A DNA stretch of 59,557 nucleotides, taken from positions 1 to 59,557 of the forward strand of contig JAGWAU010000007.1 of the NCBI GenBank assembly GCA_021296255.1, written 5' to 3'. Each line of letters begins with the position of its first letter. Position 1 is the stretch's first letter. The stretch is from Alphaproteobacteria bacterium. GTDB lineage: Bacteria; Pseudomonadota; Alphaproteobacteria; UBA2966. A program made the position numbers and the translations under genes. The notes under the pieces are model-generated. The model saw only the letters and a list, made by a program, of their open reading frames with translations, did not search any database and had not been told where the DNA came from. Below are positions 1 through 59,557 of this stretch, in pieces.

Positions 1-41
1 TGCATTTAGAGTGTATATGCACTTTAACTTTCTATCCTCCG

Positions 42-69
42 TTGACCCCGCGTAGCAAGTCGATATCAT
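42..69 (+). promoter_or_regulatory. candidate sigma70-type promoter for the first hydantoinase operon
   Basis: A -35-like TTGACC (42-47) is followed after 16 bases by a -10-like TATCAT (64-69). Each box matches five of six consensus positions. It lies about 115 bases upstream of the hyuA start at 186 in an AT-richer stretch, and no open frame upstream of 186 looks genuine. Transcription would begin near 76. This is consensus matching only. Confidence 0.4.
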
Positions 70-185
70 GCCTTTAAAAGCGTGTTGGTGACTGGGACGG
101 AGTCCACTTCGCTCGGCTGCTTCCGATGGTCTCGGAACGGGTCGCGCGGGATCGAGATTGCGGGAAGGCGGACGGTAACAGAACG

Positions 186-2246
186 ATGGCTTGCCGACTG
201 GGAATCGACGTTGGCGGGACGTTTACCGATCTCCTTCTGTTCAACGGTGGCACCGGCGAGATTCACCTACTGAAAACGCCGTCGACTCCGCAGGATCAGT
301 CCGTCGGCATTCTCACGGGCGTTCAGGATCTCATTTCCCAGACCAAAGTGCGGCCTGCCGACATCCAGGGACTTCTCCATGGCACGACGGTATCGACCAA
401 CATCGTGCTGGAGGAAAAAGGAGCCAAGGTTGGCCTCCTGGTGACGGAGAACTTCGAACAGATACTTCATCTGGCGCGCTCTCAGACTCCCGGCCCCCTC
501 GCCGGTTGGATCGTCATGCAAAAGCCGGATCCCTTGGCCGACCTCGAACTGACGCGGGGGGTCAAGGAGCGCACGAACGCGCGGGGCGACATCGTGACAC
601 CGATGGACGAGGCGCACGCCCGAACCATGATCCAGGAGCTGGTAGACGGCGGCGTCGAGTCGATCACGGTGTCGCTGCTGCATTCTTATGCCAACCCGGC
701 CCACGAACAGCGGTTGAAGGCGCTCATCCGGGACGCTGCGGGCGACATCCCGGTGTCGCTCTCTTCCGAGATCCTGCCCGAGTTCCGCGAATACGAACGC
801 ACGCTCGTCACCGTAATGAATGCCTACGTGGGCCCCAGCATGCGCCGCTATCTCAGCCGTTTCGAGGAGAAACTACGCGGCGTCGAGTTCTCGCCCCACG
901 TCAACATCGTGCGCTCGGACGGCGGGCTGATGAGTGTCGCCCGTGCTTCCCAGTCTCCGGTGCACACGATGCTGTCCGGACCGGCCGGCGGCGTGTCGGG
1001 GGCGGCCTTTCTTGCCGGCCTCGCGGGCCATCCCAAAGCCCTCGGGTTCGATATGGGCGGGACGTCGACCGACGTCTCTCTAATCCAGGAAGGCAAGCCG
1101 ACGATCTCGCGCCAGACGAGCCTTGGCTACTATCCGATCAAGGTTCCTTCCGTCGAAGTGCACAGCGTCGGTGCCGGTGGGGGATCGATCGCTCACGTGC
1201 CGATGACGGGGGCACTACGGGTCGGCCCGGAAAGTGCGGGCGCCGTGCCCGGCCCGGCATGCTATGGACGCGGCGGTGACTCCCCGACGGTCACCGACGC
1301 CAATGTGGTGCTCGGCCGCCTGCCTCCCAGCTTGTTGGGGGGCGATATGGCCCTTGACGCCAAGGCGGCCGAGGAGGCGGTCGGGAAGATTGGCCGGGCG
1401 CTGGGGCTTGATCTCCATCAAGCGGCTCAGGGCATCCTCGACATCGTCAACGAGAACATGTTCGGCGCGTTGCGCCTGGTCACGGTGCAAAAAGGTCTCG
1501 ATCCCCGTGATTTCGCACTGGTGGCCTTCGGCGGCGCCGGTCCGTTGCACGGGAATGCAATGGCCGCGCTCGCCGGTTGCTACCCCGTGATTGTACCCCC
1601 AACGCCCGGCGTGCTGTCTGCGCTCGGCTTCCTGTACTCCGACGTCAAGAACGAATTCGCGCAAACGTTCGTGCGCAATATCGACGATATCGACCCTGGC
1701 CAAGTCAACGACATCCTGACACGGCTGGGGCGCGAGGCCCGAACCTGGCTTCAGGAGGAGGACATCTCGGAGCAGAACCAGGAGCTCCAGTACGAGGCGG
1801 ACGTGCGTTACTTCCGCCAAGGCTACGAATTTTCGCTCGAAGTCGACCCGGGATCGTTGATGAACGGGGGCTTGCACGACCTGGAGATGCGCTTCGGAAC
1901 GGCGCACGAAAGGCTTTACGGTTTCAAGCTCGAACAGGCCGTGGAGCTTGTCAACCTACGGGCTGTCGGTACGGGCCGCGTGGACAAGGTTGAGTTTCCG
2001 GAGTTTCCACTTGAGGATCGCGATCCGTCCGCGGCCATTCTTGAGCAGCACGGGGTCTATTTCGGCGGCAATGCCGAGCAGACCGTTATCTATGACCGCA
2101 GCAAGCTCCGTGCGGGCAACCGGATCACGGGTCCCGCCGTTGTGACCCAGAAGGATTCGACCACCATCATTCACCCTGGCCATACCGGGGAGGTCGATCA
2201 GTATCTCAACATCCTGCTTCGCCCTGACAACGACCAATTACATTGA
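186..2246 (+). CDS. hyuA: hydantoinase/oxoprolinase subunit A (HyuA), copy 1
   Basis: This is an ATP-dependent hydantoinase/5-oxoprolinase family A subunit of 686 residues, a usual length. Members use ATP to open (or, in acetone/acetophenone carboxylases, to carboxylate) small substrates together with a B subunit. The first ATPase-fold phosphate loop is at residues 6-15 (GIDVGGTFTD) and the second at about 287-298 (GFDMGGTSTDVS). The glycine-rich GAGGGSIA and PGPACYGRGG motifs follow, then the C-terminal domain. The frame is open back to 126, but the ATG at 186 puts GIDVGG at the normal distance from the start. The gene ends 13 bases before its B-subunit partner at 2260. The substrate (hydantoin, oxoproline, N-methylhydantoin or another cyclic amide) cannot be told from the sequence. 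Confidence 0.9.
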   Translation: MACRLGIDVGGTFTDLLLFNGGTGEIHLLKTPSTPQDQSVGILTGVQDLISQTKVRPADIQGLLHGTTVSTNIVLEEKGAKVGLLVTENFEQILHLARSQTPGPLAGWIVMQKPDPLADLELTRGVKERTNARGDIVTPMDEAHARTMIQELVDGGVESITVSLLHSYANPAHEQRLKALIRDAAGDIPVSLSSEILPEFREYERTLVTVMNAYVGPSMRRYLSRFEEKLRGVEFSPHVNIVRSDGGLMSVARASQSPVHTMLSGPAGGVSGAAFLAGLAGHPKALGFDMGGTSTDVSLIQEGKPTISRQTSLGYYPIKVPSVEVHSVGAGGGSIAHVPMTGALRVGPESAGAVPGPACYGRGGDSPTVTDANVVLGRLPPSLLGGDMALDAKAAEEAVGKIGRALGLDLHQAAQGILDIVNENMFGALRLVTVQKGLDPRDFALVAFGGAGPLHGNAMAALAGCYPVIVPPTPGVLSALGFLYSDVKNEFAQTFVRNIDDIDPGQVNDILTRLGREARTWLQEEDISEQNQELQYEADVRYFRQGYEFSLEVDPGSLMNGGLHDLEMRFGTAHERLYGFKLEQAVELVNLRAVGTGRVDKVEFPEFPLEDRDPSAAILEQHGVYFGGNAEQTVIYDRSKLRAGNRITGPAVVTQKDSTTIIHPGHTGEVDQYLNILLRPDNDQLH

Positions 2247-2259
2247 TGGACCCGAACTC

Positions 2260-4566
2260 ATGACAGACCTCAACCCGCCGAGCAAATCGGTTTCCCTGGA
2301 TGACCTTCTGAGAGCCAACAAGGACCAGTTCGACCAGCTCTTCGCCACGCAAGTGAGGGAAGTGGGGCTGGTCGACGTCAGTCACCGCCCCGCGACAGAG
2401 GAGGATCTCATGTCGCCGAGTATGCGGGCGTGGCACGACGGCGACGGCGAAGATGTAACGGCGTTTCTCAACACGCGTTTTGGGTCCGATTGGTCGTCAG
2501 AGGTCGTCGAGCACAAGGTTGAGCGCGGCGCGGTGACCGTTCTTTGCAAACTGACCGTCGACGGCGTCTCGAAGATGCAGTTCGGCTCGGCTCGTGCGAA
2601 CGGCGACGAAGGCAAGGCCTTGCGGCACGCGACCAACCAGGCCCTGAAAGCCTGTGCCGCGATGTTTGCTGAAGCGGCTGTGCCCGTGGGTCCGCCTGCG
2701 GCGCCTACGCCGGAGGAACGGCTGGAGGGGCAGGGACGGGAGATGCTCGACGCCCCGGCACCCCGTGCGCCGCGCCCGGCGGAGCGTCCCGGCACGCTTG
2801 ACACGATCACGCTCGACCTCATTGAGAACGCCCTCCGCAACGCCCGTCACGAAATGGACGCGGTGCTGTTCCGCTCGGCCATGTCCCCGGTTATCCGGGA
2901 ACAGCACGATGAATTTCCGATGATCACGGATGGCAAGGGGCGCATGATCGTGGGGCAGTTCGGCTCCTATATCCCGGAGATGTTGAAGGAGCAGACCTTC
3001 CGGCTCCTCCCCGGCGACGTGATTCTGCAGAGCGATCCGTTCAAGTGCGGCGGCGCCATCAGCCACATCAACGACTGGATGGTGCTGGTGCCGATCTTCT
3101 ACGAGAACGAGGTCATCGGCTTCAGTTCGATGTTCGGGCACATGATGGACGTGGGGGGGCCCGTGCCCGGCAGCATGCCGACGGCGGCGACTTCGGTGTT
3201 CGGCGAAGGCCTGCGCATTCCACCCATTAAGATCTATGACGGCGGCGCGCTCAATAAGGGTGCGCTCGACCTCATCATGAATAACACCCGCACCCCGGAG
3301 ATGAACTTCAGCGATCTCATGGCGATCATCGCGGGCTGCAGGACTGGCGAGAAGCGCGTGATCGAGATCTGCGATCGCTTCGGCAAGGATATCTACCGCC
3401 AAGCATGCGAGGCGCTGCTGGAGCGCACCAATCGCGCTATGCACCAGCTAATCGTGCAGAATCTGCCTGAGGAGCCACAGTCGTTCGAGGATTACGTGGA
3501 CGACGACGGTCTTGGCAACGGGCCTTTCAAGCTCAAGCTGACCGTCTGGCGCGAGGGCGAGCACGCTTATTTCGATTGGACGGGCACATCGCCCCAGGCC
3601 CCGGGGCCGATCAACTTCTACCTCCACGAAGGCATGTTCAAGATGTTCATCGGGGTCTACATGATCATGGTGTTCGACCCCCAAATCCTGTTCAACGATG
3701 GTTTCTACGACCTGATCCACGTGACCCTGCCCAAGGGCTCGCTTGTACATCCCAACTTCCCGGCACCTCTCGGCTGTCGGACCCATGCGCTGTCCCGCCA
3801 GTTCGACGTTCTGGGCGGTGCGCTCAGCAAGAAGGCTCCTGAAATGGCGACCGCTGCGGGCTACGGATCGAGTCCGCATTTCCTGTACTCGGGCACCGAC
3901 GCAGACGGCCGCCAGTTCCAGCTCATGGAGATTCTCTACGGCGGTATTCCCGGCCGGCCGGTTGGCGACGGCATGGACGGGCATTCCTGGTGGCCGCTGT
4001 TCGAGAACATCCCCAGCGAATACCTCGAGTGCTACTACCCGATGCTGATCGAGAGCTACGGCAGCATCTCGGATACCGGCGGCGCGGGCCTCCATCGCGG
4101 CGGCAACGGTGTGGAGAAAGTCTACCTGTTGCTCGAAGAGGGAGAGATCTCCATCCACGACGATCGGCATGAATCGCAGCCCTGGGGCATCTTGGGCGGG
4201 GCGCCCGGCGCCTGCTCGGAGAAGTGGTTGGTACGCAAGGACGGGACGCGCGAGCCGCTCCCCTCCAAGGTCGACAATGTGAAGGTGCGAAACGGAGACC
4301 GCATCGTCTTCCGTACGGCGGGCGGCGGTGGATGGGGGGATGCGCTCGAGCGTGAATCCGTGAAGGTCCGTAACGATGTCGCGCGCGGTCTGCTGTCGCG
4401 TGGGGCGGCGCGGGAGAGCTACGGCGTTGTCGTCTCGGAGAACTTCGATGTCGACGAGACGGCGACGCGGGATTTGCGAGAAACCATGCGGGCTGGACGG
4501 CCGCCGTTGCCCTTGTTCGATTTTGGCAGGCAACCGTCGTGGGGCGGAACCACCGCTTCTGCGTAG
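2260..4566 (+). CDS. hyuB: hydantoinase/oxoprolinase subunit B (HyuB), copy 1, with N-terminal accessory domain
   Basis: This is the B subunit partner of the upstream hyuA, 768 residues, longer than the usual 520-600. The HyuB domain runs from about residue 179 (GTLDTITLDLIENALRNAR) to near the end, with the family motifs SAMSPVIREQHD, GGAISHINDW and TAGGGGWGD. Ahead of it lie about 65 residues of unclear nature and a compact alpha/beta-looking domain (about 66-140, including FGSDWSSEVVEH and VTVLCKLTVDG). A Pro/Ala-rich linker (141-178) then leads into HyuB. The same small domain is found at the C-terminus of the second HyuB (21964-24150). Its function is unknown; the size and strand pattern recall dsRBD or Rad52-like folds, which is inference only. 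The following gene starts 108 bases downstream. Confidence 0.9.
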   Translation: MTDLNPPSKSVSLDDLLRANKDQFDQLFATQVREVGLVDVSHRPATEEDLMSPSMRAWHDGDGEDVTAFLNTRFGSDWSSEVVEHKVERGAVTVLCKLTVDGVSKMQFGSARANGDEGKALRHATNQALKACAAMFAEAAVPVGPPAAPTPEERLEGQGREMLDAPAPRAPRPAERPGTLDTITLDLIENALRNARHEMDAVLFRSAMSPVIREQHDEFPMITDGKGRMIVGQFGSYIPEMLKEQTFRLLPGDVILQSDPFKCGGAISHINDWMVLVPIFYENEVIGFSSMFGHMMDVGGPVPGSMPTAATSVFGEGLRIPPIKIYDGGALNKGALDLIMNNTRTPEMNFSDLMAIIAGCRTGEKRVIEICDRFGKDIYRQACEALLERTNRAMHQLIVQNLPEEPQSFEDYVDDDGLGNGPFKLKLTVWREGEHAYFDWTGTSPQAPGPINFYLHEGMFKMFIGVYMIMVFDPQILFNDGFYDLIHVTLPKGSLVHPNFPAPLGCRTHALSRQFDVLGGALSKKAPEMATAAGYGSSPHFLYSGTDADGRQFQLMEILYGGIPGRPVGDGMDGHSWWPLFENIPSEYLECYYPMLIESYGSISDTGGAGLHRGGNGVEKVYLLLEEGEISIHDDRHESQPWGILGGAPGACSEKWLVRKDGTREPLPSKVDNVKVRNGDRIVFRTAGGGGWGDALERESVKVRNDVARGLLSRGAARESYGVVVSENFDVDETATRDLRETMRAGRPPLPLFDFGRQPSWGGTTASA

Positions 4567-4674
4567 GGTTTGGATTTGAGACGGATACGTCTTGCACGGT
4601 GAGTGTTGTGGCGGGGAGGATCGGATTCCAAATGCCACGGCAATAAGGATAAAGCGAAAGAAGGTGCAGGGATA

Positions 4675-7491
4675 ATGCTGGAAATTGGGATTGCGCTGGC
4701 CGTCTCGGCGATCGTCGTTATCGCCATCCTCTACATTATCTCCATCTGGGTTTATAAACGCGCGCCCGCGAACATGGGATTCATACGAACGGGTTTTCTC
4801 GGTACCAAGGTGTGCCTGGGCCGTGGCGCCATCGTGTTGCCCGTATTCCATGAAGTGAGCTGGATCTCGCTTGAAACGATCAAGCTGATTGTCAGCCGCT
4901 CGCGGGAGCAAGCAGTTCTGACTTCCGACAAGATCCGGGTGGACACCGTCGCCGAACTCTACGCGCACGTCGGCAGGACCGAAGAAAATCTGCTGACCGC
5001 GAGCCGCAGCCTGGGCGACAAGACCTTCGATGCCGAACAGGTGCGCAACCTGCTCGAGGCGAAAGTCGTCGGCGCCATTCGCAGCTATGCGGCGACAAAG
5101 ACCCTCAATGAACTGCACGAGAATCGGGACACCTTTGCCCAGCAGATCAAGGAGTCCGTCCTCGACAGCTTCGAGGCCAATGGCCTCGTACTCGAGGAAG
5201 TGACCATCGTGACGCTGGAGCAGTCCGGCAAGGACTACTTCAAGTCCGACAACGTATTCGACGCTGAGGGCCTGAAGATCATCACCGAGATCACGTCCGA
5301 CGCGCGGCGCAAAGTTCATGACACCGAGAAGCGCACCACCGTCGCCATCCGTCAGAAGGACCTCGACACTCAGCTCGAGCTGCTGGAGATCGAACGCGAG
5401 GAGGCGTTCGCGCGGGCCGGTCAGGACAAGGCCGTTGCCAACGAGCAGGCCCTGCAGCTCGGCCAGAAGCAGATCTACATGCTGGATCAACGCAAGGCGG
5501 TCGAGGAGAAGGAAATCCAAAACGAAGTCGTTCTGGAGCAGTTGCGAACCGACCGTGAGATCGCCATCACCGAGGAAGCGCGCAAGCGCGAAAGTTCGGA
5601 CATCGAAAAGACCCTGAAGCTCGAGCAGGAACGTCGTGACAAGGAAATCGCGCTGATCGCCAAGGCGCGGGAGGAGGAACTCACCAAGATCCAGCGCAAC
5701 CTGGCGCTCGAGAAAGCGGAGAAAGACCGCGAAATCGAGTTGATCGACAAGGCCAAGGAGCAGGAGCTTGCGGAGATCCGCAGGCGGCTCGCGCAGGAGA
5801 GTGCCGACAAGGACCGCGAGATCGAGCTGACGGCGAAGGAGCGCGAGCGACAGCGGGCCGAGATCGATCGAGCGACGGAGGTCCTGAAAGCCGAGGAGGC
5901 GGCCCGGGATGCGCGCCACCAAGCCGGGGAGGAGGTCTCGCGCTCCATGCGGCGGCGGGCGCTTGAGACGAGGCTTTCCATTCTCGAGGTCGAGAAGGGA
6001 GAAGCCTTCGCCGAGGCGCAGCAGGAGCGGGAAATCTCCGACGAGCGCGCCCGCGTCCTCAGCGAGAAACAGCGCTTCATTCTCGATCGCCGCCTGGAGG
6101 TCGAGCAGGAGGAAATAGACAAGGAACTTGCCATCGAGAAGGCCCGAATCCAGAAGGAAGCCTCCGTCATCGAGGAGACCAAGCTTCGCGAGGCCGCTGA
6201 CATCCGCCGTCAGCTTGCCCGCGAGCAGGAGGAGCGCGACCGCGAGATCGCCCTCGTGGCCAAGGCGGAGGAACTGGAGAGGGCCGAAATCCGCCGCCGG
6301 CAGAGCCAGGAGCAGGAAGATCGGGAGCGTCAGATCGTGCTCGTCGCCAAAGAAGAGGAACTGCGGCGCGCCGAGGTGCGGCAAGCTCTGGCCGTCGAGC
6401 TCGAAGAGCGCGAGCGGGAGATTCGGCTTATCGCCAAGGAGCAGGAGCGCGAACGAGCGGACATCCAGCGCTTCCTCGCACGTGAATTGGAAGAACGCAG
6501 CCGCGAGATCGCGTTGACGGAGAAGACGAAGGAGCTTGAGGAAGTCGAGGTCCAACGTCTCCAAACGACGGCCGAGAAGGAGCGGGCAGGACACGGTGTG
6601 GAATCGGTGCGCATCATTGCCGATGCCGAGCGCCAGAAAGAGATCGAGCGCATCGGCGCCGAGCAGGAGGCCGAGGCGCGCCGGATCGAGGAGGAGAACA
6701 ATGCCCAGATCTCGCGCATGCACATGATCACCCAGGCCGAGGCGCGCAAGCTTTCCGCCGAGCAGGAAGCGGAAGCGACTCTGACGCGGGCCCAGGCGGT
6801 GAGCGATGCCCAGAAGATCACGGCCGAGGGCATCGAACGCGAGGCGGGCGCACGGGGCCGGGCCGAGATGGAGATCGAGTCGCTGCGCGTAGTCAATACG
6901 CAGCGTCGCTTCGAAGCCGAGGCCACGGGTATCGAGGCGAAAGCCGAGGCGCTGGCGAAGTACAACGAGGCGGCCACGTTCCTCGAACTTGCCAGGCTGC
7001 ACATTGAGGCGGAACGCGACATCCATATTGACCAGGCCAAGGCCATGGGTAACGCCCTGTCAGGTGCGCAGATCCGCATGTACGGCGGCGGCGACGGTAC
7101 CGTCGACACGATCCGTGGGATGTTCACCCAGGGATTCGCGCTCGGCGAGATTCTCGAAGGCGTCGCCCAGTCGCTGCCCGAGGGCCTACGGGCCCGCTTC
7201 GCCGACAACGGCATCCGCGGTCTGTTCGGCCGGCCTTACCAAGCTGGTCAGTTTCGTGACTCGGTCGAGCTGTTGACGGGTATGGTGCGGTCGACGATGC
7301 GCACGCGGCGCGACCGGGACATCCCGTTCAGCCAGGCTCTCGATCGGCTGGCCGAGTACGCCGGTGATGACGAAGTGCAGGGCCGGGCGGTTGCGTTGCT
7401 GCGGGAGGCGAATGAGGGCGGCGTCTTCGACGACGTGCCGTTCGAGACCGTATGGGCGCTGATGCAGGCCATCGCCACGCCTTCCGACTGA
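4675..7491 (+). CDS. giant flotillin/SPFH-domain coiled-coil membrane protein
   Basis: This 938-residue protein has one N-terminal membrane segment (about residues 3-25, rich in I/A/V) followed by an SPFH/band-7-like region (about 30-220), as in flotillins. A long charged coiled coil extends to about residue 780, and the C-terminal tail is globular and flotillin-like (AKYNEAATFLELARLHIEAE). It is nearly twice the length of ordinary flotillins because residues 229-428 are duplicated at 429-638, each block carrying tandem 29-residue units. The start at 4675 is preferred over 4603 because the membrane segment follows immediately and AAGGTG lies about nine bases upstream. It sits between hyuB and an ABC ATPase on the same strand. 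A scaffold role in a membrane microdomain for the transporter or enzymes is inference. Confidence 0.82.
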   Translation: MLEIGIALAVSAIVVIAILYIISIWVYKRAPANMGFIRTGFLGTKVCLGRGAIVLPVFHEVSWISLETIKLIVSRSREQAVLTSDKIRVDTVAELYAHVGRTEENLLTASRSLGDKTFDAEQVRNLLEAKVVGAIRSYAATKTLNELHENRDTFAQQIKESVLDSFEANGLVLEEVTIVTLEQSGKDYFKSDNVFDAEGLKIITEITSDARRKVHDTEKRTTVAIRQKDLDTQLELLEIEREEAFARAGQDKAVANEQALQLGQKQIYMLDQRKAVEEKEIQNEVVLEQLRTDREIAITEEARKRESSDIEKTLKLEQERRDKEIALIAKAREEELTKIQRNLALEKAEKDREIELIDKAKEQELAEIRRRLAQESADKDREIELTAKERERQRAEIDRATEVLKAEEAARDARHQAGEEVSRSMRRRALETRLSILEVEKGEAFAEAQQEREISDERARVLSEKQRFILDRRLEVEQEEIDKELAIEKARIQKEASVIEETKLREAADIRRQLAREQEERDREIALVAKAEELERAEIRRRQSQEQEDRERQIVLVAKEEELRRAEVRQALAVELEEREREIRLIAKEQERERADIQRFLARELEERSREIALTEKTKELEEVEVQRLQTTAEKERAGHGVESVRIIADAERQKEIERIGAEQEAEARRIEEENNAQISRMHMITQAEARKLSAEQEAEATLTRAQAVSDAQKITAEGIEREAGARGRAEMEIESLRVVNTQRRFEAEATGIEAKAEALAKYNEAATFLELARLHIEAERDIHIDQAKAMGNALSGAQIRMYGGGDGTVDTIRGMFTQGFALGEILEGVAQSLPEGLRARFADNGIRGLFGRPYQAGQFRDSVELLTGMVRSTMRTRRDRDIPFSQALDRLAEYAGDDEVQGRAVALLREANEGGVFDDVPFETVWALMQAIATPSD
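5359..5958 (+). repeat. internal protein duplication, block 1 of the SPFH coiled coil
   Basis: These bases encode residues 229-428 of the SPFH protein. A 65-residue leader (QLELLEIEREEAFARA to QLRTD) is followed by four 29-residue units that begin REIAITEEARK, KEIALIAKARE, REIELIDKAKE and REIELTAKERE, then a 19-residue tail. The block aligns without gaps to block 2 through the leader and four units. Confidence 0.85.
5959..6588 (+). repeat. internal protein duplication, block 2 of the SPFH coiled coil
   Basis: These bases encode residues 429-638. A 65-residue leader (RLSILEVEKGEAFAEA to EKARIQ) is followed by five 29-residue units that begin KEASVIEETK, REIALVAKAEE, RQIVLVAKEEE, REIRLIAKEQE and REIALTEKTKE. 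Spacing is identical to block 1, with one additional unit. Confidence 0.85.
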
Positions 7492-7508
7492 TGTGATACG
7501 AGGCGCCG

Positions 7509-8627
7509 ATGGCGGAGCACGACGTCGTCCTTGAACACGTCGACAAGACCTTTCCGGGCGGTGTCCGGGCGGTCATCGACTTCAACGCCGAGATTGAGCA
7601 TGGCGAATTCGTTGCCATGCTGGGGCCGAGCGGCTGCGGCAAGACCACGACCCTTCGCATGATCGGCGGGCTCGAGGAGGCGACCTCGGGGAGGATCTAT
7701 ATCGCCGGGCAGGACGTCACCGACCTGCCGCCGTCGCATCGGGACACCGCGATGATGTTCCAGAGCTTTGCGCTCTTTCCTCACCGGACCGTTCTCCAGA
7801 ATGTTGAGTTCAGCCTAAAGATGAAAGGCATGGAAAAGGTTGAGCGAGCGCGTCGCGTCTGGGAAATGGTCGAAATGGTCGGACTCGGGGAACTCGCGCA
7901 TCGCCGGCCGCACGACCTCAGCGGTGGACAGCAGCAGCGTGTGGCGCTCGCCCGGGCGCTGATTGGGCGGCCGACGGTGCTGCTGCTCGACGAGCCCTTG
8001 GGCGCGCTCGACTTCAATCTGCGTCAGACCATGATGGTGGAGCTCAAGAAGATCCAGCGCGAGCTTGGCATCACCTTCATCATGGTCACGCACTCCCAGC
8101 AGGAAGCGCTGTCGATGGCCGACAAGGTCATCGTCATGAGCGACGCGGTGATCCAGCAGACCGGCACGTCTCGGGAAATCCACGAGCATCCACGCACCAA
8201 GTTCGTAGCCGAGTTCATCGGCAACAACAATCTGCTTAAAGGCACGATCAAGTCGCGCAGCGGCTCGGTGGTGTTCGTGGAGTCGGAGGACAATCTCTTC
8301 TACGTGCGCATTCCCGAAACCATGCCGCACGTGGAGATCGGCAAGGAGACCTACTTCTCGGTCCGTGCCGATCTCATGCACACCGGAGATCACCCGGATA
8401 TGGCCAACCGGGTCGAGGGGTCCTATGTGACCACGGAGTTCATGGGTTCCCTCGAGACCAACGTGTTCGAGGTGGGGTCGGACACCATCGTGCATGTGGA
8501 GCAGCACCGAAGCGTCGCGGACCATGTTTACCAGATGGGTGAAAAGGAGACAATCTGCTGGCCGGCGGACGCCGGCGTGCTATTGGAGACCGTGACCGGC
8601 GTGGCGGAGCGGGCGGAGGCGGAATAG
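7509..8627 (+). CDS. ABC transporter ATP-binding protein, polyamine/opine (PotA) type
   Basis: This 372-residue ATPase would energise import of a small organic cation or amino-acid-like compound. It shows Walker A GPSGCGKTT (residues 39-47), a Q-loop (MMFQSFALFPH), signature LSGGQQQR, Walker B VLLLDEPLGALD and the switch histidine in VTHSQQEA. A C-terminal TOBE-type domain follows from about residue 235. No permease is adjacent. The matching two permeases and periplasmic protein are on the opposite strand at 15185-18409, beyond the aconitase X genes, and are the obvious partners. The start ATG is 17 bases after the SPFH stop, so co-transcription is likely. Confidence 0.88.
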   Translation: MAEHDVVLEHVDKTFPGGVRAVIDFNAEIEHGEFVAMLGPSGCGKTTTLRMIGGLEEATSGRIYIAGQDVTDLPPSHRDTAMMFQSFALFPHRTVLQNVEFSLKMKGMEKVERARRVWEMVEMVGLGELAHRRPHDLSGGQQQRVALARALIGRPTVLLLDEPLGALDFNLRQTMMVELKKIQRELGITFIMVTHSQQEALSMADKVIVMSDAVIQQTGTSREIHEHPRTKFVAEFIGNNNLLKGTIKSRSGSVVFVESEDNLFYVRIPETMPHVEIGKETYFSVRADLMHTGDHPDMANRVEGSYVTTEFMGSLETNVFEVGSDTIVHVEQHRSVADHVYQMGEKETICWPADAGVLLETVTGVAERAEAE

Positions 8628-8726
8628 AGGATTGGTGGCGAGGCTTCGCGGTAATATACGGGGAAATGAGTCTATGGTATTGGTTCAAATCCGACGGTGG
8701 AATTTCAAGGCTAGGGAGGCGACTCG

Positions 8727-10004
8727 ATGAATCTTACCGATGCCGACAAGCGGAAACTCGACGGCGGCGAAGGGCCGGCCGTTCAGCATGCCATGGAGCA
8801 CTTGCTCAAGATGGGCGAGGCCTTTGACGCCGAGGAGATGGTGGACCTTCACACGGTGCATGTGTTCTCGGACTACCGCACGGTCGGCGATGGCGGAGTT
8901 AACTTCTACGAGAACCTGGTCGACCTGGGTGGCCACATTTCGCTCCCGTCCTCATGTGAACCCATGTCCATGGATCGTAATCACAATGACCAGTTCGACT
9001 GGCCGGAAGGGTACGAGGAAGGTCAGCAGAAGATTGTCGACGCCCTCGCGACGCTCGGCGTTCAGCCCACCTTCTCCTGCACTCACTATCTGAACGCCAA
9101 CGTACCCAAATTCCAGTCGAACATGGCCTGGGTCGAAGGTAACGCAACGGGGTTCGCCAATACCGTGATCGGGGCCCGCGGCAACCGGGAGGACGCGGTT
9201 ACCAGTCCGCTGGCCGGTATCGCCCGACGCATCCCCAAGTACGGCATGCTGGACCCCAAGAACCGGACCGGTGATTGCTTGGTTGAGATCGATCCGAACC
9301 TCATAGAGCGCATCGGCGGTGACGGGCGGCGCACGGCGGACTACGAGGCGCTCGGCGCTGTCATCGGCGACTTCGCGTACGACCGTATCCCGGTGGTGAC
9401 GGGCCTGCCCGACTACATGCAGAACGAAGAACTGAAGGCCTTGGTGACCGCTTGTTCGCCGGCCATGACGACGACGTTGATGCTGCTCGTCGGCATCAGC
9501 CCGGAGGCGCGAACCCTTGAAGAGGCATTTGGCGGCAAGGTACCGAAAGATGTAGACACCATTCAGGTCACCGAAGATGACCTGCGGGAAATGTATGGCC
9601 AGCTTGAGCAGACAACCAAGGAGGATGTCGACATCGTCATCTCCGGCTGTCCCTTCAAGACCTTGCAGGAGGTCCAAGAGCTGACCGAACAGCTTGGAGA
9701 GCAGAAGGTGGCGGACGGCGTCAAGTTCTACATATTCACAGACCGCATCACCTTCAACATGGCGAAGGACATGGGACTGGTGGAGAGGATCGAGGCCGCT
9801 GGCGCCCTTCTCACCACCGATACCTGTAGCTGGTGCATGCCTGTCGAGACCATGTTCGGCCCCGACAAGGTCATCGCCTCCGACAGCATGAAGATGCGAC
9901 GCCTGCTGGCCGGCGACGGCAAGCCGACGTGGCGCTACGGCACCCTCACCGACGTGGTGGATGCCGCCGTCACAGGTAAGTTCAAGCCGAGCCGTTGGAA
10001 TTAG
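8727..10004 (+). CDS. aconitase X large (catalytic) subunit, copy 1
   Basis: This 425-residue protein is the DUF521/aconitase X catalytic subunit. Bacterial two-subunit members include cis-3-hydroxy-L-proline dehydratase (product delta1-pyrroline-2-carboxylate), while archaeal relatives dehydrate mevalonate 5-phosphate. Visible candidate Fe-S/active-site cysteines are in SSCEPMSMD, SGCPFKT and DTCSWCMP, and the conserved EGNATGFANTVIGARGNRED stretch is intact. A GGGAGG ribosome site precedes ATG 8727. The small subunit follows at 10044, and the pair is duplicated at 10520-12254. A proline-like substrate fits the neighbouring N-demethylase-type flavoprotein, but the exact substrate is inferred. 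Confidence 0.85.
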   Translation: MNLTDADKRKLDGGEGPAVQHAMEHLLKMGEAFDAEEMVDLHTVHVFSDYRTVGDGGVNFYENLVDLGGHISLPSSCEPMSMDRNHNDQFDWPEGYEEGQQKIVDALATLGVQPTFSCTHYLNANVPKFQSNMAWVEGNATGFANTVIGARGNREDAVTSPLAGIARRIPKYGMLDPKNRTGDCLVEIDPNLIERIGGDGRRTADYEALGAVIGDFAYDRIPVVTGLPDYMQNEELKALVTACSPAMTTTLMLLVGISPEARTLEEAFGGKVPKDVDTIQVTEDDLREMYGQLEQTTKEDVDIVISGCPFKTLQEVQELTEQLGEQKVADGVKFYIFTDRITFNMAKDMGLVERIEAAGALLTTDTCSWCMPVETMFGPDKVIASDSMKMRRLLAGDGKPTWRYGTLTDVVDAAVTGKFKPSRWN

Positions 10005-10043
10005 TCCTGGCACGATCAAGCCCGGGAACCGAGGAACTGAACT

Positions 10044-10472
10044 ATGAGTGAAACGATCACCCTGCACGGACATCCCGTCAGCAGGGGCGTCGGCGAGGGC
10101 GAAGCCTTGGTCTGCGATAAGCCGTTGAGCTTTATCGCCGTCGGCATCAGCAACGAGGAAGGAATCGTGCGTATCGATAAGCACCCTCTGAACGGCCAGT
10201 CGATCGCCGGCAAGGTGCTGATTTACGACACCGACATCTTTTCGACCGGTGGTGCCCTCAGCATGTACACCAAGAAGACGATCTACAAGACGGCACCCGC
10301 TGCCGTTATCTGGCGCAAAGCCCATAACATCGGGGCCGGCGGCACCATCTACGCCGGTGTCCCCTCGATGGACCAGATCGAGGAAGGGTTGCCCTGGGAT
10401 TTGATCAGCACTGGCGACTGGGTGAAGGTCGACTCCGAACAAGGCATCGTCGAAGTGACGAAAAAGTCCTAG
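10044..10472 (+). CDS. aconitase X small (swivel) subunit, copy 1
   Basis: This 142-residue DUF126 swivel-domain protein forms the second half of the two-subunit aconitase X. It carries the small-subunit motifs ITLHGHPVSRGVGEGEALV near the N-terminus, VLIYDTDIFSTGG in the middle and WVKVDSEQGIVEVTKKS at the end. GAGGAAC lies just ahead of the start. The gene is 39 bases downstream of the large subunit and belongs to the same operon. Its duplicate at 11826-12254 has the same length. Confidence 0.87.
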   Translation: MSETITLHGHPVSRGVGEGEALVCDKPLSFIAVGISNEEGIVRIDKHPLNGQSIAGKVLIYDTDIFSTGGALSMYTKKTIYKTAPAAVIWRKAHNIGAGGTIYAGVPSMDQIEEGLPWDLISTGDWVKVDSEQGIVEVTKKS

Positions 10473-10519
10473 GACCGGTCTTCCAGGTTCGGTTGCGGTC
10501 GTTACGGGGAGGCGAGTTC

Positions 10520-11796
10520 GTGCGGCTTAGCGATTCCGACAAACGCAAGCTCGACGGCGAGGAAGGACCGGCGGTCCGGCACGCCATGGAGCATCTCGTG
10601 AAGATGGGCGGGGCGTTCGAGGCCGAGGAGATGGTGGACCTGCATTCCTGCCATCTGCTCTCGGACTACCGCACCATGGGCGAGGGCGGGCTCGAGTTCT
10701 ACGAGCAACTCGTCGAGTGGGGCGGCATCATGCGCGTGCCGACGACTTGCGATCCGATGTCCATGGACATGAAGAACATGGATAAGTTCGACTGGCCGGA
10801 GGGGTACCCGGAGAAACAGACGCGCATCTCGGACGCCTTCCGCGACCTCGGTGTGGCACTTACCTTCTCGTGCACGCCGCACCTCGGCCATAACGTACCC
10901 AAGTTCGGCGAGAACCTGGCTTGGGTCGAGGGAAATGCGACGGGTTACGCCAATTCGGTGCTGGGAGCCCGCGGTAACCGGGAAGACAGCATTACGGCGC
11001 CGCTCGCCGGCATCGCCGGGCGTACGCCCAAGTTCGGTCTACTGGATCCGGAGAACCGCGTCGGCGAATGTCTGTCGAGATCGATCCGAACCTCATGGAG
11101 CGGTTGGGCGGCGACGGCCGTCGGGCTGGCGATTTTTCGGCACTGGGAATGATCATCGGCGATTTCGCCTATGACCGCGTTCCGGTGGTCACGGGCCTCC
11201 GTCCGAACCTGGAGACCGAAGAGCTCAAGGCCATGTGCTCCGCGTGCTCGCCGGCCCTGATCGGGACACTGATGTTCCTGGTCGGCATCAGCCCGGAAGC
11301 GAACACCGTCGAAGAGGCGTTCGGAGGCAAGGTGCCGAAGGACGTCGATCGGCTGTGGGTCGACGCCGACACCATGCGGCAGTCCTACGAACAGCTCTCC
11401 AACACCACCAAGGAAGACGTCGATGTCGTCATGTCGGGTTGCCCCTTCAAGACCATCTACGAGATCCAGGAAGTGGTGGAGCAGCTCGGCGACGACAAGG
11501 TCAAGGAAGGCGTGAAGTTCATCATTCACACCGACCGGGTTACCTATGTTCTCGCCGAGCACATGGGCTTGGTGGACAGGATCGTCGATGCCGGCGCGCT
11601 GCTGACCACCGACACCTGTGAATACTGCATGCCGATCGAGAACATGTACGGTCCCGATACGGTCATCGCTGCCGACAGCATGAAGATGCGCCGCCTAGTC
11701 GCTGGGGAAGGCAAACCGACGTGGCGCTACGGGACGCTGACGGACTGCGTCAACGCCGCGATCACCGGCAAGTTCCGCCCCACCCATTGGAACTGA
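10520..11796 (+). pseudogene. aconitase X large subunit, copy 2, interrupted by a one-base frameshift
   Basis: The reading frame from GTG 10520 (GGGGAGG seven bases upstream, matching copy 1) encodes residues equivalent to the first half of copy 1, through ENRVGECL. It then leaves frame and stops at 11152. The remainder continues in the next frame from about 11074 (VEIDPNLMERLGG) to the stop at 11796. Copy 1 reads gat tgc ttg gtt gag atc here, while copy 2 reads gaa tgt ct- gtc gag atc, so one base is missing near 11072-11073. No slippery heptamer is visible. All other parts, including the cysteines in TTCDPMSMD, SGCPFKT and DTCEYCMP, look functional. The break is therefore either very recent or a sequencing/assembly error. 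Confidence 0.8.
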
Positions 11797-11825
11797 CGGG
11801 CGTTGGGTTTTCGCGAGGATCGGGC

Positions 11826-12254
11826 ATGGGTGGGACCATCACGCTGCATGGACGCCCCATCTCCAAGGGCGTGGCCGAAGGCGAAGCGATCGTCACGGAC
11901 AAGGCACTGTCGTTCATCGCCGCCGCGATCACGAACGACGAGGGGATCGTTCGCATGGACGGCCATCCCCTCCAGGGGAGGTCGGTCATGGACAAGGTTC
12001 TGGTCTACGACACCGACATCTACTCAACCGGCGCGGGGCTCAGCTTTTACACCAAATGGAAGATCAACCAGTCGACGCCGCGCGCGATTATCTGCCGAGA
12101 GATGCACAACATCGGCGGTGGTTTTACGATCTACACGGGCGTACCGTCGATCGACCGCATCCAGGAAGGCCTGCCCTGGGATCTCATCGGCGACGGCGAC
12201 TGGGTCAAGGTTGACTCCGAGCAGGGCATCATCGAGGTGACGAAGAAGTCCTAA
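11826..12254 (+). CDS. aconitase X small (swivel) subunit, copy 2
   Basis: This 142-residue DUF126 protein is paralogous to 10044-10472, with ITLHGRPISKGVAEGEAIV at the start and WVKVDSEQGIIEVTKKS at the end. The ATG at 11826 is chosen because it gives exactly the length and N-terminus of copy 1. It follows the frameshifted large subunit by 29 bases. If the large-subunit frameshift is real, this small subunit may be without its own partner or may pair with copy 1. It is the last gene of the + strand run and faces the luciferase-like gene. Confidence 0.86.
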   Translation: MGGTITLHGRPISKGVAEGEAIVTDKALSFIAAAITNDEGIVRMDGHPLQGRSVMDKVLVYDTDIYSTGAGLSFYTKWKINQSTPRAIICREMHNIGGGFTIYTGVPSIDRIQEGLPWDLIGDGDWVKVDSEQGIIEVTKKS

Positions 12255-12261
12255 GGGGATG

Positions 12262-12281
12262 GAAGCGCGCCACGGCGCTTC
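12262..12281. terminator. hairpin between convergent genes
   Basis: The perfect inverted repeat GAAGCGC (12262-12268) / GCGCTTC (12275-12281), with a six-base loop, lies exactly between the stops of the + strand aconitase X operon and the - strand operon. No T-run follows on either side, so a bidirectional terminator is plausible but not certain. Confidence 0.4.
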
Positions 12282-13191
12282 ACCTCCGCAGTGCCGGGAT
12301 GACGTCTTGGGCGATGGTCTCGAATGTGGGGCGATCGGACTCCAGAACAGGGTAGTCGAGCATGAACTCCGAGATGCCCAGTTCTCGGAACCGCTCCACC
12401 GCTTCGACGAAAGCATCCTTGGATGCGTAGTATGGTATGGCGTCGCTGACGTCCCGCGCCGGTTTGTCGAGCAGCACATAGGATCGGCGAATCTCCCCGG
12501 GGTCGCGCCCGACGGCATGGCAATGCTCTTCGAGAATCTCGATGCGTTCGCGCGTTTCCGCAAGTTGCCCTTCGAGCGTTCCGGCGCGTCCAATGCTGTT
12601 CCAGATGTCCGCAAACCTGGCCACGTGCATGAGCATGTTCCGCCCAATGGTCCCAACGGCAATGGGCGGTCGGGGCTGCTGAATGGGCCGAGGAATCATC
12701 ACTGCATCCCGGATGGTATAGTAGGAGCCGTCGTAGCTGGTGGTCTCCTGCCGCAACAGCAGGTCGATGATCTCGACGTATTCTCCGAACCGTGCAACCC
12801 GCTCCTTCAGTGGCCAGTTCGCCAATCCCATCATGCCGTATGAGGGGTCCGACGTGAGTCCGATCCCGAGTCCGATGACAAGACGCCCGGCGGAGATCTG
12901 ATCCACTGTGAGCGCCTGACGCGCCAATATGGCTGGATTGCGCAACGGTATCTGCGTGACATACGTCGCGAGCTTGATGTGCGAGGTCTCCCGCGCGGCG
13001 GCCGCAAGGGTCGTCCATCCTTCCAGCCATGGATCCGTAGGCGAGGGTTTCGGGTATCGCCAGTCGACGAAATGGTCCGCGGTGGCCACCAGATCGAAGC
13101 CGAGTTCCTCCACGTGCTGGAAGCGGGCAAGGAGCTCCTCCCCCGGCACGTTGGGCAGAAGGAGAACCTGAAACTCCAACCTGTGATTCAC
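12280..13191 (-). CDS. LLM-class (luciferase-like) flavin- or F420-dependent oxidoreductase
   Basis: This 303-residue protein has a predicted TIM-barrel luciferase-like monooxygenase fold. Family features are the N-terminal ELGFDLVATADHF, the central LATYVTQIPLRNPAILARQALTVDQ, RLVIGLGIG, and PRPPIAVGTIGRNML with ADIWN. It would use reduced FMN or F420 to oxidise or reduce a small organic substrate. It starts with GTG three bases after the stop of the upstream flavoprotein gene, indicating tight translational coupling. It is the last gene of the transporter-flavoprotein operon, which suggests a role in degrading the imported compound. The cofactor and substrate are not determinable from sequence. 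Confidence 0.82.
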   Translation of the reverse strand: MNHRLEFQVLLLPNVPGEELLARFQHVEELGFDLVATADHFVDWRYPKPSPTDPWLEGWTTLAAAARETSHIKLATYVTQIPLRNPAILARQALTVDQISAGRLVIGLGIGLTSDPSYGMMGLANWPLKERVARFGEYVEIIDLLLRQETTSYDGSYYTIRDAVMIPRPIQQPRPPIAVGTIGRNMLMHVARFADIWNSIGRAGTLEGQLAETRERIEILEEHCHAVGRDPGEIRRSYVLLDKPARDVSDAIPYYASKDAFVEAVERFRELGISEFMLDYPVLESDRPTFETIAQDVIPALRR

Positions 13192-13194
13192 GGG

Positions 13195-15162
13195 CTAAAG
13201 CCCTCGCCCCACACGGTGACCGTCGACGATCGCGAGTTCGATGTCCCGCGGCTGATAGCAGTCGCCGATGGCGTAAACCTCGGGAAACTGATCCTTGAGT
13301 TCCTGATAGAGCGCATCGTCGGGCTCTCCCCCGGCGGCCAGAACGACGGTGTCGACGTTCTCAATGGTGCGCGGTTCCCAGGTGACGACGTTGTAAACGT
13401 CGACGGAGTTCTCCAATACCTCCCAAACGCCCGTGAACGGCGTCAGCACGACACCCTTCTTGAGCAGACTCTCCGTTAGGTTGTGCCATGCCGGGCCCGG
13501 CATATTCCGGCCGACAAATTCCAGCCCGGTGACAACCTCAACGTCTCGTCCCTGGTCCACCAGGTATTCCGCGACGGTCGGTGCCTCGGCACGGCCTAAG
13601 GTGTCGACGACTAGAATCCGTTGGCCGATGGGGGCATTGCCCAGCAGGACTTGTCTCGCGCTCAGCACATGCTTTTTGTCGACGCCCAGTACCTCGGGGC
13701 GAAACGCGGTCGAACCTGTTGCGATGACGACCACGTCCGGTTCTTCAGCCGACAAATCTTTCTCTCCTGCCTCATGGACCAACCGCACGTCTACGGCCAG
13801 CTTCCGAAGCTGACGTTCGAAGAAGAAGATGATTTCCTCGAAGATCTCCCGAGCCGGTGTCCGCATCACCAAATTGACCTGACCGCCTAGGCGCTGCCCC
13901 TTCTCGAACAAGATCACCTCGTGCCCGCGTTCGGCCGCGACACGAGCTGCCTCGCAGCCGGCCGGTCCCCCACCCACGATGACGACTTTCCTCTCAAACT
14001 CCGCCGGCGGCAGTTCCGACCAGTGCAGCTCCCGTCCAGTGACAGGGTTGTAAATGCAGCCGACGCCCATGCCGAGATCGACGTGGCCGACGCAGCTCTG
14101 GGTGCACGCAATGCAGGTTCGGATATCGTCGGCCCGCCCCTCCCGGACCTTGTTGGGCCAGTGAGGATCGGCAATGAGCACGCGAGCCATGCCGATGATG
14201 TCGGCCTTGCCTTCCTTGATCATGCCGTCCGCCAGAGTCGGGGAGTCGATGCGCCCGGTGCCGACCACGGGAAGCGTCGTGGCTTCCTTCAGTCCCGCTG
14301 GAAGATGAGCGAACTCGCCCGGCTTGTAGTAGTGGGACGGCCAATGCTGACGGCCGCTCCTCGGACTCGCTACCAAGCCTTGCCACATGTTGAAGTAGTC
14401 GACCTTCCCCGCATTCTCGATGACGCCGACCATCTGCTTGTAGTCGTCGAGCCCCAGACTGTAATCGACGAGATCATCATAGAAACGGATGCCGAGGAGA
14501 CGATCGGGTTTGAGGGCATCCCGCACGGCGTCGATCACCTCGCTCAGGAAGGTCATCCTTTCCTCTAGGGTGCCGCCACCATATTTGTCGTCGCGGAAAT
14601 TCGCCTGGGCGTTGAGGAAGTTGGAGAAGAGGTAGTCGACGCCAACCGCGAGTTCGACACCATCCATGTCACCCCGCACGACACGGCCCGCGGCCGTGCC
14701 AAACTGTTCGACGACCTGCTCGACTTCAGCAGTAGACATGGCGTGGGGCATGAATTGGGAGGAGGAGAAATCAGGGGCGGGCACTGCGGACGCCGACACG
14801 ATTCGGCTTTGCAAGAACCCGGCCTCGGTCGGGCGCCGCCCACGGTGGCCAAGCTGTGCCAGTATGGGCACGTCGTGGGTGTGGGTGGCCTCGGCAAACT
14901 TCTTGTAGAATTCGGTAATGCGTTCGTCATAGCTGCAGATGTCGCGTGCATGGTCGCCATCGTAGTGGGGCACCGTATGGCCGGTGACGATGATCCCGGC
15001 ACCACCCTTGGCGCGCTCGCGGATGTAGGCAACGTATTGCTCCGTAGGAATTCCATCTCCGCTCTTGAACTGGGCGCCGTGGCCAGTGTTCATGATCCGG
15101 TTCTTGAGCGTGTAAGTTCCGACCTTCAGAGGACTGAACAGGCTGGGGAACGAGTTTGTCAT
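13195..15162 (-). CDS. Old Yellow Enzyme-family FAD/FMN iron-sulfur oxidoreductase (N-demethylase/dienoyl-CoA reductase type)
   Basis: This 655-residue protein has the domain order of 2,4-dienoyl-CoA reductase, trimethylamine dehydrogenase and N-methylproline (stachydrine) demethylases. An N-terminal FMN TIM barrel (about 1-340, with AQLGHRGR and the Fe-S-proximal region) is followed by a 4Fe-4S cysteine set CX2CX3CX11C near residue 348 (CIACTQSC ... GVGC). A FAD-binding Rossmann motif VVIVGGGPAGCEAAR and a second dinucleotide region (about 517-547) come next. The gene lies directly downstream of ABC permeases of the polyamine/betaine type. An oxidative demethylase of an imported N-methylated amino acid or betaine is therefore more likely than a fatty-acid role. 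That assignment is contextual inference. Confidence 0.85.
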   Translation of the reverse strand: MTNSFPSLFSPLKVGTYTLKNRIMNTGHGAQFKSGDGIPTEQYVAYIRERAKGGAGIIVTGHTVPHYDGDHARDICSYDERITEFYKKFAEATHTHDVPILAQLGHRGRRPTEAGFLQSRIVSASAVPAPDFSSSQFMPHAMSTAEVEQVVEQFGTAAGRVVRGDMDGVELAVGVDYLFSNFLNAQANFRDDKYGGGTLEERMTFLSEVIDAVRDALKPDRLLGIRFYDDLVDYSLGLDDYKQMVGVIENAGKVDYFNMWQGLVASPRSGRQHWPSHYYKPGEFAHLPAGLKEATTLPVVGTGRIDSPTLADGMIKEGKADIIGMARVLIADPHWPNKVREGRADDIRTCIACTQSCVGHVDLGMGVGCIYNPVTGRELHWSELPPAEFERKVVIVGGGPAGCEAARVAAERGHEVILFEKGQRLGGQVNLVMRTPAREIFEEIIFFFERQLRKLAVDVRLVHEAGEKDLSAEEPDVVVIATGSTAFRPEVLGVDKKHVLSARQVLLGNAPIGQRILVVDTLGRAEAPTVAEYLVDQGRDVEVVTGLEFVGRNMPGPAWHNLTESLLKKGVVLTPFTGVWEVLENSVDVYNVVTWEPRTIENVDTVVLAAGGEPDDALYQELKDQFPEVYAIGDCYQPRDIELAIVDGHRVGRGL

Positions 15163-15184
15163 GAGGATGCGGGGCGGCCTGCGT

Positions 15185-16012
15185 CTAGCGCGCTCTCCTG
15201 TAAAGGATCGTGTAGATGATCACGAACAACGCGATCATCAGCAACGAGAAGATCGTCGAGGCCGTGCCAAGGGCAAACAGGGTCGGGCGGATGCGCTGGG
15301 TCATTGAGGCGTTGATATCGAGCGGCAGGGTATTGAATTCACCGGCCAACAAGGTCGTACGCGCGAACTCGTCGTAGGAGAGCGTGAAGCCGAACAGGCC
15401 TGCGGCGACGACCCCCGGCAAGATAAGGGGGAGGGTCACCTCCTTGAACACGGTCCATTCGTCGGCCCCCATGTCCCGGGCCGCCTCCTCGAGCCGGCTG
15501 TCGAAACGGTTGAAGACGGCCATCATGACGAGAAAGCCGAACGGCAGGGTCCATACTACATGGACGCCGAGCGCCGAGGACCACCACGCCGGCGGAATGC
15601 CGACTTCCTTCAAGAGCGTGGCGAGGCCAAGGCTGAGCAGGATTCCGGGCACCATCAGCCCGGCCATGACGGTGTAGAACAACACACCCGAACCCGGGAA
15701 CCGCTTGCGGAAGGCCATGGACAGCATGGTCGAGAACAGCGCCGTGAAAGCCATGACGATGAGTGCCAGGACAAGTGAACGCAATAGGGCGCCCTGCAGA
15801 TCGCCGACCGTCGAAGGCTCGATCAGCTTCTCCCACCAGTAGAGACTGACGCCGCGCATGGGGAAGCTGGTGCCGCCGCGACGCCCTTGGAACGACAGCA
15901 CGAACATGGCGATCATCGGTCCGTAGATGAAGATCAGAAAGAGTACGAAGTAGACGCTGTAGCCCGTCTTGATCCAGGCCCGCCGCCGCCGCTCCCGCGT
16001 CCACCGCCGCAT
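15185..16012 (-). CDS. ABC transporter permease, PotC type
   Basis: This 275-residue inner-membrane permease has about six transmembrane segments, starting with VYFVLFLIFIYGPMIAMFVL. The cytoplasmic EAA loop is visible as LEEAARDMGADEWTVFKEVTLPLILPG, split here around the conserved EAA...G motif. It is the second permease of the transporter encoded at 15185-18409. It begins one base after the stop of the preceding permease gene and is followed 22 bases later by the flavoprotein gene. Confidence 0.88.
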   Translation of the reverse strand: MRRWTRERRRRAWIKTGYSVYFVLFLIFIYGPMIAMFVLSFQGRRGGTSFPMRGVSLYWWEKLIEPSTVGDLQGALLRSLVLALIVMAFTALFSTMLSMAFRKRFPGSGVLFYTVMAGLMVPGILLSLGLATLLKEVGIPPAWWSSALGVHVVWTLPFGFLVMMAVFNRFDSRLEEAARDMGADEWTVFKEVTLPLILPGVVAAGLFGFTLSYDEFARTTLLAGEFNTLPLDINASMTQRIRPTLFALGTASTIFSLLMIALFVIIYTILYRRAR

Positions 16013-16013
16013 G

Positions 16014-17006
16014 TCAGAGCTCCTTCCGGATGTCGACGATTTTCAGGATGACCACCACACCGATCATCATCGACAGCATCAGCATGAGCGCGTTCACGGC
16101 AGCGAAGGGATAGTTGGCGATGGCGTAGTAATTGAGGATGACGGTGCCTGTCGTGCTGGTCTTGCCGCCGTAGACCACGACGGCGGTCGCGAACTCACCC
16201 ATGATCATCACGAAGATGAAGATCATGCCGATGGCGACGCCGGGCAGGGACAGCGGTCCGATGATTTCCCGGAAGATCTGGAAGATCGAAGCGCCCATGT
16301 CGCGGGCCGCCTCGAGGATGGCCTGATCGATCTTGGCGAGTGAGAAGAATATCGGGCCGACGCACAACACGACGTAGAGCTGCACGAGCGCCATGGTGTA
16401 GCCGAATTCCGAGTACAACAGGATACCGATAGGCTTGTCGATAATGTCGAGGCCCATCAGCATCTTGTTGAACAGGCCGCGTCGCCCCAGCATGGGGATC
16501 CAGGCCACGGCCCGGATGAGATAGCTCGTCCAGAAGGGCACCATGCACAAGAGGAAGAGCGCGAGCTGCCACTTGAAGCTCTTTACCTGCATCGCTAGGA
16601 AATAGGCGATCGGATAGCCGATGACGAGACACAGAACCATCACGACCAAGGCGAAGTAGAATGTCGATCCCAGCGACCGGATGAACACGCTGGGGCGCAG
16701 GAAGTTGTCGTCGCCCGGGATGAAGAACCCTTGGTTGTGGAAATACTCGCCGTAATGATGGAGCGTGAGGTCCGGCTCCATGCCGTATCCGCTCGACGTC
16801 CAGAAGCTGAAGACGACAATGCTGATCAACGGGATGACGAGGAATACGATGAGCCAGATCGCCGCCGGTGCGATCAACCATCCCGTGGGGAACCCGGCTT
16901 CGCGCCTGAATTGCTTTGCCTCGCCGGCAGTCGTCGGTGGGGTCGGCTGCGAGCCGATGAGGCCTCCGTGGTGTCCGTTAACGACTTGGTCGACCATCAG
17001 TGTCAC
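16014..17006 (-). CDS. ABC transporter permease, PotB type
   Basis: This 330-residue permease begins with a cytoplasmic N-terminus of about 45 residues. Its first membrane segment (APAAIWLIVFLVIPLISIVVF) is followed by about five more. The EAA loop AILEAARDMGASIFQIFREI contacts the ATPase at 7509-8627 in the proposed model. It is encoded between the periplasmic binding protein and the second permease. The long N-terminus may mean that a slightly later start is used. Confidence 0.88.
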   Translation of the reverse strand: MTLMVDQVVNGHHGGLIGSQPTPPTTAGEAKQFRREAGFPTGWLIAPAAIWLIVFLVIPLISIVVFSFWTSSGYGMEPDLTLHHYGEYFHNQGFFIPGDDNFLRPSVFIRSLGSTFYFALVVMVLCLVIGYPIAYFLAMQVKSFKWQLALFLLCMVPFWTSYLIRAVAWIPMLGRRGLFNKMLMGLDIIDKPIGILLYSEFGYTMALVQLYVVLCVGPIFFSLAKIDQAILEAARDMGASIFQIFREIIGPLSLPGVAIGMIFIFVMIMGEFATAVVVYGGKTSTTGTVILNYYAIANYPFAAVNALMLMLSMMIGVVVILKIVDIRKEL

Positions 17007-17122
17007 CTAGCCTCGTCCACCCAAACCGTTCGGAAGGGGAGCGAGAAGAACGGGCCGGCACGGCACCAGCCGTCCGGCCCGTCTGCTAGGTCTCGGGATT
17101 CGGTCCCGAGCGCGTCGTTGAG

Positions 17123-18409
17123 TCAGGCGCTCAGGAACTCCGTCCAACGCTTCACCAGGTAGTCGTTCTCGTCCATAAGCGAGTTCCACACGGCGATGTT
17201 CTTGAAGCGGTCCCAATAGGATCCGCCGTCGCGAATCTCGCCTTCCGGCACGATAATCGTATCGAATGGATCCGGCAGCTCCTTGGCTGCGGGCTTGCCC
17301 ATGTACCAATAGTCCCATTCCTCGGGCTCGAGGAATTTCTTGACGTTGTCAGGCACCGACATGTAGTAGCCCTGCCGCGCCACGAACGCGCCCGCCCAGC
17401 CGTCGAGCCACCAGTTGACGTACTTATAAGCCTGATCGAGGGCCTTGCCGGTAACCTTCGCCGAAATCGAGAGACAACCGTGCCAGCCGCGCATGCCTTC
17501 CTTGGGGAAGGCGTAAATGCATGGCACACCTTCGGCCTTGATGGCGGTCACGGCCGGAGACCACATGCTTTCGAGGACGACCTCGCCGCTCACCATCAGG
17601 TTCACGGACTGGCCGAAGGTCTCCCAGAATGCCCGGAAATGACCTTCTTTCTTCTTTTTGATCAGGAAATCGATGAGGAAGTCGATTTCCTCCCGGGTCA
17701 TGTTGCCCTTGTCCTTGAACTTGTAGAGACCCAGGGCCTCGACGCCCATGGCTGCGTCCATGGTGCCGATCTGGGGGACGTTCAAGAGCGCGACCTGGCC
17801 CTTGAAATCGTCGCTGAACAGCTCGGCCCAACTGTCGATCTTCCGTCCCGTCTCCTCCGGGTTGTAGCCCATCGAATCGGCGTTGTGCCAACCGGGCACC
17901 GCCGTGATGTATCGCGACGGGCCCTCGACGCGGTCGCCATTCTCGTCGACCCAGAGGTGCCGGAACGGAGCGTCGCCCTGACCGACATTCGAATCAGGGG
18001 TGAGCCTGCCCGTCTTGCACAGGTCCGTGACCGCATCCCACTGTTTGATACGCTTGGTATCGATGGGTTGCCACACCTTCGCCGGGACCATGACGTCGAA
18101 GTCGTTGTAATAGCCTTCGGCGACCTCGTACTGATCGTTCTGGTTCAGCATCTTGCCGAACATGGCGCCATAACCGAGCGCTTGGCCGCGAATGGGAAAT
18201 CCGAGGTCCTTGGAAGCCTGTCCCTGGATTTCGTTGATGATACTGACACCGAGTCCGATCGTGCGGGTTGGGTCGGCCGCGCGGACGATGTTGGGAAAAC
18301 CCGTGATCGCGCCGGCGACCGCGGTTCCCGCCGCCGTGCCGACGAACTGGCGGCGCGTGAGACCCGCCTTACGGACCGATGTGGGCGTCTTTTGCCGTTT
18401 CTTGGCCAT
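17123..18409 (-). CDS. Tat-exported ABC substrate-binding protein (PotD/PotF-like)
   Basis: This 428-residue extracellular solute-binding protein is first in the operon. The N-terminus carries a twin-arginine signal (TRRQFVG at about residues 19-25, followed by a hydrophobic AGTAVAGAITG segment). The mature part resembles spermidine/putrescine- or opine-type receptors, e.g. IDSWAELFSDDFKGQVALLN and the C-terminal WNSLMDENDYLVKRWTEF. Export of a folded protein suggests early ligand or cofactor binding. The ligand is unknown; the neighbouring demethylase and aconitase X point to a methylated or hydroxylated amino acid, or a cyclic amide. Confidence 0.87.
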   Translation of the reverse strand: MAKKRQKTPTSVRKAGLTRRQFVGTAAGTAVAGAITGFPNIVRAADPTRTIGLGVSIINEIQGQASKDLGFPIRGQALGYGAMFGKMLNQNDQYEVAEGYYNDFDVMVPAKVWQPIDTKRIKQWDAVTDLCKTGRLTPDSNVGQGDAPFRHLWVDENGDRVEGPSRYITAVPGWHNADSMGYNPEETGRKIDSWAELFSDDFKGQVALLNVPQIGTMDAAMGVEALGLYKFKDKGNMTREEIDFLIDFLIKKKKEGHFRAFWETFGQSVNLMVSGEVVLESMWSPAVTAIKAEGVPCIYAFPKEGMRGWHGCLSISAKVTGKALDQAYKYVNWWLDGWAGAFVARQGYYMSVPDNVKKFLEPEEWDYWYMGKPAAKELPDPFDTIIVPEGEIRDGGSYWDRFKNIAVWNSLMDENDYLVKRWTEFLSA

Positions 18410-18582
18410 TGCATCCTCCCCTTGTGTTGTCGCTGCCCATTCGTTGAGCCGGACCCGGAGGCAATCCGGTCGCAGCCTTGAAATCCGGCGAAACCGAGTC
18501 GTTGGTATCCATATTACCCGTGCCAGGATGATACATTAGGTCGATTGGATTGGGAACGCCGTGTGCCGGGGAGGATGGTGCC
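18410..18582. other. divergent intergenic region between transporter operon and hydantoinase gene
   Basis: These 173 bases must hold the promoters for the - strand transporter operon and for the + strand dihydropyrimidinase. An AT-richer patch (about 18500-18540) contains TTGGTA and GATACATT, but no boxes with good spacing, and no clear palindromic operator was found. GGGGAGG near 18568 is the ribosome site for the + strand gene. Confidence 0.4.
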
Positions 18583-20034
18583 GTGAGCATACTGATCAAG
18601 AATGGTCGTGTCGTCACGGCGTCGGACGACTATCACGCCGACATCTTCGTCAGCGACGAGACCGTCGATGTGATCGGCCGTGACCTCGTGATCGAGGCGG
18701 ACACCGTCATCGACGCGTCCGGGAAGCTCGTGATCCCCGGCGGCGTCGATCCCCACACGCACATGGAGATGCCGTTCGGCGGCACGCATACTTCGGATAC
18801 ATTCGAGACCGGCACGAAGGCGGCAGCGTTCGGCGGCACCACTTGTATCATCGACTTCGCCATACAGTTCAAAGGTGAATCGACCGTCGAGGCGCTCGAC
18901 AAATGGCATGCCAAGGCCGCCGGGCAGGCCTCCGTCGACTACAGCTTTCACATGATCATCACCGACATGCCGGAGCACCGGACGCCGGAGATGCGCCGCC
19001 TTTCGGACGAAGGGGTGACCAGCTACAAGCTGTTCATGGCGTATCCCGGCGTGTTGCTGTCCGATGACGGCACGATTTTCCGCGCGATGCGCAAGGCGGG
19101 GGAAGACGGGACGCTCGTTTGCATGCATGCGGAGAACGGCGTCGTCATCGATGAGCTGGTCAAAATTGCGTTATCGGAAGGCCATGTCGAGCCCAAGTAC
19201 CACGCTTTGACGCGCCCCACCCGATTGGAGGCGGAGGGTGTACACCGGGCTCTCTCCATCGCCGAGGTAGCCCGCGCGCCGGTCTATATCGTGCACCTCA
19301 GCAGCTACGACGCGCTTCAGGAAATCCGCTTGGCGCAGGCGCGCGGCGTGATGGCGCACGCGGAGACCTGCCCGCAGTATCTCTTGCTCGACGTCTCGGC
19401 CTACGACGAGGCGGGGTTTGACGGTTCCAAGTTCGTGTTGACGCCGCCGCTTCGCGAGAAATGGAATCAGGAGGAACTGTGGCGTGGATTGCGCGGAGGC
19501 TCGCTCCATGTGATCTCCACCGACCACTGCCCGTTCTGCGTGAAGGAGCAGAAGGAACTCGGCCGCGACGACTTCAGCAAGATCCCCAACGGCGGCCCGG
19601 GCGTCGAGAACCGTATGAGCCTGATCTACCACTATGGTGTCGGCAAGGGGTACATCGACCTCAACCGTTTCGTCGAGTTGACCTCTACGTCGCCCGCCAA
19701 GATCTTCGGCCTGTTCCCGAAGAAGGGGACCATCGCGGTCGGCAGCGACGCCGACCTCGTCATCTTCGATCCCGAGCACGAAGAGAACATCAGCTACTAC
19801 AACCCCCGGACCCACCACATGAACATCGACTACACCGCTTACGAGGGTTTCGCCGTAAAGGGGTTCACGGAAACCGTGTTGTCACGGGGCAAGCTGGTGA
19901 TCGACAAAGGTCAATATGTGGGCCGCCCGGGTTATGGTCGGTTCGTCAAGCGCGGTCCCTACGGCGGTATCTACAAGCCCGAAGCGGCCGGTAACATCAC
20001 CACGCCCGCCGCCAGGCGCCTCGCTGCGGAATAG
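18583..20034 (+). CDS. hydA: dihydropyrimidinase / D-hydantoinase (cyclic amidohydrolase)
   Basis: This 483-residue metal-dependent amidohydrolase would open cyclic diamides such as hydantoins or dihydropyrimidines. Its metal centre is complete: HTH at residues 58-60 in GVDPHTHMEM, the carboxylated lysine in TSYKLFMAYPG (K149), H182 in CMHAENG, H238 in IVHLSS and the aspartate in STDHCPF. The length is normal for the family. GTG 18583, with GGGGAGG eight bases upstream, is preferred over an upstream TTG. It stands alone on its strand, divergent from the transporter operon and near two HyuA/HyuB systems. The cell can thus open such rings both without ATP and, potentially, with ATP. Confidence 0.9.
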   Translation: MSILIKNGRVVTASDDYHADIFVSDETVDVIGRDLVIEADTVIDASGKLVIPGGVDPHTHMEMPFGGTHTSDTFETGTKAAAFGGTTCIIDFAIQFKGESTVEALDKWHAKAAGQASVDYSFHMIITDMPEHRTPEMRRLSDEGVTSYKLFMAYPGVLLSDDGTIFRAMRKAGEDGTLVCMHAENGVVIDELVKIALSEGHVEPKYHALTRPTRLEAEGVHRALSIAEVARAPVYIVHLSSYDALQEIRLAQARGVMAHAETCPQYLLLDVSAYDEAGFDGSKFVLTPPLREKWNQEELWRGLRGGSLHVISTDHCPFCVKEQKELGRDDFSKIPNGGPGVENRMSLIYHYGVGKGYIDLNRFVELTSTSPAKIFGLFPKKGTIAVGSDADLVIFDPEHEENISYYNPRTHHMNIDYTAYEGFAVKGFTETVLSRGKLVIDKGQYVGRPGYGRFVKRGPYGGIYKPEAAGNITTPAARRLAAE

Positions 20035-20158
20035 GTCGGTACGGCTTGGTCACCTGCACGCTATCCCTCTCGCTGTCCGTCAGGAGAGGCGACCCGGTAG
20101 CGCGGTCGGGGAATCACTTCTCCCTCTGAAAGAAGTTACGCCTCGAGCCGGGTGGCCC

Positions 20159-20638
20159 TTACGACCTCACGTCACTCCGTGGTGGCGGGGGCCGGACGAC
20201 CTTCAGCAGCCAGAAGATGATGCAGAACACGCCCGTCAGGATGACCAGGGCGACTACGGCGGCAAGCCGCTTGCCGAAGGCGGCGTCAAGCGCGTAGTCG
20301 GGCTGCAGCAGAAAGACGCAGAGGATCTGCACGGCCTGAAGTGCGGCACCGCCGCTCAACAGGATCGCCGTGAATGTCGAGCCCCTGAGGGAATTCAACA
20401 CCATCGCCTCTATGCTCTGCTGCTGGACGATGTGGAGCCGATAGGCCCGCCAATGGAAAGCGCAAAATCCGATGATTCCAATGACCACGGCGGCCCAGAA
20501 AATGGCGTTGTCGTAGCCCAAACCGTAGAAGACGATGTTGAACAGGTCTTCAAACGGTTGATAAAAATAGAGAAATATCAATACGATAATGAACAGGATA
20601 AAGCCGACCAGTATCCAGAACCATTGCCATCCGGTCAT
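20159..20638 (-). CDS. unknown four-span integral membrane protein
   Basis: This 159-residue protein is not assigned to a family. It has four clear hydrophobic spans: FWILVGFILFIIVLIFLYFY near the N-terminus, AIFWAAVVIGIIGFCAF, FTAILLSGGAALQAVQILCVFLL and LAAVVALVILTGVFCIIFWLL. The short tail is Pro/Arg-rich. The RAYRLHIVQQQSIEAMVLNSL stretch between spans 2 and 3 could be an amphipathic helix. It follows another unknown membrane protein (20738-21829) on the same strand, 99 bases away, probably in one transcript. The 124 bases between its stop and the dihydropyrimidinase stop hold only a weak 6-bp hairpin (ACTTCT 20116-20121 / AGAAGT 20131-20136). Confidence 0.7.
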   Translation of the reverse strand: MTGWQWFWILVGFILFIIVLIFLYFYQPFEDLFNIVFYGLGYDNAIFWAAVVIGIIGFCAFHWRAYRLHIVQQQSIEAMVLNSLRGSTFTAILLSGGAALQAVQILCVFLLQPDYALDAAFGKRLAAVVALVILTGVFCIIFWLLKVVRPPPPRSDVRS

Positions 20639-20737
20639 CGCTCAATCCTCATCCGCCGACGACGCCCGCGCAGCGGCACCATTACGTGACGGTTTGCCTT
20701 ATATCTCATGGTCACGTCGCTCGACAAACGACACTCG

Positions 20738-21829
20738 CTACGCCGCGGCTTCGGGAATCGCGATGATGAGCAAGATCGCGTAGATCACGAAGAACGCCAC
20801 GTCTTTTGCCATGGGAATGGTCTGATTGTCGGTTTCCTTGGCGGCGATCAGTGAGATGATCTCCAGCACGAAGAAGACGACGGCGAGGGAGAAGAAGGGC
20901 CAGATGGTGCTCCACCAGGAAAGTTCCTCCGGCACCGGAACTTCCTGAACGACATCCCAGATGAGCAGCAGGATGGGCAGGACGATCAGGTAGCCGTAGG
21001 CGACGAGGAAGCGATAGCGGGTGACCTTCCGGTCCAGCAGCCAAAAGATGAAGAAGAACAGCGCGATGTGAAGGAAGTCCCAGAACAGCGATGCGTAGGT
21101 CTCACCGGCGTTGGAACCGTGGAGGTTCAGGAACCCCAAAATCAGCAAGACGAGCAAGGTGTCGCAGAACATCCACTCACGGGCGGATTCCGCCGGTGTC
21201 TTGACGCTCCATCCTCGTGTCGCCTTGTCGAACAGGAGAACCAGGGCGACGGCAAAGCCGGCGGGATAGAACAGGTACAGCATGAGAGCGAATTGCTGCG
21301 CCTTTTCCACGTAAATCCAGTTCAGCAATAGGAAAGCGGCTCCCAGGAGAAGGAGACCCACCAGCCGGGTCGCCGAAGGTGTTTCGACCGTACGCGCAGG
21401 AACCGCAAGCGTGGCGTCTGACTGTGATGCCTGGACCGCGCTACCGTGACCTGCGGTATCCCTGGGAGCGTTTCCCGCGCTCCGTGCAAACAGGAATACG
21501 ACGAAACCCATGACGCCGATGCCGACGACCGCCAGCATCACGATGAAGAAGGTAAGGGATCGAGGATCGATTTCCGCGCCGGCTTCCGCCGGCCGAAGCA
21601 GGGCGCCCGGGAGCAATTGCCACGCGAGAAGGGCGACGGCGATCACCAGCACGATCAATCCCAGGACGAGTTCGACCCAATGAGCTTCGACGACGGACCT
21701 CGCCCCGGAGGTCGGGGATTGACGAGACCGGCGCGTGTAGCTCGCGATCAGGTAGATCAGGAATGCCAGGACGCCGACGACGGCGACCGCGGCCATGATC
21801 TCAAGGAATGCGACGGACCGGCTATCCAA
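20738..21829 (-). CDS. unknown multi-spanning membrane protein (about ten spans)
   Basis: This 363-residue protein has about ten hydrophobic segments, beginning with EIMAAVAVVGVLAFLIYLIA. Three spans form an N-terminal part, then a polar linker at about 120-150 (rich in A/T/S/Q) leads into a seven-span C-terminal part. No catalytic or transport motif is recognised. Acidic and aromatic residues cluster in loops of the C-terminal half (WDVVQEVPVPEELSWWSTIW). It precedes the other unknown membrane gene and lies downstream of hyuB copy 2 on the same strand, separated by 134 bases. It could serve in transport or sensing for the hydantoinase region, but that is positional guesswork. Confidence 0.7.
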   Translation of the reverse strand: MDSRSVAFLEIMAAVAVVGVLAFLIYLIASYTRRSRQSPTSGARSVVEAHWVELVLGLIVLVIAVALLAWQLLPGALLRPAEAGAEIDPRSLTFFIVMLAVVGIGVMGFVVFLFARSAGNAPRDTAGHGSAVQASQSDATLAVPARTVETPSATRLVGLLLLGAAFLLLNWIYVEKAQQFALMLYLFYPAGFAVALVLLFDKATRGWSVKTPAESAREWMFCDTLLVLLILGFLNLHGSNAGETYASLFWDFLHIALFFFIFWLLDRKVTRYRFLVAYGYLIVLPILLLIWDVVQEVPVPEELSWWSTIWPFFSLAVVFFVLEIISLIAAKETDNQTIPMAKDVAFFVIYAILLIIAIPEAAA

Positions 21830-21963
21830 GGGACTCTGGATCTAAGTGTGATCCTATTCCACGCCTCGGTCAGGGGGAGGCACGTCCTCCAACGGGTTCT
21901 TGCCCGCCGAAGCCTCGGCAGCAAGGGCGACGGAGCGTCGGATTGGATGGGGGGCGAAATGCA

Positions 21964-24150
21964 TTATGCCGTTCGCAAGTCCTGGGAGCGTTCGGTCGCC
22001 TCCAATAGGGCGGCAGCGCATCGGCGGAGGCTGTCGTCGGCGGCCGCTTCGAACTGCTGGCCGACGGAGAGGCCGTTGCCCCCGTTGGTACGACCGGTTT
22101 CACGGGCACGGGACCCGTTGGCCTTGACCTCGCCGACCACGGTGACGCCACCGCCGTTCCGTTCGTGGCTCAATATTTCAAAGCTCCAGGCGGAACCGAA
22201 CGTCTCGTGCAGCCGACGGACGATCTGCGAGAGGTCGGGCTCTGCCCGTGGGGGCGCCGGAGAAAGTGAAGCAGCCGGCAGTGGTTTGGGCGTCTCGACG
22301 GGGGCCGGTGCGGGACCTGGCGTCGGTTCGAGTGGCTGTGCCCCAGATGCTACCGCGGATGCCAAAGCAGCTTCGGCGGCGCCGGGCGATGTCCGCATGT
22401 CGCGGCGCAGGGCTTCCGTCTCCGGCTCATTGACCGTTTCCGATGCCGGATCGATAATCACGCCGTAGGCCTGTCGGGCGTGCTCCAAGGTGCAGAAGTC
22501 GTCGAGGACGTCCTCCAGCACCTCGGCCGGGGGCCGGTCGAGCGGATCGCCGTATCCGCCGCCGCACGGACCATAGAATACGTGCACGTCTCCGGCTTGC
22601 AGCCGCATTCCGGAGAACTTCGCCGGCATCTCTCTGCGCTCGCTCGGATTGCCGATATTGAACAGCTCGACGCGCCCCGTGGCGCCTTCATGACCGCCGA
22701 AAATGCCCCAGGGCACGTCCTCGTGACGCTCGTTCTCGTGGGTGATGAAGCCATCCGTCAGCATGCGCTGTTCCTTGACGCATCCGATGCCGCCGCGGTA
22801 CCGGCCTGCGCCGGGCATGACGTCGTCACGCAACTCGTAGCGATCGCAGATCATGGGCAGATGGACGGCCAGGTCCTCGAGCGGGTTGTTGCGCGTGTTG
22901 GCCATCAAGTTGTCGATGCTGTCGGGACCGTCGGAGCGCGGACGCCCGCCATAGGAACCTTCGTTGACCTCCAGGAACACCCAGTAGTCGCCGCCGGGCC
23001 GGACGCCGGAGTAGGCGACGAAAGAGAGACTTGCGGAGCTTCCCGCGATGATGTCATCGGGCAGGACGGGTGCCAGCGCCTTATAGATCAGGTCGATCAC
23101 CCGGTTGATTTGGGCGAAGCGCGCTTCCGCGGCAGCGGGGAACTCGGGGTTGTAGATCGATCCCTTTGGTGCAAAGACGTTGATCGGCCGGAACGACCCC
23201 TGATTGGAGGGCACCTTGATCTCCGACGTCTCGGCATCCAGGAGGAGCGATCGAATGGCGCAGAAGCAAGCCACCTTCGTCGATCCCTCGAAAGGAACGT
23301 TGAAACCGGTCTCGACCTGGTCGGCGGAGCCCGTGAGATCGATCTCGATGCCGTCGCCCTTCACCCGCACGCAGACCTTGATGGGCAGGCGTACTCCGCG
23401 GTTCTTGCCGTCGTCGTCCAAGAAACCCTCCGCATGGTATTCGCCATCGGGGATGGCCGCGATGCGCTGGCGCAGGACGCGTTCGGTATAGTCCATGAGC
23501 TGGCGGGTGGCGGTGAGAACCGTGTCCTTGCCGTAGCGATCGAGGAGTTCCCCGAAGCGGCGTACACCCAGGCGCGCCGAAGCGATCTGGGCTTCCAGGT
23601 CGGCTTGCAGTTCGTTCGCCGCGCGGCTGTTGCGGCCGATGTATTCCCATAGGGCGTCGTTACGCTGGCCCTTCTCATAGAGCTTGGTGCCGGCGAACAG
23701 CATGCCTTCGGCATAGACGTCCGGAATGTCGATGATCAGCCCCGGCGTGGCCGCCCCGATGTCGAGGTGGTGGGCGGTGTTGGCGGCGAATCCGACATGC
23801 TCACCTTTGTAGAAGATGGGGATGACGATGGCGATGTCGGGCGAGTGGCTGGCGCCGTGGTAGGGATGGTTGTGGATCACCGCGTCGCCGTCGTTCCACA
23901 CGCCACCCTGCAGCGTCTCGGCGATACCTTCCAGGTAACCGGGGATGGAACCGATGTGAAGCGGCGTCGACTCCGATTCGCAAAGCGTGTTGAACTCCGT
24001 GTCGAATAGGCCGGCGCCAAGGTCCTGCGATTCCCGGATGATCGAGGAGAACGACATGCGGAAGAGAATGTGCCCCATCTCCTCCGCGATCGTATCGAGT
24101 GCGCCGCTGATCACCTGCAGCGTGATGGGATCGAGTTCTTGGTCAGGCAT
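21964..24150 (-). CDS. hyuB: hydantoinase/oxoprolinase subunit B (HyuB), copy 2, with C-terminal accessory domain
   Basis: This 728-residue B subunit has the HyuB domain from residue 1 to about 570 (LDPITLQVISGALDTIAEEM, NHPYHGASHSPD, PCGGGYGDPLDRPP). A Pro/Ala-rich linker (about 590-639) follows. The 89-residue terminal domain (640-728; bases 22233-21967) resembles the N-terminal domain of HyuB copy 1: both have FGSxWSxE, H then G-VTV, a run of G/N and a final helix with CAA. It lies 36 bases after its HyuA partner and is the last enzyme gene of the isochorismatase-like/HyuA/HyuB operon. It is the same class as N-methylhydantoinase and acetophenone carboxylase subunits; the substrate is unknown. 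Confidence 0.9.
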   Translation of the reverse strand: MPDQELDPITLQVISGALDTIAEEMGHILFRMSFSSIIRESQDLGAGLFDTEFNTLCESESTPLHIGSIPGYLEGIAETLQGGVWNDGDAVIHNHPYHGASHSPDIAIVIPIFYKGEHVGFAANTAHHLDIGAATPGLIIDIPDVYAEGMLFAGTKLYEKGQRNDALWEYIGRNSRAANELQADLEAQIASARLGVRRFGELLDRYGKDTVLTATRQLMDYTERVLRQRIAAIPDGEYHAEGFLDDDGKNRGVRLPIKVCVRVKGDGIEIDLTGSADQVETGFNVPFEGSTKVACFCAIRSLLLDAETSEIKVPSNQGSFRPINVFAPKGSIYNPEFPAAAEARFAQINRVIDLIYKALAPVLPDDIIAGSSASLSFVAYSGVRPGGDYWVFLEVNEGSYGGRPRSDGPDSIDNLMANTRNNPLEDLAVHLPMICDRYELRDDVMPGAGRYRGGIGCVKEQRMLTDGFITHENERHEDVPWGIFGGHEGATGRVELFNIGNPSERREMPAKFSGMRLQAGDVHVFYGPCGGGYGDPLDRPPAEVLEDVLDDFCTLEHARQAYGVIIDPASETVNEPETEALRRDMRTSPGAAEAALASAVASGAQPLEPTPGPAPAPVETPKPLPAASLSPAPPRAEPDLSQIVRRLHETFGSAWSFEILSHERNGGGVTVVGEVKANGSRARETGRTNGGNGLSVGQQFEAAADDSLRRCAAALLEATERSQDLRTA

Positions 24151-24186
24151 CGTTTCGTCCCGCTCTCTATTGGGCCGGCGCCACTC

Positions 24187-26262
24187 CTAATTCGGGCCAC
24201 GAATGTGGAGGTTGCCGTATTCCGTCACGTCCGCCTGGTAGTCGGGCGGCACCACGACCGTTGAGTTGTGCTGGATGATCACGGCGGGGCCGGGAACGTT
24301 GTGCCCGGCCCTGAGTTCTCCGCGGTCGTAGCGCGGCGTTTCCAACGTCCGGCCGTCGTCGAATGTCGTCTCGCGGTCGTAAAGCAAGGCGGCATCGATT
24401 CCCACGCCATTGGCTTCCTCGAGTCGGGCGACTTTCAGCGGGGTAACGTTCTCGAGGCCGATCACCCTCACGGTGATCAGCTCCACCTCGCCGTCATCGA
24501 AGGCGTAGCCGTAATCGAGGCGATGCTGCTGGTGGAAGCTCGCGATGATGTTCTTGACGTTGTCCGTCGTAACGTCGCCGTCGGGGATATCCGCGCGCAG
24601 CTCGAAGCCCTGGCCGTGGTACCGGCACTCGGCAAATCTGAGAAACTTCTGACGTTCGGACGGTACGCCGTCATTTTCGAGATCGGACCGGCACTCGGCG
24701 ACCAGATCATTGACGAGTGCGTCGAACCGCCGCGCCGCTTCGCCGTCGATCCTTGTCAGCGACGTCACCAGGGATCGGGCGTGCTCGTACTGCATGTCGG
24801 TTTCCAGAAGCCCCATGGCCGCCGTGATCCCCGGCGCGACAGGCACGATGATGTCCTTGGCCGAGACCGCCTGTGCCAAAGCGACGCCGTGCAACGGACC
24901 GGCCCCTCCGAATGGAACGAGCGAGAACTCCCGCGGATCGACGCCCCGTGCCACGGAATTGGAGCGGATCGCGAGCGCCATGTTGGAATTGATGACCTTG
25001 ATGATCCCGAGAGCCGCATCGGTCAGGGAGAGTCCCAGCGGCCCTGCAATCTTCGTCTCAATGGCCCGTCTTGCGAGACCCGGGTCGATGGGCAGATCGC
25101 CGCCCAGCAGCTTGTCTGCGTCGAGCCGGCCCAGCACGACTTGGGCGTCCGTAACGGTAGGCTCCGTACCTCCACGACCATAGCAGGCGGGGCCGGGGTC
25201 GGCACCCGCGGAGCGCGGGCCGACGTGGAACCCACCTGCCGAATCAATGTAGGCGATGGATCCGCCTCCGGCGCCAATGGTCACCAGGTCGATCATGGGA
25301 ATCAAGATCGGGTGGCCGCTGACGTAGGAGTCGCGCGGGTTCATGATCTTGATGCGCCCGTCGGGTATGGTGCTGATATCGGCGGAGGTGCCGCCGATAT
25401 CCACCGTGATCAGGTTGTCGCTCCCCACGAGCTGGCCCTCCGACCGCCCGCCGATGACGCCACCGGCCGGCCCCGACATCAGCATGCTGACGGCGCGCTT
25501 GGAACACGTTTCCACGGTCGAGATGCCACCGTTCGATTGGATGACGCGAAGGTTGGCACGGAATCCATTCTCCGCCAGTCGCCGCTGAAGGCGCGTCAAA
25601 TAGACTGTCGTTTTCGGTCCGATGAAGGCATTCATCGCCGCCGTCGAGAACCGCTCGAATTCCCGGATCACGTTGACGACCTCGGAAGACGTACAGACGA
25701 AGGCATCGTGCATTTCGCGTTCGACGATGGCCTTGGCCCGCTTTTCGTGGGCATCGTTGAGGAACGAGAACATGAATCCGATGATCACCGAGGCGATGCC
25801 GCGCTTTTTGAAGCGTGCAATCGCCTCCATGACCTCGCTCTCATGGAGCGGCACCTCGACGCGGCCGTCCGGTGGCAGGATTCGTTCGGTCACCGGCACT
25901 CGGTTACGGCGCTTGACGAGGACCCGGTTTTGCCATGGCACCTCGAAATGGAGTGAGAAGTTGTGCGGCCGCTTGTGTCGGCCGATGTGGAGAATGTCGC
26001 GGTAATTTCGCGTCGTGATCATGCCGACGTCGGCACCGTCGTGCTCGATGGTGATGTTGGTCGCGACCGTGGTGCCGTGGACGATGAGGTCCACGTCGGA
26101 AGGCGAAATACCCCCGATTTCACAGAGTTCCTCGAGTCCTTTGAGGACGCCCTCCGATTGATCCTGCGGTGTGCTGACGACCTTGTGGAAGAAGACGCCG
26201 TGGTTGGCCTCGAGCACGAGGTCCGTGTTCGTTCCGCCGACGTCGACACCGATTCTGGCCAT
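24187..26262 (-). CDS. hyuA: hydantoinase/oxoprolinase subunit A (HyuA), copy 2
   Basis: This 691-residue A subunit has the phosphate loop RIGVDVGGTNTDLVL at residues 3-17, HGTTVATN, the central DIGGTSADIS and GAGGGSIAYID, PGPACYGRGG and the C-terminal PAVIIQHNSTVVVPP. The region HIGRHKRPHNF and the following PWQNR are typical of the acetone/acetophenone-carboxylase and N-methylhydantoinase side of the family. The gene lies 16 bases after the isochorismatase-like gene and 36 bases before hyuB, a three-gene unit. It is clearly divergent from copy 1 at 186-2246, so the two systems probably take different substrates. Confidence 0.9.
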   Translation of the reverse strand: MARIGVDVGGTNTDLVLEANHGVFFHKVVSTPQDQSEGVLKGLEELCEIGGISPSDVDLIVHGTTVATNITIEHDGADVGMITTRNYRDILHIGRHKRPHNFSLHFEVPWQNRVLVKRRNRVPVTERILPPDGRVEVPLHESEVMEAIARFKKRGIASVIIGFMFSFLNDAHEKRAKAIVEREMHDAFVCTSSEVVNVIREFERFSTAAMNAFIGPKTTVYLTRLQRRLAENGFRANLRVIQSNGGISTVETCSKRAVSMLMSGPAGGVIGGRSEGQLVGSDNLITVDIGGTSADISTIPDGRIKIMNPRDSYVSGHPILIPMIDLVTIGAGGGSIAYIDSAGGFHVGPRSAGADPGPACYGRGGTEPTVTDAQVVLGRLDADKLLGGDLPIDPGLARRAIETKIAGPLGLSLTDAALGIIKVINSNMALAIRSNSVARGVDPREFSLVPFGGAGPLHGVALAQAVSAKDIIVPVAPGITAAMGLLETDMQYEHARSLVTSLTRIDGEAARRFDALVNDLVAECRSDLENDGVPSERQKFLRFAECRYHGQGFELRADIPDGDVTTDNVKNIIASFHQQHRLDYGYAFDDGEVELITVRVIGLENVTPLKVARLEEANGVGIDAALLYDRETTFDDGRTLETPRYDRGELRAGHNVPGPAVIIQHNSTVVVPPDYQADVTEYGNLHIRGPN

Positions 26263-26278
26263 ATCCGGCGATACCTTT

Positions 26279-26998
26279 TCAGCCGGTCAGGCGCTCGTCC
26301 GGAAAGCGGGCGTTCGCCACGTCGCGCGCCTCCAGAGCGTCGAGGTATTCCAGAACACGGTCCAAAGGCTCTACATCTCCGAACTTGGCGTCGATGTCGA
26401 ACAGGTTCCACTCGACGACACCGGCGACTCGGTCGCCCACCGCCTCGTGCACGACGATGGGACGAAATCCCTCGGCAATGGCGTCCTCCGTCGTGTGGCG
26501 AACGCATCCCGCCATGGTGACGCCGGTGATGATCACCGTGTCGACCCCCAAGGAACGGAGGAATCCGGTGAGAAAGGTGCCGTGGAAGGCGCTGGCGCGC
26601 TTCTTGTAGATCACCTGCTCGCCTGGCTCGGGCGCGATGCGGTCGTCGATCTCGCAGTCCTTCGACCCCAGCCGGAGCAACTCCGCCGGGATTTTATGGT
26701 GCCACAGTCCCATGTCCGAATTCGGCCCGTCCGTTACCGCATAGGCCGTCGACGTGTACACCACGGGAACGTTCTTCGCGCGGGAGGCCTTCAACAGTTC
26801 CCGCACCGCTGGAATGATCACGTCCATGTTCTCGCAGGAGAACGCATTGCCGGGGCGTGTCCAGGCATTGGCGAGATCGATGTTGATCAGGGCGGGACGT
26901 TTGCCAAACCCGATTCGCCGTTGAAACCCGCGGTTTTGGTATATTTCCGAATCTGCGGAGAAGATCTTTTGCAGCGCCTCTTGCAGTTCGTCGCTCAT
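26279..26998 (-). CDS. isochorismatase-family cysteine hydrolase, N-carbamoylsarcosine amidase-like
   Basis: This 239-residue hydrolase has a likely catalytic triad D41 (NIDLANAW), K132 (YKKRASAF) and C165 (TMAGCVRHT), preceded by the non-proline cis-peptide region GVTMAGC. The KKRASAFHGT and GCVRHTTEDA patterns match N-carbamoylsarcosine amidases, which release ammonia and CO2 from N-carbamoylsarcosine to give sarcosine. It begins the operon followed by hyuA and hyuB copy 2. In creatinine breakdown an ATP-dependent N-methylhydantoinase of this kind feeds N-carbamoylsarcosine to such an amidase, so the gene pairing itself supports the call. A GGGAGG site precedes ATG 26998. Confidence 0.85.
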   Translation of the reverse strand: MSDELQEALQKIFSADSEIYQNRGFQRRIGFGKRPALINIDLANAWTRPGNAFSCENMDVIIPAVRELLKASRAKNVPVVYTSTAYAVTDGPNSDMGLWHHKIPAELLRLGSKDCEIDDRIAPEPGEQVIYKKRASAFHGTFLTGFLRSLGVDTVIITGVTMAGCVRHTTEDAIAEGFRPIVVHEAVGDRVAGVVEWNLFDIDAKFGDVEPLDRVLEYLDALEARDVANARFPDERLTG

Positions 26999-27088
26999 CG
27001 TGTGCGATCCTCCCGGTTGCGGGGGTCGAGGCTAGCACCGGCCCTGAATCGAGTCGATTCGGATGACCCCGACTGGAGCCCGCGAGTC

Positions 27089-27406
27089 TTAGTGCGCGGT
27101 CCGCTTGCCGTCCCGGTCGGGTGAGAGAAGCGCAAACATGATCTGTTCGGCCTGCGGCATGACGTCGGCCGTGGTCTTGGCCTCCATCGATGCGTGAATC
27201 CAATCGTCTGCCAGATGGCGCGGCGCGCCTGCCACCAGACAGAGCGTGTGAACGAGGCATTCCATCGCCGCGAGGCGGGCGCTCAGCGATGTGTGCCGGC
27301 GGGACAGATCGACCTGTTCCTTGACGATCTTCGATGTCAGGTCGGACCAGTCGTCCATGCGCAGCTCGAGTTCCTTCACGCGCTCCGCGAGTTCTGCATC
27401 GGGCAT
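27089..27406 (-). CDS. small coiled-coil protein of unknown function
   Basis: This 105-residue protein begins MPDAELAERVKELELRMDD with GGGAG about seven bases upstream; a longer frame to 27463 lacks such a site. The first 65 residues form one heptad-like helix (ELAERVKELELRM, VKEQVDLSRRHTSLSARLAAME). The rest contains two cysteines (CLVHTLCLV) and a hydrophilic tail. It lies upstream of the isochorismatase-like gene on the same strand with 90 bases between. No family is recognised, and the coding status rests on the ribosome site and the regular helix pattern. Confidence 0.5.
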   Translation of the reverse strand: MPDAELAERVKELELRMDDWSDLTSKIVKEQVDLSRRHTSLSARLAAMECLVHTLCLVAGAPRHLADDWIHASMEAKTTADVMPQAEQIMFALLSPDRDGKRTAH

Positions 27407-27586
27407 GTTTGTCTCCCGGTGGAAATGTTCGCCTAGCCTAGCGGCTTGCCGGTGGCCCGTCATGATGGTGAGACGGAGAATTCAGCCGGGGTTCTTGATC
27501 CTTTTCATTCCGCAAGCAAAACTTGTTGGAAGATCGAGCTTACTGCTCGCGAGGAGGTTGAGGGGAGACAGGGGGTTCACGACACG

Positions 27587-28558
27587 ATGAGAACGCGCAC
27601 ACTGACATCGATCGCCATTGCCGCCGCGGTCATTGCAGCGCCCGGCGCCACGCCTGCTCAGTCCGGGTTCCCGTCGGGACTGATCACGATGATCGTTTCT
27701 GCGCCGCCACGGGACAATTTGGCCTCCATTCACCGGGAACTCGCGGACATCGCCGGGGCTGAACTCGGCGTGGAGATCAAGGTCGAAAACAAGCCGGGCA
27801 GTGGTGGCCGCGAAGGTGTTGAAGCGCTCATCGAGGCGGCGCCGGACGGGCACACGATTGCTGCCGTCTGGAATGCGCCGTTGACCATCGCGCCGCACAC
27901 GGGCGCGGCGTCATACACCATCGACGATATCGTGCCGATCATGCGAACGACGGCTGGTGCACCTTTGGTCGTTTGCGTGCATCCGGGGTTCCGGGCGGAC
28001 GACAGCGATGACTTCGTCGATCACGTTGAAGACAACCCTGGCAAATACAGCTATGGCACTGATGGTCCCGGAGGGATCGTCGAACTTGCCGGAGGTCGGT
28101 TGTTCCGATCCCTGGGCCTCGATCTGAAACCCGTCGCCTTTGATGGATCGGCCGGCGTGCTGAGAGGCTTCTTGGGACGCAAGTCAGATATCTACATCGG
28201 CGGCGTCGCGGGCATTATCGGGCAGACGAAGGAGGGATATGCAAAATGCCTGTTCTCCACATCCGAGGACCCGCCGATGCGCTTTCGGGACTTGGATACG
28301 CTCGACGACCTGGATCTGGAGGATCAGGCGACGCACGTGTGGTGGGCACTGGTCGCGCCCAAGGGAACGCCGCCCGAAAGGATCGAGGTGCTGGCCGGCG
28401 CATTCCGAAAAGCTGCCAGCGTGGATCAGTTCAAGTATTTCACGAGGCGGCGGTATGAGAACGTTGCGGCTGGAACGCCCGAAGAACTCGCCGATTTGAT
28501 CAAGGCCGAGAGCGATGCGTTTGCGAGAGTCGTGAAGGAGATCGGCCTCGCAAAATGA
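27587..28558 (+). CDS. TctC/Bug-type tripartite tricarboxylate transporter substrate-binding protein, orphan
   Basis: This 323-residue periplasmic receptor has a Sec signal peptide (TSIAIAAAVIAAPGATPAQS). The Bug-family features are ITMIVSAPPRDN in place of the common I-V-P-x-A-GG motif, ENKPGSGGREGVEAL and APKGTPPERIEVL. No TctA/TctB genes are adjacent, as is common for this expanded family. The permeases at 40108-42123 could serve it. Start ATG 27587 follows a purine-rich GAGGGGAGACAGGGGG stretch. The ligand, probably a carboxylate, is unknown. It is convergent with the orphan hyuB, leaving 34 bases that hold only a short G4/C4 inverted repeat. Confidence 0.85.
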   Translation: MRTRTLTSIAIAAAVIAAPGATPAQSGFPSGLITMIVSAPPRDNLASIHRELADIAGAELGVEIKVENKPGSGGREGVEALIEAAPDGHTIAAVWNAPLTIAPHTGAASYTIDDIVPIMRTTAGAPLVVCVHPGFRADDSDDFVDHVEDNPGKYSYGTDGPGGIVELAGGRLFRSLGLDLKPVAFDGSAGVLRGFLGRKSDIYIGGVAGIIGQTKEGYAKCLFSTSEDPPMRFRDLDTLDDLDLEDQATHVWWALVAPKGTPPERIEVLAGAFRKAASVDQFKYFTRRRYENVAAGTPEELADLIKAESDAFARVVKEIGLAK

Positions 28559-28592
28559 GGGGGTCGCCCCGTGACCGAGAACGAGTGACCGC

Positions 28593-30185
28593 TTACGTCG
28601 CTGACCGCTCGTCCGGAGCGCCGTACCCTCCGCCGCCGCCCGTCTCGCCGATGAGGATGTCGCCGCGGTCGAGCGTGTGGCTGGCTTTCGAGCCCACGGC
28701 GATCTCCTCGCCGTTCCGCTTCAACAGACGTGTCCGGGCGCTCGCGCCCGGTTTCCCACCGAACGCGCCGTCCGACGGGAAGCGGTAGCGATCCGAGTAA
28801 TGGGCCAGAGTCACGTCGTCGGCCAGGATCTCATAACGCCGGCGGAGTCCCTCCCCACCCCGCGAGCGTCCGGCGCCTCCCGAGCCGGAGCGAATGGCGT
28901 ATTCGGTCACTCGGAAGAAGTCGTACCTCTGGTCGAGGGCTTCAACGGGGATGTTGCTGCAATTCGAGAGCGGGCCGTCCACCCCGTCGCAGCCGTGGGA
29001 CCGAGGTCCCGCCCCGTAGCCGCCGCCGAAGATCTCGATGTAGATGTTGTGGCTGCCGTTCGCGAAGCGGCTCAAGCAAAGTGAATAGGGGGTACCGAAC
29101 CCCGTCGCGATAACCCGATCGGGGATGGCCTTGGCGAGGGCCTTGATCACTGCGTCGAACGTTCGCGAAGCGGTGACCGATCGGCCTCGAACCGGAACCG
29201 GAGGTTCCGGGTTGAGGATCGAGCCGCGCGGCGCGGAGACGCAGATGGGCCGGGTCAGGCCATCGTTGAACGGAACGTCGGGGGAACTCGTCACTGTCTT
29301 GACGGCGGTATATACCGCGGCGAGCGTAGACGCATATGGACAGTTCAGATTGAGCAGGATCTGCTGCGCACTGCCCGCGAGGTCGACCGAGATTTCATCC
29401 TCCGACACGGAGACCGTGGCCTTGATGGGCAAAGGGTCTTCGTTAACGCCGTCGTCATCGACGGCATCCTCGCCGACGTAGACGCCGTCGGGCACGTCCG
29501 CAAGGGCCGCGCGCATCCTGCGCTCCGAGTAGTCGAGATGAGCATCCATGACAGACGTTACGGTGTCCGCGCTATAGCGCGTACAAAGTTGACGGACACG
29601 TCCGGCGCCGACGGCATTGGCGGCAAACTGTGCGTTGAAGTCTCCGATCGTCAATTCCGGGACGCGGATGTTGGCCGTAATCAGTCGTTCCAAAGATCCT
29701 CCGTTCCAGTCATGCGCCATGTTGTAGCGCGACGGCGGGATGACGAGTCCTTCCTGGTGTATGTCCGTGGCATTCGGGTTCATGCCCGGCGCGCCGCCGC
29801 CGAGGTCAAGGTGGTGGGCGACGCTGCCGCTGAACCCGATCAGGGATTCTTCGAATAAGATCGGGGAGAATATGTACACGTCGGGCAGATGCTGACCCCC
29901 CTCGAAAGGGCTGTTGTTGATGTAGAAGTCGCCTTCATCCAGCTCGTCGGGGGGCACGACGGCGGCGCAGGCTTTGAAAGTTTCGCCGATGGGACCGAGC
30001 TGTAAGGGGATCAGCTCGGCTTGCGCCACGACTCTCCCGCGGCGGTCTAGGATGGCCGCCGATCCGTCCCTGGCCTCGCGTAGAATTGTTGAATAGGCCG
30101 AACGGATGAGCTTTGCGCCCATCTCGCGGGCCGACGCGATCAATCCCTGGCTGATGACGGCCTGATCGATTGGATCAACCTTCAC
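28593..30185 (-). CDS. hyuB: orphan hydantoinase/oxoprolinase subunit B (HyuB), copy 3
   Basis: This 530-residue HyuB of standard length has no terminal extension and ends in the family motif GGGGGYGAPDERSAT. Other HyuB signatures are REARDGSAAILD, YINNSPFEGGQHLPD and FGGGYGAGPRSHG. GTG 30185 with an upstream GAGGAT is preferred over the open frame reaching 30518, whose extra residues look non-coding and which runs over the start of the divergent gene. No HyuA lies next to it; the nearest is copy 2, about 4 kb away and separated by a + strand gene. It may share a HyuA or have a distinct role. Confidence 0.85.
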   Translation of the reverse strand: MKVDPIDQAVISQGLIASAREMGAKLIRSAYSTILREARDGSAAILDRRGRVVAQAELIPLQLGPIGETFKACAAVVPPDELDEGDFYINNSPFEGGQHLPDVYIFSPILFEESLIGFSGSVAHHLDLGGGAPGMNPNATDIHQEGLVIPPSRYNMAHDWNGGSLERLITANIRVPELTIGDFNAQFAANAVGAGRVRQLCTRYSADTVTSVMDAHLDYSERRMRAALADVPDGVYVGEDAVDDDGVNEDPLPIKATVSVSEDEISVDLAGSAQQILLNLNCPYASTLAAVYTAVKTVTSSPDVPFNDGLTRPICVSAPRGSILNPEPPVPVRGRSVTASRTFDAVIKALAKAIPDRVIATGFGTPYSLCLSRFANGSHNIYIEIFGGGYGAGPRSHGCDGVDGPLSNCSNIPVEALDQRYDFFRVTEYAIRSGSGGAGRSRGGEGLRRRYEILADDVTLAHYSDRYRFPSDGAFGGKPGASARTRLLKRNGEEIAVGSKASHTLDRGDILIGETGGGGGYGAPDERSAT

Positions 30186-30333
30186 GTCCCGATCCTCACA
30201 CGATTGGAATGACCGAGGTTGATATATCGATTGCGTCCGAAACCGTCCATCGGGGGTACGCACGAGAGCGGGTTGCTGCGATACTCGAACGGCAGTTGCC
30301 TCCGCACATTCAAGACGTTCGTGGGATAGCAGG

Positions 30334-31716
30334 ATGCCGGTGGAAGCCCGATTAGCGGAATATGTCGCGACTCTCCGCTTCGAGGAGATCGACGAGACGG
30401 CGCGCGCGGCTTTCGGCCGTATGTTGCTCGACACGGTGGGAGTGGCCGTCGCCGGGTTTCGCGAGCCTACATGCCGGCCGGTCGCGACCGCGTTTTGCGC
30501 CTGGGACCGGGAGGGCACGGCATCCGTGGTGGGCTCGGAGCGGCGGGTTTCACCTGCCGCGGCGGCCTTTGTGAACGGGGTCTACGCGCATTGGTGCGAA
30601 TGGGACGATTCGCACGATCCCTCGCACGTGCACGCCAGCGCGGTTATCTTTCCGGCGCTTCTCGCGGCTTTCGAAGCCTCCGGCGGAGCGGCGGACGGTG
30701 AGGAGTTCGTGGCCGCGACGGTCGCGGCGTTCGACACTGCCTGCCGGATAGGCAAGTTTCTCAAGCCGTACACGCACCGGGGTTGGATGCCGACCGGCAC
30801 GGGCGGTGCCGTGGGCGCGGCAGCCGGCGCGGCACGCCTCCTCGGCCTCGAAGCGGCGGGCATCCGATCGGCGATGGGAATTGCGGCGGCGGGCTCGGGG
30901 CTTTCGCGCCAGGCGCTGGCGGACCTCGTGAACGGCAAGAACATCTTGGCCGGCGCCGCGGCGAAGGTCGGTGTGGAATCGGCGATCCTCGCACGGGCAG
31001 GTGTCGCGGGGGCGCCCAACTTCCTCACCGGTTCCTACGGCCTTCAGGCTTTGTACGCCGATGGCCGGGGCGACGCCACCGAGATTCTGGAGGGTCTCGG
31101 GGCGGCGTTCAGCATCAACGAAGTCAGCGTGAAGCCTTATCCGTGCTGCCGGTCGGCGCACCCGGCGCTCGACTTGGTTTTCGAGATGCTGCGCGAGGCG
31201 CCCGACGTGTCGGCCGAGATCGACTCGATCCGATTCGAGGTGCCGCGGGGCGTATATGAGCGGGTGGGCAAGCCGTTCCAGGCAGGCGATAACCCCAGGA
31301 TGGCCGCGCTGTTCAGCGTGCCATACACCGTTGCCGTGGCGTTACGAAAGGGCGTGGTGGCGCCGGAAGACTTCGATCCGCAAGCCGTCCGCGGGGTTTC
31401 GCCTGACATCGCGCATCTCATCGACAACATCTTGGTCGAAGCGGTGCCCGTGCCCAACGAGGTCGCCGATCCCATCGTGCCGACCAAGGCCATCTTCCGG
31501 CTTGCGGACGGCGCGGAAATCGAACGCACGGCCGATACGGTCAAGGGCGCGCCCGACCGCCCCATGACCGCGGTGGAGGAAGAGCGGAAACTGTCGGTCG
31601 CCGTGGGGGGGACGCTATTTCACAAAGATATCGCAAGCCTCGCGAGGACCGCCCGCCGCATTCCCGCTACCGGTGTTGCGGAGTTCCTCAACTGCGTGCG
31701 GCGCCCGCAGCTCTAA
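30334..31716 (+). CDS. MmgE/PrpD family protein (2-methylcitrate dehydratase-like), copy 1
   Basis: This 460-residue protein has the MmgE/PrpD all-helical N-terminal fold plus alpha/beta domain. Family motifs are LLDTVGVAVAG, the EWDDSHDPSHVHASAVIFPALLA-like substrate pocket (split here for length), GTGGAVGAAAGAARLLGL and KPYPCCRSAHPALD. Members dehydrate 2-methylcitrate, decarboxylate itaconate (cis-aconitate decarboxylase) or act on iminodisuccinate; this genomic context matches none of these clearly. It is divergent from the orphan hyuB and overlaps the convergent M20 peptidase gene by four bases. Confidence 0.85.
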   Translation: MPVEARLAEYVATLRFEEIDETARAAFGRMLLDTVGVAVAGFREPTCRPVATAFCAWDREGTASVVGSERRVSPAAAAFVNGVYAHWCEWDDSHDPSHVHASAVIFPALLAAFEASGGAADGEEFVAATVAAFDTACRIGKFLKPYTHRGWMPTGTGGAVGAAAGAARLLGLEAAGIRSAMGIAAAGSGLSRQALADLVNGKNILAGAAAKVGVESAILARAGVAGAPNFLTGSYGLQALYADGRGDATEILEGLGAAFSINEVSVKPYPCCRSAHPALDLVFEMLREAPDVSAEIDSIRFEVPRGVYERVGKPFQAGDNPRMAALFSVPYTVAVALRKGVVAPEDFDPQAVRGVSPDIAHLIDNILVEAVPVPNEVADPIVPTKAIFRLADGAEIERTADTVKGAPDRPMTAVEEERKLSVAVGGTLFHKDIASLARTARRIPATGVAEFLNCVRRPQL

Positions 31717-32879
31717 TTCACGCACACCATATCGGCCAAGCGGTGCATGAACGCCTCGCATTTGGCCACCTGCTCGACCGCGATGAATTCGTTCGGCTTG
31801 TGGGCTTGGTCGATGCTGCCCGGGCCGCAAACGACGGTCGGGATTCGTCCGTGCCTCGAGATCACGCTCGCTTCCGTCCCGAACGCGACCTTGCCGTGGT
31901 CGTTCTGTTGCGAGAGCCGCTTGGCCACGCTGACGACTTCCTCGCCGGGGTCCGTGTCGAGAGCCGGGAACTCCGACATGATCTCGAACGTGACACCCGT
32001 GTCCGCATGGACCGCGTGCATACGCGGTTCGAGCTCGTCCTTGGCGTATCCGACGATCCTGTCGTAGAGCTCTTCCGGATCGTCCTTGGGAAGGTGTCGG
32101 AACTCGAACTGGAAGGTGCAGTCCTTGGAGACGATGTTCAGCGCCGTGCCACCTTGAATCAGGCCGACGCTGAGAGTCGTGAAGGGGATGTCGTAGGCCT
32201 CGTCGTGCTCGCGCTCGGAGAATTCCCGCGACAGGCTTCTGACGTAGGCGATCAATTCGGCCGCATACTCGATGGCGTTGACGCCGGTCGGCGCCAGCGA
32301 CGAGTGGCACTCGAGCCCGCGCACGCGACAACGGATGCTCTTCTTTCCCTTGTGGGCGACGACGACCTTCATCTCGGACGGCTCGCCGACGATGCACATT
32401 GCGGGGTGGACGGGGAAATCCTTGATGCCGTCAAGGATGGCGTTGATGCCGACGCGGTTGATCTCCTCTTCGAACGTGAACCCGTAGTGGATGGGAGTCT
32501 TCAGGCCCCGTTCGAGGAACAGCGGCGCGAATGTGAGAGCGATGGCGCAGAAACCCTTCATGTCGGTCGTGCCGCGCCCGAACAGCTTTCCGTCCTTCTC
32601 GACTAGGCTCCAGGGATCCGTATGCCATTCCTGCCCGTCGACCGGCACGACGTCCGTGTGGCCGGCCAGCATGATCCCGGGTTTGTCGGTGGGACCGAGG
32701 GTCGCGTAGATGCTGGCTTTGGTCTTTTCCGTGTTCTTGAAGACGTGGCTCTCCACGCCCAGATCGGCCAGATAATCCCGGATGAATTCGATCAGCTCAA
32801 GGTTTGAATCGCGGCTTACCGTTGGCGATTCGATGAACCTGCGGATCATCTCCAGACTGGAGAGGTCGGAAGACGTCAT
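31713..32879 (-). CDS. M20-family deacylase, acetylornithine deacetylase (ArgE)-like
   Basis: This 388-residue di-zinc hydrolase removes an acyl or carbamoyl group from an N-acylated amino acid. Metal and catalytic residues are visible as H74/D76 (AGHTDVVPVDG), D106 (GRGTTDMKGF) and the catalytic/ligand glutamates E138-E139 (FTFEEEI), with a C-terminal zinc histidine in IDQAHKPNEF. It is of the ArgE type, but there are no arginine genes nearby and the surroundings are amidases and hydantoinases, so an N-acyl or N-carbamoyl amino acid substrate from ring opening is plausible. It is divergent from the amidase at 32966. Confidence 0.85.
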   Translation of the reverse strand: MTSSDLSSLEMIRRFIESPTVSRDSNLELIEFIRDYLADLGVESHVFKNTEKTKASIYATLGPTDKPGIMLAGHTDVVPVDGQEWHTDPWSLVEKDGKLFGRGTTDMKGFCAIALTFAPLFLERGLKTPIHYGFTFEEEINRVGINAILDGIKDFPVHPAMCIVGEPSEMKVVVAHKGKKSIRCRVRGLECHSSLAPTGVNAIEYAAELIAYVRSLSREFSEREHDEAYDIPFTTLSVGLIQGGTALNIVSKDCTFQFEFRHLPKDDPEELYDRIVGYAKDELEPRMHAVHADTGVTFEIMSEFPALDTDPGEEVVSVAKRLSQQNDHGKVAFGTEASVISRHGRIPTVVCGPGSIDQAHKPNEFIAVEQVAKCEAFMHRLADMVCVN

Positions 32880-32965
32880 GCCGGCCTGTCCTTTCGAGGG
32901 GTGTTTTCGTAGACTCGCTTGACCGCTTCACTCAGCGTAGCGGCGAGGGCAGGGGCCAACAAGCC

Positions 32966-34333
32966 ATGCCCCGGACGCCGCGTCATTTCACGGAGGGGGT
33001 CCGGCCGACCAGTGAAATCAGCATGACGACTCGAACGGACGTATCGGAGAACGCTCTCCACAACACCCGGCCGATGGCGGATGCCGCCAGAGCGATCGCT
33101 GCCGGCGACCTCAGTTCGGAGGCATTGGTGGCCGCTTGTCTCGCCCGCATCGACGAGCGGGACGGTGACGTCGGCGCGTGGACCCATGTCGACCCCGAAC
33201 GCGCTCTGGCCGAGGCTCGGGAACGGGACGCCGAGACGCCGAAGAGTCCGTTGCACGGTATTCCGTTCGGCATCAAGGACATCATCGACACGGCCGACAT
33301 GCCGACGGAGTACGGCACGCCGATCTACGAGGGGGTGCGGCCGGCCTGGGACGCGGCCTGCGTCGCGCTTCTCCGGGAGGCGGGATGCGTGGCGCTGGGC
33401 AAAACCGTGACCACGGAATTCGCCACCCGTCATCCCGGCAAGACGTGCAACCCACTCGATCTGACCCGAACGCCCGGCGGGTCGTCGAGCGGTTCCGCCG
33501 CCGCCGTCGCCGATTTCATGGTGCCGGTGGCCTACGGCACGCAGACCACCGGTTCGGTGATCCGCCCCGGCGCCTATTGCGGCGTGGTCGCGGTCAAACC
33601 GACCTTTGGCATGATTAGCCGCTTCGGCGTCAAGCCGCTCTCCGACGCGCTGGACACCGTCGGCTATTACACGCGTACGGTGGAAGACGCGGCGCTGTTC
33701 CTGCAGGTCGTCGCTAACTACCCGACCACGGATTTCGGCGGCGTCGCCAATTTGAGGCCCAGGATCGCCATCTGCCGCACCACGGTGTGGGACAGAGCAC
33801 GACCCGAAACCGTCGAACTGTTCGACGGCCTGGGCGGGCGGCTGGCCGCCGCCGGTGCCGAGGTGCGAGAGCTCCAGTTCCCCGGCGACTTCGATGAAAT
33901 CGCGGATGCCCAGGCCGTGCTCAACGACTACGAGTCTCTGAAGGCCCTCACCTATGAGCGTGTCAATTTCCCCGAGATGTTGAGCGAAGAGCTGACCACG
34001 AAGATCGAGCGCTCCTTCGGTCATTCATACGAAAGGTATCGCTGGGCGCTCGGTCTGGCGGAGCGTTGCAAGGCGCTGCTGCCGGGTCTGATCGCCGAGG
34101 ACGAGGTGATCCTGGCGCCCGCTGCCATGGGCGTGGCGGAGGTCGGCCAGGGCCACACGGGAGATCCCATCTTCAGCCAGGTGTGGAATCTCATCCACGT
34201 TCCGAGTGTCTGCGTGCCGGCCGGCAAGGGGCCGGCGGACATGCCCCTCGGCGTGCAGATCATCGCCCGCTGCGGGGACGACGGCCGTGCCTTCGTCCAC
34301 GCTGAGTGGGTAAGAAGGGCGCTGGCGAGCTGA
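32966..34333 (+). CDS. amidase-signature family amidase
   Basis: This 455-residue amidase has the Ser-cisSer-Lys triad: K104 (PFGIKDIIDT), S173 in GGSSSGSAAA and S197 in QTTGSVIRPG. It hydrolyses carboxamides to carboxylate and ammonia. It is distinct from the true GatA at 51033. An alternative start at 33023 (MTTRTDV...) would remove 19 residues of unremarkable sequence. It stands between the M20 deacylase and a 2-oxoglutarate dioxygenase, within a group of C-N hydrolases. The natural amide is unknown. Confidence 0.85.
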   Translation: MPRTPRHFTEGVRPTSEISMTTRTDVSENALHNTRPMADAARAIAAGDLSSEALVAACLARIDERDGDVGAWTHVDPERALAEARERDAETPKSPLHGIPFGIKDIIDTADMPTEYGTPIYEGVRPAWDAACVALLREAGCVALGKTVTTEFATRHPGKTCNPLDLTRTPGGSSSGSAAAVADFMVPVAYGTQTTGSVIRPGAYCGVVAVKPTFGMISRFGVKPLSDALDTVGYYTRTVEDAALFLQVVANYPTTDFGGVANLRPRIAICRTTVWDRARPETVELFDGLGGRLAAAGAEVRELQFPGDFDEIADAQAVLNDYESLKALTYERVNFPEMLSEELTTKIERSFGHSYERYRWALGLAERCKALLPGLIAEDEVILAPAAMGVAEVGQGHTGDPIFSQVWNLIHVPSVCVPAGKGPADMPLGVQIIARCGDDGRAFVHAEWVRRALAS

Positions 34334-34339
34334 GCCGCG

Positions 34340-35401
34340 CTACTCCGCGGGCTCCAGCTCCCGCTCCGTGGACTTGGGAATCCAACCGCGCGGGGTGCCG
34401 GGCGCCACGCTGCGATAACGGGGTTTGAAGGTCGGCGGCAACTCGCGGCTGTTGGGCGGGCAGATCCAGATGCGCAAGAGGTGCCGCTTGCGGTCCGGTT
34501 CGTTCCAGTCCTCGTACGTGGAGCGGGAGTGGAGCACCGAATAGTTGTTGGCGAACTGGATGTCGCCGGGACGCATCAGGAAGTTGTGGGATATGCCGGG
34601 ACGATGCGCCACGTCCAGAAGCAGATCGAGCGCCTCATCCTGGTCTTTCGTCAGCTTCTCCACGCCCGGATGCCGTTCGGCGGTCTCGTAATAGGTCTTG
34701 GGCAAGAGGCGGGTGGTGAGTCGTCCCTTAAAGTAGGTGAAGACCGGTAACCGGTAGTAGAGCTCGCTCTCCTCTTCAGGCCAGCCGGGCTCGTTGCGCC
34801 GGTCGATGGTGAGCGGCTCGTAGAGCACCCGCACGAGGTCGGGCCTCTCCGCCATCATGATGTCGTGGATGGCGGCCGCGCTTGCCAGGGTCGATACGCC
34901 TTCGGACTTCGCCTGACGCAAACACATCAGGCTGATCCAGTCGGACAGGTCGTTGTGGACATCCTGGCTGAGCCTCGTCTCGTAGAACCGGACGCTGGGA
35001 TTCCGCATGTCGCGGCCGAAGTCGCGTACGTGACCGATCAGGTCGCCGTAACGGTTTTGCGAGACGATCTGACCGAGATGGCAGGCGAGTCCCCAGAAGA
35101 CGATCGCCGCATCCTCTTTCGTATAGCGCTCCATCGGCAGTCCGCGTACGAGCGCGAAGCCGCGCCCTTCCTCCATCTCATCCTGGATGTGACGGGCAAA
35201 ATCCGCGAACGCGGGCAGTGGAAAATCGTCCTTGCCGAATCCCGTGGGACGGAGCCCGCGGTCCTTCGCCTCGGCCAACGCGGCGTCGATGTCGGAGACC
35301 ACCTCCGGCGGCGAGGCGTCGATCCAGTCCTCGTTGTCGGCGAATTCCTCGCCGAGCCAGTTCTCGGGGCAATTCAAAAGCCCGGCCGGCATGTCTGGCA
35401 T
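34340..35401 (-). CDS. TauD/TfdA-like Fe(II)/2-oxoglutarate dioxygenase
   Basis: This 353-residue protein has the clavaminate-synthase/gamma-butyrobetaine-dioxygenase-like jelly roll. Iron ligands are likely H149 and D151 (QDVHNDLSD) and the distal H291 (YSVLHSRSTYED), with the 2-oxoglutarate arginine in RHLLRIWI. It hydroxylates, or oxidatively cleaves, a small substrate. It is longer than and divergent from the two TauD copies at 46868 and 47756, because of an N-terminal extension of about 70 residues. It is convergent with the amidase (six bases between stops) and divergent from the sulfatase at 35605. Confidence 0.85.
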   Translation of the reverse strand: MPDMPAGLLNCPENWLGEEFADNEDWIDASPPEVVSDIDAALAEAKDRGLRPTGFGKDDFPLPAFADFARHIQDEMEEGRGFALVRGLPMERYTKEDAAIVFWGLACHLGQIVSQNRYGDLIGHVRDFGRDMRNPSVRFYETRLSQDVHNDLSDWISLMCLRQAKSEGVSTLASAAAIHDIMMAERPDLVRVLYEPLTIDRRNEPGWPEEESELYYRLPVFTYFKGRLTTRLLPKTYYETAERHPGVEKLTKDQDEALDLLLDVAHRPGISHNFLMRPGDIQFANNYSVLHSRSTYEDWNEPDRKRHLLRIWICPPNSRELPPTFKPRYRSVAPGTPRGWIPKSTERELEPAE

Positions 35402-35604
35402 GATCTCGACCCCTCCAGGATTGAACCGGGAACCATTTGTATCACGGGCGCTTCGGAACCTGAAACACGTTGCGGGGCCGGAGACCGTTCGGTGATCGCC
35501 GACACCGGCGCAGGGTCTCTGGCTTGAACGCGCCGTGGCCCGGCGCCTATCTTCGCGCGTCGCAGGCGACGGACCTCGCGGACGAGAGCCAAGGGAGATG
35601 TGAA

Positions 35605-37152
35605 ATGACTTCCAGAGCGAAGGCGCCCAACATCCTGTTCCTGATGTCGGACCAGATGGGGGCCCCTGTCCTGCCCATCCACGGTCATGAGGTGTGCCAA
35701 GCGCCCCATCTCGAAAAGTTGGCGGACAGCGCCGTGGTCTTCGACAACGCGTATTGCAACTATCCGCTGTGCGCGCCGGCTCGCTTCTCCCTTCTGGCCG
35801 GACGGCTGACGCCCAGGATCGGTGCTTACGACAATGCCAGCGAGTTCACCGCCGATACCCCGACGATGGCACACTATCTCTCGCTTCTCGGCTATCGCAC
35901 GATCCTCTGCGGTAAGATGCACTTCATCGGGCCGGATCAACTGCACGGGTTCGAGGAGCGACTTACGACCGATGTCTACCCGGCGTCGTTCTCGTTCCTG
36001 CCGGATTGGGAGAAAGGACCTGGATGGATCTCTTCCGGCACCGACCTCAGTTCGGTCGTCGAGGCGGGACCCTGCGTGCGCAGTCTGCAGATCGATTACG
36101 ACGATGAAGTGGAGTACTTCGCCACCCAGAAGATCTACGACCTGGTGCGGGACTCCGACGAAAGGCCGTTCTTCCTGTGCGTCTCGTTTACCCAGCCCCA
36201 CTCGCCCTACACCCCGGGGCAGGAACATTGGGACCGCTACCGGCACGACGACATCGACCCGCCGCGGGTGCCGGAAATTCCGTATGACGACCTCGATGCC
36301 CTCAGCCAGGGTCTCTACCATGCTCATGGCCGCGACCGGCATACGGTCGTCGATGACGACATCCGCAACGCCCGGCACGGTTACTACGGCATGATCAGTG
36401 CCATCGATGACAAGATCGGTCGGCTCGTGGCGCGACTCGATGAGACGGGTCTCGGCGAGAACACCGTCGTCGTTTACACGACCGACCACGGCGACATGAT
36501 GGGTGAGCGGGGCATGTGGTATAAACACTGCTTCTTCGAGTGGTCTGCCAGGGTGCCGTTGATCATCCGCCACCCGGACGGCTTGAAGCCCCGCCACGAA
36601 CCCGGGGTCGTGTCGCACGTCGACCTGCTTCCGACGCTGCTCGATTTCGCCAGCGACGGGAAGCATGGATTCGATCTGTCCGACAAGGACGGGAACAGCC
36701 TTTGGCCCCTGCTGTCCGGAGAGGGCGGGACGTGGTCGGACACGGTGATCTGCGACTACCTGGCGATCGGTCCCTGTACTCCGTGTCGGATGATCCGGAA
36801 GGGCAAGTTCAAGTATATCTACATTCACGGCCACGCTCCCCTGCTCTATGACCTGGAAGGGGACCCGGACGAGGTCAACAGCCTGGCCGAAGAGCCGGCG
36901 TATGCGGATGTTCTCCAGACCCTCGAGGCGGAGCTGAAGCTCGATTGGAATCCCGACGAGCTGGACGTTCGGATTCGCGAAAGTCAGCGCCGCCGCCGCC
37001 TGATCGCCCGGGCCAACGGCGGGCGGGAGCTATGGGATTACATGGCGCGGGAGGGAGACGACAAACGCTTCGTTCGCGCCAATCTGGTCGACTCCACCAA
37101 ACGCCTGAGCCGGTTCCCTCAGGTCGACGAGGTCCCACCCGACCGGCCGTGA
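35605..37152 (+). CDS. choline-sulfatase-like sulfatase, copy 1
   Basis: This 515-residue sulfatase has the formylglycine motif C56-A-P-A-R60 in NYPLCAPARFSLLAGR, metal ligands D16/Q17 (LMSDQM) and TTDHGDMMGERGMWYK. The C-terminus is of the choline-sulfatase (BetC) type (GDDKRFVRANL, then RLSRFP). It should hydrolyse a sulfate ester of a small alcohol. No signal peptide is present, so it is cytoplasmic and needs an importer, which fits the adjacent TctCBA genes. ATG 35605 is preceded by AAGGGAG. Its paralogue is at 38534. The 203-base gap to the divergent dioxygenase has no obvious promoter. Confidence 0.88.
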   Translation: MTSRAKAPNILFLMSDQMGAPVLPIHGHEVCQAPHLEKLADSAVVFDNAYCNYPLCAPARFSLLAGRLTPRIGAYDNASEFTADTPTMAHYLSLLGYRTILCGKMHFIGPDQLHGFEERLTTDVYPASFSFLPDWEKGPGWISSGTDLSSVVEAGPCVRSLQIDYDDEVEYFATQKIYDLVRDSDERPFFLCVSFTQPHSPYTPGQEHWDRYRHDDIDPPRVPEIPYDDLDALSQGLYHAHGRDRHTVVDDDIRNARHGYYGMISAIDDKIGRLVARLDETGLGENTVVVYTTDHGDMMGERGMWYKHCFFEWSARVPLIIRHPDGLKPRHEPGVVSHVDLLPTLLDFASDGKHGFDLSDKDGNSLWPLLSGEGGTWSDTVICDYLAIGPCTPCRMIRKGKFKYIYIHGHAPLLYDLEGDPDEVNSLAEEPAYADVLQTLEAELKLDWNPDELDVRIRESQRRRRLIARANGGRELWDYMAREGDDKRFVRANLVDSTKRLSRFPQVDEVPPDRP

Positions 37153-37208
37153 GTCGACGCTTCTCCAAATGCCGCGTGAAGATAGGAATTCCCTCGATGT
37201 AATCGCTT

Positions 37209-37223
37209 ACCAATATTGTTGGT
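37209..37223. promoter_or_regulatory. small palindrome upstream of the TctC gene, possible operator
   Basis: ACCAA (37209-37213) and TTGGT (37219-37223) form a perfect 5-bp inverted repeat with a TATTG spacer, in the 224-base gap between the sulfatase and the TctC-type gene. The site is AT-rich against a GC-rich background, as many operators are. No regulator gene is nearby to support it. Confidence 0.25.
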
Positions 37224-37376
37224 TTCGCATGCGTCCAAGGGTAAGATGCGCCCGCACCGAGGGGGATACCTCTTTGCTACAGGGGGGTTAGGACTTTCTC
37301 GACGCCATGTTGAGCAATTGACCCGCGGACGAATCAATCTCCAAGACGCGGGCAGGAAACTTGGGAGGCGACATCT

Positions 37377-38372
37377 ATGCAATTCGCTGGATTATTGCGT
37401 GCGATCGCGATTGCCGCCGTATCGGCGGGTGTGACCATGCTGGCAGGACCGCAGGACGCTGCCGCCGAATACCCGACGAAGCCGATCCGCATCATCATTC
37501 CGTACGACGCGGGCGGTGCCGCGGATCTGCAGGCTCGGATCGTGGCCTCGACCGCGCCCGAATACATCGGCCAAGCCGTGCTCGCCAGCAACCGCACCGG
37601 GGCGGCCGGCGTGACAGGATCGAATTACGTGGTCCGATCCAAACCCGACGGCTATACCCTGCTGCTCGCCCGCGTGGGATCGCAGGCGGGGGTGCCGGCC
37701 GTCAACCTGAATATCCCATACAAGTGGAACGACTACACCTTCCTCGGTCTCTTGGAAAAGAACCCGTTCGTACTCGTGGTGAACTCCAAGTCCGATTTGC
37801 ATGCCTTGACGGACATCGAGGCCAAGTTGAAGAAGGGGGAAAAGCTCTCCTATTCAACCGGCGGCGTGGCCACGCTGCCTCACATCGCCATGGTCATGGT
37901 GCTCGACGGCATGGGCCTCAAGGCAGACGCCATGACTCACGTACCATACAAGGGCGGAGGCGCCGCCGCGGCAGCTCTCGTCGGCGGCCACGTCGACATG
38001 TTCTTCCAGAACCTGTCGGGCGTCATCGGACAAATCCAGGCCGGTACGCTCCGCGCTCTCTTCGTCACGACGCCGGAACGGGTCAAGGCGATCAAGGACG
38101 TCCCGACCGTGAAGGAAATCGGACGGCCCGACCTCGAGCTCGCCATCGGCTGGAGCGCGCTTTACGGTCCCAAGGGGTTGCCCCAGGAGGTCGTCGACAA
38201 GTGGGTCGACACGCTCCAGAAGCTCAAGAAGGACAAGTCGTGGAACCGCATGACCACGAAGCTCGGCTCGATCCCCGCGATCAGTTCCCCTTCCGAGATG
38301 GAGAAGTTCGCGGAAAGCCAGTTCAAGGCGATGCGGGTGGTAGCCGAAAAAGTCGGCATGATCATTAAGTAG
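37377..38372 (+). CDS. tctC: TctC/Bug-type substrate-binding protein of tripartite tricarboxylate transporter
   Basis: This 331-residue periplasmic receptor has a signal peptide ending near residue 30 (PQDAAAEYP) and the Bug core motifs IIIPYDAGGAADLQAR, NRTGAAGVTGSNYV and VPYKGGGAAAAALVGG. The start follows TTGGGAGG. It lies between two sulfatase genes and ahead of tctB-tctA, so it most likely delivers the sulfate-ester (or an associated carboxylate) substrate to that transporter. A strong hairpin right after its stop could uncouple its abundance from the downstream genes. Confidence 0.88.
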   Translation: MQFAGLLRAIAIAAVSAGVTMLAGPQDAAAEYPTKPIRIIIPYDAGGAADLQARIVASTAPEYIGQAVLASNRTGAAGVTGSNYVVRSKPDGYTLLLARVGSQAGVPAVNLNIPYKWNDYTFLGLLEKNPFVLVVNSKSDLHALTDIEAKLKKGEKLSYSTGGVATLPHIAMVMVLDGMGLKADAMTHVPYKGGGAAAAALVGGHVDMFFQNLSGVIGQIQAGTLRALFVTTPERVKAIKDVPTVKEIGRPDLELAIGWSALYGPKGLPQEVVDKWVDTLQKLKKDKSWNRMTTKLGSIPAISSPSEMEKFAESQFKAMRVVAEKVGMIIK

Positions 38373-38384
38373 TAAGATTGAACC

Positions 38385-38418
38385 CGGGAGAGGGCGGCCT
38401 TGGGCGAGTCCTCTCCCG
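38385..38418 (+). terminator. hairpin after tctC, terminator or mRNA-stabilising
   Basis: CGGGAGAGG (38385-38393) pairs with CCTCTCCCG (38410-38418) across a 16-base loop, and a bulged extension adds GAA/TTC outside. It starts 12 bases after the tctC stop. No T-run follows, so it may equally be a processing or 3'-protecting structure that raises receptor levels over permease levels. Confidence 0.45.
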
Positions 38419-38533
38419 GTTCCCCCTTGCAGCCTCCGGAGTGGTTTGGTGCCACGGCCGGGTAGTGGCTGCCCCGTCCCGGCGCCGCAGTGGTCGTCCG
38501 TCGGGGTCGGGCACGCGAGGGATTGTGGAGCGG

Positions 38534-40069
38534 ATGACCGTGAAAAGACCTAATATCCTCGTCATTCAGGCGGATCAGATGGCGCCGCAGGCGCTTCCTG
38601 TCTACGGTCATCCCCTGGTCAAGGCTCCCAATGTCCAGGCCCTGGCGGACCGCGGGGTGGTCTTCGAGAACGCCTACTGCAATTTTCCCCTTTGCGTTCC
38701 GTCCCGCTATTCAATGTTGACGGGAAGGTATACCAGCGCCATCGCGGCGTGGGACAACGCGATCGAGTTGCCGTCGGAAATGCCGACGATGGCGCACTAT
38801 CTGGACGATCTCGGCTACCGCACCATTCTCTGCGGCAAGATGCATTTCATCGGTCCGGACCAGCTTCACGGTTTCCGGGAGCGGCTGACCACGGACATCT
38901 ATCCGTCGAATTTCGTGTGGACTCCCGACTGGCCCAACGAGCCCGAGTACCGGCCGACGGGCATCAGCCTCTTGCCCGTCGTACAGTCCGGACAATGCGT
39001 CCGCAGCCTGCAGATCGACTACGACGACGAGGTCGAGTACTTCGGCCTTCAGAAGATCTACGACCTTGCGCGTTATTCCCGGGACGATCCGTTCTTCCTG
39101 GTGATTTCCTTCACGCACCCGCACTCGCCGTTCCTCACCACGGCCCGGTATTGGGACCTGTACGACGACGATGACATCGACATGCCCGCGGTGCCGGCCA
39201 TTCCCGTCGAAGAGTTGGACGAGCACAGCCGCTGGCTCTACTACGGGCACGGTACCCATCTGCATACCGTCACTGACGAGCATGTGCGCACCGCCCGCCA
39301 CGCTTACTACGGCATGATCACCTACATCGACGACAAGGTCGGCCGGATCATGGACGCCATGCGGGCGACCGGTCTTGACGACGACACGATCGTCATCTTC
39401 GTCGGCGACCACGGCGAAATGCTCGGTGAGCGTGGCATGTGGTACAAGCAGACGTTCTTCGAGTGGTCCGTCCGCGTGCCGCTGATCATCAGCCAACCGG
39501 GGACCTACCTACCCGGCCGCGTCGGCGAGCTGGTATCCCTCGTCGATTTGTTGCCCACTATGCTCGACGCGGCGACAAACGGGAGCCCGCCTGACACGGT
39601 GGATCCGATGGACGGCCACAGCTTGACGGGTCTGCTGAGCGGCGGCAGCGATTGGACCAACGAAGTCATTTCCGAATATACGGGCGAAGGGGTTAAGGCG
39701 CCGTGCCGGATGCTCCGCCGGGACCGGTACAAGTTCATGTACACGCACGGGTTTCCCGACATGCTCTACGACCTGGAGGCGGATCCCCTGGAGCTGGAGA
39801 ACCTGATCGACCGCCCCGATATGGCGAACGTCGCGGGCGAGCTCCGGGAGTCCATTCTTGACGGCTGGGATCCCGACGACGTCAACGAGCGTTGCCTCGA
39901 ATCCCAGCGGCACCGGCGGTTCGTTCAACGCGCGACAGGGGGCGAGCCCTTCTGGGCCTATGTAGCGCGCGATGGCGACGACCGCCGGTTCATTCGCAAT
40001 GCCGGCGGTATCCCGACCAAGGCCAAGGCGCGCTTCCCCTATGTCGAGCCGGCGCCGTTCGAGCGCTGA
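38534..40069 (+). CDS. choline-sulfatase-like sulfatase, copy 2
   Basis: This 511-residue cytoplasmic sulfatase has formylglycine motif C54-V-P-S-R58 (NFPLCVPSRYSMLTGR), metal ligands at QADQM and GDHGEMLGERGMWYK, and the same C-terminal type as copy 1 (GDDRRFIRNAGG, ARFPYVEP). It is colinear with copy 1 over its whole length. ATG 38534 is preceded by GTGGAG, and the upstream open frame (from 38378) covers the hairpin and looks non-coding. It precedes tctB by 38 bases. Two diverged sulfatases with one transporter suggest two related sulfate esters. Confidence 0.88.
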   Translation: MTVKRPNILVIQADQMAPQALPVYGHPLVKAPNVQALADRGVVFENAYCNFPLCVPSRYSMLTGRYTSAIAAWDNAIELPSEMPTMAHYLDDLGYRTILCGKMHFIGPDQLHGFRERLTTDIYPSNFVWTPDWPNEPEYRPTGISLLPVVQSGQCVRSLQIDYDDEVEYFGLQKIYDLARYSRDDPFFLVISFTHPHSPFLTTARYWDLYDDDDIDMPAVPAIPVEELDEHSRWLYYGHGTHLHTVTDEHVRTARHAYYGMITYIDDKVGRIMDAMRATGLDDDTIVIFVGDHGEMLGERGMWYKQTFFEWSVRVPLIISQPGTYLPGRVGELVSLVDLLPTMLDAATNGSPPDTVDPMDGHSLTGLLSGGSDWTNEVISEYTGEGVKAPCRMLRRDRYKFMYTHGFPDMLYDLEADPLELENLIDRPDMANVAGELRESILDGWDPDDVNERCLESQRHRRFVQRATGGEPFWAYVARDGDDRRFIRNAGGIPTKAKARFPYVEPAPFER

Positions 40070-40107
40070 TCCGCTACGGCAACGAGCCTGGCGATCGGAC
40101 CTTCTTC

Positions 40108-40632
40108 ATGCGCGTAGCCGATTTCAGCGACCTGGCCATCAGCGGGGCGACGATTGCATTCGCGTGCCTGGTGTTGTTCGTGTTGATCCCCGTTGGTGTC
40201 GAGGACCCCGGTTCGATCGACGTCTTGGCCCTGGGCCCGGCGTTTTGGCCGTCCGTCATCTCTGTCTTCATGTTCCTCATGGGTGTCATCCTCGGGGCTC
40301 AGGGCATCCGCCGGCTTCGGGCCGATCGAGTGACGGCGGAGGCTGACAGAGAGGATCAGAGATCCCTTGCCATCACCCTTTCCGAGTATGCGTTCGGACG
40401 CTGGTTCGGCGCGCTGGTCTTGTTGGCGGCCTTCTACGTGGTGCTCGAGCCGCTCGGAATGATCGTCGCGTCCATGCTGGTGATGGTCGCTCTCATGCTT
40501 CTTGGCGGAGAGCGCCGGCCGGCGATTCTGGCCGTCCTCGCCGTGGGTTTGCCGTTCGCGCTTTTCGTGTTTTTCCGCTATGTCGCGAACGTGGTTATCC
40601 CTCTCGGCGTCCTAGAGCCCTGGCTCGCTTGA
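40108..40632 (+). CDS. tctB: TctB-like small permease of tripartite tricarboxylate transporter
   Basis: This 174-residue membrane protein has four hydrophobic spans: IAFACLVLFVLIPVGV, FWPSVISVFMFLMGVILGAQ, WFGALVLLAAFYVVL, and a long C-terminal pair beginning MIVASMLVMVALML. The LGPAFWPSVI region after span 1 is typical of TctB. It is four-fold shorter than an open frame beginning further upstream that overlaps the sulfatase; ATG 40108 is taken as the start. tctA follows after three bases. Confidence 0.82.
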   Translation: MRVADFSDLAISGATIAFACLVLFVLIPVGVEDPGSIDVLALGPAFWPSVISVFMFLMGVILGAQGIRRLRADRVTAEADREDQRSLAITLSEYAFGRWFGALVLLAAFYVVLEPLGMIVASMLVMVALMLLGGERRPAILAVLAVGLPFALFVFFRYVANVVIPLGVLEPWLA

Positions 40633-40635
40633 ACC

Positions 40636-42123
40636 ATGGTCTGGGAAACCCTCCAGGCCGCTCTTGAAATCGTCCTGACAGTAGAGGCCGTCTTCGCCCT
40701 CTTTGGCGGCGTCATCATCGGTACCCTGATCGGCGCGATCCCCGGCATGACGGTGACGATGGGCGTGGCGCTCACGCTGCCGTTCACGTTCGCGATGCAT
40801 CCGGCCGTGGGGATCCTTCTGCTGCTCGGCGTCTACAAGGGGGGCGTTTACGGCGGATCGATCACCGCGATCTTGATCAAGACTCCGGGCACGCCGGCGG
40901 CCTCGTGCACGGTGCTCGACGGCTACCCGATGTCGCAGAACGGCGAGGCGCGCAAGGCTCTGGACATGGCCCTTTACGCTTCGTGTTTTGCGGACTTCAT
41001 ATCGAACATTTCGCTGATTCTCTTCGCCGGCGTGCTCGCGAGCTTCGCCCTGCGCTTCGGACCTCCCGAATATTTCACGTTGATCGTGTTCTCCCTGACC
41101 ATCATCGCGGGGATTGCCGGAGACAACATGGCCAAGGGCATGGTTTCGGCCGGCATAGGCCTGTTGCTGGCGACCATGGGTCTCGATCTCGTCTACGGAA
41201 CCAACCGGTTCGTCTTCGGCGAGGTCGAGCTGATGGCGGGCCTCAACTTCATTCCCGTGCTGATCGGGTTGTTCGCGCTGCCGGAAATCATCAATTTCTA
41301 TGCCAAACGGTTCGAGGCGCGCGGTGATATCCAGGCGTTGGCCGGCGGTCACGCGACCTTCGCGGAATTCCGCCGCTGCTTCAAAAGTATCTTTCGCGGA
41401 AGCGTGATCGGGGTCGTGCTTGGCGCCATACCCGGCATCGGCGGCGCGCCGTCCGCCTTCTTGTCCTACAGCGAGGCCCAACGCACCTCGAAGAACCCGG
41501 AGAACTTCGGCAACGGCGAGATCGAAGGCGTGGCGGCGTCGGAGGCTGGGAACAACGGCACCTGCGGGGCGACACTCATTCCTTTGCTGGCGCTCGGCGT
41601 GCCGGGCGACATCGTCACGGCGGTGATCCTCGGCGCCTTCATGATCCACGGGCTTCAGCCGGGGCCGCTGCTCTTCGAGGACAACCTCGATCTGATCTAC
41701 AGCCTGTTCATCGGCATCATGATCAGCTCGGTATTCCTGTTCATCGTCGGCAAGAGCGCGATCCGGTTGTTCAGCCGCGTGGCGCTCCTGCCCAACCAGA
41801 TCCTGTTCCCGATCGTGCTGGTGCTCTGCGTGTACGGCGGATATGCGGTCAACAACAACCTGTTCGATATCCTGGTGATGATGCTGATCGGGTTGCTCGG
41901 GTTTGCCATGCTGCGCGGTAATATCCCGGCGGCGCCGTTCCTCATCGCCTACGTCCTCGGCCCCTTGCTCGAAGACAATTTCCGGCAGTCGTTGCTCCTG
42001 TCCCACGGCGGTCTCGAGATCTTCGTACGCAATGAGATTTGCTGGATTTTCTGGGCGCTGACGGTGCTTGCCGTGGTCCTGATCGTGCGGCGGCAGCGCA
42101 GGTGGCCCAGGGACATGGAGTGA
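40636..42123 (+). CDS. tctA: TctA-like large permease of tripartite tricarboxylate transporter
   Basis: This 495-residue integral membrane protein has about eleven to twelve spans and the TctA signatures GTLIGAIPGMTVTMGVAL, YKGGVYGGSITAILIKTPG and IPGIGGAPSAFLSY, plus the second-half repeat LIPLLALGVPGDIVTAVILG. It forms the transport channel with TctB and takes substrate from a TctC-type receptor. It completes the tctC-sulfatase-tctB-tctA order. Confidence 0.9.
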   Translation: MVWETLQAALEIVLTVEAVFALFGGVIIGTLIGAIPGMTVTMGVALTLPFTFAMHPAVGILLLLGVYKGGVYGGSITAILIKTPGTPAASCTVLDGYPMSQNGEARKALDMALYASCFADFISNISLILFAGVLASFALRFGPPEYFTLIVFSLTIIAGIAGDNMAKGMVSAGIGLLLATMGLDLVYGTNRFVFGEVELMAGLNFIPVLIGLFALPEIINFYAKRFEARGDIQALAGGHATFAEFRRCFKSIFRGSVIGVVLGAIPGIGGAPSAFLSYSEAQRTSKNPENFGNGEIEGVAASEAGNNGTCGATLIPLLALGVPGDIVTAVILGAFMIHGLQPGPLLFEDNLDLIYSLFIGIMISSVFLFIVGKSAIRLFSRVALLPNQILFPIVLVLCVYGGYAVNNNLFDILVMMLIGLLGFAMLRGNIPAAPFLIAYVLGPLLEDNFRQSLLLSHGGLEIFVRNEICWIFWALTVLAVVLIVRRQRRWPRDME

Positions 42124-42127
42124 CCTT

Positions 42128-42145
42128 CCCGAGAGGCTGCTCGGG
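42128..42145 (+). terminator. short hairpin after tctA
   Basis: CCCGAG (42128-42133) and CTCGGG (42140-42145) form a perfect 6-bp stem with a six-base loop, four bases past the tctA stop. No T-run follows. It is a possible weak terminator before the MFS gene at 42231. Confidence 0.35.
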
Positions 42146-42230
42146 TGGGGCGGCGTGATCCGGTCGTCGCGGGTTTCCCCTGACCGCGCGTGGCCTCCAG
42201 GCCCCGCCGCCATCGAAGAAGGGCTTTGAC

Positions 42231-43814
42231 GTGAGCGCCGTCGCTTCCGACGTTCAGGCGTACCCCTTATCCGAGGCGGAAGAGCGCGTCACGCTCCGCC
42301 AGTGGATCGCCGTGTCGGGCGCCATCATCGGCTCCTTCTGCGCGGTCCTGAATCATCAGATCACGAACACCTCGTTGCGTGAGATTCAGGCGGCTCTTTC
42401 CGCGAACCTGACCGAGGCGTCGTGGATAACGACTGCATATCTGGCCGCCGCCATCGTCATCATGCCGCTGACGGCTTGGTTCACGCGGGTGTTCTCCATC
42501 CGCACCTACGCGACGGTCAACACCGCCGGGTTCATGCTCTCGCTCGTCGCCTGCGCCCTGGCCTGGGATCTGAACGCGATGATCGCCCTTCGGTTCGTCG
42601 CCGGTCTGTTCGGCGGCGGCCTCATGCCCATGGCCTTCACCGTCATCCTCGCGACGCTGCCCTCGTCGAAACGGCCCGTCGCCTTCATGTGGTGGGCCTT
42701 GCTGACGGTCCAGGCACCGACCGTGGGACCTGCCCTCGGCGGCTGGCTGACGGACACGTTTTCGTGGGAACTGATCTTCTACGTCCAGATCATCCCGGCG
42801 GGAATTACCCTCGTTTGCTTGCTCTCCGGCCTCGACCGGTCGCCCCGGTCGCTCGGACTCCTGCGCCAGATCCAGTGGCTCAGCATCGCTTTCATGGCGG
42901 TCGGACTGTTTCTGTTCATCACGGTGCTCGAGGAAGGCAACCGCAACGACTGGTTCACGTCCGATCACATCCTGCGGCTGTCGGCGATCTCCGGCCTGTG
43001 CCTCTTCGTCTTCATTATGGTCCAGTTGTTCAGGCAGGAGCCGTACATAAACCTGCGCCTGTACGGAAGGCGCAACTTCGGGATCTGCTGTTTCATCTTC
43101 TTCGCCTTCGGAGTCGGCGTGTACGGGACGATGTTCATCATCGCTCTCTATCTGATCCAGATTCCCCAATACACGGCGACCCAGGTCAGCACGGTGATCA
43201 TGTGGATCGGCATTCCCCAGATCGTCGCCGCGCCCCTGGTGCTGTGGCTCTTGCCGCGCATCGATGCGCGCCTGCTGCTGGGTTTCGGGTGCGTTCTCTT
43301 CAGCGTCAGCTGCTTCCTGAACGTCGATATGAGCTTCGATACCGGCTACTGGGAGCTCATGTTCATCAACGTCATCCGGGCCGTCGGGCAGCCCTTCATC
43401 ATGGTCGTGTTGCCGATCTTCGCGACGTCCCTGCTGGAGACCGCCAACCACGGCTCGGCCGCGGCGATTCTCAACATGACCCGGGATATCGGCGGCGCCG
43501 TCGGCATCGCCTGCCTCAACACGGGGATATCCCGGCGAGCTGATTTCCACGTCGATCACGTCAGCGAACACGTCTCCTCCTACGATGCGGAAACCACGGC
43601 CAGGCTCGATCAGTTGACCCAGCATTTCTTCGCCTACAGCGGCGACCTCCAGCTCGCCCGGGATCAGGCCGTAGCGGCGCTGAACTCCCTGGTCGCGCGG
43701 GACGCCACGATCATGGCCTACAACGACATGTTCTTCGTGATCGGCGTGATCTTCGTGATCGGGCTGATCGGCTGTTTGTTCTTGCGCAAGGCGCCCGCGC
43801 AACGACGCGGTTAG
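42231..43814 (+). CDS. MFS transporter, DHA2 (EmrB/QacA) type
   Basis: This 527-residue protein has the expected fourteen-span layout. Motifs include NTSLREIQAALSANLTEASW after the first span (split by family motif D/N-x-T), WITTAYLAAAIVIMPLTAW, and GLFGGGLMPMAFTVILA with GPALGGWLTDTFSWELIFYV (motif C). It is a proton-driven exporter, usually of hydrophobic compounds, and usually works with an EmrA membrane-fusion protein, which is not seen here. It starts with GTG and is convergent with plsY (73 bases between). It may export a product of the sulfatase module or be unrelated. Confidence 0.85.
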   Translation: MSAVASDVQAYPLSEAEERVTLRQWIAVSGAIIGSFCAVLNHQITNTSLREIQAALSANLTEASWITTAYLAAAIVIMPLTAWFTRVFSIRTYATVNTAGFMLSLVACALAWDLNAMIALRFVAGLFGGGLMPMAFTVILATLPSSKRPVAFMWWALLTVQAPTVGPALGGWLTDTFSWELIFYVQIIPAGITLVCLLSGLDRSPRSLGLLRQIQWLSIAFMAVGLFLFITVLEEGNRNDWFTSDHILRLSAISGLCLFVFIMVQLFRQEPYINLRLYGRRNFGICCFIFFAFGVGVYGTMFIIALYLIQIPQYTATQVSTVIMWIGIPQIVAAPLVLWLLPRIDARLLLGFGCVLFSVSCFLNVDMSFDTGYWELMFINVIRAVGQPFIMVVLPIFATSLLETANHGSAAAILNMTRDIGGAVGIACLNTGISRRADFHVDHVSEHVSSYDAETTARLDQLTQHFFAYSGDLQLARDQAVAALNSLVARDATIMAYNDMFFVIGVIFVIGLIGCLFLRKAPAQRRG

Positions 43815-43887
43815 GAAATTTGGGGTGGAGCGGACCTGGGGTCGGACCCGAGGACCAACCCCGAGTTACGGCGGCTGGAGGTCGTCG

Positions 43888-44502
43888 CTAAGGTTTGAGC
43901 TTGATCCTCGATTCCTTACGCTTGAGAAGGCGGCGAATATTCGTGTGGTGGCGGACAAATACCAGGATCGCGAGGAAGGCCGCGAGTTCCGTCCGCTGAA
44001 GATCGGCCAGGTACCACATATAGGCGGGGGCAACGGCGAGCGACACCAGCGCGGCCAGCGAGGAGTAGCGGAATGCCGCGGCCACGGCCAACCAGGTCAG
44101 GCAGGCGAGTAGGCCGGCCTCCCAACACGCCGCGATCAGGATGCCGAGCGCCGTCGCGACGCCCTTGCCGCCCCGGAACTTGAGCGACACCGGAAACAGG
44201 TGGCCGAGGAAGGCTCCGCCGCCGGCCAGCACCGCCATGTCGGGTCCAAGCAGGCCGGCGACCCAGAACGCCGCCGCGCCCTTCCCGCCGTCGAGCAGCA
44301 CCGTCAGCGCCGCCAAGCCCTTGCTCCCGGTCCGCAGCACGTTGGTCGCCCCGATATTGCCGGAGCCGATCTGCCGGATATCCCCGTGACCGGCGAGTTT
44401 CGTCAGCACCAATCCGAAGGGAACCGACCCCAGAAAATAGCCGAGCGCCGCTGCTGCGAGGAACGGCCAGGTATAGTTGAGGTCTCCCATGGGGTCGGGC
44501 AT
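43888..44502 (-). CDS. plsY: glycerol-3-phosphate acyltransferase PlsY
   Basis: This 204-residue integral membrane enzyme transfers an acyl group from acyl-phosphate to glycerol 3-phosphate in the first step of phospholipid synthesis. The three PlsY motifs are present: GSVPFGLVL, GSGNIGATNVLRTGSK-type (IGSGNIGATNVLR) and FRGGKGVATALG. Start 44502 (MPDPMGDLN) fits the family; MGDLN at 44490 is possible. It lies 14 bases after the dihydroorotase-like gene, the standard alphaproteobacterial order pyrB-pyrC-plsY. The usual next gene, dprA, does not follow here: the convergent MFS gene does. Confidence 0.93.
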   Translation of the reverse strand: MPDPMGDLNYTWPFLAAAALGYFLGSVPFGLVLTKLAGHGDIRQIGSGNIGATNVLRTGSKGLAALTVLLDGGKGAAAFWVAGLLGPDMAVLAGGGAFLGHLFPVSLKFRGGKGVATALGILIAACWEAGLLACLTWLAVAAAFRYSSLAALVSLAVAPAYMWYLADLQRTELAAFLAILVFVRHHTNIRRLLKRKESRIKLKP

Positions 44503-44516
44503 GGTGGCGCTTCCGG

Positions 44517-45842
44517 TTATACCCGGGGGGAGAACTCGTAAACCGTATGCCCGGCGACGACCGTTCTCACGGCGCGTCCCTGAACCGGACGGCCGTCGAA
44601 CGGCGTGTTCTTCGACTTGGCGACCAAGCCTTCCTCGCTGAGCCGCCATGGAGTATCCAGATCGATCACCACCAGGTCGGCCGGTGCGCCGGCCTCCAGG
44701 CGTCCGACGTCGAGCTCCAGGAGCCGCGCCGGGGATGCGGTCATCATCTCCAGGACCCGCATCAGGGGCAAGGAACCGTTGTGATGGAGTTCGAGCGCCA
44801 GGGGCAGCATGGTTTCCAGGCCGGCGATGCCGTTCGCCGCCTGGATGAAGGGCTGACGCTTGCTCTCCTGGTCTTGCGGGCAGTGGTCGCTGACGATGAC
44901 GTCGATCGTGCCGTCTCGCATGGCGCCGATCAGCGCTTGTCGGTCCTCCTCCCCGCGGAGCGGCGGCGACGTCTTGGCGAACGTCCGATACTCGCCGACG
45001 GCGATTTCGTTGAGCGCGAAATGGTGCGAGGCGACACCCGCCGAGACCGGTAGGCCGCGCGTCTTGGCGTTGGCCAGACAGGCGACGGATTCGGCCGTCG
45101 AGACGCAAGCGGCGTGGTAGCGCCCGCCGGTCAGCTCCACGAGCCGCAAGTCGCGCTCCAGCACGATCACCTCCGCGGCCGCGGGAATGCCCGGAAGTCC
45201 GAGGCGCAGGGCCAGCTCGCCCTCGTTCATGCAACCGGTGCCGGCCAGGGCCGCTTCTTCGACGTGCTGGACGATCAGCAGGCCCAGTCCGGAGGCATAG
45301 GCCAGTGCGCGGCGCATGAGCTGAGCATCGGCGACGGCTCGGTCACCGTCCGTGAAGGCGACGGCGCCGGCTTCCGCGAGAAGGCCCATTTCGGTCATCT
45401 CGCGCCCCTCGATCCCCTTGGTGAGTGCGCCCATCGGGTGCACCCGCACCACGGCGTCTTCCCGGGCGCGGCGTTCGATATACTCGACAAGGGCAGCGTC
45501 GTCGATCACCGGGTCCGTACCGGGGAGGCAGATGACGGTGGTGACGCCGCCGACGGCCGCCGCCTCGGTTCCCGTCGCCAGTGTCTCTTTGTGCTCGTAC
45601 CCGGGCTCGCCCAGGAATGCCCGTATGTCGATCAGGCCGGGGGCCAGAATACGGCCGCCGCAGTCGACCGTGCCGATGCCGTCCGGCACGCCGTCGCTGA
45701 ACAGTCCGGGGCCGATTTGTGCGATGCGGTTTCCCTCGGTGAGCAGGGCCCCTGGCTCGTCGCGGCCGTGCCAGGGATCGATCAGCCGCGCGTTGACGTA
45801 CGCCACGCGACCGGGGTCACCCTTCGAGAAACTCCGCGCCAC
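44517..45842 (-). CDS. pyrC: dihydroorotase-like protein lacking the metal-binding HxH (PyrC'/PyrX type)
   Basis: This 441-residue protein is of the dihydroorotase type that pairs with aspartate carbamoyltransferase. The region that should read D-x-H-x-H-x-x-E-P reads DIRAFLGEP (residues 72-80), so the two metal histidines are R74 and F76. The later SDHCPQD aspartate is still present. Many alphaproteobacteria and pseudomonads carry such non-catalytic homologues, which support assembly of the transcarbamoylase, with a separate active dihydroorotase elsewhere. The gene starts five bases after the pyrB stop, consistent with a complex. Confidence 0.88.
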   Translation of the reverse strand: MARSFSKGDPGRVAYVNARLIDPWHGRDEPGALLTEGNRIAQIGPGLFSDGVPDGIGTVDCGGRILAPGLIDIRAFLGEPGYEHKETLATGTEAAAVGGVTTVICLPGTDPVIDDAALVEYIERRAREDAVVRVHPMGALTKGIEGREMTEMGLLAEAGAVAFTDGDRAVADAQLMRRALAYASGLGLLIVQHVEEAALAGTGCMNEGELALRLGLPGIPAAAEVIVLERDLRLVELTGGRYHAACVSTAESVACLANAKTRGLPVSAGVASHHFALNEIAVGEYRTFAKTSPPLRGEEDRQALIGAMRDGTIDVIVSDHCPQDQESKRQPFIQAANGIAGLETMLPLALELHHNGSLPLMRVLEMMTASPARLLELDVGRLEAGAPADLVVIDLDTPWRLSEEGLVAKSKNTPFDGRPVQGRAVRTVVAGHTVYEFSPRV

Positions 45843-45847
45843 GTCCG

Positions 45848-46825
45848 CTACTCCGCCGTGCCGGCGTCCGTCGGCGAGGCGTTCGACAGATGGCCGGTCA
45901 GAATGTCGAGGCAGGCCATGCGGACGGCGACGCCCATCTCGACCTGCTCGCGGATGACGCTCCGGTCGATGTCGTCCGCCACGTCGGTGTCGATCTCGAC
46001 GCCCCGGTTCATCGGACCCGGATGCATGATCAGAGCGTCGGGCTTCGCGGCCGCCAGCTTTTGGTAATCGAGGCCGTAGAAATGGAAATACTCGCGCACC
46101 GAGGGAACGTAGGCTCCCTGCATGCGTTCCGTCTGCAGGCGCAGCATCATCACGATATCGGCGCCGCCCAGGCCGCTTCCCATGTCGTGGTACACGTCCA
46201 CGCCCATGCGGTGGAACAGCGGCGAGACCAGCGTCGGCGGAGCGACGACCCGCACCCGGGCACCCATGGTGACCAGAAGCTGGATATTCGAACGCGCGAC
46301 GCGGCTGTGCAGAATGTCGCCGCAGATGGCGACGATCAGGCCGTCGAGGCGTCCGCGCCGGCGGCGGATCGTCAGCGCGTCGAGGAGGGCTTGGGTCGGA
46401 TGTTCGTGGCCGCCGTCACCGGCGTTGATGACGGCGCAGTCCACCTTCTGGGCGAGCAGATTGACGGCGCCCGAGTGCGGATGACGCACGACCAGAACGT
46501 CGGGATGCATGGCGTTGAGCGTCATCGCCGTGTCGATCAGGGTTTCGCCCTTTCGGAGCGACGAGGCTTCGGCAGACATGTTGATGACGTCCGCACCGAG
46601 TCGCTTGCCGGCGAGCTCGAACGACGTGCGCGTGCGGGTGGAGCTTTCGAAAAAGAGGTTGATCTGCGTACGGCCCCGCAGCAGCGATTGCTTCTTGTCC
46701 ACGCGTCGATTCTGGTCGACGTACGCCTCCGACTTGTCGAGCAGGACTGTGATTTCCCCGGCCGACAGGCCTTCGATGCCAAGTAGGTGGCGATGCGGAT
46801 AAGAGTGGGACGTGGCCGTAGCCAT
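45848..46825 (-). CDS. pyrB: aspartate carbamoyltransferase catalytic subunit PyrB
   Basis: This 325-residue enzyme of pyrimidine synthesis condenses carbamoyl phosphate and aspartate. It shows the carbamoyl-phosphate loop [25 protein letters not shown], the [11 protein letters not shown] segment, [14 protein letters not shown] and the aspartate-binding [11 protein letters not shown]. No regulatory PyrI gene is present. It is followed by the PyrC' gene. Upstream on the same strand lie two dioxygenase genes and MmgE, 42 bases away, so it may be transcribed with them or from a promoter inside the dioxygenase gene. Confidence 0.95.
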
Positions 46826-46867
46826 TTAAAGGGCCTATATACGCTCACCGGCGGATGGGGAGCAAGC

Positions 46868-47737
46868 TTACTGCGGCGGTGTGCCCCTCAGCGTCGTACG
46901 GTGCAGATAGCGGCGTTGCGGCAGCGCGTAGTCACAGATGGCGAGATGCTGAGTGGGGATGTTGTCCCACATCAGAAGATCTCCCGGGCGCCATTTGTGA
47001 CGGTAGACGAATTCAGGCTTCGTGCAGTGGGTGCACAACTTCTCCAGCAGATCCCGCGCTTCATCCTCGGGAAGGTCGAGAATTCGCGCGGTCTGGCCTT
47101 CGTTGACGTAGATGCTCTTGCGCCCGGTGATCGGATGGGTACGCACGATCTTGTGCACCGCCGGCGGCGCCCTATCGTGATGCCGGTCTTCCAGTTCGGC
47201 GTTCGCGTCGCCGTCCGCGATCAGCTTCGCATGGCGATTGGCGAGGCTGAACTCGGCCTTGAGGTCCGCGATCCGGCTTTTCATGCTGTCGGAGAGCGCG
47301 TCATAGGCGGCGGACGTGCTGGCGAACAGGGTGTCGCCCAACGGCTTGCCGTCCTCGTCATGCGGCACCTCGATGGCGTAGAGCAGCGAGCCGCGGCTCG
47401 GCACGGCCATGTAGGACAAATCGGTATGCCAGTAGCGACCGGCATCGTAGATGCCGACGTGCCGGTCCCCGTCCATGACGTTGGAGACGATCAGGATTTC
47501 CGGATGCTCGGGGTGCAGATATTGGTCGAGGACGTGCACTTCGAGATCCCCGAAGCGACGGCTGAACGCGAGGTGCTGGACTTCGTCGATCGACTGCTCG
47601 CGAAACAGCAGCACCGAATGCTCGTTGTAGGCCTCCTCGATGGCGGCGAAAGTTTCGTCGTCGGGGGGGTTTGACAAATCCACGTCGCGAACTTCGGCCC
47701 CGAGTGCCGCGTCGAACGTCCGTACATTCAGCGTCAT
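46868..47737 (-). CDS. TauD/TfdA-family Fe(II)/2-oxoglutarate dioxygenase, copy A
   Basis: This 289-residue dioxygenase has iron ligands H104 and D106 (RYWHTDLSYM), the distal histidine in PTQHLAICDY and the 2-oxoglutarate arginine in RRYLHRTTLRG. Size and motifs fit the taurine/2,4-D/alkylsulfate dioxygenase group, which releases sulfite or aldehydes by hydroxylating the carbon next to a heteroatom. It lies 18 bases downstream of a second TauD-type gene (47756) and is clearly paralogous to it. It may degrade sulfonates or sulfate esters, in line with the sulfatases in the window, but the substrate is not predictable. Confidence 0.88.
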   Translation of the reverse strand: MTLNVRTFDAALGAEVRDVDLSNPPDDETFAAIEEAYNEHSVLLFREQSIDEVQHLAFSRRFGDLEVHVLDQYLHPEHPEILIVSNVMDGDRHVGIYDAGRYWHTDLSYMAVPSRGSLLYAIEVPHDEDGKPLGDTLFASTSAAYDALSDSMKSRIADLKAEFSLANRHAKLIADGDANAELEDRHHDRAPPAVHKIVRTHPITGRKSIYVNEGQTARILDLPEDEARDLLEKLCTHCTKPEFVYRHKWRPGDLLMWDNIPTQHLAICDYALPQRRYLHRTTLRGTPPQ

Positions 47738-47755
47738 AATCCGAAAGCTTCCTGA

Positions 47756-48574
47756 TCAATACGGCCGGTCGCCGGCCGCCGTCGTGCGGTACATCAGGCG
47801 CGGCATGGTGTCGTCATAGTCTCGCACGGCGTAGTGCATCGCGCAGCGATTGTCCCACATCAGCACGTCACCGGCACGCCAATGGTGGCGGAAAACGTTT
47901 TCCGGGCGGGTCGCTCGTGCCGTCAGCATGTCGAGCAACGGCCGGCTCTCCTCCGGCGTCCAGCCGGTGAAGTTCAAGGTGTAGTGGGGATTGACGTAGA
48001 GCGCCTTGCGGCCGGTGCCCGGGTGGGTGCGCACGACCGGATGGGTCACGGAGGGGGGCGAGACGTCGACCGACAGGCGGTTGGGCACCTCCTGCACCAG
48101 TTTTTCCGCGGAATGCTGGGCCGTCATGCCGTCGAGCACGGACTTCAGGCCCGCGGACAGTCCTTCATATGCCTCGTACATGTTGCAGAACATCGTGTCC
48201 GCACGGCCTTCCGTAACTTCGATGGCGTAAAGGATCGATCCCAATGGCGGCACGTCGTCGAAAGAGATATCCGAGTGCCAGAAATCGTTGCGGGGACCCG
48301 GCTTGCCGGGCTTGTTTTCCAGCACCATGACATTGGGATGGTCGCCGAGGCCCCGGCGGGAGCCTAGGGGGTGCGGCTCCGCGGAGCCGAATTTCTCCGT
48401 GAAGGTGACCAGATGTTCCGGCTCGATCCGCTGACCCCGCATGACGATGACCAGGTGCCGGTGGAACGCCTCCCGCACTTCGGCGAATACCTGGTCCTCG
48501 ATAGGCCGAGACAGGTCGACTCCACCGATCTCGGCGCCAAGGGTTCCGGACAAGGGTCGCGCCGTGATGTGCAT
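47756..48574 (-). CDS. TauD/TfdA-family Fe(II)/2-oxoglutarate dioxygenase, copy B
   Basis: This 272-residue dioxygenase has iron ligands H100 and D102 (FWHSDISFDD), distal histidine in CAMHYAVRDY and the arginine in MYRTTAAGDRPY. ATG 48574 gives the family-typical N-terminus MHITARPLSGTLGAEIGG. A TTG at 48607 has a better ribosome site (AGAGG, overlapping the stop of the upstream MmgE gene) and would add 11 residues. The gene is tightly placed between MmgE (upstream) and the other dioxygenase (downstream), forming an MmgE-TauD-TauD cassette. Confidence 0.86.
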   Translation of the reverse strand: MHITARPLSGTLGAEIGGVDLSRPIEDQVFAEVREAFHRHLVIVMRGQRIEPEHLVTFTEKFGSAEPHPLGSRRGLGDHPNVMVLENKPGKPGPRNDFWHSDISFDDVPPLGSILYAIEVTEGRADTMFCNMYEAYEGLSAGLKSVLDGMTAQHSAEKLVQEVPNRLSVDVSPPSVTHPVVRTHPGTGRKALYVNPHYTLNFTGWTPEESRPLLDMLTARATRPENVFRHHWRAGDVLMWDNRCAMHYAVRDYDDTMPRLMYRTTAAGDRPY

Positions 48575-48618
48575 GAACTCGGTTTCGTTCCAGACTGCCG
48601 TGTCCAAGGATCCGACCT

Positions 48619-49992
48619 CTACTCCGCGCCGGTGGCCATGGGCGCTTCATCGAAGAAGGTCGCCATGTCCGCGACTTTCTCGAGCGACAGGACCTTGTCG
48701 ATGAGTACGTCCGCTTGTCCGGGCGTCATCGGCGCGACGCCGGCGGCGACGCAGTCATGGAACTTGGCCTTGAGGTCATCGAGGCTCAGCGGGTTCTCGG
48801 GTGTGCCGGGCGTATGGTCGACGCGTCGGGTCAGAGCTCCGTGCTTGGCCGTGTGGATCGTCAGCTCGCAGGGCGCGAACTTTCCTGGCCAGTCGTCGTT
48901 GACGCTAACCGTCACCTTGTCGGCGAGATCGTTGATCAAGGGATCGAAGATCACATTCTCTTGGATCTCGGCGATGCCGAGCTTGCGCCGCGCGACGGCG
49001 CACGCGATCGAGTACTGGATGCTGAACTGCGCCGTGACCTGAGGATTGTCGCCGGGGTCCCAGTCCGCCCCGACGAGCTGGTTCATGAAGGGGGAGATGA
49101 CCACCTCCGCCCCGGTGACGTCGTCGGCGCCGAGGTCGAATTCATCGGCGAGTGCGACGGCGCCTTGGATCGCGACGTGATTGGCCGTACAGCTCGGATA
49201 TTTCTTGGTCACGGTGACGGCGTTTTCGTAGCGCTCCCCGAGATCGGCGACCAGGGCCTGCGCGTCGCCCTCTCCGTAGAGCGTATAGAACCCGAACTTG
49301 CCTTCGAACGCCCGTCGGGGGGCGGTGAGTCCCTTTTCCGCCGCAAGCGCCGCGAAGACGCTCGACTGCGCCGTCATGCCGGACAGCATGCGCTTGACCA
49401 AGCTCTTCTCGACGACGGCCTGCTGCGCGCCCGCGGCCTGGCTGAAGGCGAGCCCGATCGCATTGGTCGTCCCCTCGGCGTCGAGTTCGAGAAGCTTCGC
49501 CGCCGCCGCCGCGCCGCCGAAGACCCCGTGCACCGCCGTGTTGAACCAGCCGCGGTTGCCCGCCATGGCGCCGCCGGAGCGGCAGCTGATGTCGTTGCCG
49601 AGCGCCATCGCCGTGAGGAATTCCTTCCCGCTCGCACGGCGTCGCTCGGCGACCGCCCAGGCCGCGGGCAGGGTCACGATGTCGGGGTGAACCGAGCCCT
49701 TCTCGTACACGCCGTCGTAGTCGAGAGCGCCGGCATAGGTGCCGTTCATCAACGCCGCCGCCGTCGCCGGCAGGCGGATGTCGGAGCCGAACACCGTGCA
49801 GTCGGGACTTCCGCCCTCGGAGAACACCAGTTGACGCAACGCTTCCGTACCCGGCGCCTCCGTGCCCGCCCAGGCAACGCCGAGGGTGTCCAGCAGGAAC
49901 CACTTGGTGACGGAGACGGCATCGGCCGGCAGATCCTCGAACCGAGTGGAAGTGACGTGATCGGCAAGCGTCTGGGACAGACTCGGCATCAT
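48619..49992 (-). CDS. MmgE/PrpD family protein, copy 2
   Basis: This protein of about 457 residues is of the MmgE/PrpD fold, with LLDTLGVAWAG, YAGALDYDGVYEKGSVHPD, GVFGGAAAAAKLLELDAEG and YPSCTANHVAIQGA. The start is set at ATG 49992 (the adjacent 49989 is equivalent); the open frame up to 50055 lacks support. It is distinct from copy 1 at 30334, for example lacking its PCCRSAHP form. It leads the MmgE-TauD-TauD group placed between ruvX and pyrB. Its reaction, dehydration or decarboxylation of a di- or tricarboxylate, is not predictable. Confidence 0.86.
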   Translation of the reverse strand: MMPSLSQTLADHVTSTRFEDLPADAVSVTKWFLLDTLGVAWAGTEAPGTEALRQLVFSEGGSPDCTVFGSDIRLPATAAALMNGTYAGALDYDGVYEKGSVHPDIVTLPAAWAVAERRRASGKEFLTAMALGNDISCRSGGAMAGNRGWFNTAVHGVFGGAAAAAKLLELDAEGTTNAIGLAFSQAAGAQQAVVEKSLVKRMLSGMTAQSSVFAALAAEKGLTAPRRAFEGKFGFYTLYGEGDAQALVADLGERYENAVTVTKKYPSCTANHVAIQGAVALADEFDLGADDVTGAEVVISPFMNQLVGADWDPGDNPQVTAQFSIQYSIACAVARRKLGIAEIQENVIFDPLINDLADKVTVSVNDDWPGKFAPCELTIHTAKHGALTRRVDHTPGTPENPLSLDDLKAKFHDCVAAGVAPMTPGQADVLIDKVLSLEKVADMATFFDEAPMATGAE

Positions 49993-50129
49993 GGTGGCGG
50001 GTTCCCGATACGGCGGGTCGGAGATTGACGGCTCGCCGTAATCTATAGAAAGCACCTGCCGTCGGGCAACGATCGAGGGGCTTCTCCGCCGGAGTCACGG
50101 GGCATCCCTTCTCCTGATCGCGGATCGAC

Positions 50130-50606
50130 TCACCGTCGGCGCCGGTCCCTGTCCAGGCTGTCGAGAGCGCCTTGCAGGATGTAGGCGGCCGCCATCTTGT
50201 CCACCACTTCCGACCGCCTCTTGCGGCTGGCGTCGGCGTCGAGCAGCGTTCGAGTAACTGCGGCGGTGGACAGCCGCTCGTCCCAGAAGGTCATGGGTAC
50301 ATCCATGCGGGTTTCCAGATTTCTCGCGAACTGACGCACGGATTGGCAGCGAGGTCCTTCGCTGCCGTCCATATTGAGGGGAAGGCCGAGCACCACGCCG
50401 CCGATTCGCTCACGTTCGACGATCTCACGCAATGACTCGGCATCCCCGGCGAATTTCCTGCGCCGCAGTGTGTCCAAGGGCGTGGCGATGGTGAGGGTCA
50501 CGTCGGACAGCGCCAATCCCAGGGTCTTCGACCCTACGTCGATACCGAGCCAGCGCTCGTCTTCGCCGAGCGACTCCTCGAGTTCCCTTGGGTTGCGGGC
50601 GATCAT
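50130..50606 (-). CDS. ruvX: RuvX/YqgF putative pre-16S rRNA nuclease / Holliday junction resolvase
   Basis: This 158-residue RNase-H-fold protein shows GIDVGSKTLGLALSD, GLPLNMDGSEGPR, DERLSTAAVTRTL and a C-terminal KMAAAYILQGALD, the four blocks of the YqgF family. It matures the 5' end of 16S rRNA in E. coli and was earlier proposed to be a Holliday junction resolvase. It is divergent from gatC across 138 bases, the arrangement found in many alphaproteobacteria. Its stop is 137 bases ahead of MmgE. Confidence 0.92.
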   Translation of the reverse strand: MIARNPRELEESLGEDERWLGIDVGSKTLGLALSDVTLTIATPLDTLRRRKFAGDAESLREIVERERIGGVVLGLPLNMDGSEGPRCQSVRQFARNLETRMDVPMTFWDERLSTAAVTRTLLDADASRKRRSEVVDKMAAAYILQGALDSLDRDRRRR

Positions 50607-50744
50607 GGCGGGTGTTACGTTCCGCCGCGCGCGAACGGACGGCCCCTCACGGCGTATCGAAACGAAATCCGTCGGGATTCGCTCCGGGCCTCCGGGTTCG
50701 CTGGCGGACCATCCGGAACAGCATCATCGCCGAGAAGTTGGCAC

Positions 50745-51032
50745 ATGTCGCTCGATAAGGCCACTGTGAGCAGAATCGCCCGCTTGGCGCGCATTCGCGT
50801 GCCCGACGAGGATCTCGAACGGCTGGGCGGGGAACTCGACAATATCCTGAGCTGGGTCGAACAGCTGGGCGAGGTGGATACGTCCGACGTGCCCCCGATG
50901 ACCAGCGTCGTGGAGATGCGGCTCCCCAAACGCGAGGACACCGTGACCGACGGTGCCTATCCCGAAAAGGTTTTGGGCAACGCGCCCGAGTCGGAGGCGG
51001 GCTTTTTCGTCGTGCCCAAGGTCGTCGAATAG
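50745..51032 (+). CDS. gatC: Asp-tRNA(Asn)/Glu-tRNA(Gln) amidotransferase subunit C
   Basis: This 95-residue small subunit stabilises the GatA-GatB interaction. It has the typical N-terminus MSLDKATVSRIARLARI, the EELDNILSWVEQL-like helix (here GGELDNILSWVEQLGEVD) and the C-terminal NAPESEAGFFVVPKVVE. Its stop is immediately followed by the gatA ATG, so the genes are translationally linked. Confidence 0.95.
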   Translation: MSLDKATVSRIARLARIRVPDEDLERLGGELDNILSWVEQLGEVDTSDVPPMTSVVEMRLPKREDTVTDGAYPEKVLGNAPESEAGFFVVPKVVE

Positions 51033-52517
51033 ATGGCCGAGCTGACGCGACTCACCATCGCCGAGGCCCGCGATCGGCTGCGAGGCCGGGAGTTTTCGGC
51101 CCGGGAACTCGCGCAGGCCCACAACCTGGCCGTCGAGAAGGCCCGGCCGCTCAACGCCATCGTGCTGGAAACCGCGGACCGCGCGCTGGACATGGCGGAG
51201 GTCAGCGACAAGCGTATCGCGAACGGCGAAGAGGGTGTCCTGGAGGGCATTCCCCTCGCCGTAAAGGATCTGTTCTGTACGGACGGGGTCCGGGCAACCG
51301 CCGGCTCCCGGATCCTCGGCAACTTCGTCCCGCCGTACGAATCGACCGTCACGGCCAATCTTTGGAATGCGGGCGCCGTGATGCTGGGTAAGGCCAACAT
51401 GGATGAATTCGCCATGGGCTCGTCGAACGAGACGAGCTGCTTCGGGCCGGTCGAGAATCCATGGCGGCTGCCTGGAAACGGCAGCCCGATCGTACCCGGT
51501 GGCAGCAGCGGCGGTTCGGCCTCGATCGTGGCGGCGCGCGCGGCCCTGGGGGCGACCGGCACCGACACGGGCGGCTCCGTCCGCCAGCCGGCCTCGTTCA
51601 CGGGGCTGGTGGGCCTCAAGCCTACCTACGGCCGCTGCTCGCGCTGGGGGATCATCGCCTTCGCCTCGTCCCTCGATCAGGCCGGACCGTTGACGCGGAC
51701 CGTGCGCGATGCGGCCATCATGCTCACCGCGATGTCCGGGTATGATCCGAAGGATTCCACGTCCGCCGACGTGCCCGTGCCCGACTTCGAGGCGGCCCTC
51801 GGCGGTGACATCAAGGGTCTGCGCGTCGGCATCCCCGACGAGTACCGGACGGACGAGCTGCCCGCCGAGATCGCCGCGCTCTGGCAGCAGGGACTCCGAT
51901 GGCTCGAGGACGCCGGTGCGGAGACCCGCGACGTCCGCCTGCCGCACACCAAGTACGCTCTGCCCGCCTACTACATCGTCGCGCCGGCCGAGGCCTCGTC
52001 GAACCTCGCGCGCTACGACGGCGTTCGCTACGGACTGCGCGTGAAGGGCGAGGATCTCGTCGACATGTACGAGCGCACGCGGGCGGAGGGCTTCGGTCCC
52101 GAAGTGACAAGGCGAGTCATGATCGGCACTTACGTCCTGTCGGAGGGGTACTACGACGCTTACTACCTGCAGGCCCAGAAGGTTCGCACACTGGTCGCTC
52201 GGGATTTCGAGAACGCCTTCGAGCACGTCGACGTATTGCTGACGCCGACCGCGCCCAGCGAAGCCTTCGCGGTCGGCGACAAGTCCGACGATCCAATCGC
52301 CATGTACCTCAACGACGTGTTCACCGTGCCGGCGAGCATGGCGGGCCTGCCGGCGATCTCGGTCCCGGCCGGTCTTTCGAAATCGGGTCTGCCCCTGGGC
52401 CTGCAGCTGATCGGCAAGGCGTTCGATGAGGAAACGGTGCTACGGACGGCGGATGTGCTCGAAAGCGCGGCCGGCTTCGAGGCGGAACCCGAACCGTGGT
52501 GGGAGATGACGCAGTGA
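51033..52517 (+). CDS. gatA: Asp-tRNA(Asn)/Glu-tRNA(Gln) amidotransferase subunit A
   Basis: This 494-residue amidase-signature subunit releases ammonia from glutamine for transamidation of misacylated tRNA. The triad lysine is in [10 protein letters not shown], the serines are in [10 protein letters not shown] and [12 protein letters not shown], and the GatA-specific [20 protein letters not shown] follows (two parts of one block). Length is normal. Its stop TGA overlaps the GTG start of gatB. Confidence 0.95.
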
Positions 52518-53956
52518 TCGAAGGCGCCACAGGCTCGTGGGAGGTCGTCATCGGGCTCGAGGTCCACGCTCAGGTGATCTCCGACGCCAAGCTGTTCTCC
52601 GGTGCCGCCACGGCCTTCGGCGCGGAGCCCAATACCCAGGTCAGTTTCATCGATGCCGCCATGCCGGGCACGTTGCCCGTCATCAACGAGGCCTGCGTTG
52701 CCCAGGCCGTACGCACCGGCCTCGGACTGAATGCCGAGATCAACCGGTACTCTGTTTTCGACCGGAAGAACTATTTCTATCCGGACCTGCCTCCGAATTA
52801 TCAGATCTCCCAATACGCACAGCCCGTCGTCGGCCCGGGCATGGTGCGGGTCGATCTCGAGGACGGGTCCGTCCGCGAAGTGGGCATCGAGCGTCTGCAT
52901 TTGGAACAGGATGCGGGGAAGAGCCTGCACGACCGGCGCCCCGACGCGACCTGCGTGGATCTCAATCGAGCGGGCGTGGCCCTCATGGAGATCGTTTCCA
53001 GGCCCGATCTCCGCGGCGTCGGGGAAGCCGGCGCTTACATTCGAAAGTTGCGAGCCATCCTGCGCTACCTCGGCACCTGCGACGGCAACATGGAGCAGGG
53101 TAGTCTCCGTTGTGACGTCAACGTGTCGGTTCGGCGCCCCGGCGCGCCTCTCGGCACCCGTTGCGAGATCAAGAACGTCAATTCGGTGCGCTTCGTGCAG
53201 CAGGCCATCGACTACGAAGCCCGGCGCCAGATCGATATTCTGGAGGGGGGAGGCGAGATCGAGCAGGAGACGCGCCTCTTCGACGCCGACCGCGGGGTGA
53301 CGCGCTCCATGCGTCGCAAGGAGGAGGCGCACGACTACCGCTATTTCCCGGATCCCGACCTCCTGCCGCTGGAGCTCAGCGATGCGTACATCGACGCGAT
53401 CCGAGCCGGCCTTCCCGAACTTCCGGATCAGAAGAAGGTCCGTTTCGTCGAGCAACTGGGCCTCAGCGAGTACGACGCGGGTGTCCTGGTCGCGGAAAAG
53501 GAAGTGGCGGACTATTTCGAGAGAGTCGCCGACGGACGCGAGGCGAAGACGGCCTCCAACTGGGTCACCGGCGAGCTGTTCGGCAAGCTCAACGAGAGTG
53601 GGCGGGAGATCACGGACTCGCCGGTCTCCCCGGACGACCTCGGCGATTTGATCGACCTCGTCGCCGACGGAACGCTTTCCGGGCGCCTCGCCAAGGAAGT
53701 ATTCGACGCCATGTTCGAGAGCGGCCGCCCGCCCGGCGAGATCGTCGAGGAACGGGGACTCGAGCAGGTCTCCGACCGGGGCGAGATCGAAGCCCTGGTG
53801 GACACGGTTGTCGGGGAGAACGCCGACAAGGTGGAGGAATACAGGGCCGGCAAGGACAAGCTGTTCGGCTTCTTCGTGGGCCAGGTCATGAAGGCTTCCC
53901 AGGGCAGAGCCAACCCGAAGGTCGTCAACGACATCCTCCGGCAGAAGCTGGACTAG
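52514..53956 (+). CDS. gatB: Asp-tRNA(Asn)/Glu-tRNA(Gln) amidotransferase subunit B
   Basis: This 480-residue subunit activates the misacylated tRNA carboxyl group with ATP and accepts ammonia from GatA. It shows [36 protein letters not shown]-type [24 protein letters not shown], the [10 protein letters not shown] motif and the C-terminal GatB/YqeY tail [17 protein letters not shown] 52514 overlaps the gatA stop in a GTGA arrangement; a GTG at 52496 is in frame but less likely. The presence of gatCAB means that Asn- and/or Gln-tRNA are made by transamidation here. Confidence 0.95.
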
Positions 53957-53992
53957 GCACCGCCCGCGGGCGGAAAGAACCGGGCTCGCCGA

Positions 53993-54799
53993 ATGATGGA
54001 TCTCACCGACTACGCGGGCACCCGGCACGAACGCGCCGGGAAGGGCGCGCGAATCATCTCCCTCGTGCCCAGCATCACCGAGCTCTTGTTCGACATGGAA
54101 CTGGCGGGCAATCTCGTCGGGCGCACTCATTACTGTGTTCACCCCAAGCCGGAGATCGACGATATCCCGAGCGTGGGCGGGACCAAGAAGGTCGTGCTCG
54201 ATCGCGTGTGGGATCTCGAACCGACCCACGTCATCGTCAACGTCGACGAAAACACTCGTGAGCAGGTCGAGGCCATCGCCGAACTCGGTCCGGCGATCGT
54301 CGTCACCCATCCCATCGTGCCCGAAGACAATCTGCGGCTGTTCGGGCTCATTGGCGGCCTGTTCGGTCGCAGGCAGCAGGCCGCGGCACTCGCGGGGGCA
54401 TTTGAGTCGGGCCTTGCGGACCTGCACGACGCGGCCACGAGCCTGCCGCGGCGGGATGTCCTCTACTTCATCTGGAAGGAGCCTTGGATGACGGTGTCCG
54501 AAGACACCTACATCTCCCGGTTCCTGGCCCTCGCGAACTGGCACACGCAGTGTCACGACCCGGGCGCGCGTTACCCCGAAGTCGACGTCACGCCGGAACT
54601 CCTCCGTCGGATCGATCTCGTGCTGTTTTCGAGCGAGCCCTACGCCTTCACGTCGTCGGACATCGACGAGTTCCGCACCTCCCATCCGGTCGGCAGGGCG
54701 CGGCTGCTGCCGATCGACGGCGAGATGACGTCCTGGTACGGCAGCCGGGCGATCAACGGGCTGCGATACCTTCGGCGATTGGCAAAGCGGGTTGCGTAA
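53993..54799 (+). CDS. BtuF-like helical-backbone metal receptor protein without signal peptide
   Basis: This 268-residue protein is of the cobalamin/iron-siderophore periplasmic-binding fold: an N-terminal lobe with IISLVPSITELLFDMELAGNLV (two parts), a long linking helix and a C-terminal lobe. No signal peptide or lipobox is visible, so it is predicted to be cytoplasmic. Signal-less members are widespread and of unknown role. No ABC permease or ATPase is adjacent; it lies 36 bases after gatB and 17 before a GST gene. Some function in cofactor handling is possible, but there is no direct evidence. Confidence 0.82.
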   Translation: MMDLTDYAGTRHERAGKGARIISLVPSITELLFDMELAGNLVGRTHYCVHPKPEIDDIPSVGGTKKVVLDRVWDLEPTHVIVNVDENTREQVEAIAELGPAIVVTHPIVPEDNLRLFGLIGGLFGRRQQAAALAGAFESGLADLHDAATSLPRRDVLYFIWKEPWMTVSEDTYISRFLALANWHTQCHDPGARYPEVDVTPELLRRIDLVLFSSEPYAFTSSDIDEFRTSHPVGRARLLPIDGEMTSWYGSRAINGLRYLRRLAKRVA

Positions 54800-54816
54800 G
54801 GCAAGGAGAGGCCATC

Positions 54817-55533
54817 ATGACGATCGATCTCTACTCCTGGGCCGCGCCCAATGGTCACAAGGTGCATATCATGCTCGAGGAGACGGGACTTCCCTACGAT
54901 GTGCATCCAGTCAACATTCAGGCGGGCGAGCAATTCGACCCCGAATTCCTCGCGATCAGCCCGAATAACAAGATCCCGACGATCGTCGATCCGGAGGGTC
55001 CCGGAGGCGAGCCGGTCGACCTGTTCGAAACAGGTGCGATCCTGGTTTATCTCGGTGAGAAATCGGGTCGGTTCTATCCCGCCGACCCACGCGCCCGCGC
55101 CGAGACCCTGTGCTGGCTCATGTTCCAGATGGGGAGCGTAGGGCCCATGTTCGGCCAGAACCACCACTTCCGACGATACGCCCCCCATCTGGCCGACGAT
55201 CTCACCTACCCGCGGGAACGCTACGCCAAGGAGACGGCACGTCTTTACGGCGTCATGGACCGGCGCCTCGGAGACTGCGAATGGCTTGCCGGCGAGGACT
55301 ATGCCATCGCCGACATGGCGACATTCGCCTGGGTCCGGCTGCACGAGCGCCACGAGACGGATTTGAACGACTTCCCCAACGTGAAGCGCTGGGCCGACGC
55401 GATGGCGGCGCGTCCCGGCGTGCGGCGCGGCTGCGCGGTTCTGGAAAACCACATGGCCCAGGTCAACGCCGATCTCGACCCGAAGGTTGCGCTCGAAAAC
55501 TTTTTCGGTGCCACCCAGTACACCATGCGCTAG
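54817..55533 (+). CDS. yfcG: YfcG-type glutathione S-transferase / disulfide-bond oxidoreductase, copy 1
   Basis: This 238-residue GST has an N-terminal thioredoxin-like domain (LYSWAAPNGHKVHIMLEETG, ISPNNKIPTIVDP, LFETGAILVYLGEKSG) and an all-helical C-terminal domain with the capping motif AIADMATFAWV. It is of the YfcG/Nu class, which reduces disulfides with glutathione; the TPNGHK-like motif appears as APNGHK. AAGGAGAG precedes the start. A second paralogue follows 76 bases later. Confidence 0.88.
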   Translation: MTIDLYSWAAPNGHKVHIMLEETGLPYDVHPVNIQAGEQFDPEFLAISPNNKIPTIVDPEGPGGEPVDLFETGAILVYLGEKSGRFYPADPRARAETLCWLMFQMGSVGPMFGQNHHFRRYAPHLADDLTYPRERYAKETARLYGVMDRRLGDCEWLAGEDYAIADMATFAWVRLHERHETDLNDFPNVKRWADAMAARPGVRRGCAVLENHMAQVNADLDPKVALENFFGATQYTMR

Positions 55534-55609
55534 GCCGTGAATTGGCACCCCGGGAGGCGAGCCGCTAATCTCGGACCGGGTTTGGAATTGCTGCGGGAGG
55601 ACGACGGCG

Positions 55610-56323
55610 ATGATCGAGCTGTACACTTGGCCCACGCCGAATGGCGTCAAGATTCACATCATGCTCGAAGAGACCGGTCTCGAGTACAGCGTGCATCCCG
55701 TCAACATCCAGAAGGGCGACCAGTTCGATCCCGAGTTCCTGAAGCTGAGCCCGAACAACAAGATGCCGGCCATGATCGATACCGATGGGCCGGGTGGCGA
55801 GCCGGTCTCGCTCTTCGAGTCGGGCGCCATGCTCATCTATCTCGGCGAAAAGACCGGGATGTTCTATCCCAAGGACGACCGCCTGCGCTACGAGACGCTG
55901 TGCTGGTTGATGTTCCAGATGGGCGGGATTGGTCCCATGCTGGGACAGAACCATCATTTCCGCCTGCACGCCCGGCAGATGGGCCATGAGATCGGGTACG
56001 CGATCGAGCGCTACGCCAACGAAACCCGGCGTCTGTACGGCGTTGTCGACAAACGGCTCGCCGACCGCGAATGGCTTGCCGCGGGCGAATACACGATCGC
56101 CGACATGTCGGTCTATCCCTGGCTGCGCCTGCGCGAGCGTCAGGGGATGGATCTCGACGATTTTCCCAACCTCAAGAGCTGGTATGACGTCATCGACGCC
56201 CGTCCCGCCTCCAGGGCGGGCGCCGAGATCCTGGTGGCGTACCGGGACGAAGTGAACGCGGAGTTGGATCCCGGGGAAGCGCAAGAGAACATGTTCGGCT
56301 CCGCGCAGTACGCCCGCCGCTAG
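55610..56323 (+). CDS. yfcG: YfcG-type glutathione S-transferase / disulfide-bond oxidoreductase, copy 2
   Basis: This 237-residue paralogue of the preceding gene is colinear from TWPTPNGVKIHIMLEETGL through LSPNNKMPAMIDTDG and LFESGAMLIYLGEKTG to ENMFGSAQYARR. Its TPNG motif is the canonical form. ATG 55610 follows GCGGGAGGAC. The two genes are a tandem duplication that has diverged, most strongly in the C-terminal half. Both are transcribed away from gatB and end 37 bases before the convergent cyclodeaminase-like gene. Confidence 0.88.
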   Translation: MIELYTWPTPNGVKIHIMLEETGLEYSVHPVNIQKGDQFDPEFLKLSPNNKMPAMIDTDGPGGEPVSLFESGAMLIYLGEKTGMFYPKDDRLRYETLCWLMFQMGGIGPMLGQNHHFRLHARQMGHEIGYAIERYANETRRLYGVVDKRLADREWLAAGEYTIADMSVYPWLRLRERQGMDLDDFPNLKSWYDVIDARPASRAGAEILVAYRDEVNAELDPGEAQENMFGSAQYARR

Positions 56324-56360
56324 CCCGGAGTGGACGCGTGCGGGATGCTCTCGTCACCGC

Positions 56361-57464
56361 CTATATGCCCCGTTCCTGGACGAACCAGTCGAGAGGCATG
56401 GGGGTACCCCGACCCGCCGCCAGCGCGTTGCGGTAGATGGCGCCGCCGACTGCGGCGAACTGCAGCCCCTGGTTGCCGTGGCAGTAGTAGAAACTGATCT
56501 GCTCTTCGCGCGTGCGGCCCGGTGCGCGGCCGGCCACGAGGTCCGTGTACATGGGAAAGGCGCCGGCGTCGATGTGGGCCGCGCCGCCCTCCGGAATCCG
56601 CGCCATCTCCTCCTCGCTGCCGGCGACGAAACCGGCATAGCTCAGGCCGATGCCGGCGCGGTGGCGCGCGCTTTCCTCGCTCGGAGCCATTGAATGGACA
56701 CCTTGGCGCACGGCCACGTCGAAACGCGGGACCGCCTCGGGCGGCACCTCGTTGGTGCCGACGCACACGACGTGCATGCCGGGCTCGAGCCAATCCGCGT
56801 CGAACACGGGCACGCCGGAGTTGGTGCAGGTCGCGACGATATCGGCGCCCGCCATCGCCGCCCGCGCCGCGTCCACGGGTTCGACCGCGATGCCCAGCCG
56901 TTCGCTCATCCTTGCCGCGTAGGCCTCGCGGTTGCCGCGGGAAGGGCTGTACACGCGCACGTTCTTGATCGGGCGCACCACGCAGATCCCTTCGAGAAAG
57001 GTCTGCGCCATGCCGCCCGAGCCGATCAGGCATACCGTCTCGGCATCGGCGCGGGATAGGAGCTTGGTTCCAAGCGCGGCCGTGGCCCCCACGCGCATGT
57101 GCTGTATCCAGTTGTCGTTGAAGAGGGCGAGGGGTTCGCCGTTCTCCGAGCTGAACAGCAGAACCACCGCACAGTTCTTGCCGGGCTCCACGGAGTAATT
57201 GTCCTCACGCCACGAGCCGTCCGCGCGGCGGTCGAACACCATCACCTCCGACATGAAGCGAATGGCGAAGATGCCGTCGAACCAGCCTTCCATCGAGCCG
57301 AAGCGATAGTATTCGTTCGTCTTGGAGTTCGGGACGTTCACGTCGGTCTTGGGGCGGTAGATCGCCTGGCCCGAATCGATGGAGCCGAACGCACGCTCGA
57401 GCACGTCGACGCATTCGGACATCGTGAGCAGTCCCGGCTGCGCGGCATTGTCGATCAGGATCAT
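56361..57464 (-). CDS. ornithine cyclodeaminase / mu-crystallin family protein
   Basis: This 367-residue NAD(P)-dependent enzyme has a dinucleotide-binding GSGGMAQTFLEGI (about residues 153-165), preceded by WIQHMRVGATAALGTKLL, and later TCTNSGVPVFD. Family members include ornithine cyclodeaminase, delta1-pyrroline-2-carboxylate reductase, ketimine reductase and alanine dehydrogenases. ATG 57464 with GAGAGG upstream is chosen over the open frame to 57962, which runs over the sulfatase gene. It follows the arylsulfatase by 47 bases on the same strand. A pyrroline-2-carboxylate reductase would complete the aconitase X pathway, but the distance of about 45 kb makes this only a possibility. Confidence 0.82.
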   Translation of the reverse strand: MILIDNAAQPGLLTMSECVDVLERAFGSIDSGQAIYRPKTDVNVPNSKTNEYYRFGSMEGWFDGIFAIRFMSEVMVFDRRADGSWREDNYSVEPGKNCAVVLLFSSENGEPLALFNDNWIQHMRVGATAALGTKLLSRADAETVCLIGSGGMAQTFLEGICVVRPIKNVRVYSPSRGNREAYAARMSERLGIAVEPVDAARAAMAGADIVATCTNSGVPVFDADWLEPGMHVVCVGTNEVPPEAVPRFDVAVRQGVHSMAPSEESARHRAGIGLSYAGFVAGSEEEMARIPEGGAAHIDAGAFPMYTDLVAGRAPGRTREEQISFYYCHGNQGLQFAAVGGAIYRNALAAGRGTPMPLDWFVQERGI

Positions 57465-57511
57465 CGGGGCCTCTCTTTTCGGTCTGGCGAACGTGGCCGG
57501 GTCGGAGATCC

Positions 57512-59125
57512 CTAGCCGTGGATGCTCTCCATGCCGAACGCATCGAGAAAGCGCTGCTCGATGGTCGACCATTCCTCGACCCCGCAGGCTTCTTCCCAAC
57601 GGAGGTAGTCCCGCTGCAGGCGCTCCTCCAGCGGAGCATTGGCGCCGGCCAGATCGTTGAGCTCGGTGCGATCGACATCCATATCGTAGAGTTCCCAGGG
57701 CCGTCTGTGCCGGCGCACGAGCTTCATGTTGCCACAACGGATGGCGCTGTTGCCCTCGTGTTCCCAGTAGATGGGTTGCTCCCGCGTCCATGTGCCGGTC
57801 TCGAACAACGGCAGCAGGGATACGCCGTCCAGCTCCTGGGTCTCGTGCTCGCCATGGGTGCTGGGATAGGCCGCGCCCGCGGCCTCCAAGATGGTGGGCA
57901 TGATGTCGACGACATGCGCCGGTTCGTGAACGATCTCCGGCTTGGCGATGCCGTTCGGCCAATGCACGATCAGCGGCGTCGAGATGCCGCCCTCGTGCAC
58001 CCAGTGCTTGTACAGGCGGAAGGGCGCGTTGGAGACGTTCGCCCAGGGCAGGTCATAGCTCATGAAGGTCTGGGCGCTGCCCGGCCTGAGCCCCGTCCGG
58101 TTGCCGAGTGCGATCGGCCGGCCGTCGACGGTCTTTTCGGGGTAGCGTTGTGCGAAGCCGTCCTCCGCCAGGAATTCGGCGCAGCCGCCGTTGTCGGAGA
58201 GAAAGAAGATCAGCGTGTCGTCGAGCTTGCCGAGGCGCTCGAGGCACTGTACGAGGCGCCCGATCGACCGATCCATGCGATCGATCTGGGCGGCGTACAC
58301 TCCCATGCGGATGGCTTCCCAGCTGGCGTGTTTCACGTCCGTCCACGCCGGCGCGGCCTTGTCCCGGGGCGAGAGGTCCCAGCGGTGGCGCAGGATGCCG
58401 CGGGCGTGCATCTCCTCGTACCTGGCCGCCCGGATCGCGTCCCATCCCTTCAGATAGACGCCCTCGTACTTGGCGATGGTCTCCTCCGGCGCCTGAAGGG
58501 GCCAGTGGGGTGCGGTATGAGCGAGATAGAGAAAGAAGGGCCGCCGATCTTCGCCGCTCTCGATCATGTCGACGGCTTTGTCGGTAATGGCGTCCGTGAA
58601 ATAGAAGCTCTCGGACGTCACCTCGACCCGCTCGTCGTCTTCCATCAGGTAGTGGGGTGAGAAGTAGTTGACGGCGCCGTCGACGATACCGAAGAAGCGG
58701 TCGAAGCCCCGCTGTCGAGGCGTCGGATGTGTCTCGTCGCCGACGATCCACCTGTCCGCCTCGCGGGCGACGTAGTTGCCGCCCACGTGCCATTTGCCGG
58801 ACATCAGCGTCCGGTAATCCGAGAGGCCGAGAACCTCGGCGATCGTCGGGGCGTCTTCACGGAGGTATCCCTGATAGGCTTGAGAGCCCAGGTGCGGGGT
58901 CATGTGACCCACGCCGGCTTTGTGCGGATAGAGCCCGGTCAGGAGCGACGCCCGGGTTGGACAGCACCGCGAGCAGTTGTACATCGACGAGAGCAAGAGT
59001 CCGTTGCGCGCCAGGGCATCGAGATGAGGGGTCTGGATTTCGGATCCCATGATGCCGAGATCCGAGAATCCCATGTCGTCGACCAGAATGAGAATGACGT
59101 TGGGTTTCGCGGAGGGGTCAGGCAT
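57512..59125 (-). CDS. arylsulfatase (formylglycine sulfatase)
   Basis: This 537-residue sulfatase has the formylglycine motif C54-C-P-T-R58 in NCSRCCPTRASLLTG, metal ligands D16/D17 (LVDDMGFSD) and SDNGG, and the catalytic SGKWHVGG and HTAPHWPLQAP histidine/lysine regions. It belongs to the classical arylsulfatase A/B-like group, unlike the two choline-sulfatase-like enzymes at 35605 and 38534. No signal peptide is evident. The modifying enzyme that converts the cysteine is not encoded in this window. It leads a two-gene unit with the cyclodeaminase-like gene. Confidence 0.9.
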   Translation of the reverse strand: MPDPSAKPNVILILVDDMGFSDLGIMGSEIQTPHLDALARNGLLLSSMYNCSRCCPTRASLLTGLYPHKAGVGHMTPHLGSQAYQGYLREDAPTIAEVLGLSDYRTLMSGKWHVGGNYVAREADRWIVGDETHPTPRQRGFDRFFGIVDGAVNYFSPHYLMEDDERVEVTSESFYFTDAITDKAVDMIESGEDRRPFFLYLAHTAPHWPLQAPEETIAKYEGVYLKGWDAIRAARYEEMHARGILRHRWDLSPRDKAAPAWTDVKHASWEAIRMGVYAAQIDRMDRSIGRLVQCLERLGKLDDTLIFFLSDNGGCAEFLAEDGFAQRYPEKTVDGRPIALGNRTGLRPGSAQTFMSYDLPWANVSNAPFRLYKHWVHEGGISTPLIVHWPNGIAKPEIVHEPAHVVDIMPTILEAAGAAYPSTHGEHETQELDGVSLLPLFETGTWTREQPIYWEHEGNSAIRCGNMKLVRRHRRPWELYDMDVDRTELNDLAGANAPLEERLQRDYLRWEEACGVEEWSTIEQRFLDAFGMESIHG

Positions 59126-59411
59126 CGGGCTCCGGGGATTTGTGTGGGGGCGGTCCGGGGGCGGGGGCGCGGCTTGTCGCTCTACGAAGGTCTAGCACGC
59201 CGCCGCGTCCGAAGTCCGGAAATTCGCGACCGACCACACTCGGCGGAAGGTCTTGGGCGATGCCCTCGGAGCAGCGCACGGTTTGATCGGCCGGGTATTT
59301 GATCCGGTCCGCTACCCCGAGCGACGGGACGTGAAGATTGCGTCACGTTTTCCTCGTGGGTGGTGCGGGTGTCGCGAATCCGTCACATTGGCTTCAGCGG
59401 AACGGGTGTCG
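59126..59411. other. intergenic region upstream of arylsulfatase and tRNA-Ser
   Basis: With the following promoter this forms a gap of about 338 bases. It should hold the arylsulfatase promoter on the - strand, but no convincing boxes are seen. Short open frames on both strands lack ribosome sites or family features. No repeats or long hairpins stand out. Confidence 0.4.
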
Positions 59412-59440
59412 TTGACAGGCGCAGGGAGCGCTTTTAGATA
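59412..59440 (+). promoter_or_regulatory. sigma70-type promoter of tRNA-Ser
   Basis: A perfect -35 TTGACA (59412-59417) is followed after exactly 17 bases by TAGATA (59435-59440). Transcription would begin near 59447, about 17 bases before the tRNA. It is the best promoter match in the window and correctly placed for a stable RNA gene. Confidence 0.75.
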
Positions 59441-59463
59441 GGTTCCAATACCGCGTTGAGACC

Positions 59464-59556
59464 GGAGGGATGGCCGAGAGGTCGAAGGCGGCGGTTTGCT
59501 AAACCGTAGTACGGTGACAAGCTGTACCGAGGGTTCGAATCCCTCTCCCTCCGCCA
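59464..59556 (+). tRNA. tRNA-Ser (anticodon GCU), CCA encoded
   Basis: This is a class II tRNA with a long variable arm. The acceptor GGAGGGA pairs with TCCCTCC, followed by G73 and an encoded CCA. The anticodon loop TTGCTAA carries GCT, reading serine AGC/AGU codons. The T arm contains GGTTCGAATCC. The D-arm GGCCGAGAGGTCGAAGGC is typical of tRNA-Ser. It ends one base before the window edge. Confidence 0.93.
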
Positions 59557-59557
59557 C

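Follow-up and report, generated by a model that had tools for sequence, protein, structure and literature searches.

We conclude that the small accessory module found near the N-terminus of one hydantoinase B subunit (HyuB1) and at the C-terminus of another (HyuB2), both encoded in the 59,557-nucleotide stretch of alphaproteobacterial DNA analysed here (the window), is homologous to Rad52 annealing proteins of a phage type, whichever way the transfer went. Its ancestry in the Rad52 superfamily is in our view hardly in doubt. For most copies of the module we infer that DNA annealing is probably not its function, and for the inference that it has been reused for oligomerisation or docking we consider the scales about level, no oligomer or partner binding having been observed.

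Both host proteins belong to the HyuB family, passing the cut-off of Pfam Hydantoinase_B with E-values of 1e-145 (HyuB1) and 7e-155 (HyuB2), and both have the His-Asp-His metal ligands. The Asp-His-Asp-His metal residues of CapB (D41, H99, D102 and H124), which were assigned as metal ligands and whose mutation to alanine abolishes caprolactamase activity (PMC8453981), have positional equivalents in the aligned HyuB1 and HyuB2 sequences. The substrate of the HyuAB enzymes is not established, and hydantoin, N-methylhydantoin, a pyrimidine-derived compound or a lactam are all possible.

Table 1. Coordinates of the hydantoinase genes, the Rad52-like modules and their surroundings in the window, and of related loci in other genomes.
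Feature	Position	Strand	Remarks
HyuA1, ATP-binding subunit, partner of HyuB1	126..2246	+	Open reading frame; best NCBIfam match caprolactamase alpha, E 3e-157, under cut-off
HyuB1, 768 aa	2260..4566	+	N-terminal helix-like motif, Rad52-like domain, Pro/Ala linker, Hydantoinase_B core aa 181-694
HyuB1 N-terminal helix-like motif SLDDLLxxNKxQFDxxF, aa 12-33	2293..2358	+	Conserved, 68-77% identity across relatives
Rad52-like domain of HyuB1, aa 66-140	2455..2679	+	AlphaFold2 pLDDT 89.1; RAD52 structural match Z 9.8
HyuB1 Pro/Ala-rich linker to core, aa 141-178	2680..2793	+	16-27% identity between relatives, dN ~1
SPFH/Band_7 (flotillin-like) protein, 938 aa	4675..7491	+	Pfam Band_7 E 5e-12; N-terminal hydrophobic segment; immediately 3' of HyuB1
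PotA-like ABC transporter ATPase	7509..8627	+	Same cluster as HyuB1
Dihydropyrimidinase/D-hydantoinase	18583..20034	+	Pathway context; TIGR02033, cut-off passed
HyuB2, 728 aa	21964..24150	-	Hydantoinase_B core aa 7-536, Pro/Ala linker, C-terminal Rad52-like domain
Rad52-like domain of HyuB2, aa 640-727	21970..22233	-	AlphaFold2 pLDDT 88.3; RAD52 Z 11.2
HyuA2, partner of HyuB2	24187..26262	-	Best NCBIfam match caprolactamase alpha, E 8e-174, under cut-off
Isochorismatase-family hydrolase (RutB/biuret-amidohydrolase-like)	26279..26998	-	Adjoins HyuA2; Pfam Isochorismatase E 2e-30
HyuB3, without domain	28593..30518	-	Sole Pfam match Hydantoinase_B, aa 115-635; serves as negative control inside the window
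Degenerate HyuA1/HyuB1 pairs, one relative genus	L031:7703-11940, L059:8103-12457, L060:7357-11657		
Protein of ~107 aa, start MCxLCGVLGGRGHWTE	L032:5349-5669, L060:5317-5640, L054:12249-12581		

The similarity between the two domains is well above chance. They share 32% identity (BLASTP, E 6e-7), a profile-profile comparison gives significant mutual similarity (E 2.2e-12), and a profile of 11 HyuB1-type domains built without HyuB2 detects the latter at E 1.5e-11. This agrees with the first-pass annotation, made from the DNA letters alone, which had placed a domain at residues 66-140 of HyuB1 and a counterpart at the C-terminus of HyuB2; the motifs it quoted are found at the residues it named, and predicted secondary structure spans residues 66-138 (bases 2455-2673) and 640-727 (bases 22233-21970), respectively. 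It was likewise right in describing Pro/Ala-rich linkers, which diverge fast, between both domains and the enzyme, and in stating that HyuB3 lacks the module, since only Hydantoinase_B is matched there and none of the three copies found in a search of the own genome lies in HyuB3. Its suggestion of a mobile and independently folding module is furthermore borne out by the mutual profile similarity, by two confident structural models, by its presence at the N- or the C-terminus of HyuB as well as in a free-standing form, and by conservation between fast-evolving linkers. The third copy, the N-terminal motif of HyuB1, the link to phages, the operon context and any mechanism were absent from that annotation.

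The third copy, found in the search of the own genome, is a free 176-aa protein without any Pfam match on contig C27 of the same genome, where the gene of an isochorismatase-family hydrolase lies directly 5' of it. The same arrangement of free copy and isochorismatase-type hydrolase is repeated in the genomes G006 (on contig C104, which also bears HyuB1) and G021. The free proteins start with a helix-like motif, e.g. FDEMLxxxRRQxDxLY, which recalls the one that opens HyuB1, and two of four test sequences outscore all 3000 shuffles; a kinship between these motifs is at this level suggestive only. When the genome was searched by sequence with the HyuB1 motif itself, no further match turned up. 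The notion that the N-terminal helix is an encapsulation peptide marking cargo of a bacterial microcompartment was rejected, since the genome contains no BMC shell protein.

Structure prediction gave neither disorder nor unrelated folds, both segments being modelled confidently by AlphaFold2 (pTM 0.79 for HyuB1) in the same alpha-beta-beta-beta-alpha order, with helices at residues 66-74 and 117-138 and strands at 78-88, 91-100 and 103-112 of HyuB1. It should be mentioned that both models were built from one set of nine sequences and are not mutually independent. Foldseek ranked human RAD52 first for both models, and upon realignment the top nine rows for HyuB1 were Rad52 or Mgm101 structures with Z-scores of 8.3-9.8, as were the top six rows for HyuB2 with Z-scores of 9.8-11.2, the double-stranded RNA-binding domains (dsRBDs) reaching 7.7 and 9.3, respectively. 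RAD52 superposes on the two models with an rmsd of 1.7-1.9 over 75-82 residues (1.9 over 82 for HyuB2). Because the margin of some Rad52 entries over dsRBDs is small for the HyuB2 model, the sequence evidence presented below matters. The elements i-iii common to single-strand annealing proteins (SSAPs), namely an antiparallel three-stranded sheet that alpha3 traverses and an alpha2 that packs against alpha3 (PMC9870868), are present in both predicted HyuB domains. The cap elements iv-v, a beta-hairpin and alpha1, which are variable and usually present (PMC9870868), are not, since there is no sequence equivalent of the human segment before approximately residue 66; the domain is instead preceded by a linker and the separate helix-like motif, a possible stand-in for alpha1, in HyuB1 and by the Pro/Ala linker in HyuB2.

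Against Pfam Rad52_Rad22 (PF04098) the isolated HyuB1 domain scores 19.8 bits (E 8e-4) and the whole protein 14.8, the cut-off of 20.3 not being reached. A profile made of human RAD52 (its sequence verified against the PDB) and five phage proteins, however, matches the domain profile in hhalign with an E-value of 4.7e-9, a probability of 96 and a score of 50.8 over 74 columns, where 200 column-shuffled controls scored 10.3 on average and 20.1 at most and the reversed alignment scored 11.7. The six-sequence profile was needed, since the lone human sequence gave no informative result. Twenty bacterial RNase III dsRBDs in comparison reached a probability of 39 over 34 columns (18 with HyuB1-type domains alone, 0.35 with HyuB2-type). 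The first-pass annotation had wavered between a dsRBD and a Rad52-type fold, and its second guess is the one that stands, the first being disfavored by these profiles as well as by the structural ranks and by the phage match described next. Searches of PDB sequences with the domain alone or its profile returned chance matches only.

When 50,697 phage records were searched by tblastn with the HyuB1 domain, a single kind of match was obtained, to gp62 of the Polaribacter phages P12002L and P12002S, with 38% identity over 97% of the query (E 2e-5). This protein of 221 aa (phrog_37405), annotated as hypothetical, is matched by Pfam Rad52_Rad22 with 28.7 bits, above the cut-off of 20.3, and weakly by Mgm101, and a neighbouring gene has weak similarity to phage exonucleases. 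A gp62 homologue on a viral contig (L133), 47% identical, contains the segments LNLMFGWDWDFEI, GKTITKMQFG and DALKKCAAEIG, which have their counterparts in HyuB1 in LNTRFGSDWSSEV, GVSKMQFG and QALKACAAMF, and the gene after it looks by inspection, without any profile, like a YqaJ-type exonuclease. No relative was found when viral contigs were searched with the HyuB1 domain itself. As a separate matter, gp62 and its viral homologue (L131:4833-5498 and L133:1961-2650) are candidate Rad52-type recombinases, and likely recombinases thus emerge among proteins annotated as hypothetical.

The domain is rare. It was found with the HyuB1 query in 7 of 96 sampled relatives, in a phylum sample in the window's own genome only, and in a scan of genome contigs in seven further alphaproteobacterial or proteobacterial metagenome-assembled genomes (MAGs). 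A scan of the class gave 15 matches among 385 genomes at E 0.01, four of which (G281, G331, G250 and G336, E 0.003-0.01) were weak and not accepted as relatives; the two inspected were a CobW-like open reading frame (G281) and a frame other than the predicted gene (G250). All HyuB1 orthologues, with cores 81-85% identical, have the domain, whereas in the nearest paralogues (54-56% identical) the open frame does not exceed 652 aa and is too short for the N-terminal extension. Both genomes sampled from the same genus lack the domain as well as a close HyuB1. Spread on plasmids was considered and dropped for want of a plasmid match. These counts rest on MAG assemblies (contamination 4.2% in G000) and on few distinct sequences.

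The HyuB1 cluster of the relatives comprises an isochorismatase-type hydrolase, a polysaccharide-deacetylase or PuuE-like protein, a CobW GTPase, a small membrane protein, HyuA1 and HyuB1, and continues with an SPFH protein of ~850-940 aa and a PotA-like ABC ATPase with permeases, while HyuB2 is surrounded by an isochorismatase-type hydrolase, HyuA2, membrane proteins and dihydropyrimidinase. The SPFH gene lies 3' of HyuB1 in every complete neighbourhood examined. In a sample of 289 genomes, eight others have a close orthologue (76-84% identity), giving nine sampled genomes at 76% or more; all of these have a domain-bearing HyuB1, and other SPFH matches do not exceed 39% identity. The SPFH protein may be a membrane scaffold partner. 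In one relative genus (G079, G198 and G291) HyuB has lost the metal ligands and the nucleotide motifs of HyuA are eroded, so that these pairs, going by their residues alone, are likely pseudo-enzymes, and yet domain and SPFH protein are kept; the N-terminal motif is recognisable there too, although the G291 gene as called starts later. Retention of the domain on HyuAB proteins without catalytic residues points to a role other than catalysis.

Three side observations concern the same neighbourhoods. Two membrane proteins without Pfam match (window 20159-20638 and 20738-21796), with about 4 and 10 hydrophobic segments, adjoin HyuB2, and similar proteins are found beside HyuB2 in two relatives. 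In the clusters of relatives, the genes of the PuuE-like deacetylase and the CobW GTPase flank that of the small conserved protein of ~107 aa listed last in Table 1. Window positions 8727-10004, 10044-10472 and 11826-12254 appear by eye, without a profile, to encode an aconitase-X large subunit and two DUF126-type small subunits.

In human Rad52 the ring body is built from the stem, residues 79-156, F79-W84 are a subunit-interface cluster, and the ssDNA groove is lined by R55, Y65, K152, R153 and R156, of which R153 also touches the neighbouring subunit (PMC3823998). The hhGhpGW signature at the start of the stem is retained in the module, with W84 in all 24 copies, F79 as F or Y in all 24 and G80 in 21. 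The KR signature is not, since the K152 position is basic in just 4 of 24 copies (6 of 6 in the Rad52 set), even if the R153 position is so in 20 of 24. Both are basic solely in the three HyuB2-type copies, where they read RR. The R156 position is basic in a single copy out of 24, but this loss is uninformative because the residue is also absent from the gp62-type phage proteins. These observations bear on the notion that the domain has remained able to bind nucleic acid, whether ssDNA or RNA, and links the hydantoinase to it, be it as a moonlighting regulator or as a nucleoid or RNA tether. The direct homology to phage Rad52-type proteins, the RR pairs and the largely conserved basic R153 position speak for it, and a nucleic-acid role left in the HyuB2-type copies is not excluded from their residues. 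However, the cap region with R55 and Y65 is missing from every copy, K152 is lost in 20 of 24, the net charge of the module is 0 to -5 (although several phage Rad52 cores are acidic too), and the catabolic gene setting offers no nucleic-acid partner. On the whole we find it unlikely.

A function as a small-molecule sensor or allosteric domain, which would tune HyuAB activity in response to hydantoin, pyrimidine or nucleotide, also has a certain appeal, as a regulatory function is common among the small alpha/beta accessory domains of metabolic enzymes and as dihydropyrimidinase and a RutB-like hydrolase provide a pathway context. It is made improbable by the facts that the invariant or near-invariant positions of the module are L, W, G, A and V with no conserved polar cluster apparent, that the domain is kept on HyuAB copies predicted to be inactive, and that no Rad52 stem is known to us to act as a ligand sensor.

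The domain might also be a passive passenger, a captured fragment without present function that is tolerated on a flexible linker, and indeed it evolves faster than the enzyme core, with identities to close relatives of 65-72% (41% to the more distant G015) vs 83-89%. We give this very little credence, since in HyuB1 dN of the domain is well below dS for the pairs permitting an estimate, against a dN near 1 in the adjoining linker, and since the domain is kept in three architectures over several families. In HyuB2 the linker is 34-39% identical in close relatives vs 58-61% for the domain. That the module is a dsRBD or another alpha-beta-beta-beta-alpha domain with a merely topological likeness to Rad52 is barely tenable, since despite the dsRBD Z-scores given above the dsRBD profile match is weaker and shorter and the domain directly matches gp62, itself over the Pfam Rad52 cut-off.

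The reading that we prefer is that the module derives from a phage-type Rad52-superfamily SSAP and represents its ring-forming stem (alpha2-beta-beta-beta-alpha3), which would have been split from the DNA-binding cap and tied by flexible linkers to the N-terminus of HyuB1 and the C-terminus of HyuB2, and which is also produced unattached, as a small protein encoded next to an isochorismatase-type hydrolase. As a tag for homo- or hetero-oligomerisation and docking, it may bring the HyuAB complexes together in a single assembly that possibly includes the neighbouring hydrolase and that for HyuAB1 would probably be situated near the SPFH protein encoded alongside. This inferred role is suggested because the stem sits on flexible linkers, at either enzyme end and in several proteins of seemingly one pathway, and because the interface signature is kept while most of the DNA apparatus is lost and the domain outlives catalysis. 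On the other hand, conservation of F, G and W could reflect core packing instead of a subunit interface, and Rad52 multimerisation may use elements that are absent from the module. The more far-reaching idea that the phage-type Rad52 core is a general tag for pathway assembly, with two hydantoinases and a free adaptor joining into a ring or filament of several enzymes in the vicinity of a flotillin-like protein, falls somewhat short of an even chance in our estimation. Among the papers searched, none connects Rad52 and hydantoinase, or hydantoinase and flotillin. DNA annealing is the activity for which Rad52-type folds are known. The fold has been called "probably unique to SSAPs" (PMC9870868), and an assembly tag would, if true, amount to a role for it outside nucleic acids and to a small portable scaffold domain that functions at either terminus.

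Compared with known systems, HyuB1 and HyuB2 share the enzyme core and the His-Asp-His ligands with the HyuB/CapB family of ATP-dependent hydantoinases, caprolactamases and 5-oxoprolinases (PF02538; PDB 6yra and 7hk5), whose members in the PDB align to the HyuB core alone, from about residue 178, and not to the N-terminal module of HyuB1. The dsRBD (PF00035) has the same alpha-beta-beta-beta-alpha topology as the module, but its profile match is weak and partial and its structural Z-scores are lower. The gp62-type phage proteins share the KMQFG and ATxxALKxCA motifs with the module, but at 221-229 aa they retain, unlike the HyuB domain, a cap-like region and KK. With the Rad52 SSAP superfamily at large (PF04098; human RAD52, yeast Mgm101 and phage recombinases) the module has in common a three-stranded sheet that is crossed by alpha3 and fronted by alpha2, as well as the hydrophobic FG..W signature, and differs in that it lacks the beta-hairpin and cap, that its KR DNA signature is mostly broken and that it is found on or beside catabolic enzymes. 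Such a capless stem on hydantoinases, with the DNA signature mostly gone, would represent a natural separation of multimerisation from DNA binding.

Follow-up and report, generated by a model that had tools for sequence, protein, structure and literature searches.

A giant flotillin-family protein with a rod of 29-residue units, encoded between hyuB and an ABC importer ATPase gene

Flotillins of giant size, 800-1000 aa long, were described as early as 2009 (PMC2636767, in excerpt). The locus studied here lies in a window of 59,557 nucleotides of DNA from a marine-type alphaproteobacterium (the whole stretch that was analysed) and raises the question of how the rod of one such protein came to be lengthened in units of a single size, and what a protein of this kind might be doing in a hydantoinase/ABC importer cluster. 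In the literature we found no published description of a quantised 29-residue unit or of a flotillin operon of this composition. The features are given below, with residue numbers of the 938-aa protein:

126..2246, + strand: hyuA, hydantoinase/oxoprolinase subunit A (Pfam)
2260..4566, + strand: hyuB, hydantoinase/oxoprolinase subunit B (Pfam)
4675..7491, + strand: giant SPFH/flotillin-family gene, 938 aa, ATG start at 4675 in a frame open from GTG 4603
4678..4752, + strand: hydrophobic helix at the N-terminus, residues 2-26, which likely anchors the protein in the membrane (from the sequence; also helix 2-26 in the AlphaFold2 model)
4813..5217, + strand: SPFH/Band_7 domain, residues 47-181 (Pfam PF01145, pLDDT, Foldseek)
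5302..5463, + strand: leader 1 (residues 210-263), where the rod begins; it can be aligned with ordinary YqiK-type flotillins
5464..5898, + strand: block 1, residues 264-408, five 29-residue units, the first divergent
5902..6063, + strand: leader 2 (residues 410-463), a second copy of leader 1 within the protein (offset-200 diagonal)
6064..6585, + strand: block 2, residues 464-637, six 29-residue units, the first divergent
6862..7113, + strand: flotillin-like C-terminal segment, residues 730-813 (Pfam Flot PF15975, under cut-off)
7114..7488, + strand: extra helical C-terminal region, residues 814-938, without a named family
7509..8627, + strand: ABC importer ATPase (PotA-like), 17 bp past the flotillin stop
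15188..16015, - strand: ABC permease (PotC-like), same cluster
16017..16994, - strand: ABC permease (PotB-like), same cluster
17123..18373, - strand: extracellular substrate-binding protein, same cluster
18583..19977, + strand: dihydropyrimidinase/D-hydantoinase, same cluster (NCBIfam TIGR02033, 600.9 bits, cut-off 393)

The Met of the orthologue L003 falls at the same aligned place as the ATG start chosen here. An upstream divergent gene of 172 aa (unk5396) matched no Pfam or NCBIfam family.

Affinities and predicted fold of the protein

The assignment to the SPFH/flotillin class made in a first-pass annotation of this DNA holds: Band_7 matches residues 47-181 with 46.7 bits against a Pfam cut-off of 23.6, and a profile of the family recovers human flotillin-1 over profile positions 27-270 with E 2e-7. 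Membership in FloT (NCBIfam NF058507) was rejected, as the score of 34.2 bits lies under the 700-bit cut-off, and Flot (PF15975) matches in the right place below its cut-off of 27, at 19.1 bits (E 0.0015) in the window protein, 22.8 in L022 and 14.7 in L012. The N-terminal residues 1-300 align almost without gaps with 19 YqiK-type flotillins of Pseudomonadota. The E. coli homologue YqiK, whose gene follows a yqiJ-type gene, is 34% identical to the window protein; it has 553 aa, and 272 residues separate its FDAEGL motif from the C-terminal strand motif, whereas the window protein has 605 between these points. The protein is longer, as had been claimed, but at 1.7 times the E. coli length it is not quite the twofold given earlier.

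We modelled the protein with AlphaFold2 using: 1) an alignment of 23 close relatives (mean pLDDT 58.2) and 2) 16 of those 23 together with 28 more distant N-terminal fragments (mean pLDDT 68.7), in which the SPFH part folded, with pLDDT near 90 across a large part of residues 60-200. The best Foldseek match of this predicted fold is flotillin (9bq2, E 5e-10), followed by HflK/C, prohibitin and stomatin; in a viral structure library good scores came mostly from generic Band 7 proteins. Against solved structures, the C-terminal profile found no match up to E 1 and the window protein alone none at E 0.001 with phmmer. Near residues 439-444 and 644-656 the modelled rod is broken, and pLDDT drops under 50 around each break; the model therefore does not establish a single straight wall. 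The human flotillin-1/2 cage (PDB 9bq2, 9l3g), the best fold match, likewise places a long charged helix without heptads after its SPFH domains; its wall consists of parallel helices of 186 residues lying side by side and glued by charges, within a range of 44-189 residues across the SPFH proteins compared (PMC11260169). The rod of the window protein, in which 51% of residues are charged, is much longer and modular.

Rod units, their number across orthologues and their helical pitch

Self-comparison of the protein yields two diagonals, one at offset 29 (residues 265-609 against 294-638, 345 aa, 34% identical, score 469) and one at offset 200 (residues 210-399 against 410-599, 190 aa without a gap, 42% identical, score 402), while 50 composition shuffles of residues 200-720 gave a best score of 113 and a mean of 76. 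The exact 29-residue unit length and the expansion by block duplication, for which the first-pass annotation had proposed a self dot plot, are thus both borne out. Some of its details shift: the gapless pairing of two blocks stands at offset 200 but covers 190 residues, and the blocks it had named are 200 and 210 long because the second carries one extra unit. Its layout of four plus five units after a 65-residue leader is likewise correct in outline, but in our register each rod block consists of a 54-residue leader followed by five units in block 1 and six in block 2, a divergent unit having earlier been counted as leader. Seven units would span 203 residues (7 x 29), so at an offset of 200 the blocks stand 3 residues out of register. 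The units within the window protein show DNA identity to each other of about 30-67%.

The possibility that the repeats were created by assembly error was rejected, as 23 named orthologous loci from other assemblies carry them. In the proposed length comparison of homologues beside hyuAB, C-terminally complete orthologues range from 852 to 965 aa; across the orthologues the unit number is 8, 10, 11 or 12. In an alignment of 24 proteins, with identity to the window protein falling as low as 65%, residues 2 to 805 contain four gaps and no others, of +29, -29, -29 and -58; at the ends and beyond residue 805 the proteins differ by gaps of 1, 2 or 3 residues or by end truncations or extensions. The gap placements are possibly nested (a -29 being common to L015 and the 8-unit clade) and we count them as 3-4 events; the chance that all four sizes are multiples of 29 is 1.4e-6, a crude figure that assumes uniform sizes of 1-58. 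The extra unit of the 12-unit form copies its neighbour in 28/29 aa and 83/87 bp and is missing in the close relative L016: it is a fresh 87-bp tandem duplication. The spacing of leader 2 is identical across the four length classes compared. We looked for a one-block ancestor and found none, the shortest orthologue form (8 units) keeping both blocks. A sample of the phylum (398 genomes) yielded three passing proteins, the window's own and two paralogues at 36% identity, and no further orthologue; a search across the order of G015 gave one genome only. Distant relatives that we examined have other periods, or none that is clear. The giants L035 and L036, of the same family but outside the 24 orthologues, are likewise SPFH proteins of about 1000 aa with long regular rods, two-faced at 44/12 residues per turn, but their period is hendecad (44/11) rather than 29.

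The two-fold angular pattern of the unit peaks at exactly 8 turns per 29 residues (3.625 residues per turn; p = 0.0003, 20,000 permutations; p = 0.0012 for the window protein alone), with faces at about 124 and 267 degrees of the unit wheel, a signal that is weak in large hydrophobics alone (p = 0.069); the one-fold angular power of the unit is not significant (p = 0.19). The 40 best self-offsets of the 938-aa protein include 11 and 18 and none of the heptad series 7, 14 and 21. A generic heptad coiled coil was rejected on the self-offsets and the angular pattern, in agreement with the earlier view that this is not one, and a two-faced unit at this pitch is as expected where neighbouring helices pack alongside one another to make a cage wall. 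The superhelix offered earlier as one consequence of the fixed period is not indicated, since eight turns per 29 residues give a helix that is nearly straight and untwisted; a lattice contact, offered as the other, is what the two-faced pattern and the unit-sized gaps would point to. SF-assemblin, a eukaryotic protein that forms 2-nm filaments and is not known to carry an SPFH domain, has a unit of four heptads plus a skip residue, and no such heptad self-similarity is found in the rod studied here. Its alpha-helical rod shares the 29-residue repeat length (PMC6070942, in excerpt).

The gene cluster

Directly upstream of the giant flotillin gene lies hyuB (23/23 loci), with hyuA before it in 19/19 loci with room, and directly downstream lies the ABC ATPase (21/21 with room). 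The permeases were found in 15/23 loci, the binding protein in 13/23 and the hydantoinase in 10/23; in four loci with at least 7 kb beyond the ATPase (L005, L012, L017, L022) the permeases are missing. Of 385 genomes of the class, 10 contain the giant flotillin orthologue, and the same 10 contain the cluster's binding protein; in G006 the flotillin is present and the binding protein absent. In 10 of the 12 flotillin-free relatives examined the ATPase gene adjoins its own binding protein. The first-pass annotation had not remarked that unit number differs between relatives while the operon is constant.

A proposed cage wall growing by whole units, and its alternatives

We propose that the protein is anchored in the membrane and forms an SPFH cage of the YqiK/flotillin type, its wall helix lengthened by block duplication and by tandem gains of 29 residues. 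Eight full helical turns take up 29 residues (about 4.3 nm), so that every unit gained should return the same two contact faces to the same side, and the wall could grow or shrink by whole courses with its side-by-side packing against neighbouring subunits undisturbed. By analogy with human flotillin, the helices may pack as a single-layer wall, and the cage may stand some 2-3 times as high as that of flotillin (22 nm). Such a cage might enclose or scaffold the PotABCD-like importer, perhaps also HyuAB, and so link the import of a hydantoin- or lactam-like compound to its hydrolysis. For a transporter within an SPFH dome there is a precedent in stomatin, which encloses aquaporin-1 and a urea transporter (PMC12407830, in excerpt). 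Taken whole, a cage heightened course by course, eight turns at a time, and dedicated to an importer of such compounds seems to us an evenly balanced proposition, its assembly and cargo being what we infer. A bolder version, in which the cage surrounds the importer's cytoplasmic face and HyuAB as a membrane-seated, protein-walled reaction chamber, the imported cyclic amide being hydrolysed inside before it reaches the cytosol and cage height being set by unit number, strikes us as improbable. An orthologue series of 8, 10, 11 and 12 units of equal length, in one operon with one importer, would offer a test of what determines the size of SPFH cages and of what they contain: under the wall model, cage height should change in 4.3-nm steps, and the neighbouring genes name a candidate cargo. 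The two-faced unit would also be a guide to designing straight walls of helices set side by side.

Tandem repeats yield unit-sized gaps through recombination even without selection, and this counts against the proposed cage wall. The series might reflect neutral recombination within a long charged helix whose length has no set function, in an ordinary membrane-microdomain scaffold that is merely long. The 87-bp duplication fits this, as do L035 and L036, which differ by exactly one 44-residue unit, and SPFH2 giants elsewhere also vary in length within groups (PMC2636767, in excerpt). Nevertheless, we regard it as possible rather than probable, given that gaps of other sizes are missing from residues 2-805 of the 24 proteins despite the divergence among them, that the units have themselves diverged to a degree that disfavours ongoing exchange, and that a coherent two-faced pattern appears at the matching pitch. 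Alternatively, the rod might form two-stranded segmented coiled coils or filaments like those of SF-assemblin, making a fibrous membrane scaffold with no cage wall. The high charge of the rod would suit this, but the self-offsets are 11 and 18 rather than 7, 14 and 21, the one-fold signal of a dimer core is insignificant beside the two-fold one, and the SPFH head resembles cage-forming proteins; of the readings weighed here we hold this the least likely.

Constancy of the operon does not equal physical contact, and the flotillin might touch neither importer nor HyuAB, being co-regulated with them because the imported compound, or what is made from it, stresses the membrane, and acting as a general membrane or protein-quality scaffold. 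Bacterial flotillins do act more generally, for example by holding unfolded membrane proteins (PMC11222466, in excerpt), and the other flotillin-like gene of this organism, L002, is not part of the hydantoinase/ABC cluster. Against this, all ten carriers among the 385 genomes have the giant flotillin only together with the importer, and the ATPase gene that follows it by 17 bp sits beside its own binding protein in most of the flotillin-free relatives examined; we therefore view a general scaffold as a minority prospect, on a par with neutral length change.

As for known systems, the giant SPFH2b proteins likewise combine an SPFH head with a strongly expanded coiled-coil region, and the 938 aa of the window protein lie within their range of 800-1000 aa; the excerpted account mentions neither a repeat unit nor a series of unit numbers, a duplicated block or a hydantoinase/ABC operon, and has SPFH2 genes usually, not universally, sharing an operon with an NfeD-like gene (PMC2636767), whereas the direct neighbours here are hyuB (at 108 bp) and the ABC ATPase. 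FArhodopsin-associated clusters differ in having a 1,977-bp flotillin, for which the excerpt mentions no repeat unit, and a rhodopsin rather than an ABC importer, but they too join a dedicated flotillin gene, across a 16-nt spacer, to a membrane protein gene in a catabolic cluster that includes a PxpA-like oxoprolinase subunit (PMC10308929).

Repeat architecture and family identity

The giant flotillin, an SPFH/flotillin-family protein, is likely to start at ATG 4675, a start common to the window and its L003 orthologue, which gives 938 residues. Compared with itself, the protein gives its two best diagonals at offset 29, where residues 265-609 pair with 294-638 at a score of 469 and 34% identity, and at offset 200, where 210-399 pair with 410-599 at a score of 402 and 80/190 identity; the maximum in 50 composition shuffles of residues 200-720 was 113. 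These scores bear out the 200-residue duplication and 29-residue units recognized in the first-pass annotation, whose 65-residue leader and 4 + 5 subsequent units amount to the 5 + 6 layout given here with the divergent unit assigned to the leader:

4603-7491, + strand: open frame of the giant flotillin
Residues 210-263: leader 1
Residues 264-408: block 1, five units, the first divergent
Residues 410-463: leader 2
Residues 464-637: block 2, six units, the first divergent

As the units within the window share only ~30-67% of their bases and the two blocks 55%, the duplication is old. A 1192-aa open frame running antisense through hyuB and the giant flotillin (3448-7026, minus strand) is most likely a spurious product of biased codons in the charged repeat.

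Band_7 is the sole Pfam family detected at E 0.001 (46.7 bits, cut-off 23.6, residues 47-181), and a profile of 23 N-terminal parts matched human flotillin-1 over profile positions 27-270 (E 2e-7). Residues 730-813 resemble the Pfam Flot domain below its cut-off of 27 bits (19.1 in the window protein, 22.8 in L022, 14.7 in L012). Identity as FloT is ruled out, because the NCBIfam FloT score of 34.2 bits is far under the cut-off of 700. An AlphaFold2 model built with 44 sequences contains a well-predicted SPFH head and predicted helices at 194-438, 445-643 and 657-761; residues 427-467 and 636-658 are modelled with low confidence. Foldseek ranked the human flotillin complex (9bq2, E 5e-10) as the closest match to this model, followed by HflK/C, prohibitin, erlin and stomatin, with the vault lower down.

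Unit number and helix pattern

One scan of 84,980 species genomes recovered 23 orthologue loci. When their products were aligned with the window protein, the gaps between residues 2 and 805 were multiples of 29 only (+29, -29, -29, -58):

+29 after residue 558: L012, L017
-29 at residues 530-558: L015
-29 at residues 335-363 together with -58 at 514-571: L018, L019, L020, L022, L025

The N-terminus and residue 806 onward show gaps of 1-3 residues or end truncations and extensions; the L015 and L016 proteins lack their C end because the contigs stop short. Among the 24 proteins, 16 have 11 units, two have 12, one has 10 and five have 8. In the 12-unit form, the added unit copies the adjacent one (28/29 residues identical in L012; 83/87 bases in both L012 and L017) and is absent from their relative L016. 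In a tree from the first 235 residues, all 24 orthologues group apart from seven paralogues (support 100/100), and the 10-unit form falls together with the 8-unit forms (92/93); 11 units is thus the likely starting state of the series.

Angular analysis of the 11 unit positions in the 24 proteins, at a pitch of 8 turns per 29 residues, yielded the following wheel:

0-12 degrees: acidic side
24-62 degrees: alanine side
74-99 degrees: basic side
111-136 degrees: large hydrophobic side
148-223 degrees: second acidic side
235-297 degrees: second large hydrophobic side, with interspersed basic residues

Among pitches near the alpha helix, the two-fold component peaks (36.6) at exactly 8 turns per 29. 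Permutation of nine canonical units (20,000 permutations, sum over four residue classes) gave p = 0.0003 for this component and a non-significant p = 0.19 for the one-fold component; large hydrophobics alone gave p = 0.069 and p = 0.26, respectively. Two contact faces suit a helix flanked by neighbours on both sides, whereas a two-stranded coiled coil requires one. Short-range self-similarity occurs at offsets 11 and 18 (11 + 18 = 29), and offsets 7, 14 and 21 are missing among the 40 best self-offsets. Between residues 200 and 790 there is one proline in total, at position 766, across the 24 proteins.

Gene neighborhood and co-occurrence

Searches with the window's genes (tblastn) against the 23 orthologue loci placed hyuB immediately upstream of the flotillin in 23/23, hyuA upstream in 19/19 with room, and the ABC ATPase immediately downstream in 21/21 with room; seven additional loci, which may overlap the 23, have hyuB and the ATPase in 7/7. 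More genes of the cluster lie further down in the window:

Within 15188-19977: two permeases of the PotB/C kind, a binding protein and a gene scoring 600.9 bits (cut-off 393) as dihydropyrimidinase/D-hydantoinase

The first permease was detected in 15 of the 23 loci; 13 contain the binding protein and 10 the hydantoinase. Four of the eight loci without the permease stop near or in the cluster (L003, L015, L016, L019); the other four do not (L005, L012, L017, L022). Because the ATPase retains ~72% identity or more to the window across all loci while HyuA/HyuB drop to 42-60% in the 8-unit clade and L023/L024, sequence conservation suggests that the ATPase is the more constant partner.

A divergent 172-aa gene upstream of hyuA (L008 4878-5396, minus strand, and counterparts) is present in 18/23 loci, a count that leaves out L018, whose weak match sits elsewhere; it has neither a Pfam nor an NCBIfam match, and is possibly a regulator. 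The window also carries an aconitase-X-like gene at 8727-10472 and a second after it at 10493-11796, split into overlapping pieces in different reading frames (10493-11152 and 11068-11796), a pattern suggesting a frameshift or an indel in the assembly; piece 10493-11152 gives a match to cis-3-hydroxy-L-proline dehydratase under the cut-off.

Among 385 genomes of the class, 11 passed the flotillin threshold of E 1e-55, one (G053) with a 40% paralogue, leaving 10 orthologue carriers. The binding protein matched in 42 of the 385, 32 at 50% identity or less and 10 at 73% or more, the latter being exactly the 10 flotillin carriers. Among 61 relatives, the flotillin occurs in six, and five of these (all except G006) also have the binding protein. 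The module has been gained or lost within a genus, since both other genomes from the genus of the window (G001, G002) have neither the giant flotillin nor the cluster's binding protein. Twelve regions examined from the 32 flotillin-free genomes with a binding-protein match had no flotillin-like gene in the examined stretch (12/12), and hyuAB in two. In 10 of these 12 the ATPase gene adjoins the binding protein, whereas in the flotillin clade it lies directly behind the flotillin (gap of 17 bp in the window).

Proposed cage and its precedents

In the giant flotillin, 605 residues separate the FDAEGL motif from the C-terminal strand motif, versus 272 in the E. coli protein. If its wall resembled that of human flotillin, the giant flotillin cage would be ~2-3 times taller; at the textbook helix rise of 0.15 nm per residue, each 29-residue unit would then add ~4.3 nm (29 x 0.15 nm) and bring every face back on the same side. 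The human wall consists of 44 parallel helices in one layer, each 186 residues long, bound by charge contacts without heptads, in a cage 22 nm high; SPFH wall helices compared there range from 44 to 189 residues (PMC11260169). Stomatin domes surround aquaporin-1 and a urea transporter (PMC12407830), and marine bacteria co-transcribe a flotillin and a rhodopsin from within a catabolic cluster (PMC10308929). Taken together, these points make it most likely that the giant flotillin forms a tall cage or scaffold serving the importer specifically, its assembly and cargo being inferred.

Giant SPFH2 proteins, 800-1000 aa long and with expanded coiled coils, received their name in 2009 (PMC2636767). 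Searches of the open-licence literature yielded no description of the 29-residue unit, of the series of unit numbers or of this hydantoinase/ABC operon with a flotillin; SF-assemblin is the only 29-residue-repeat rod that surfaced there (PMC6070942). Two genomes encode another giant flotillin-like protein of ~1000 aa from the same family (L035 in G006, L036 in G004), with a 44-residue (4 x 11) super-repeat. The two proteins differ by exactly one internal 44-residue unit. At 44/12 this unit shows two faces, and its one-fold component is significant as well. These hendecad proteins follow the same principle as the giant flotillin, but with a 44-residue unit.
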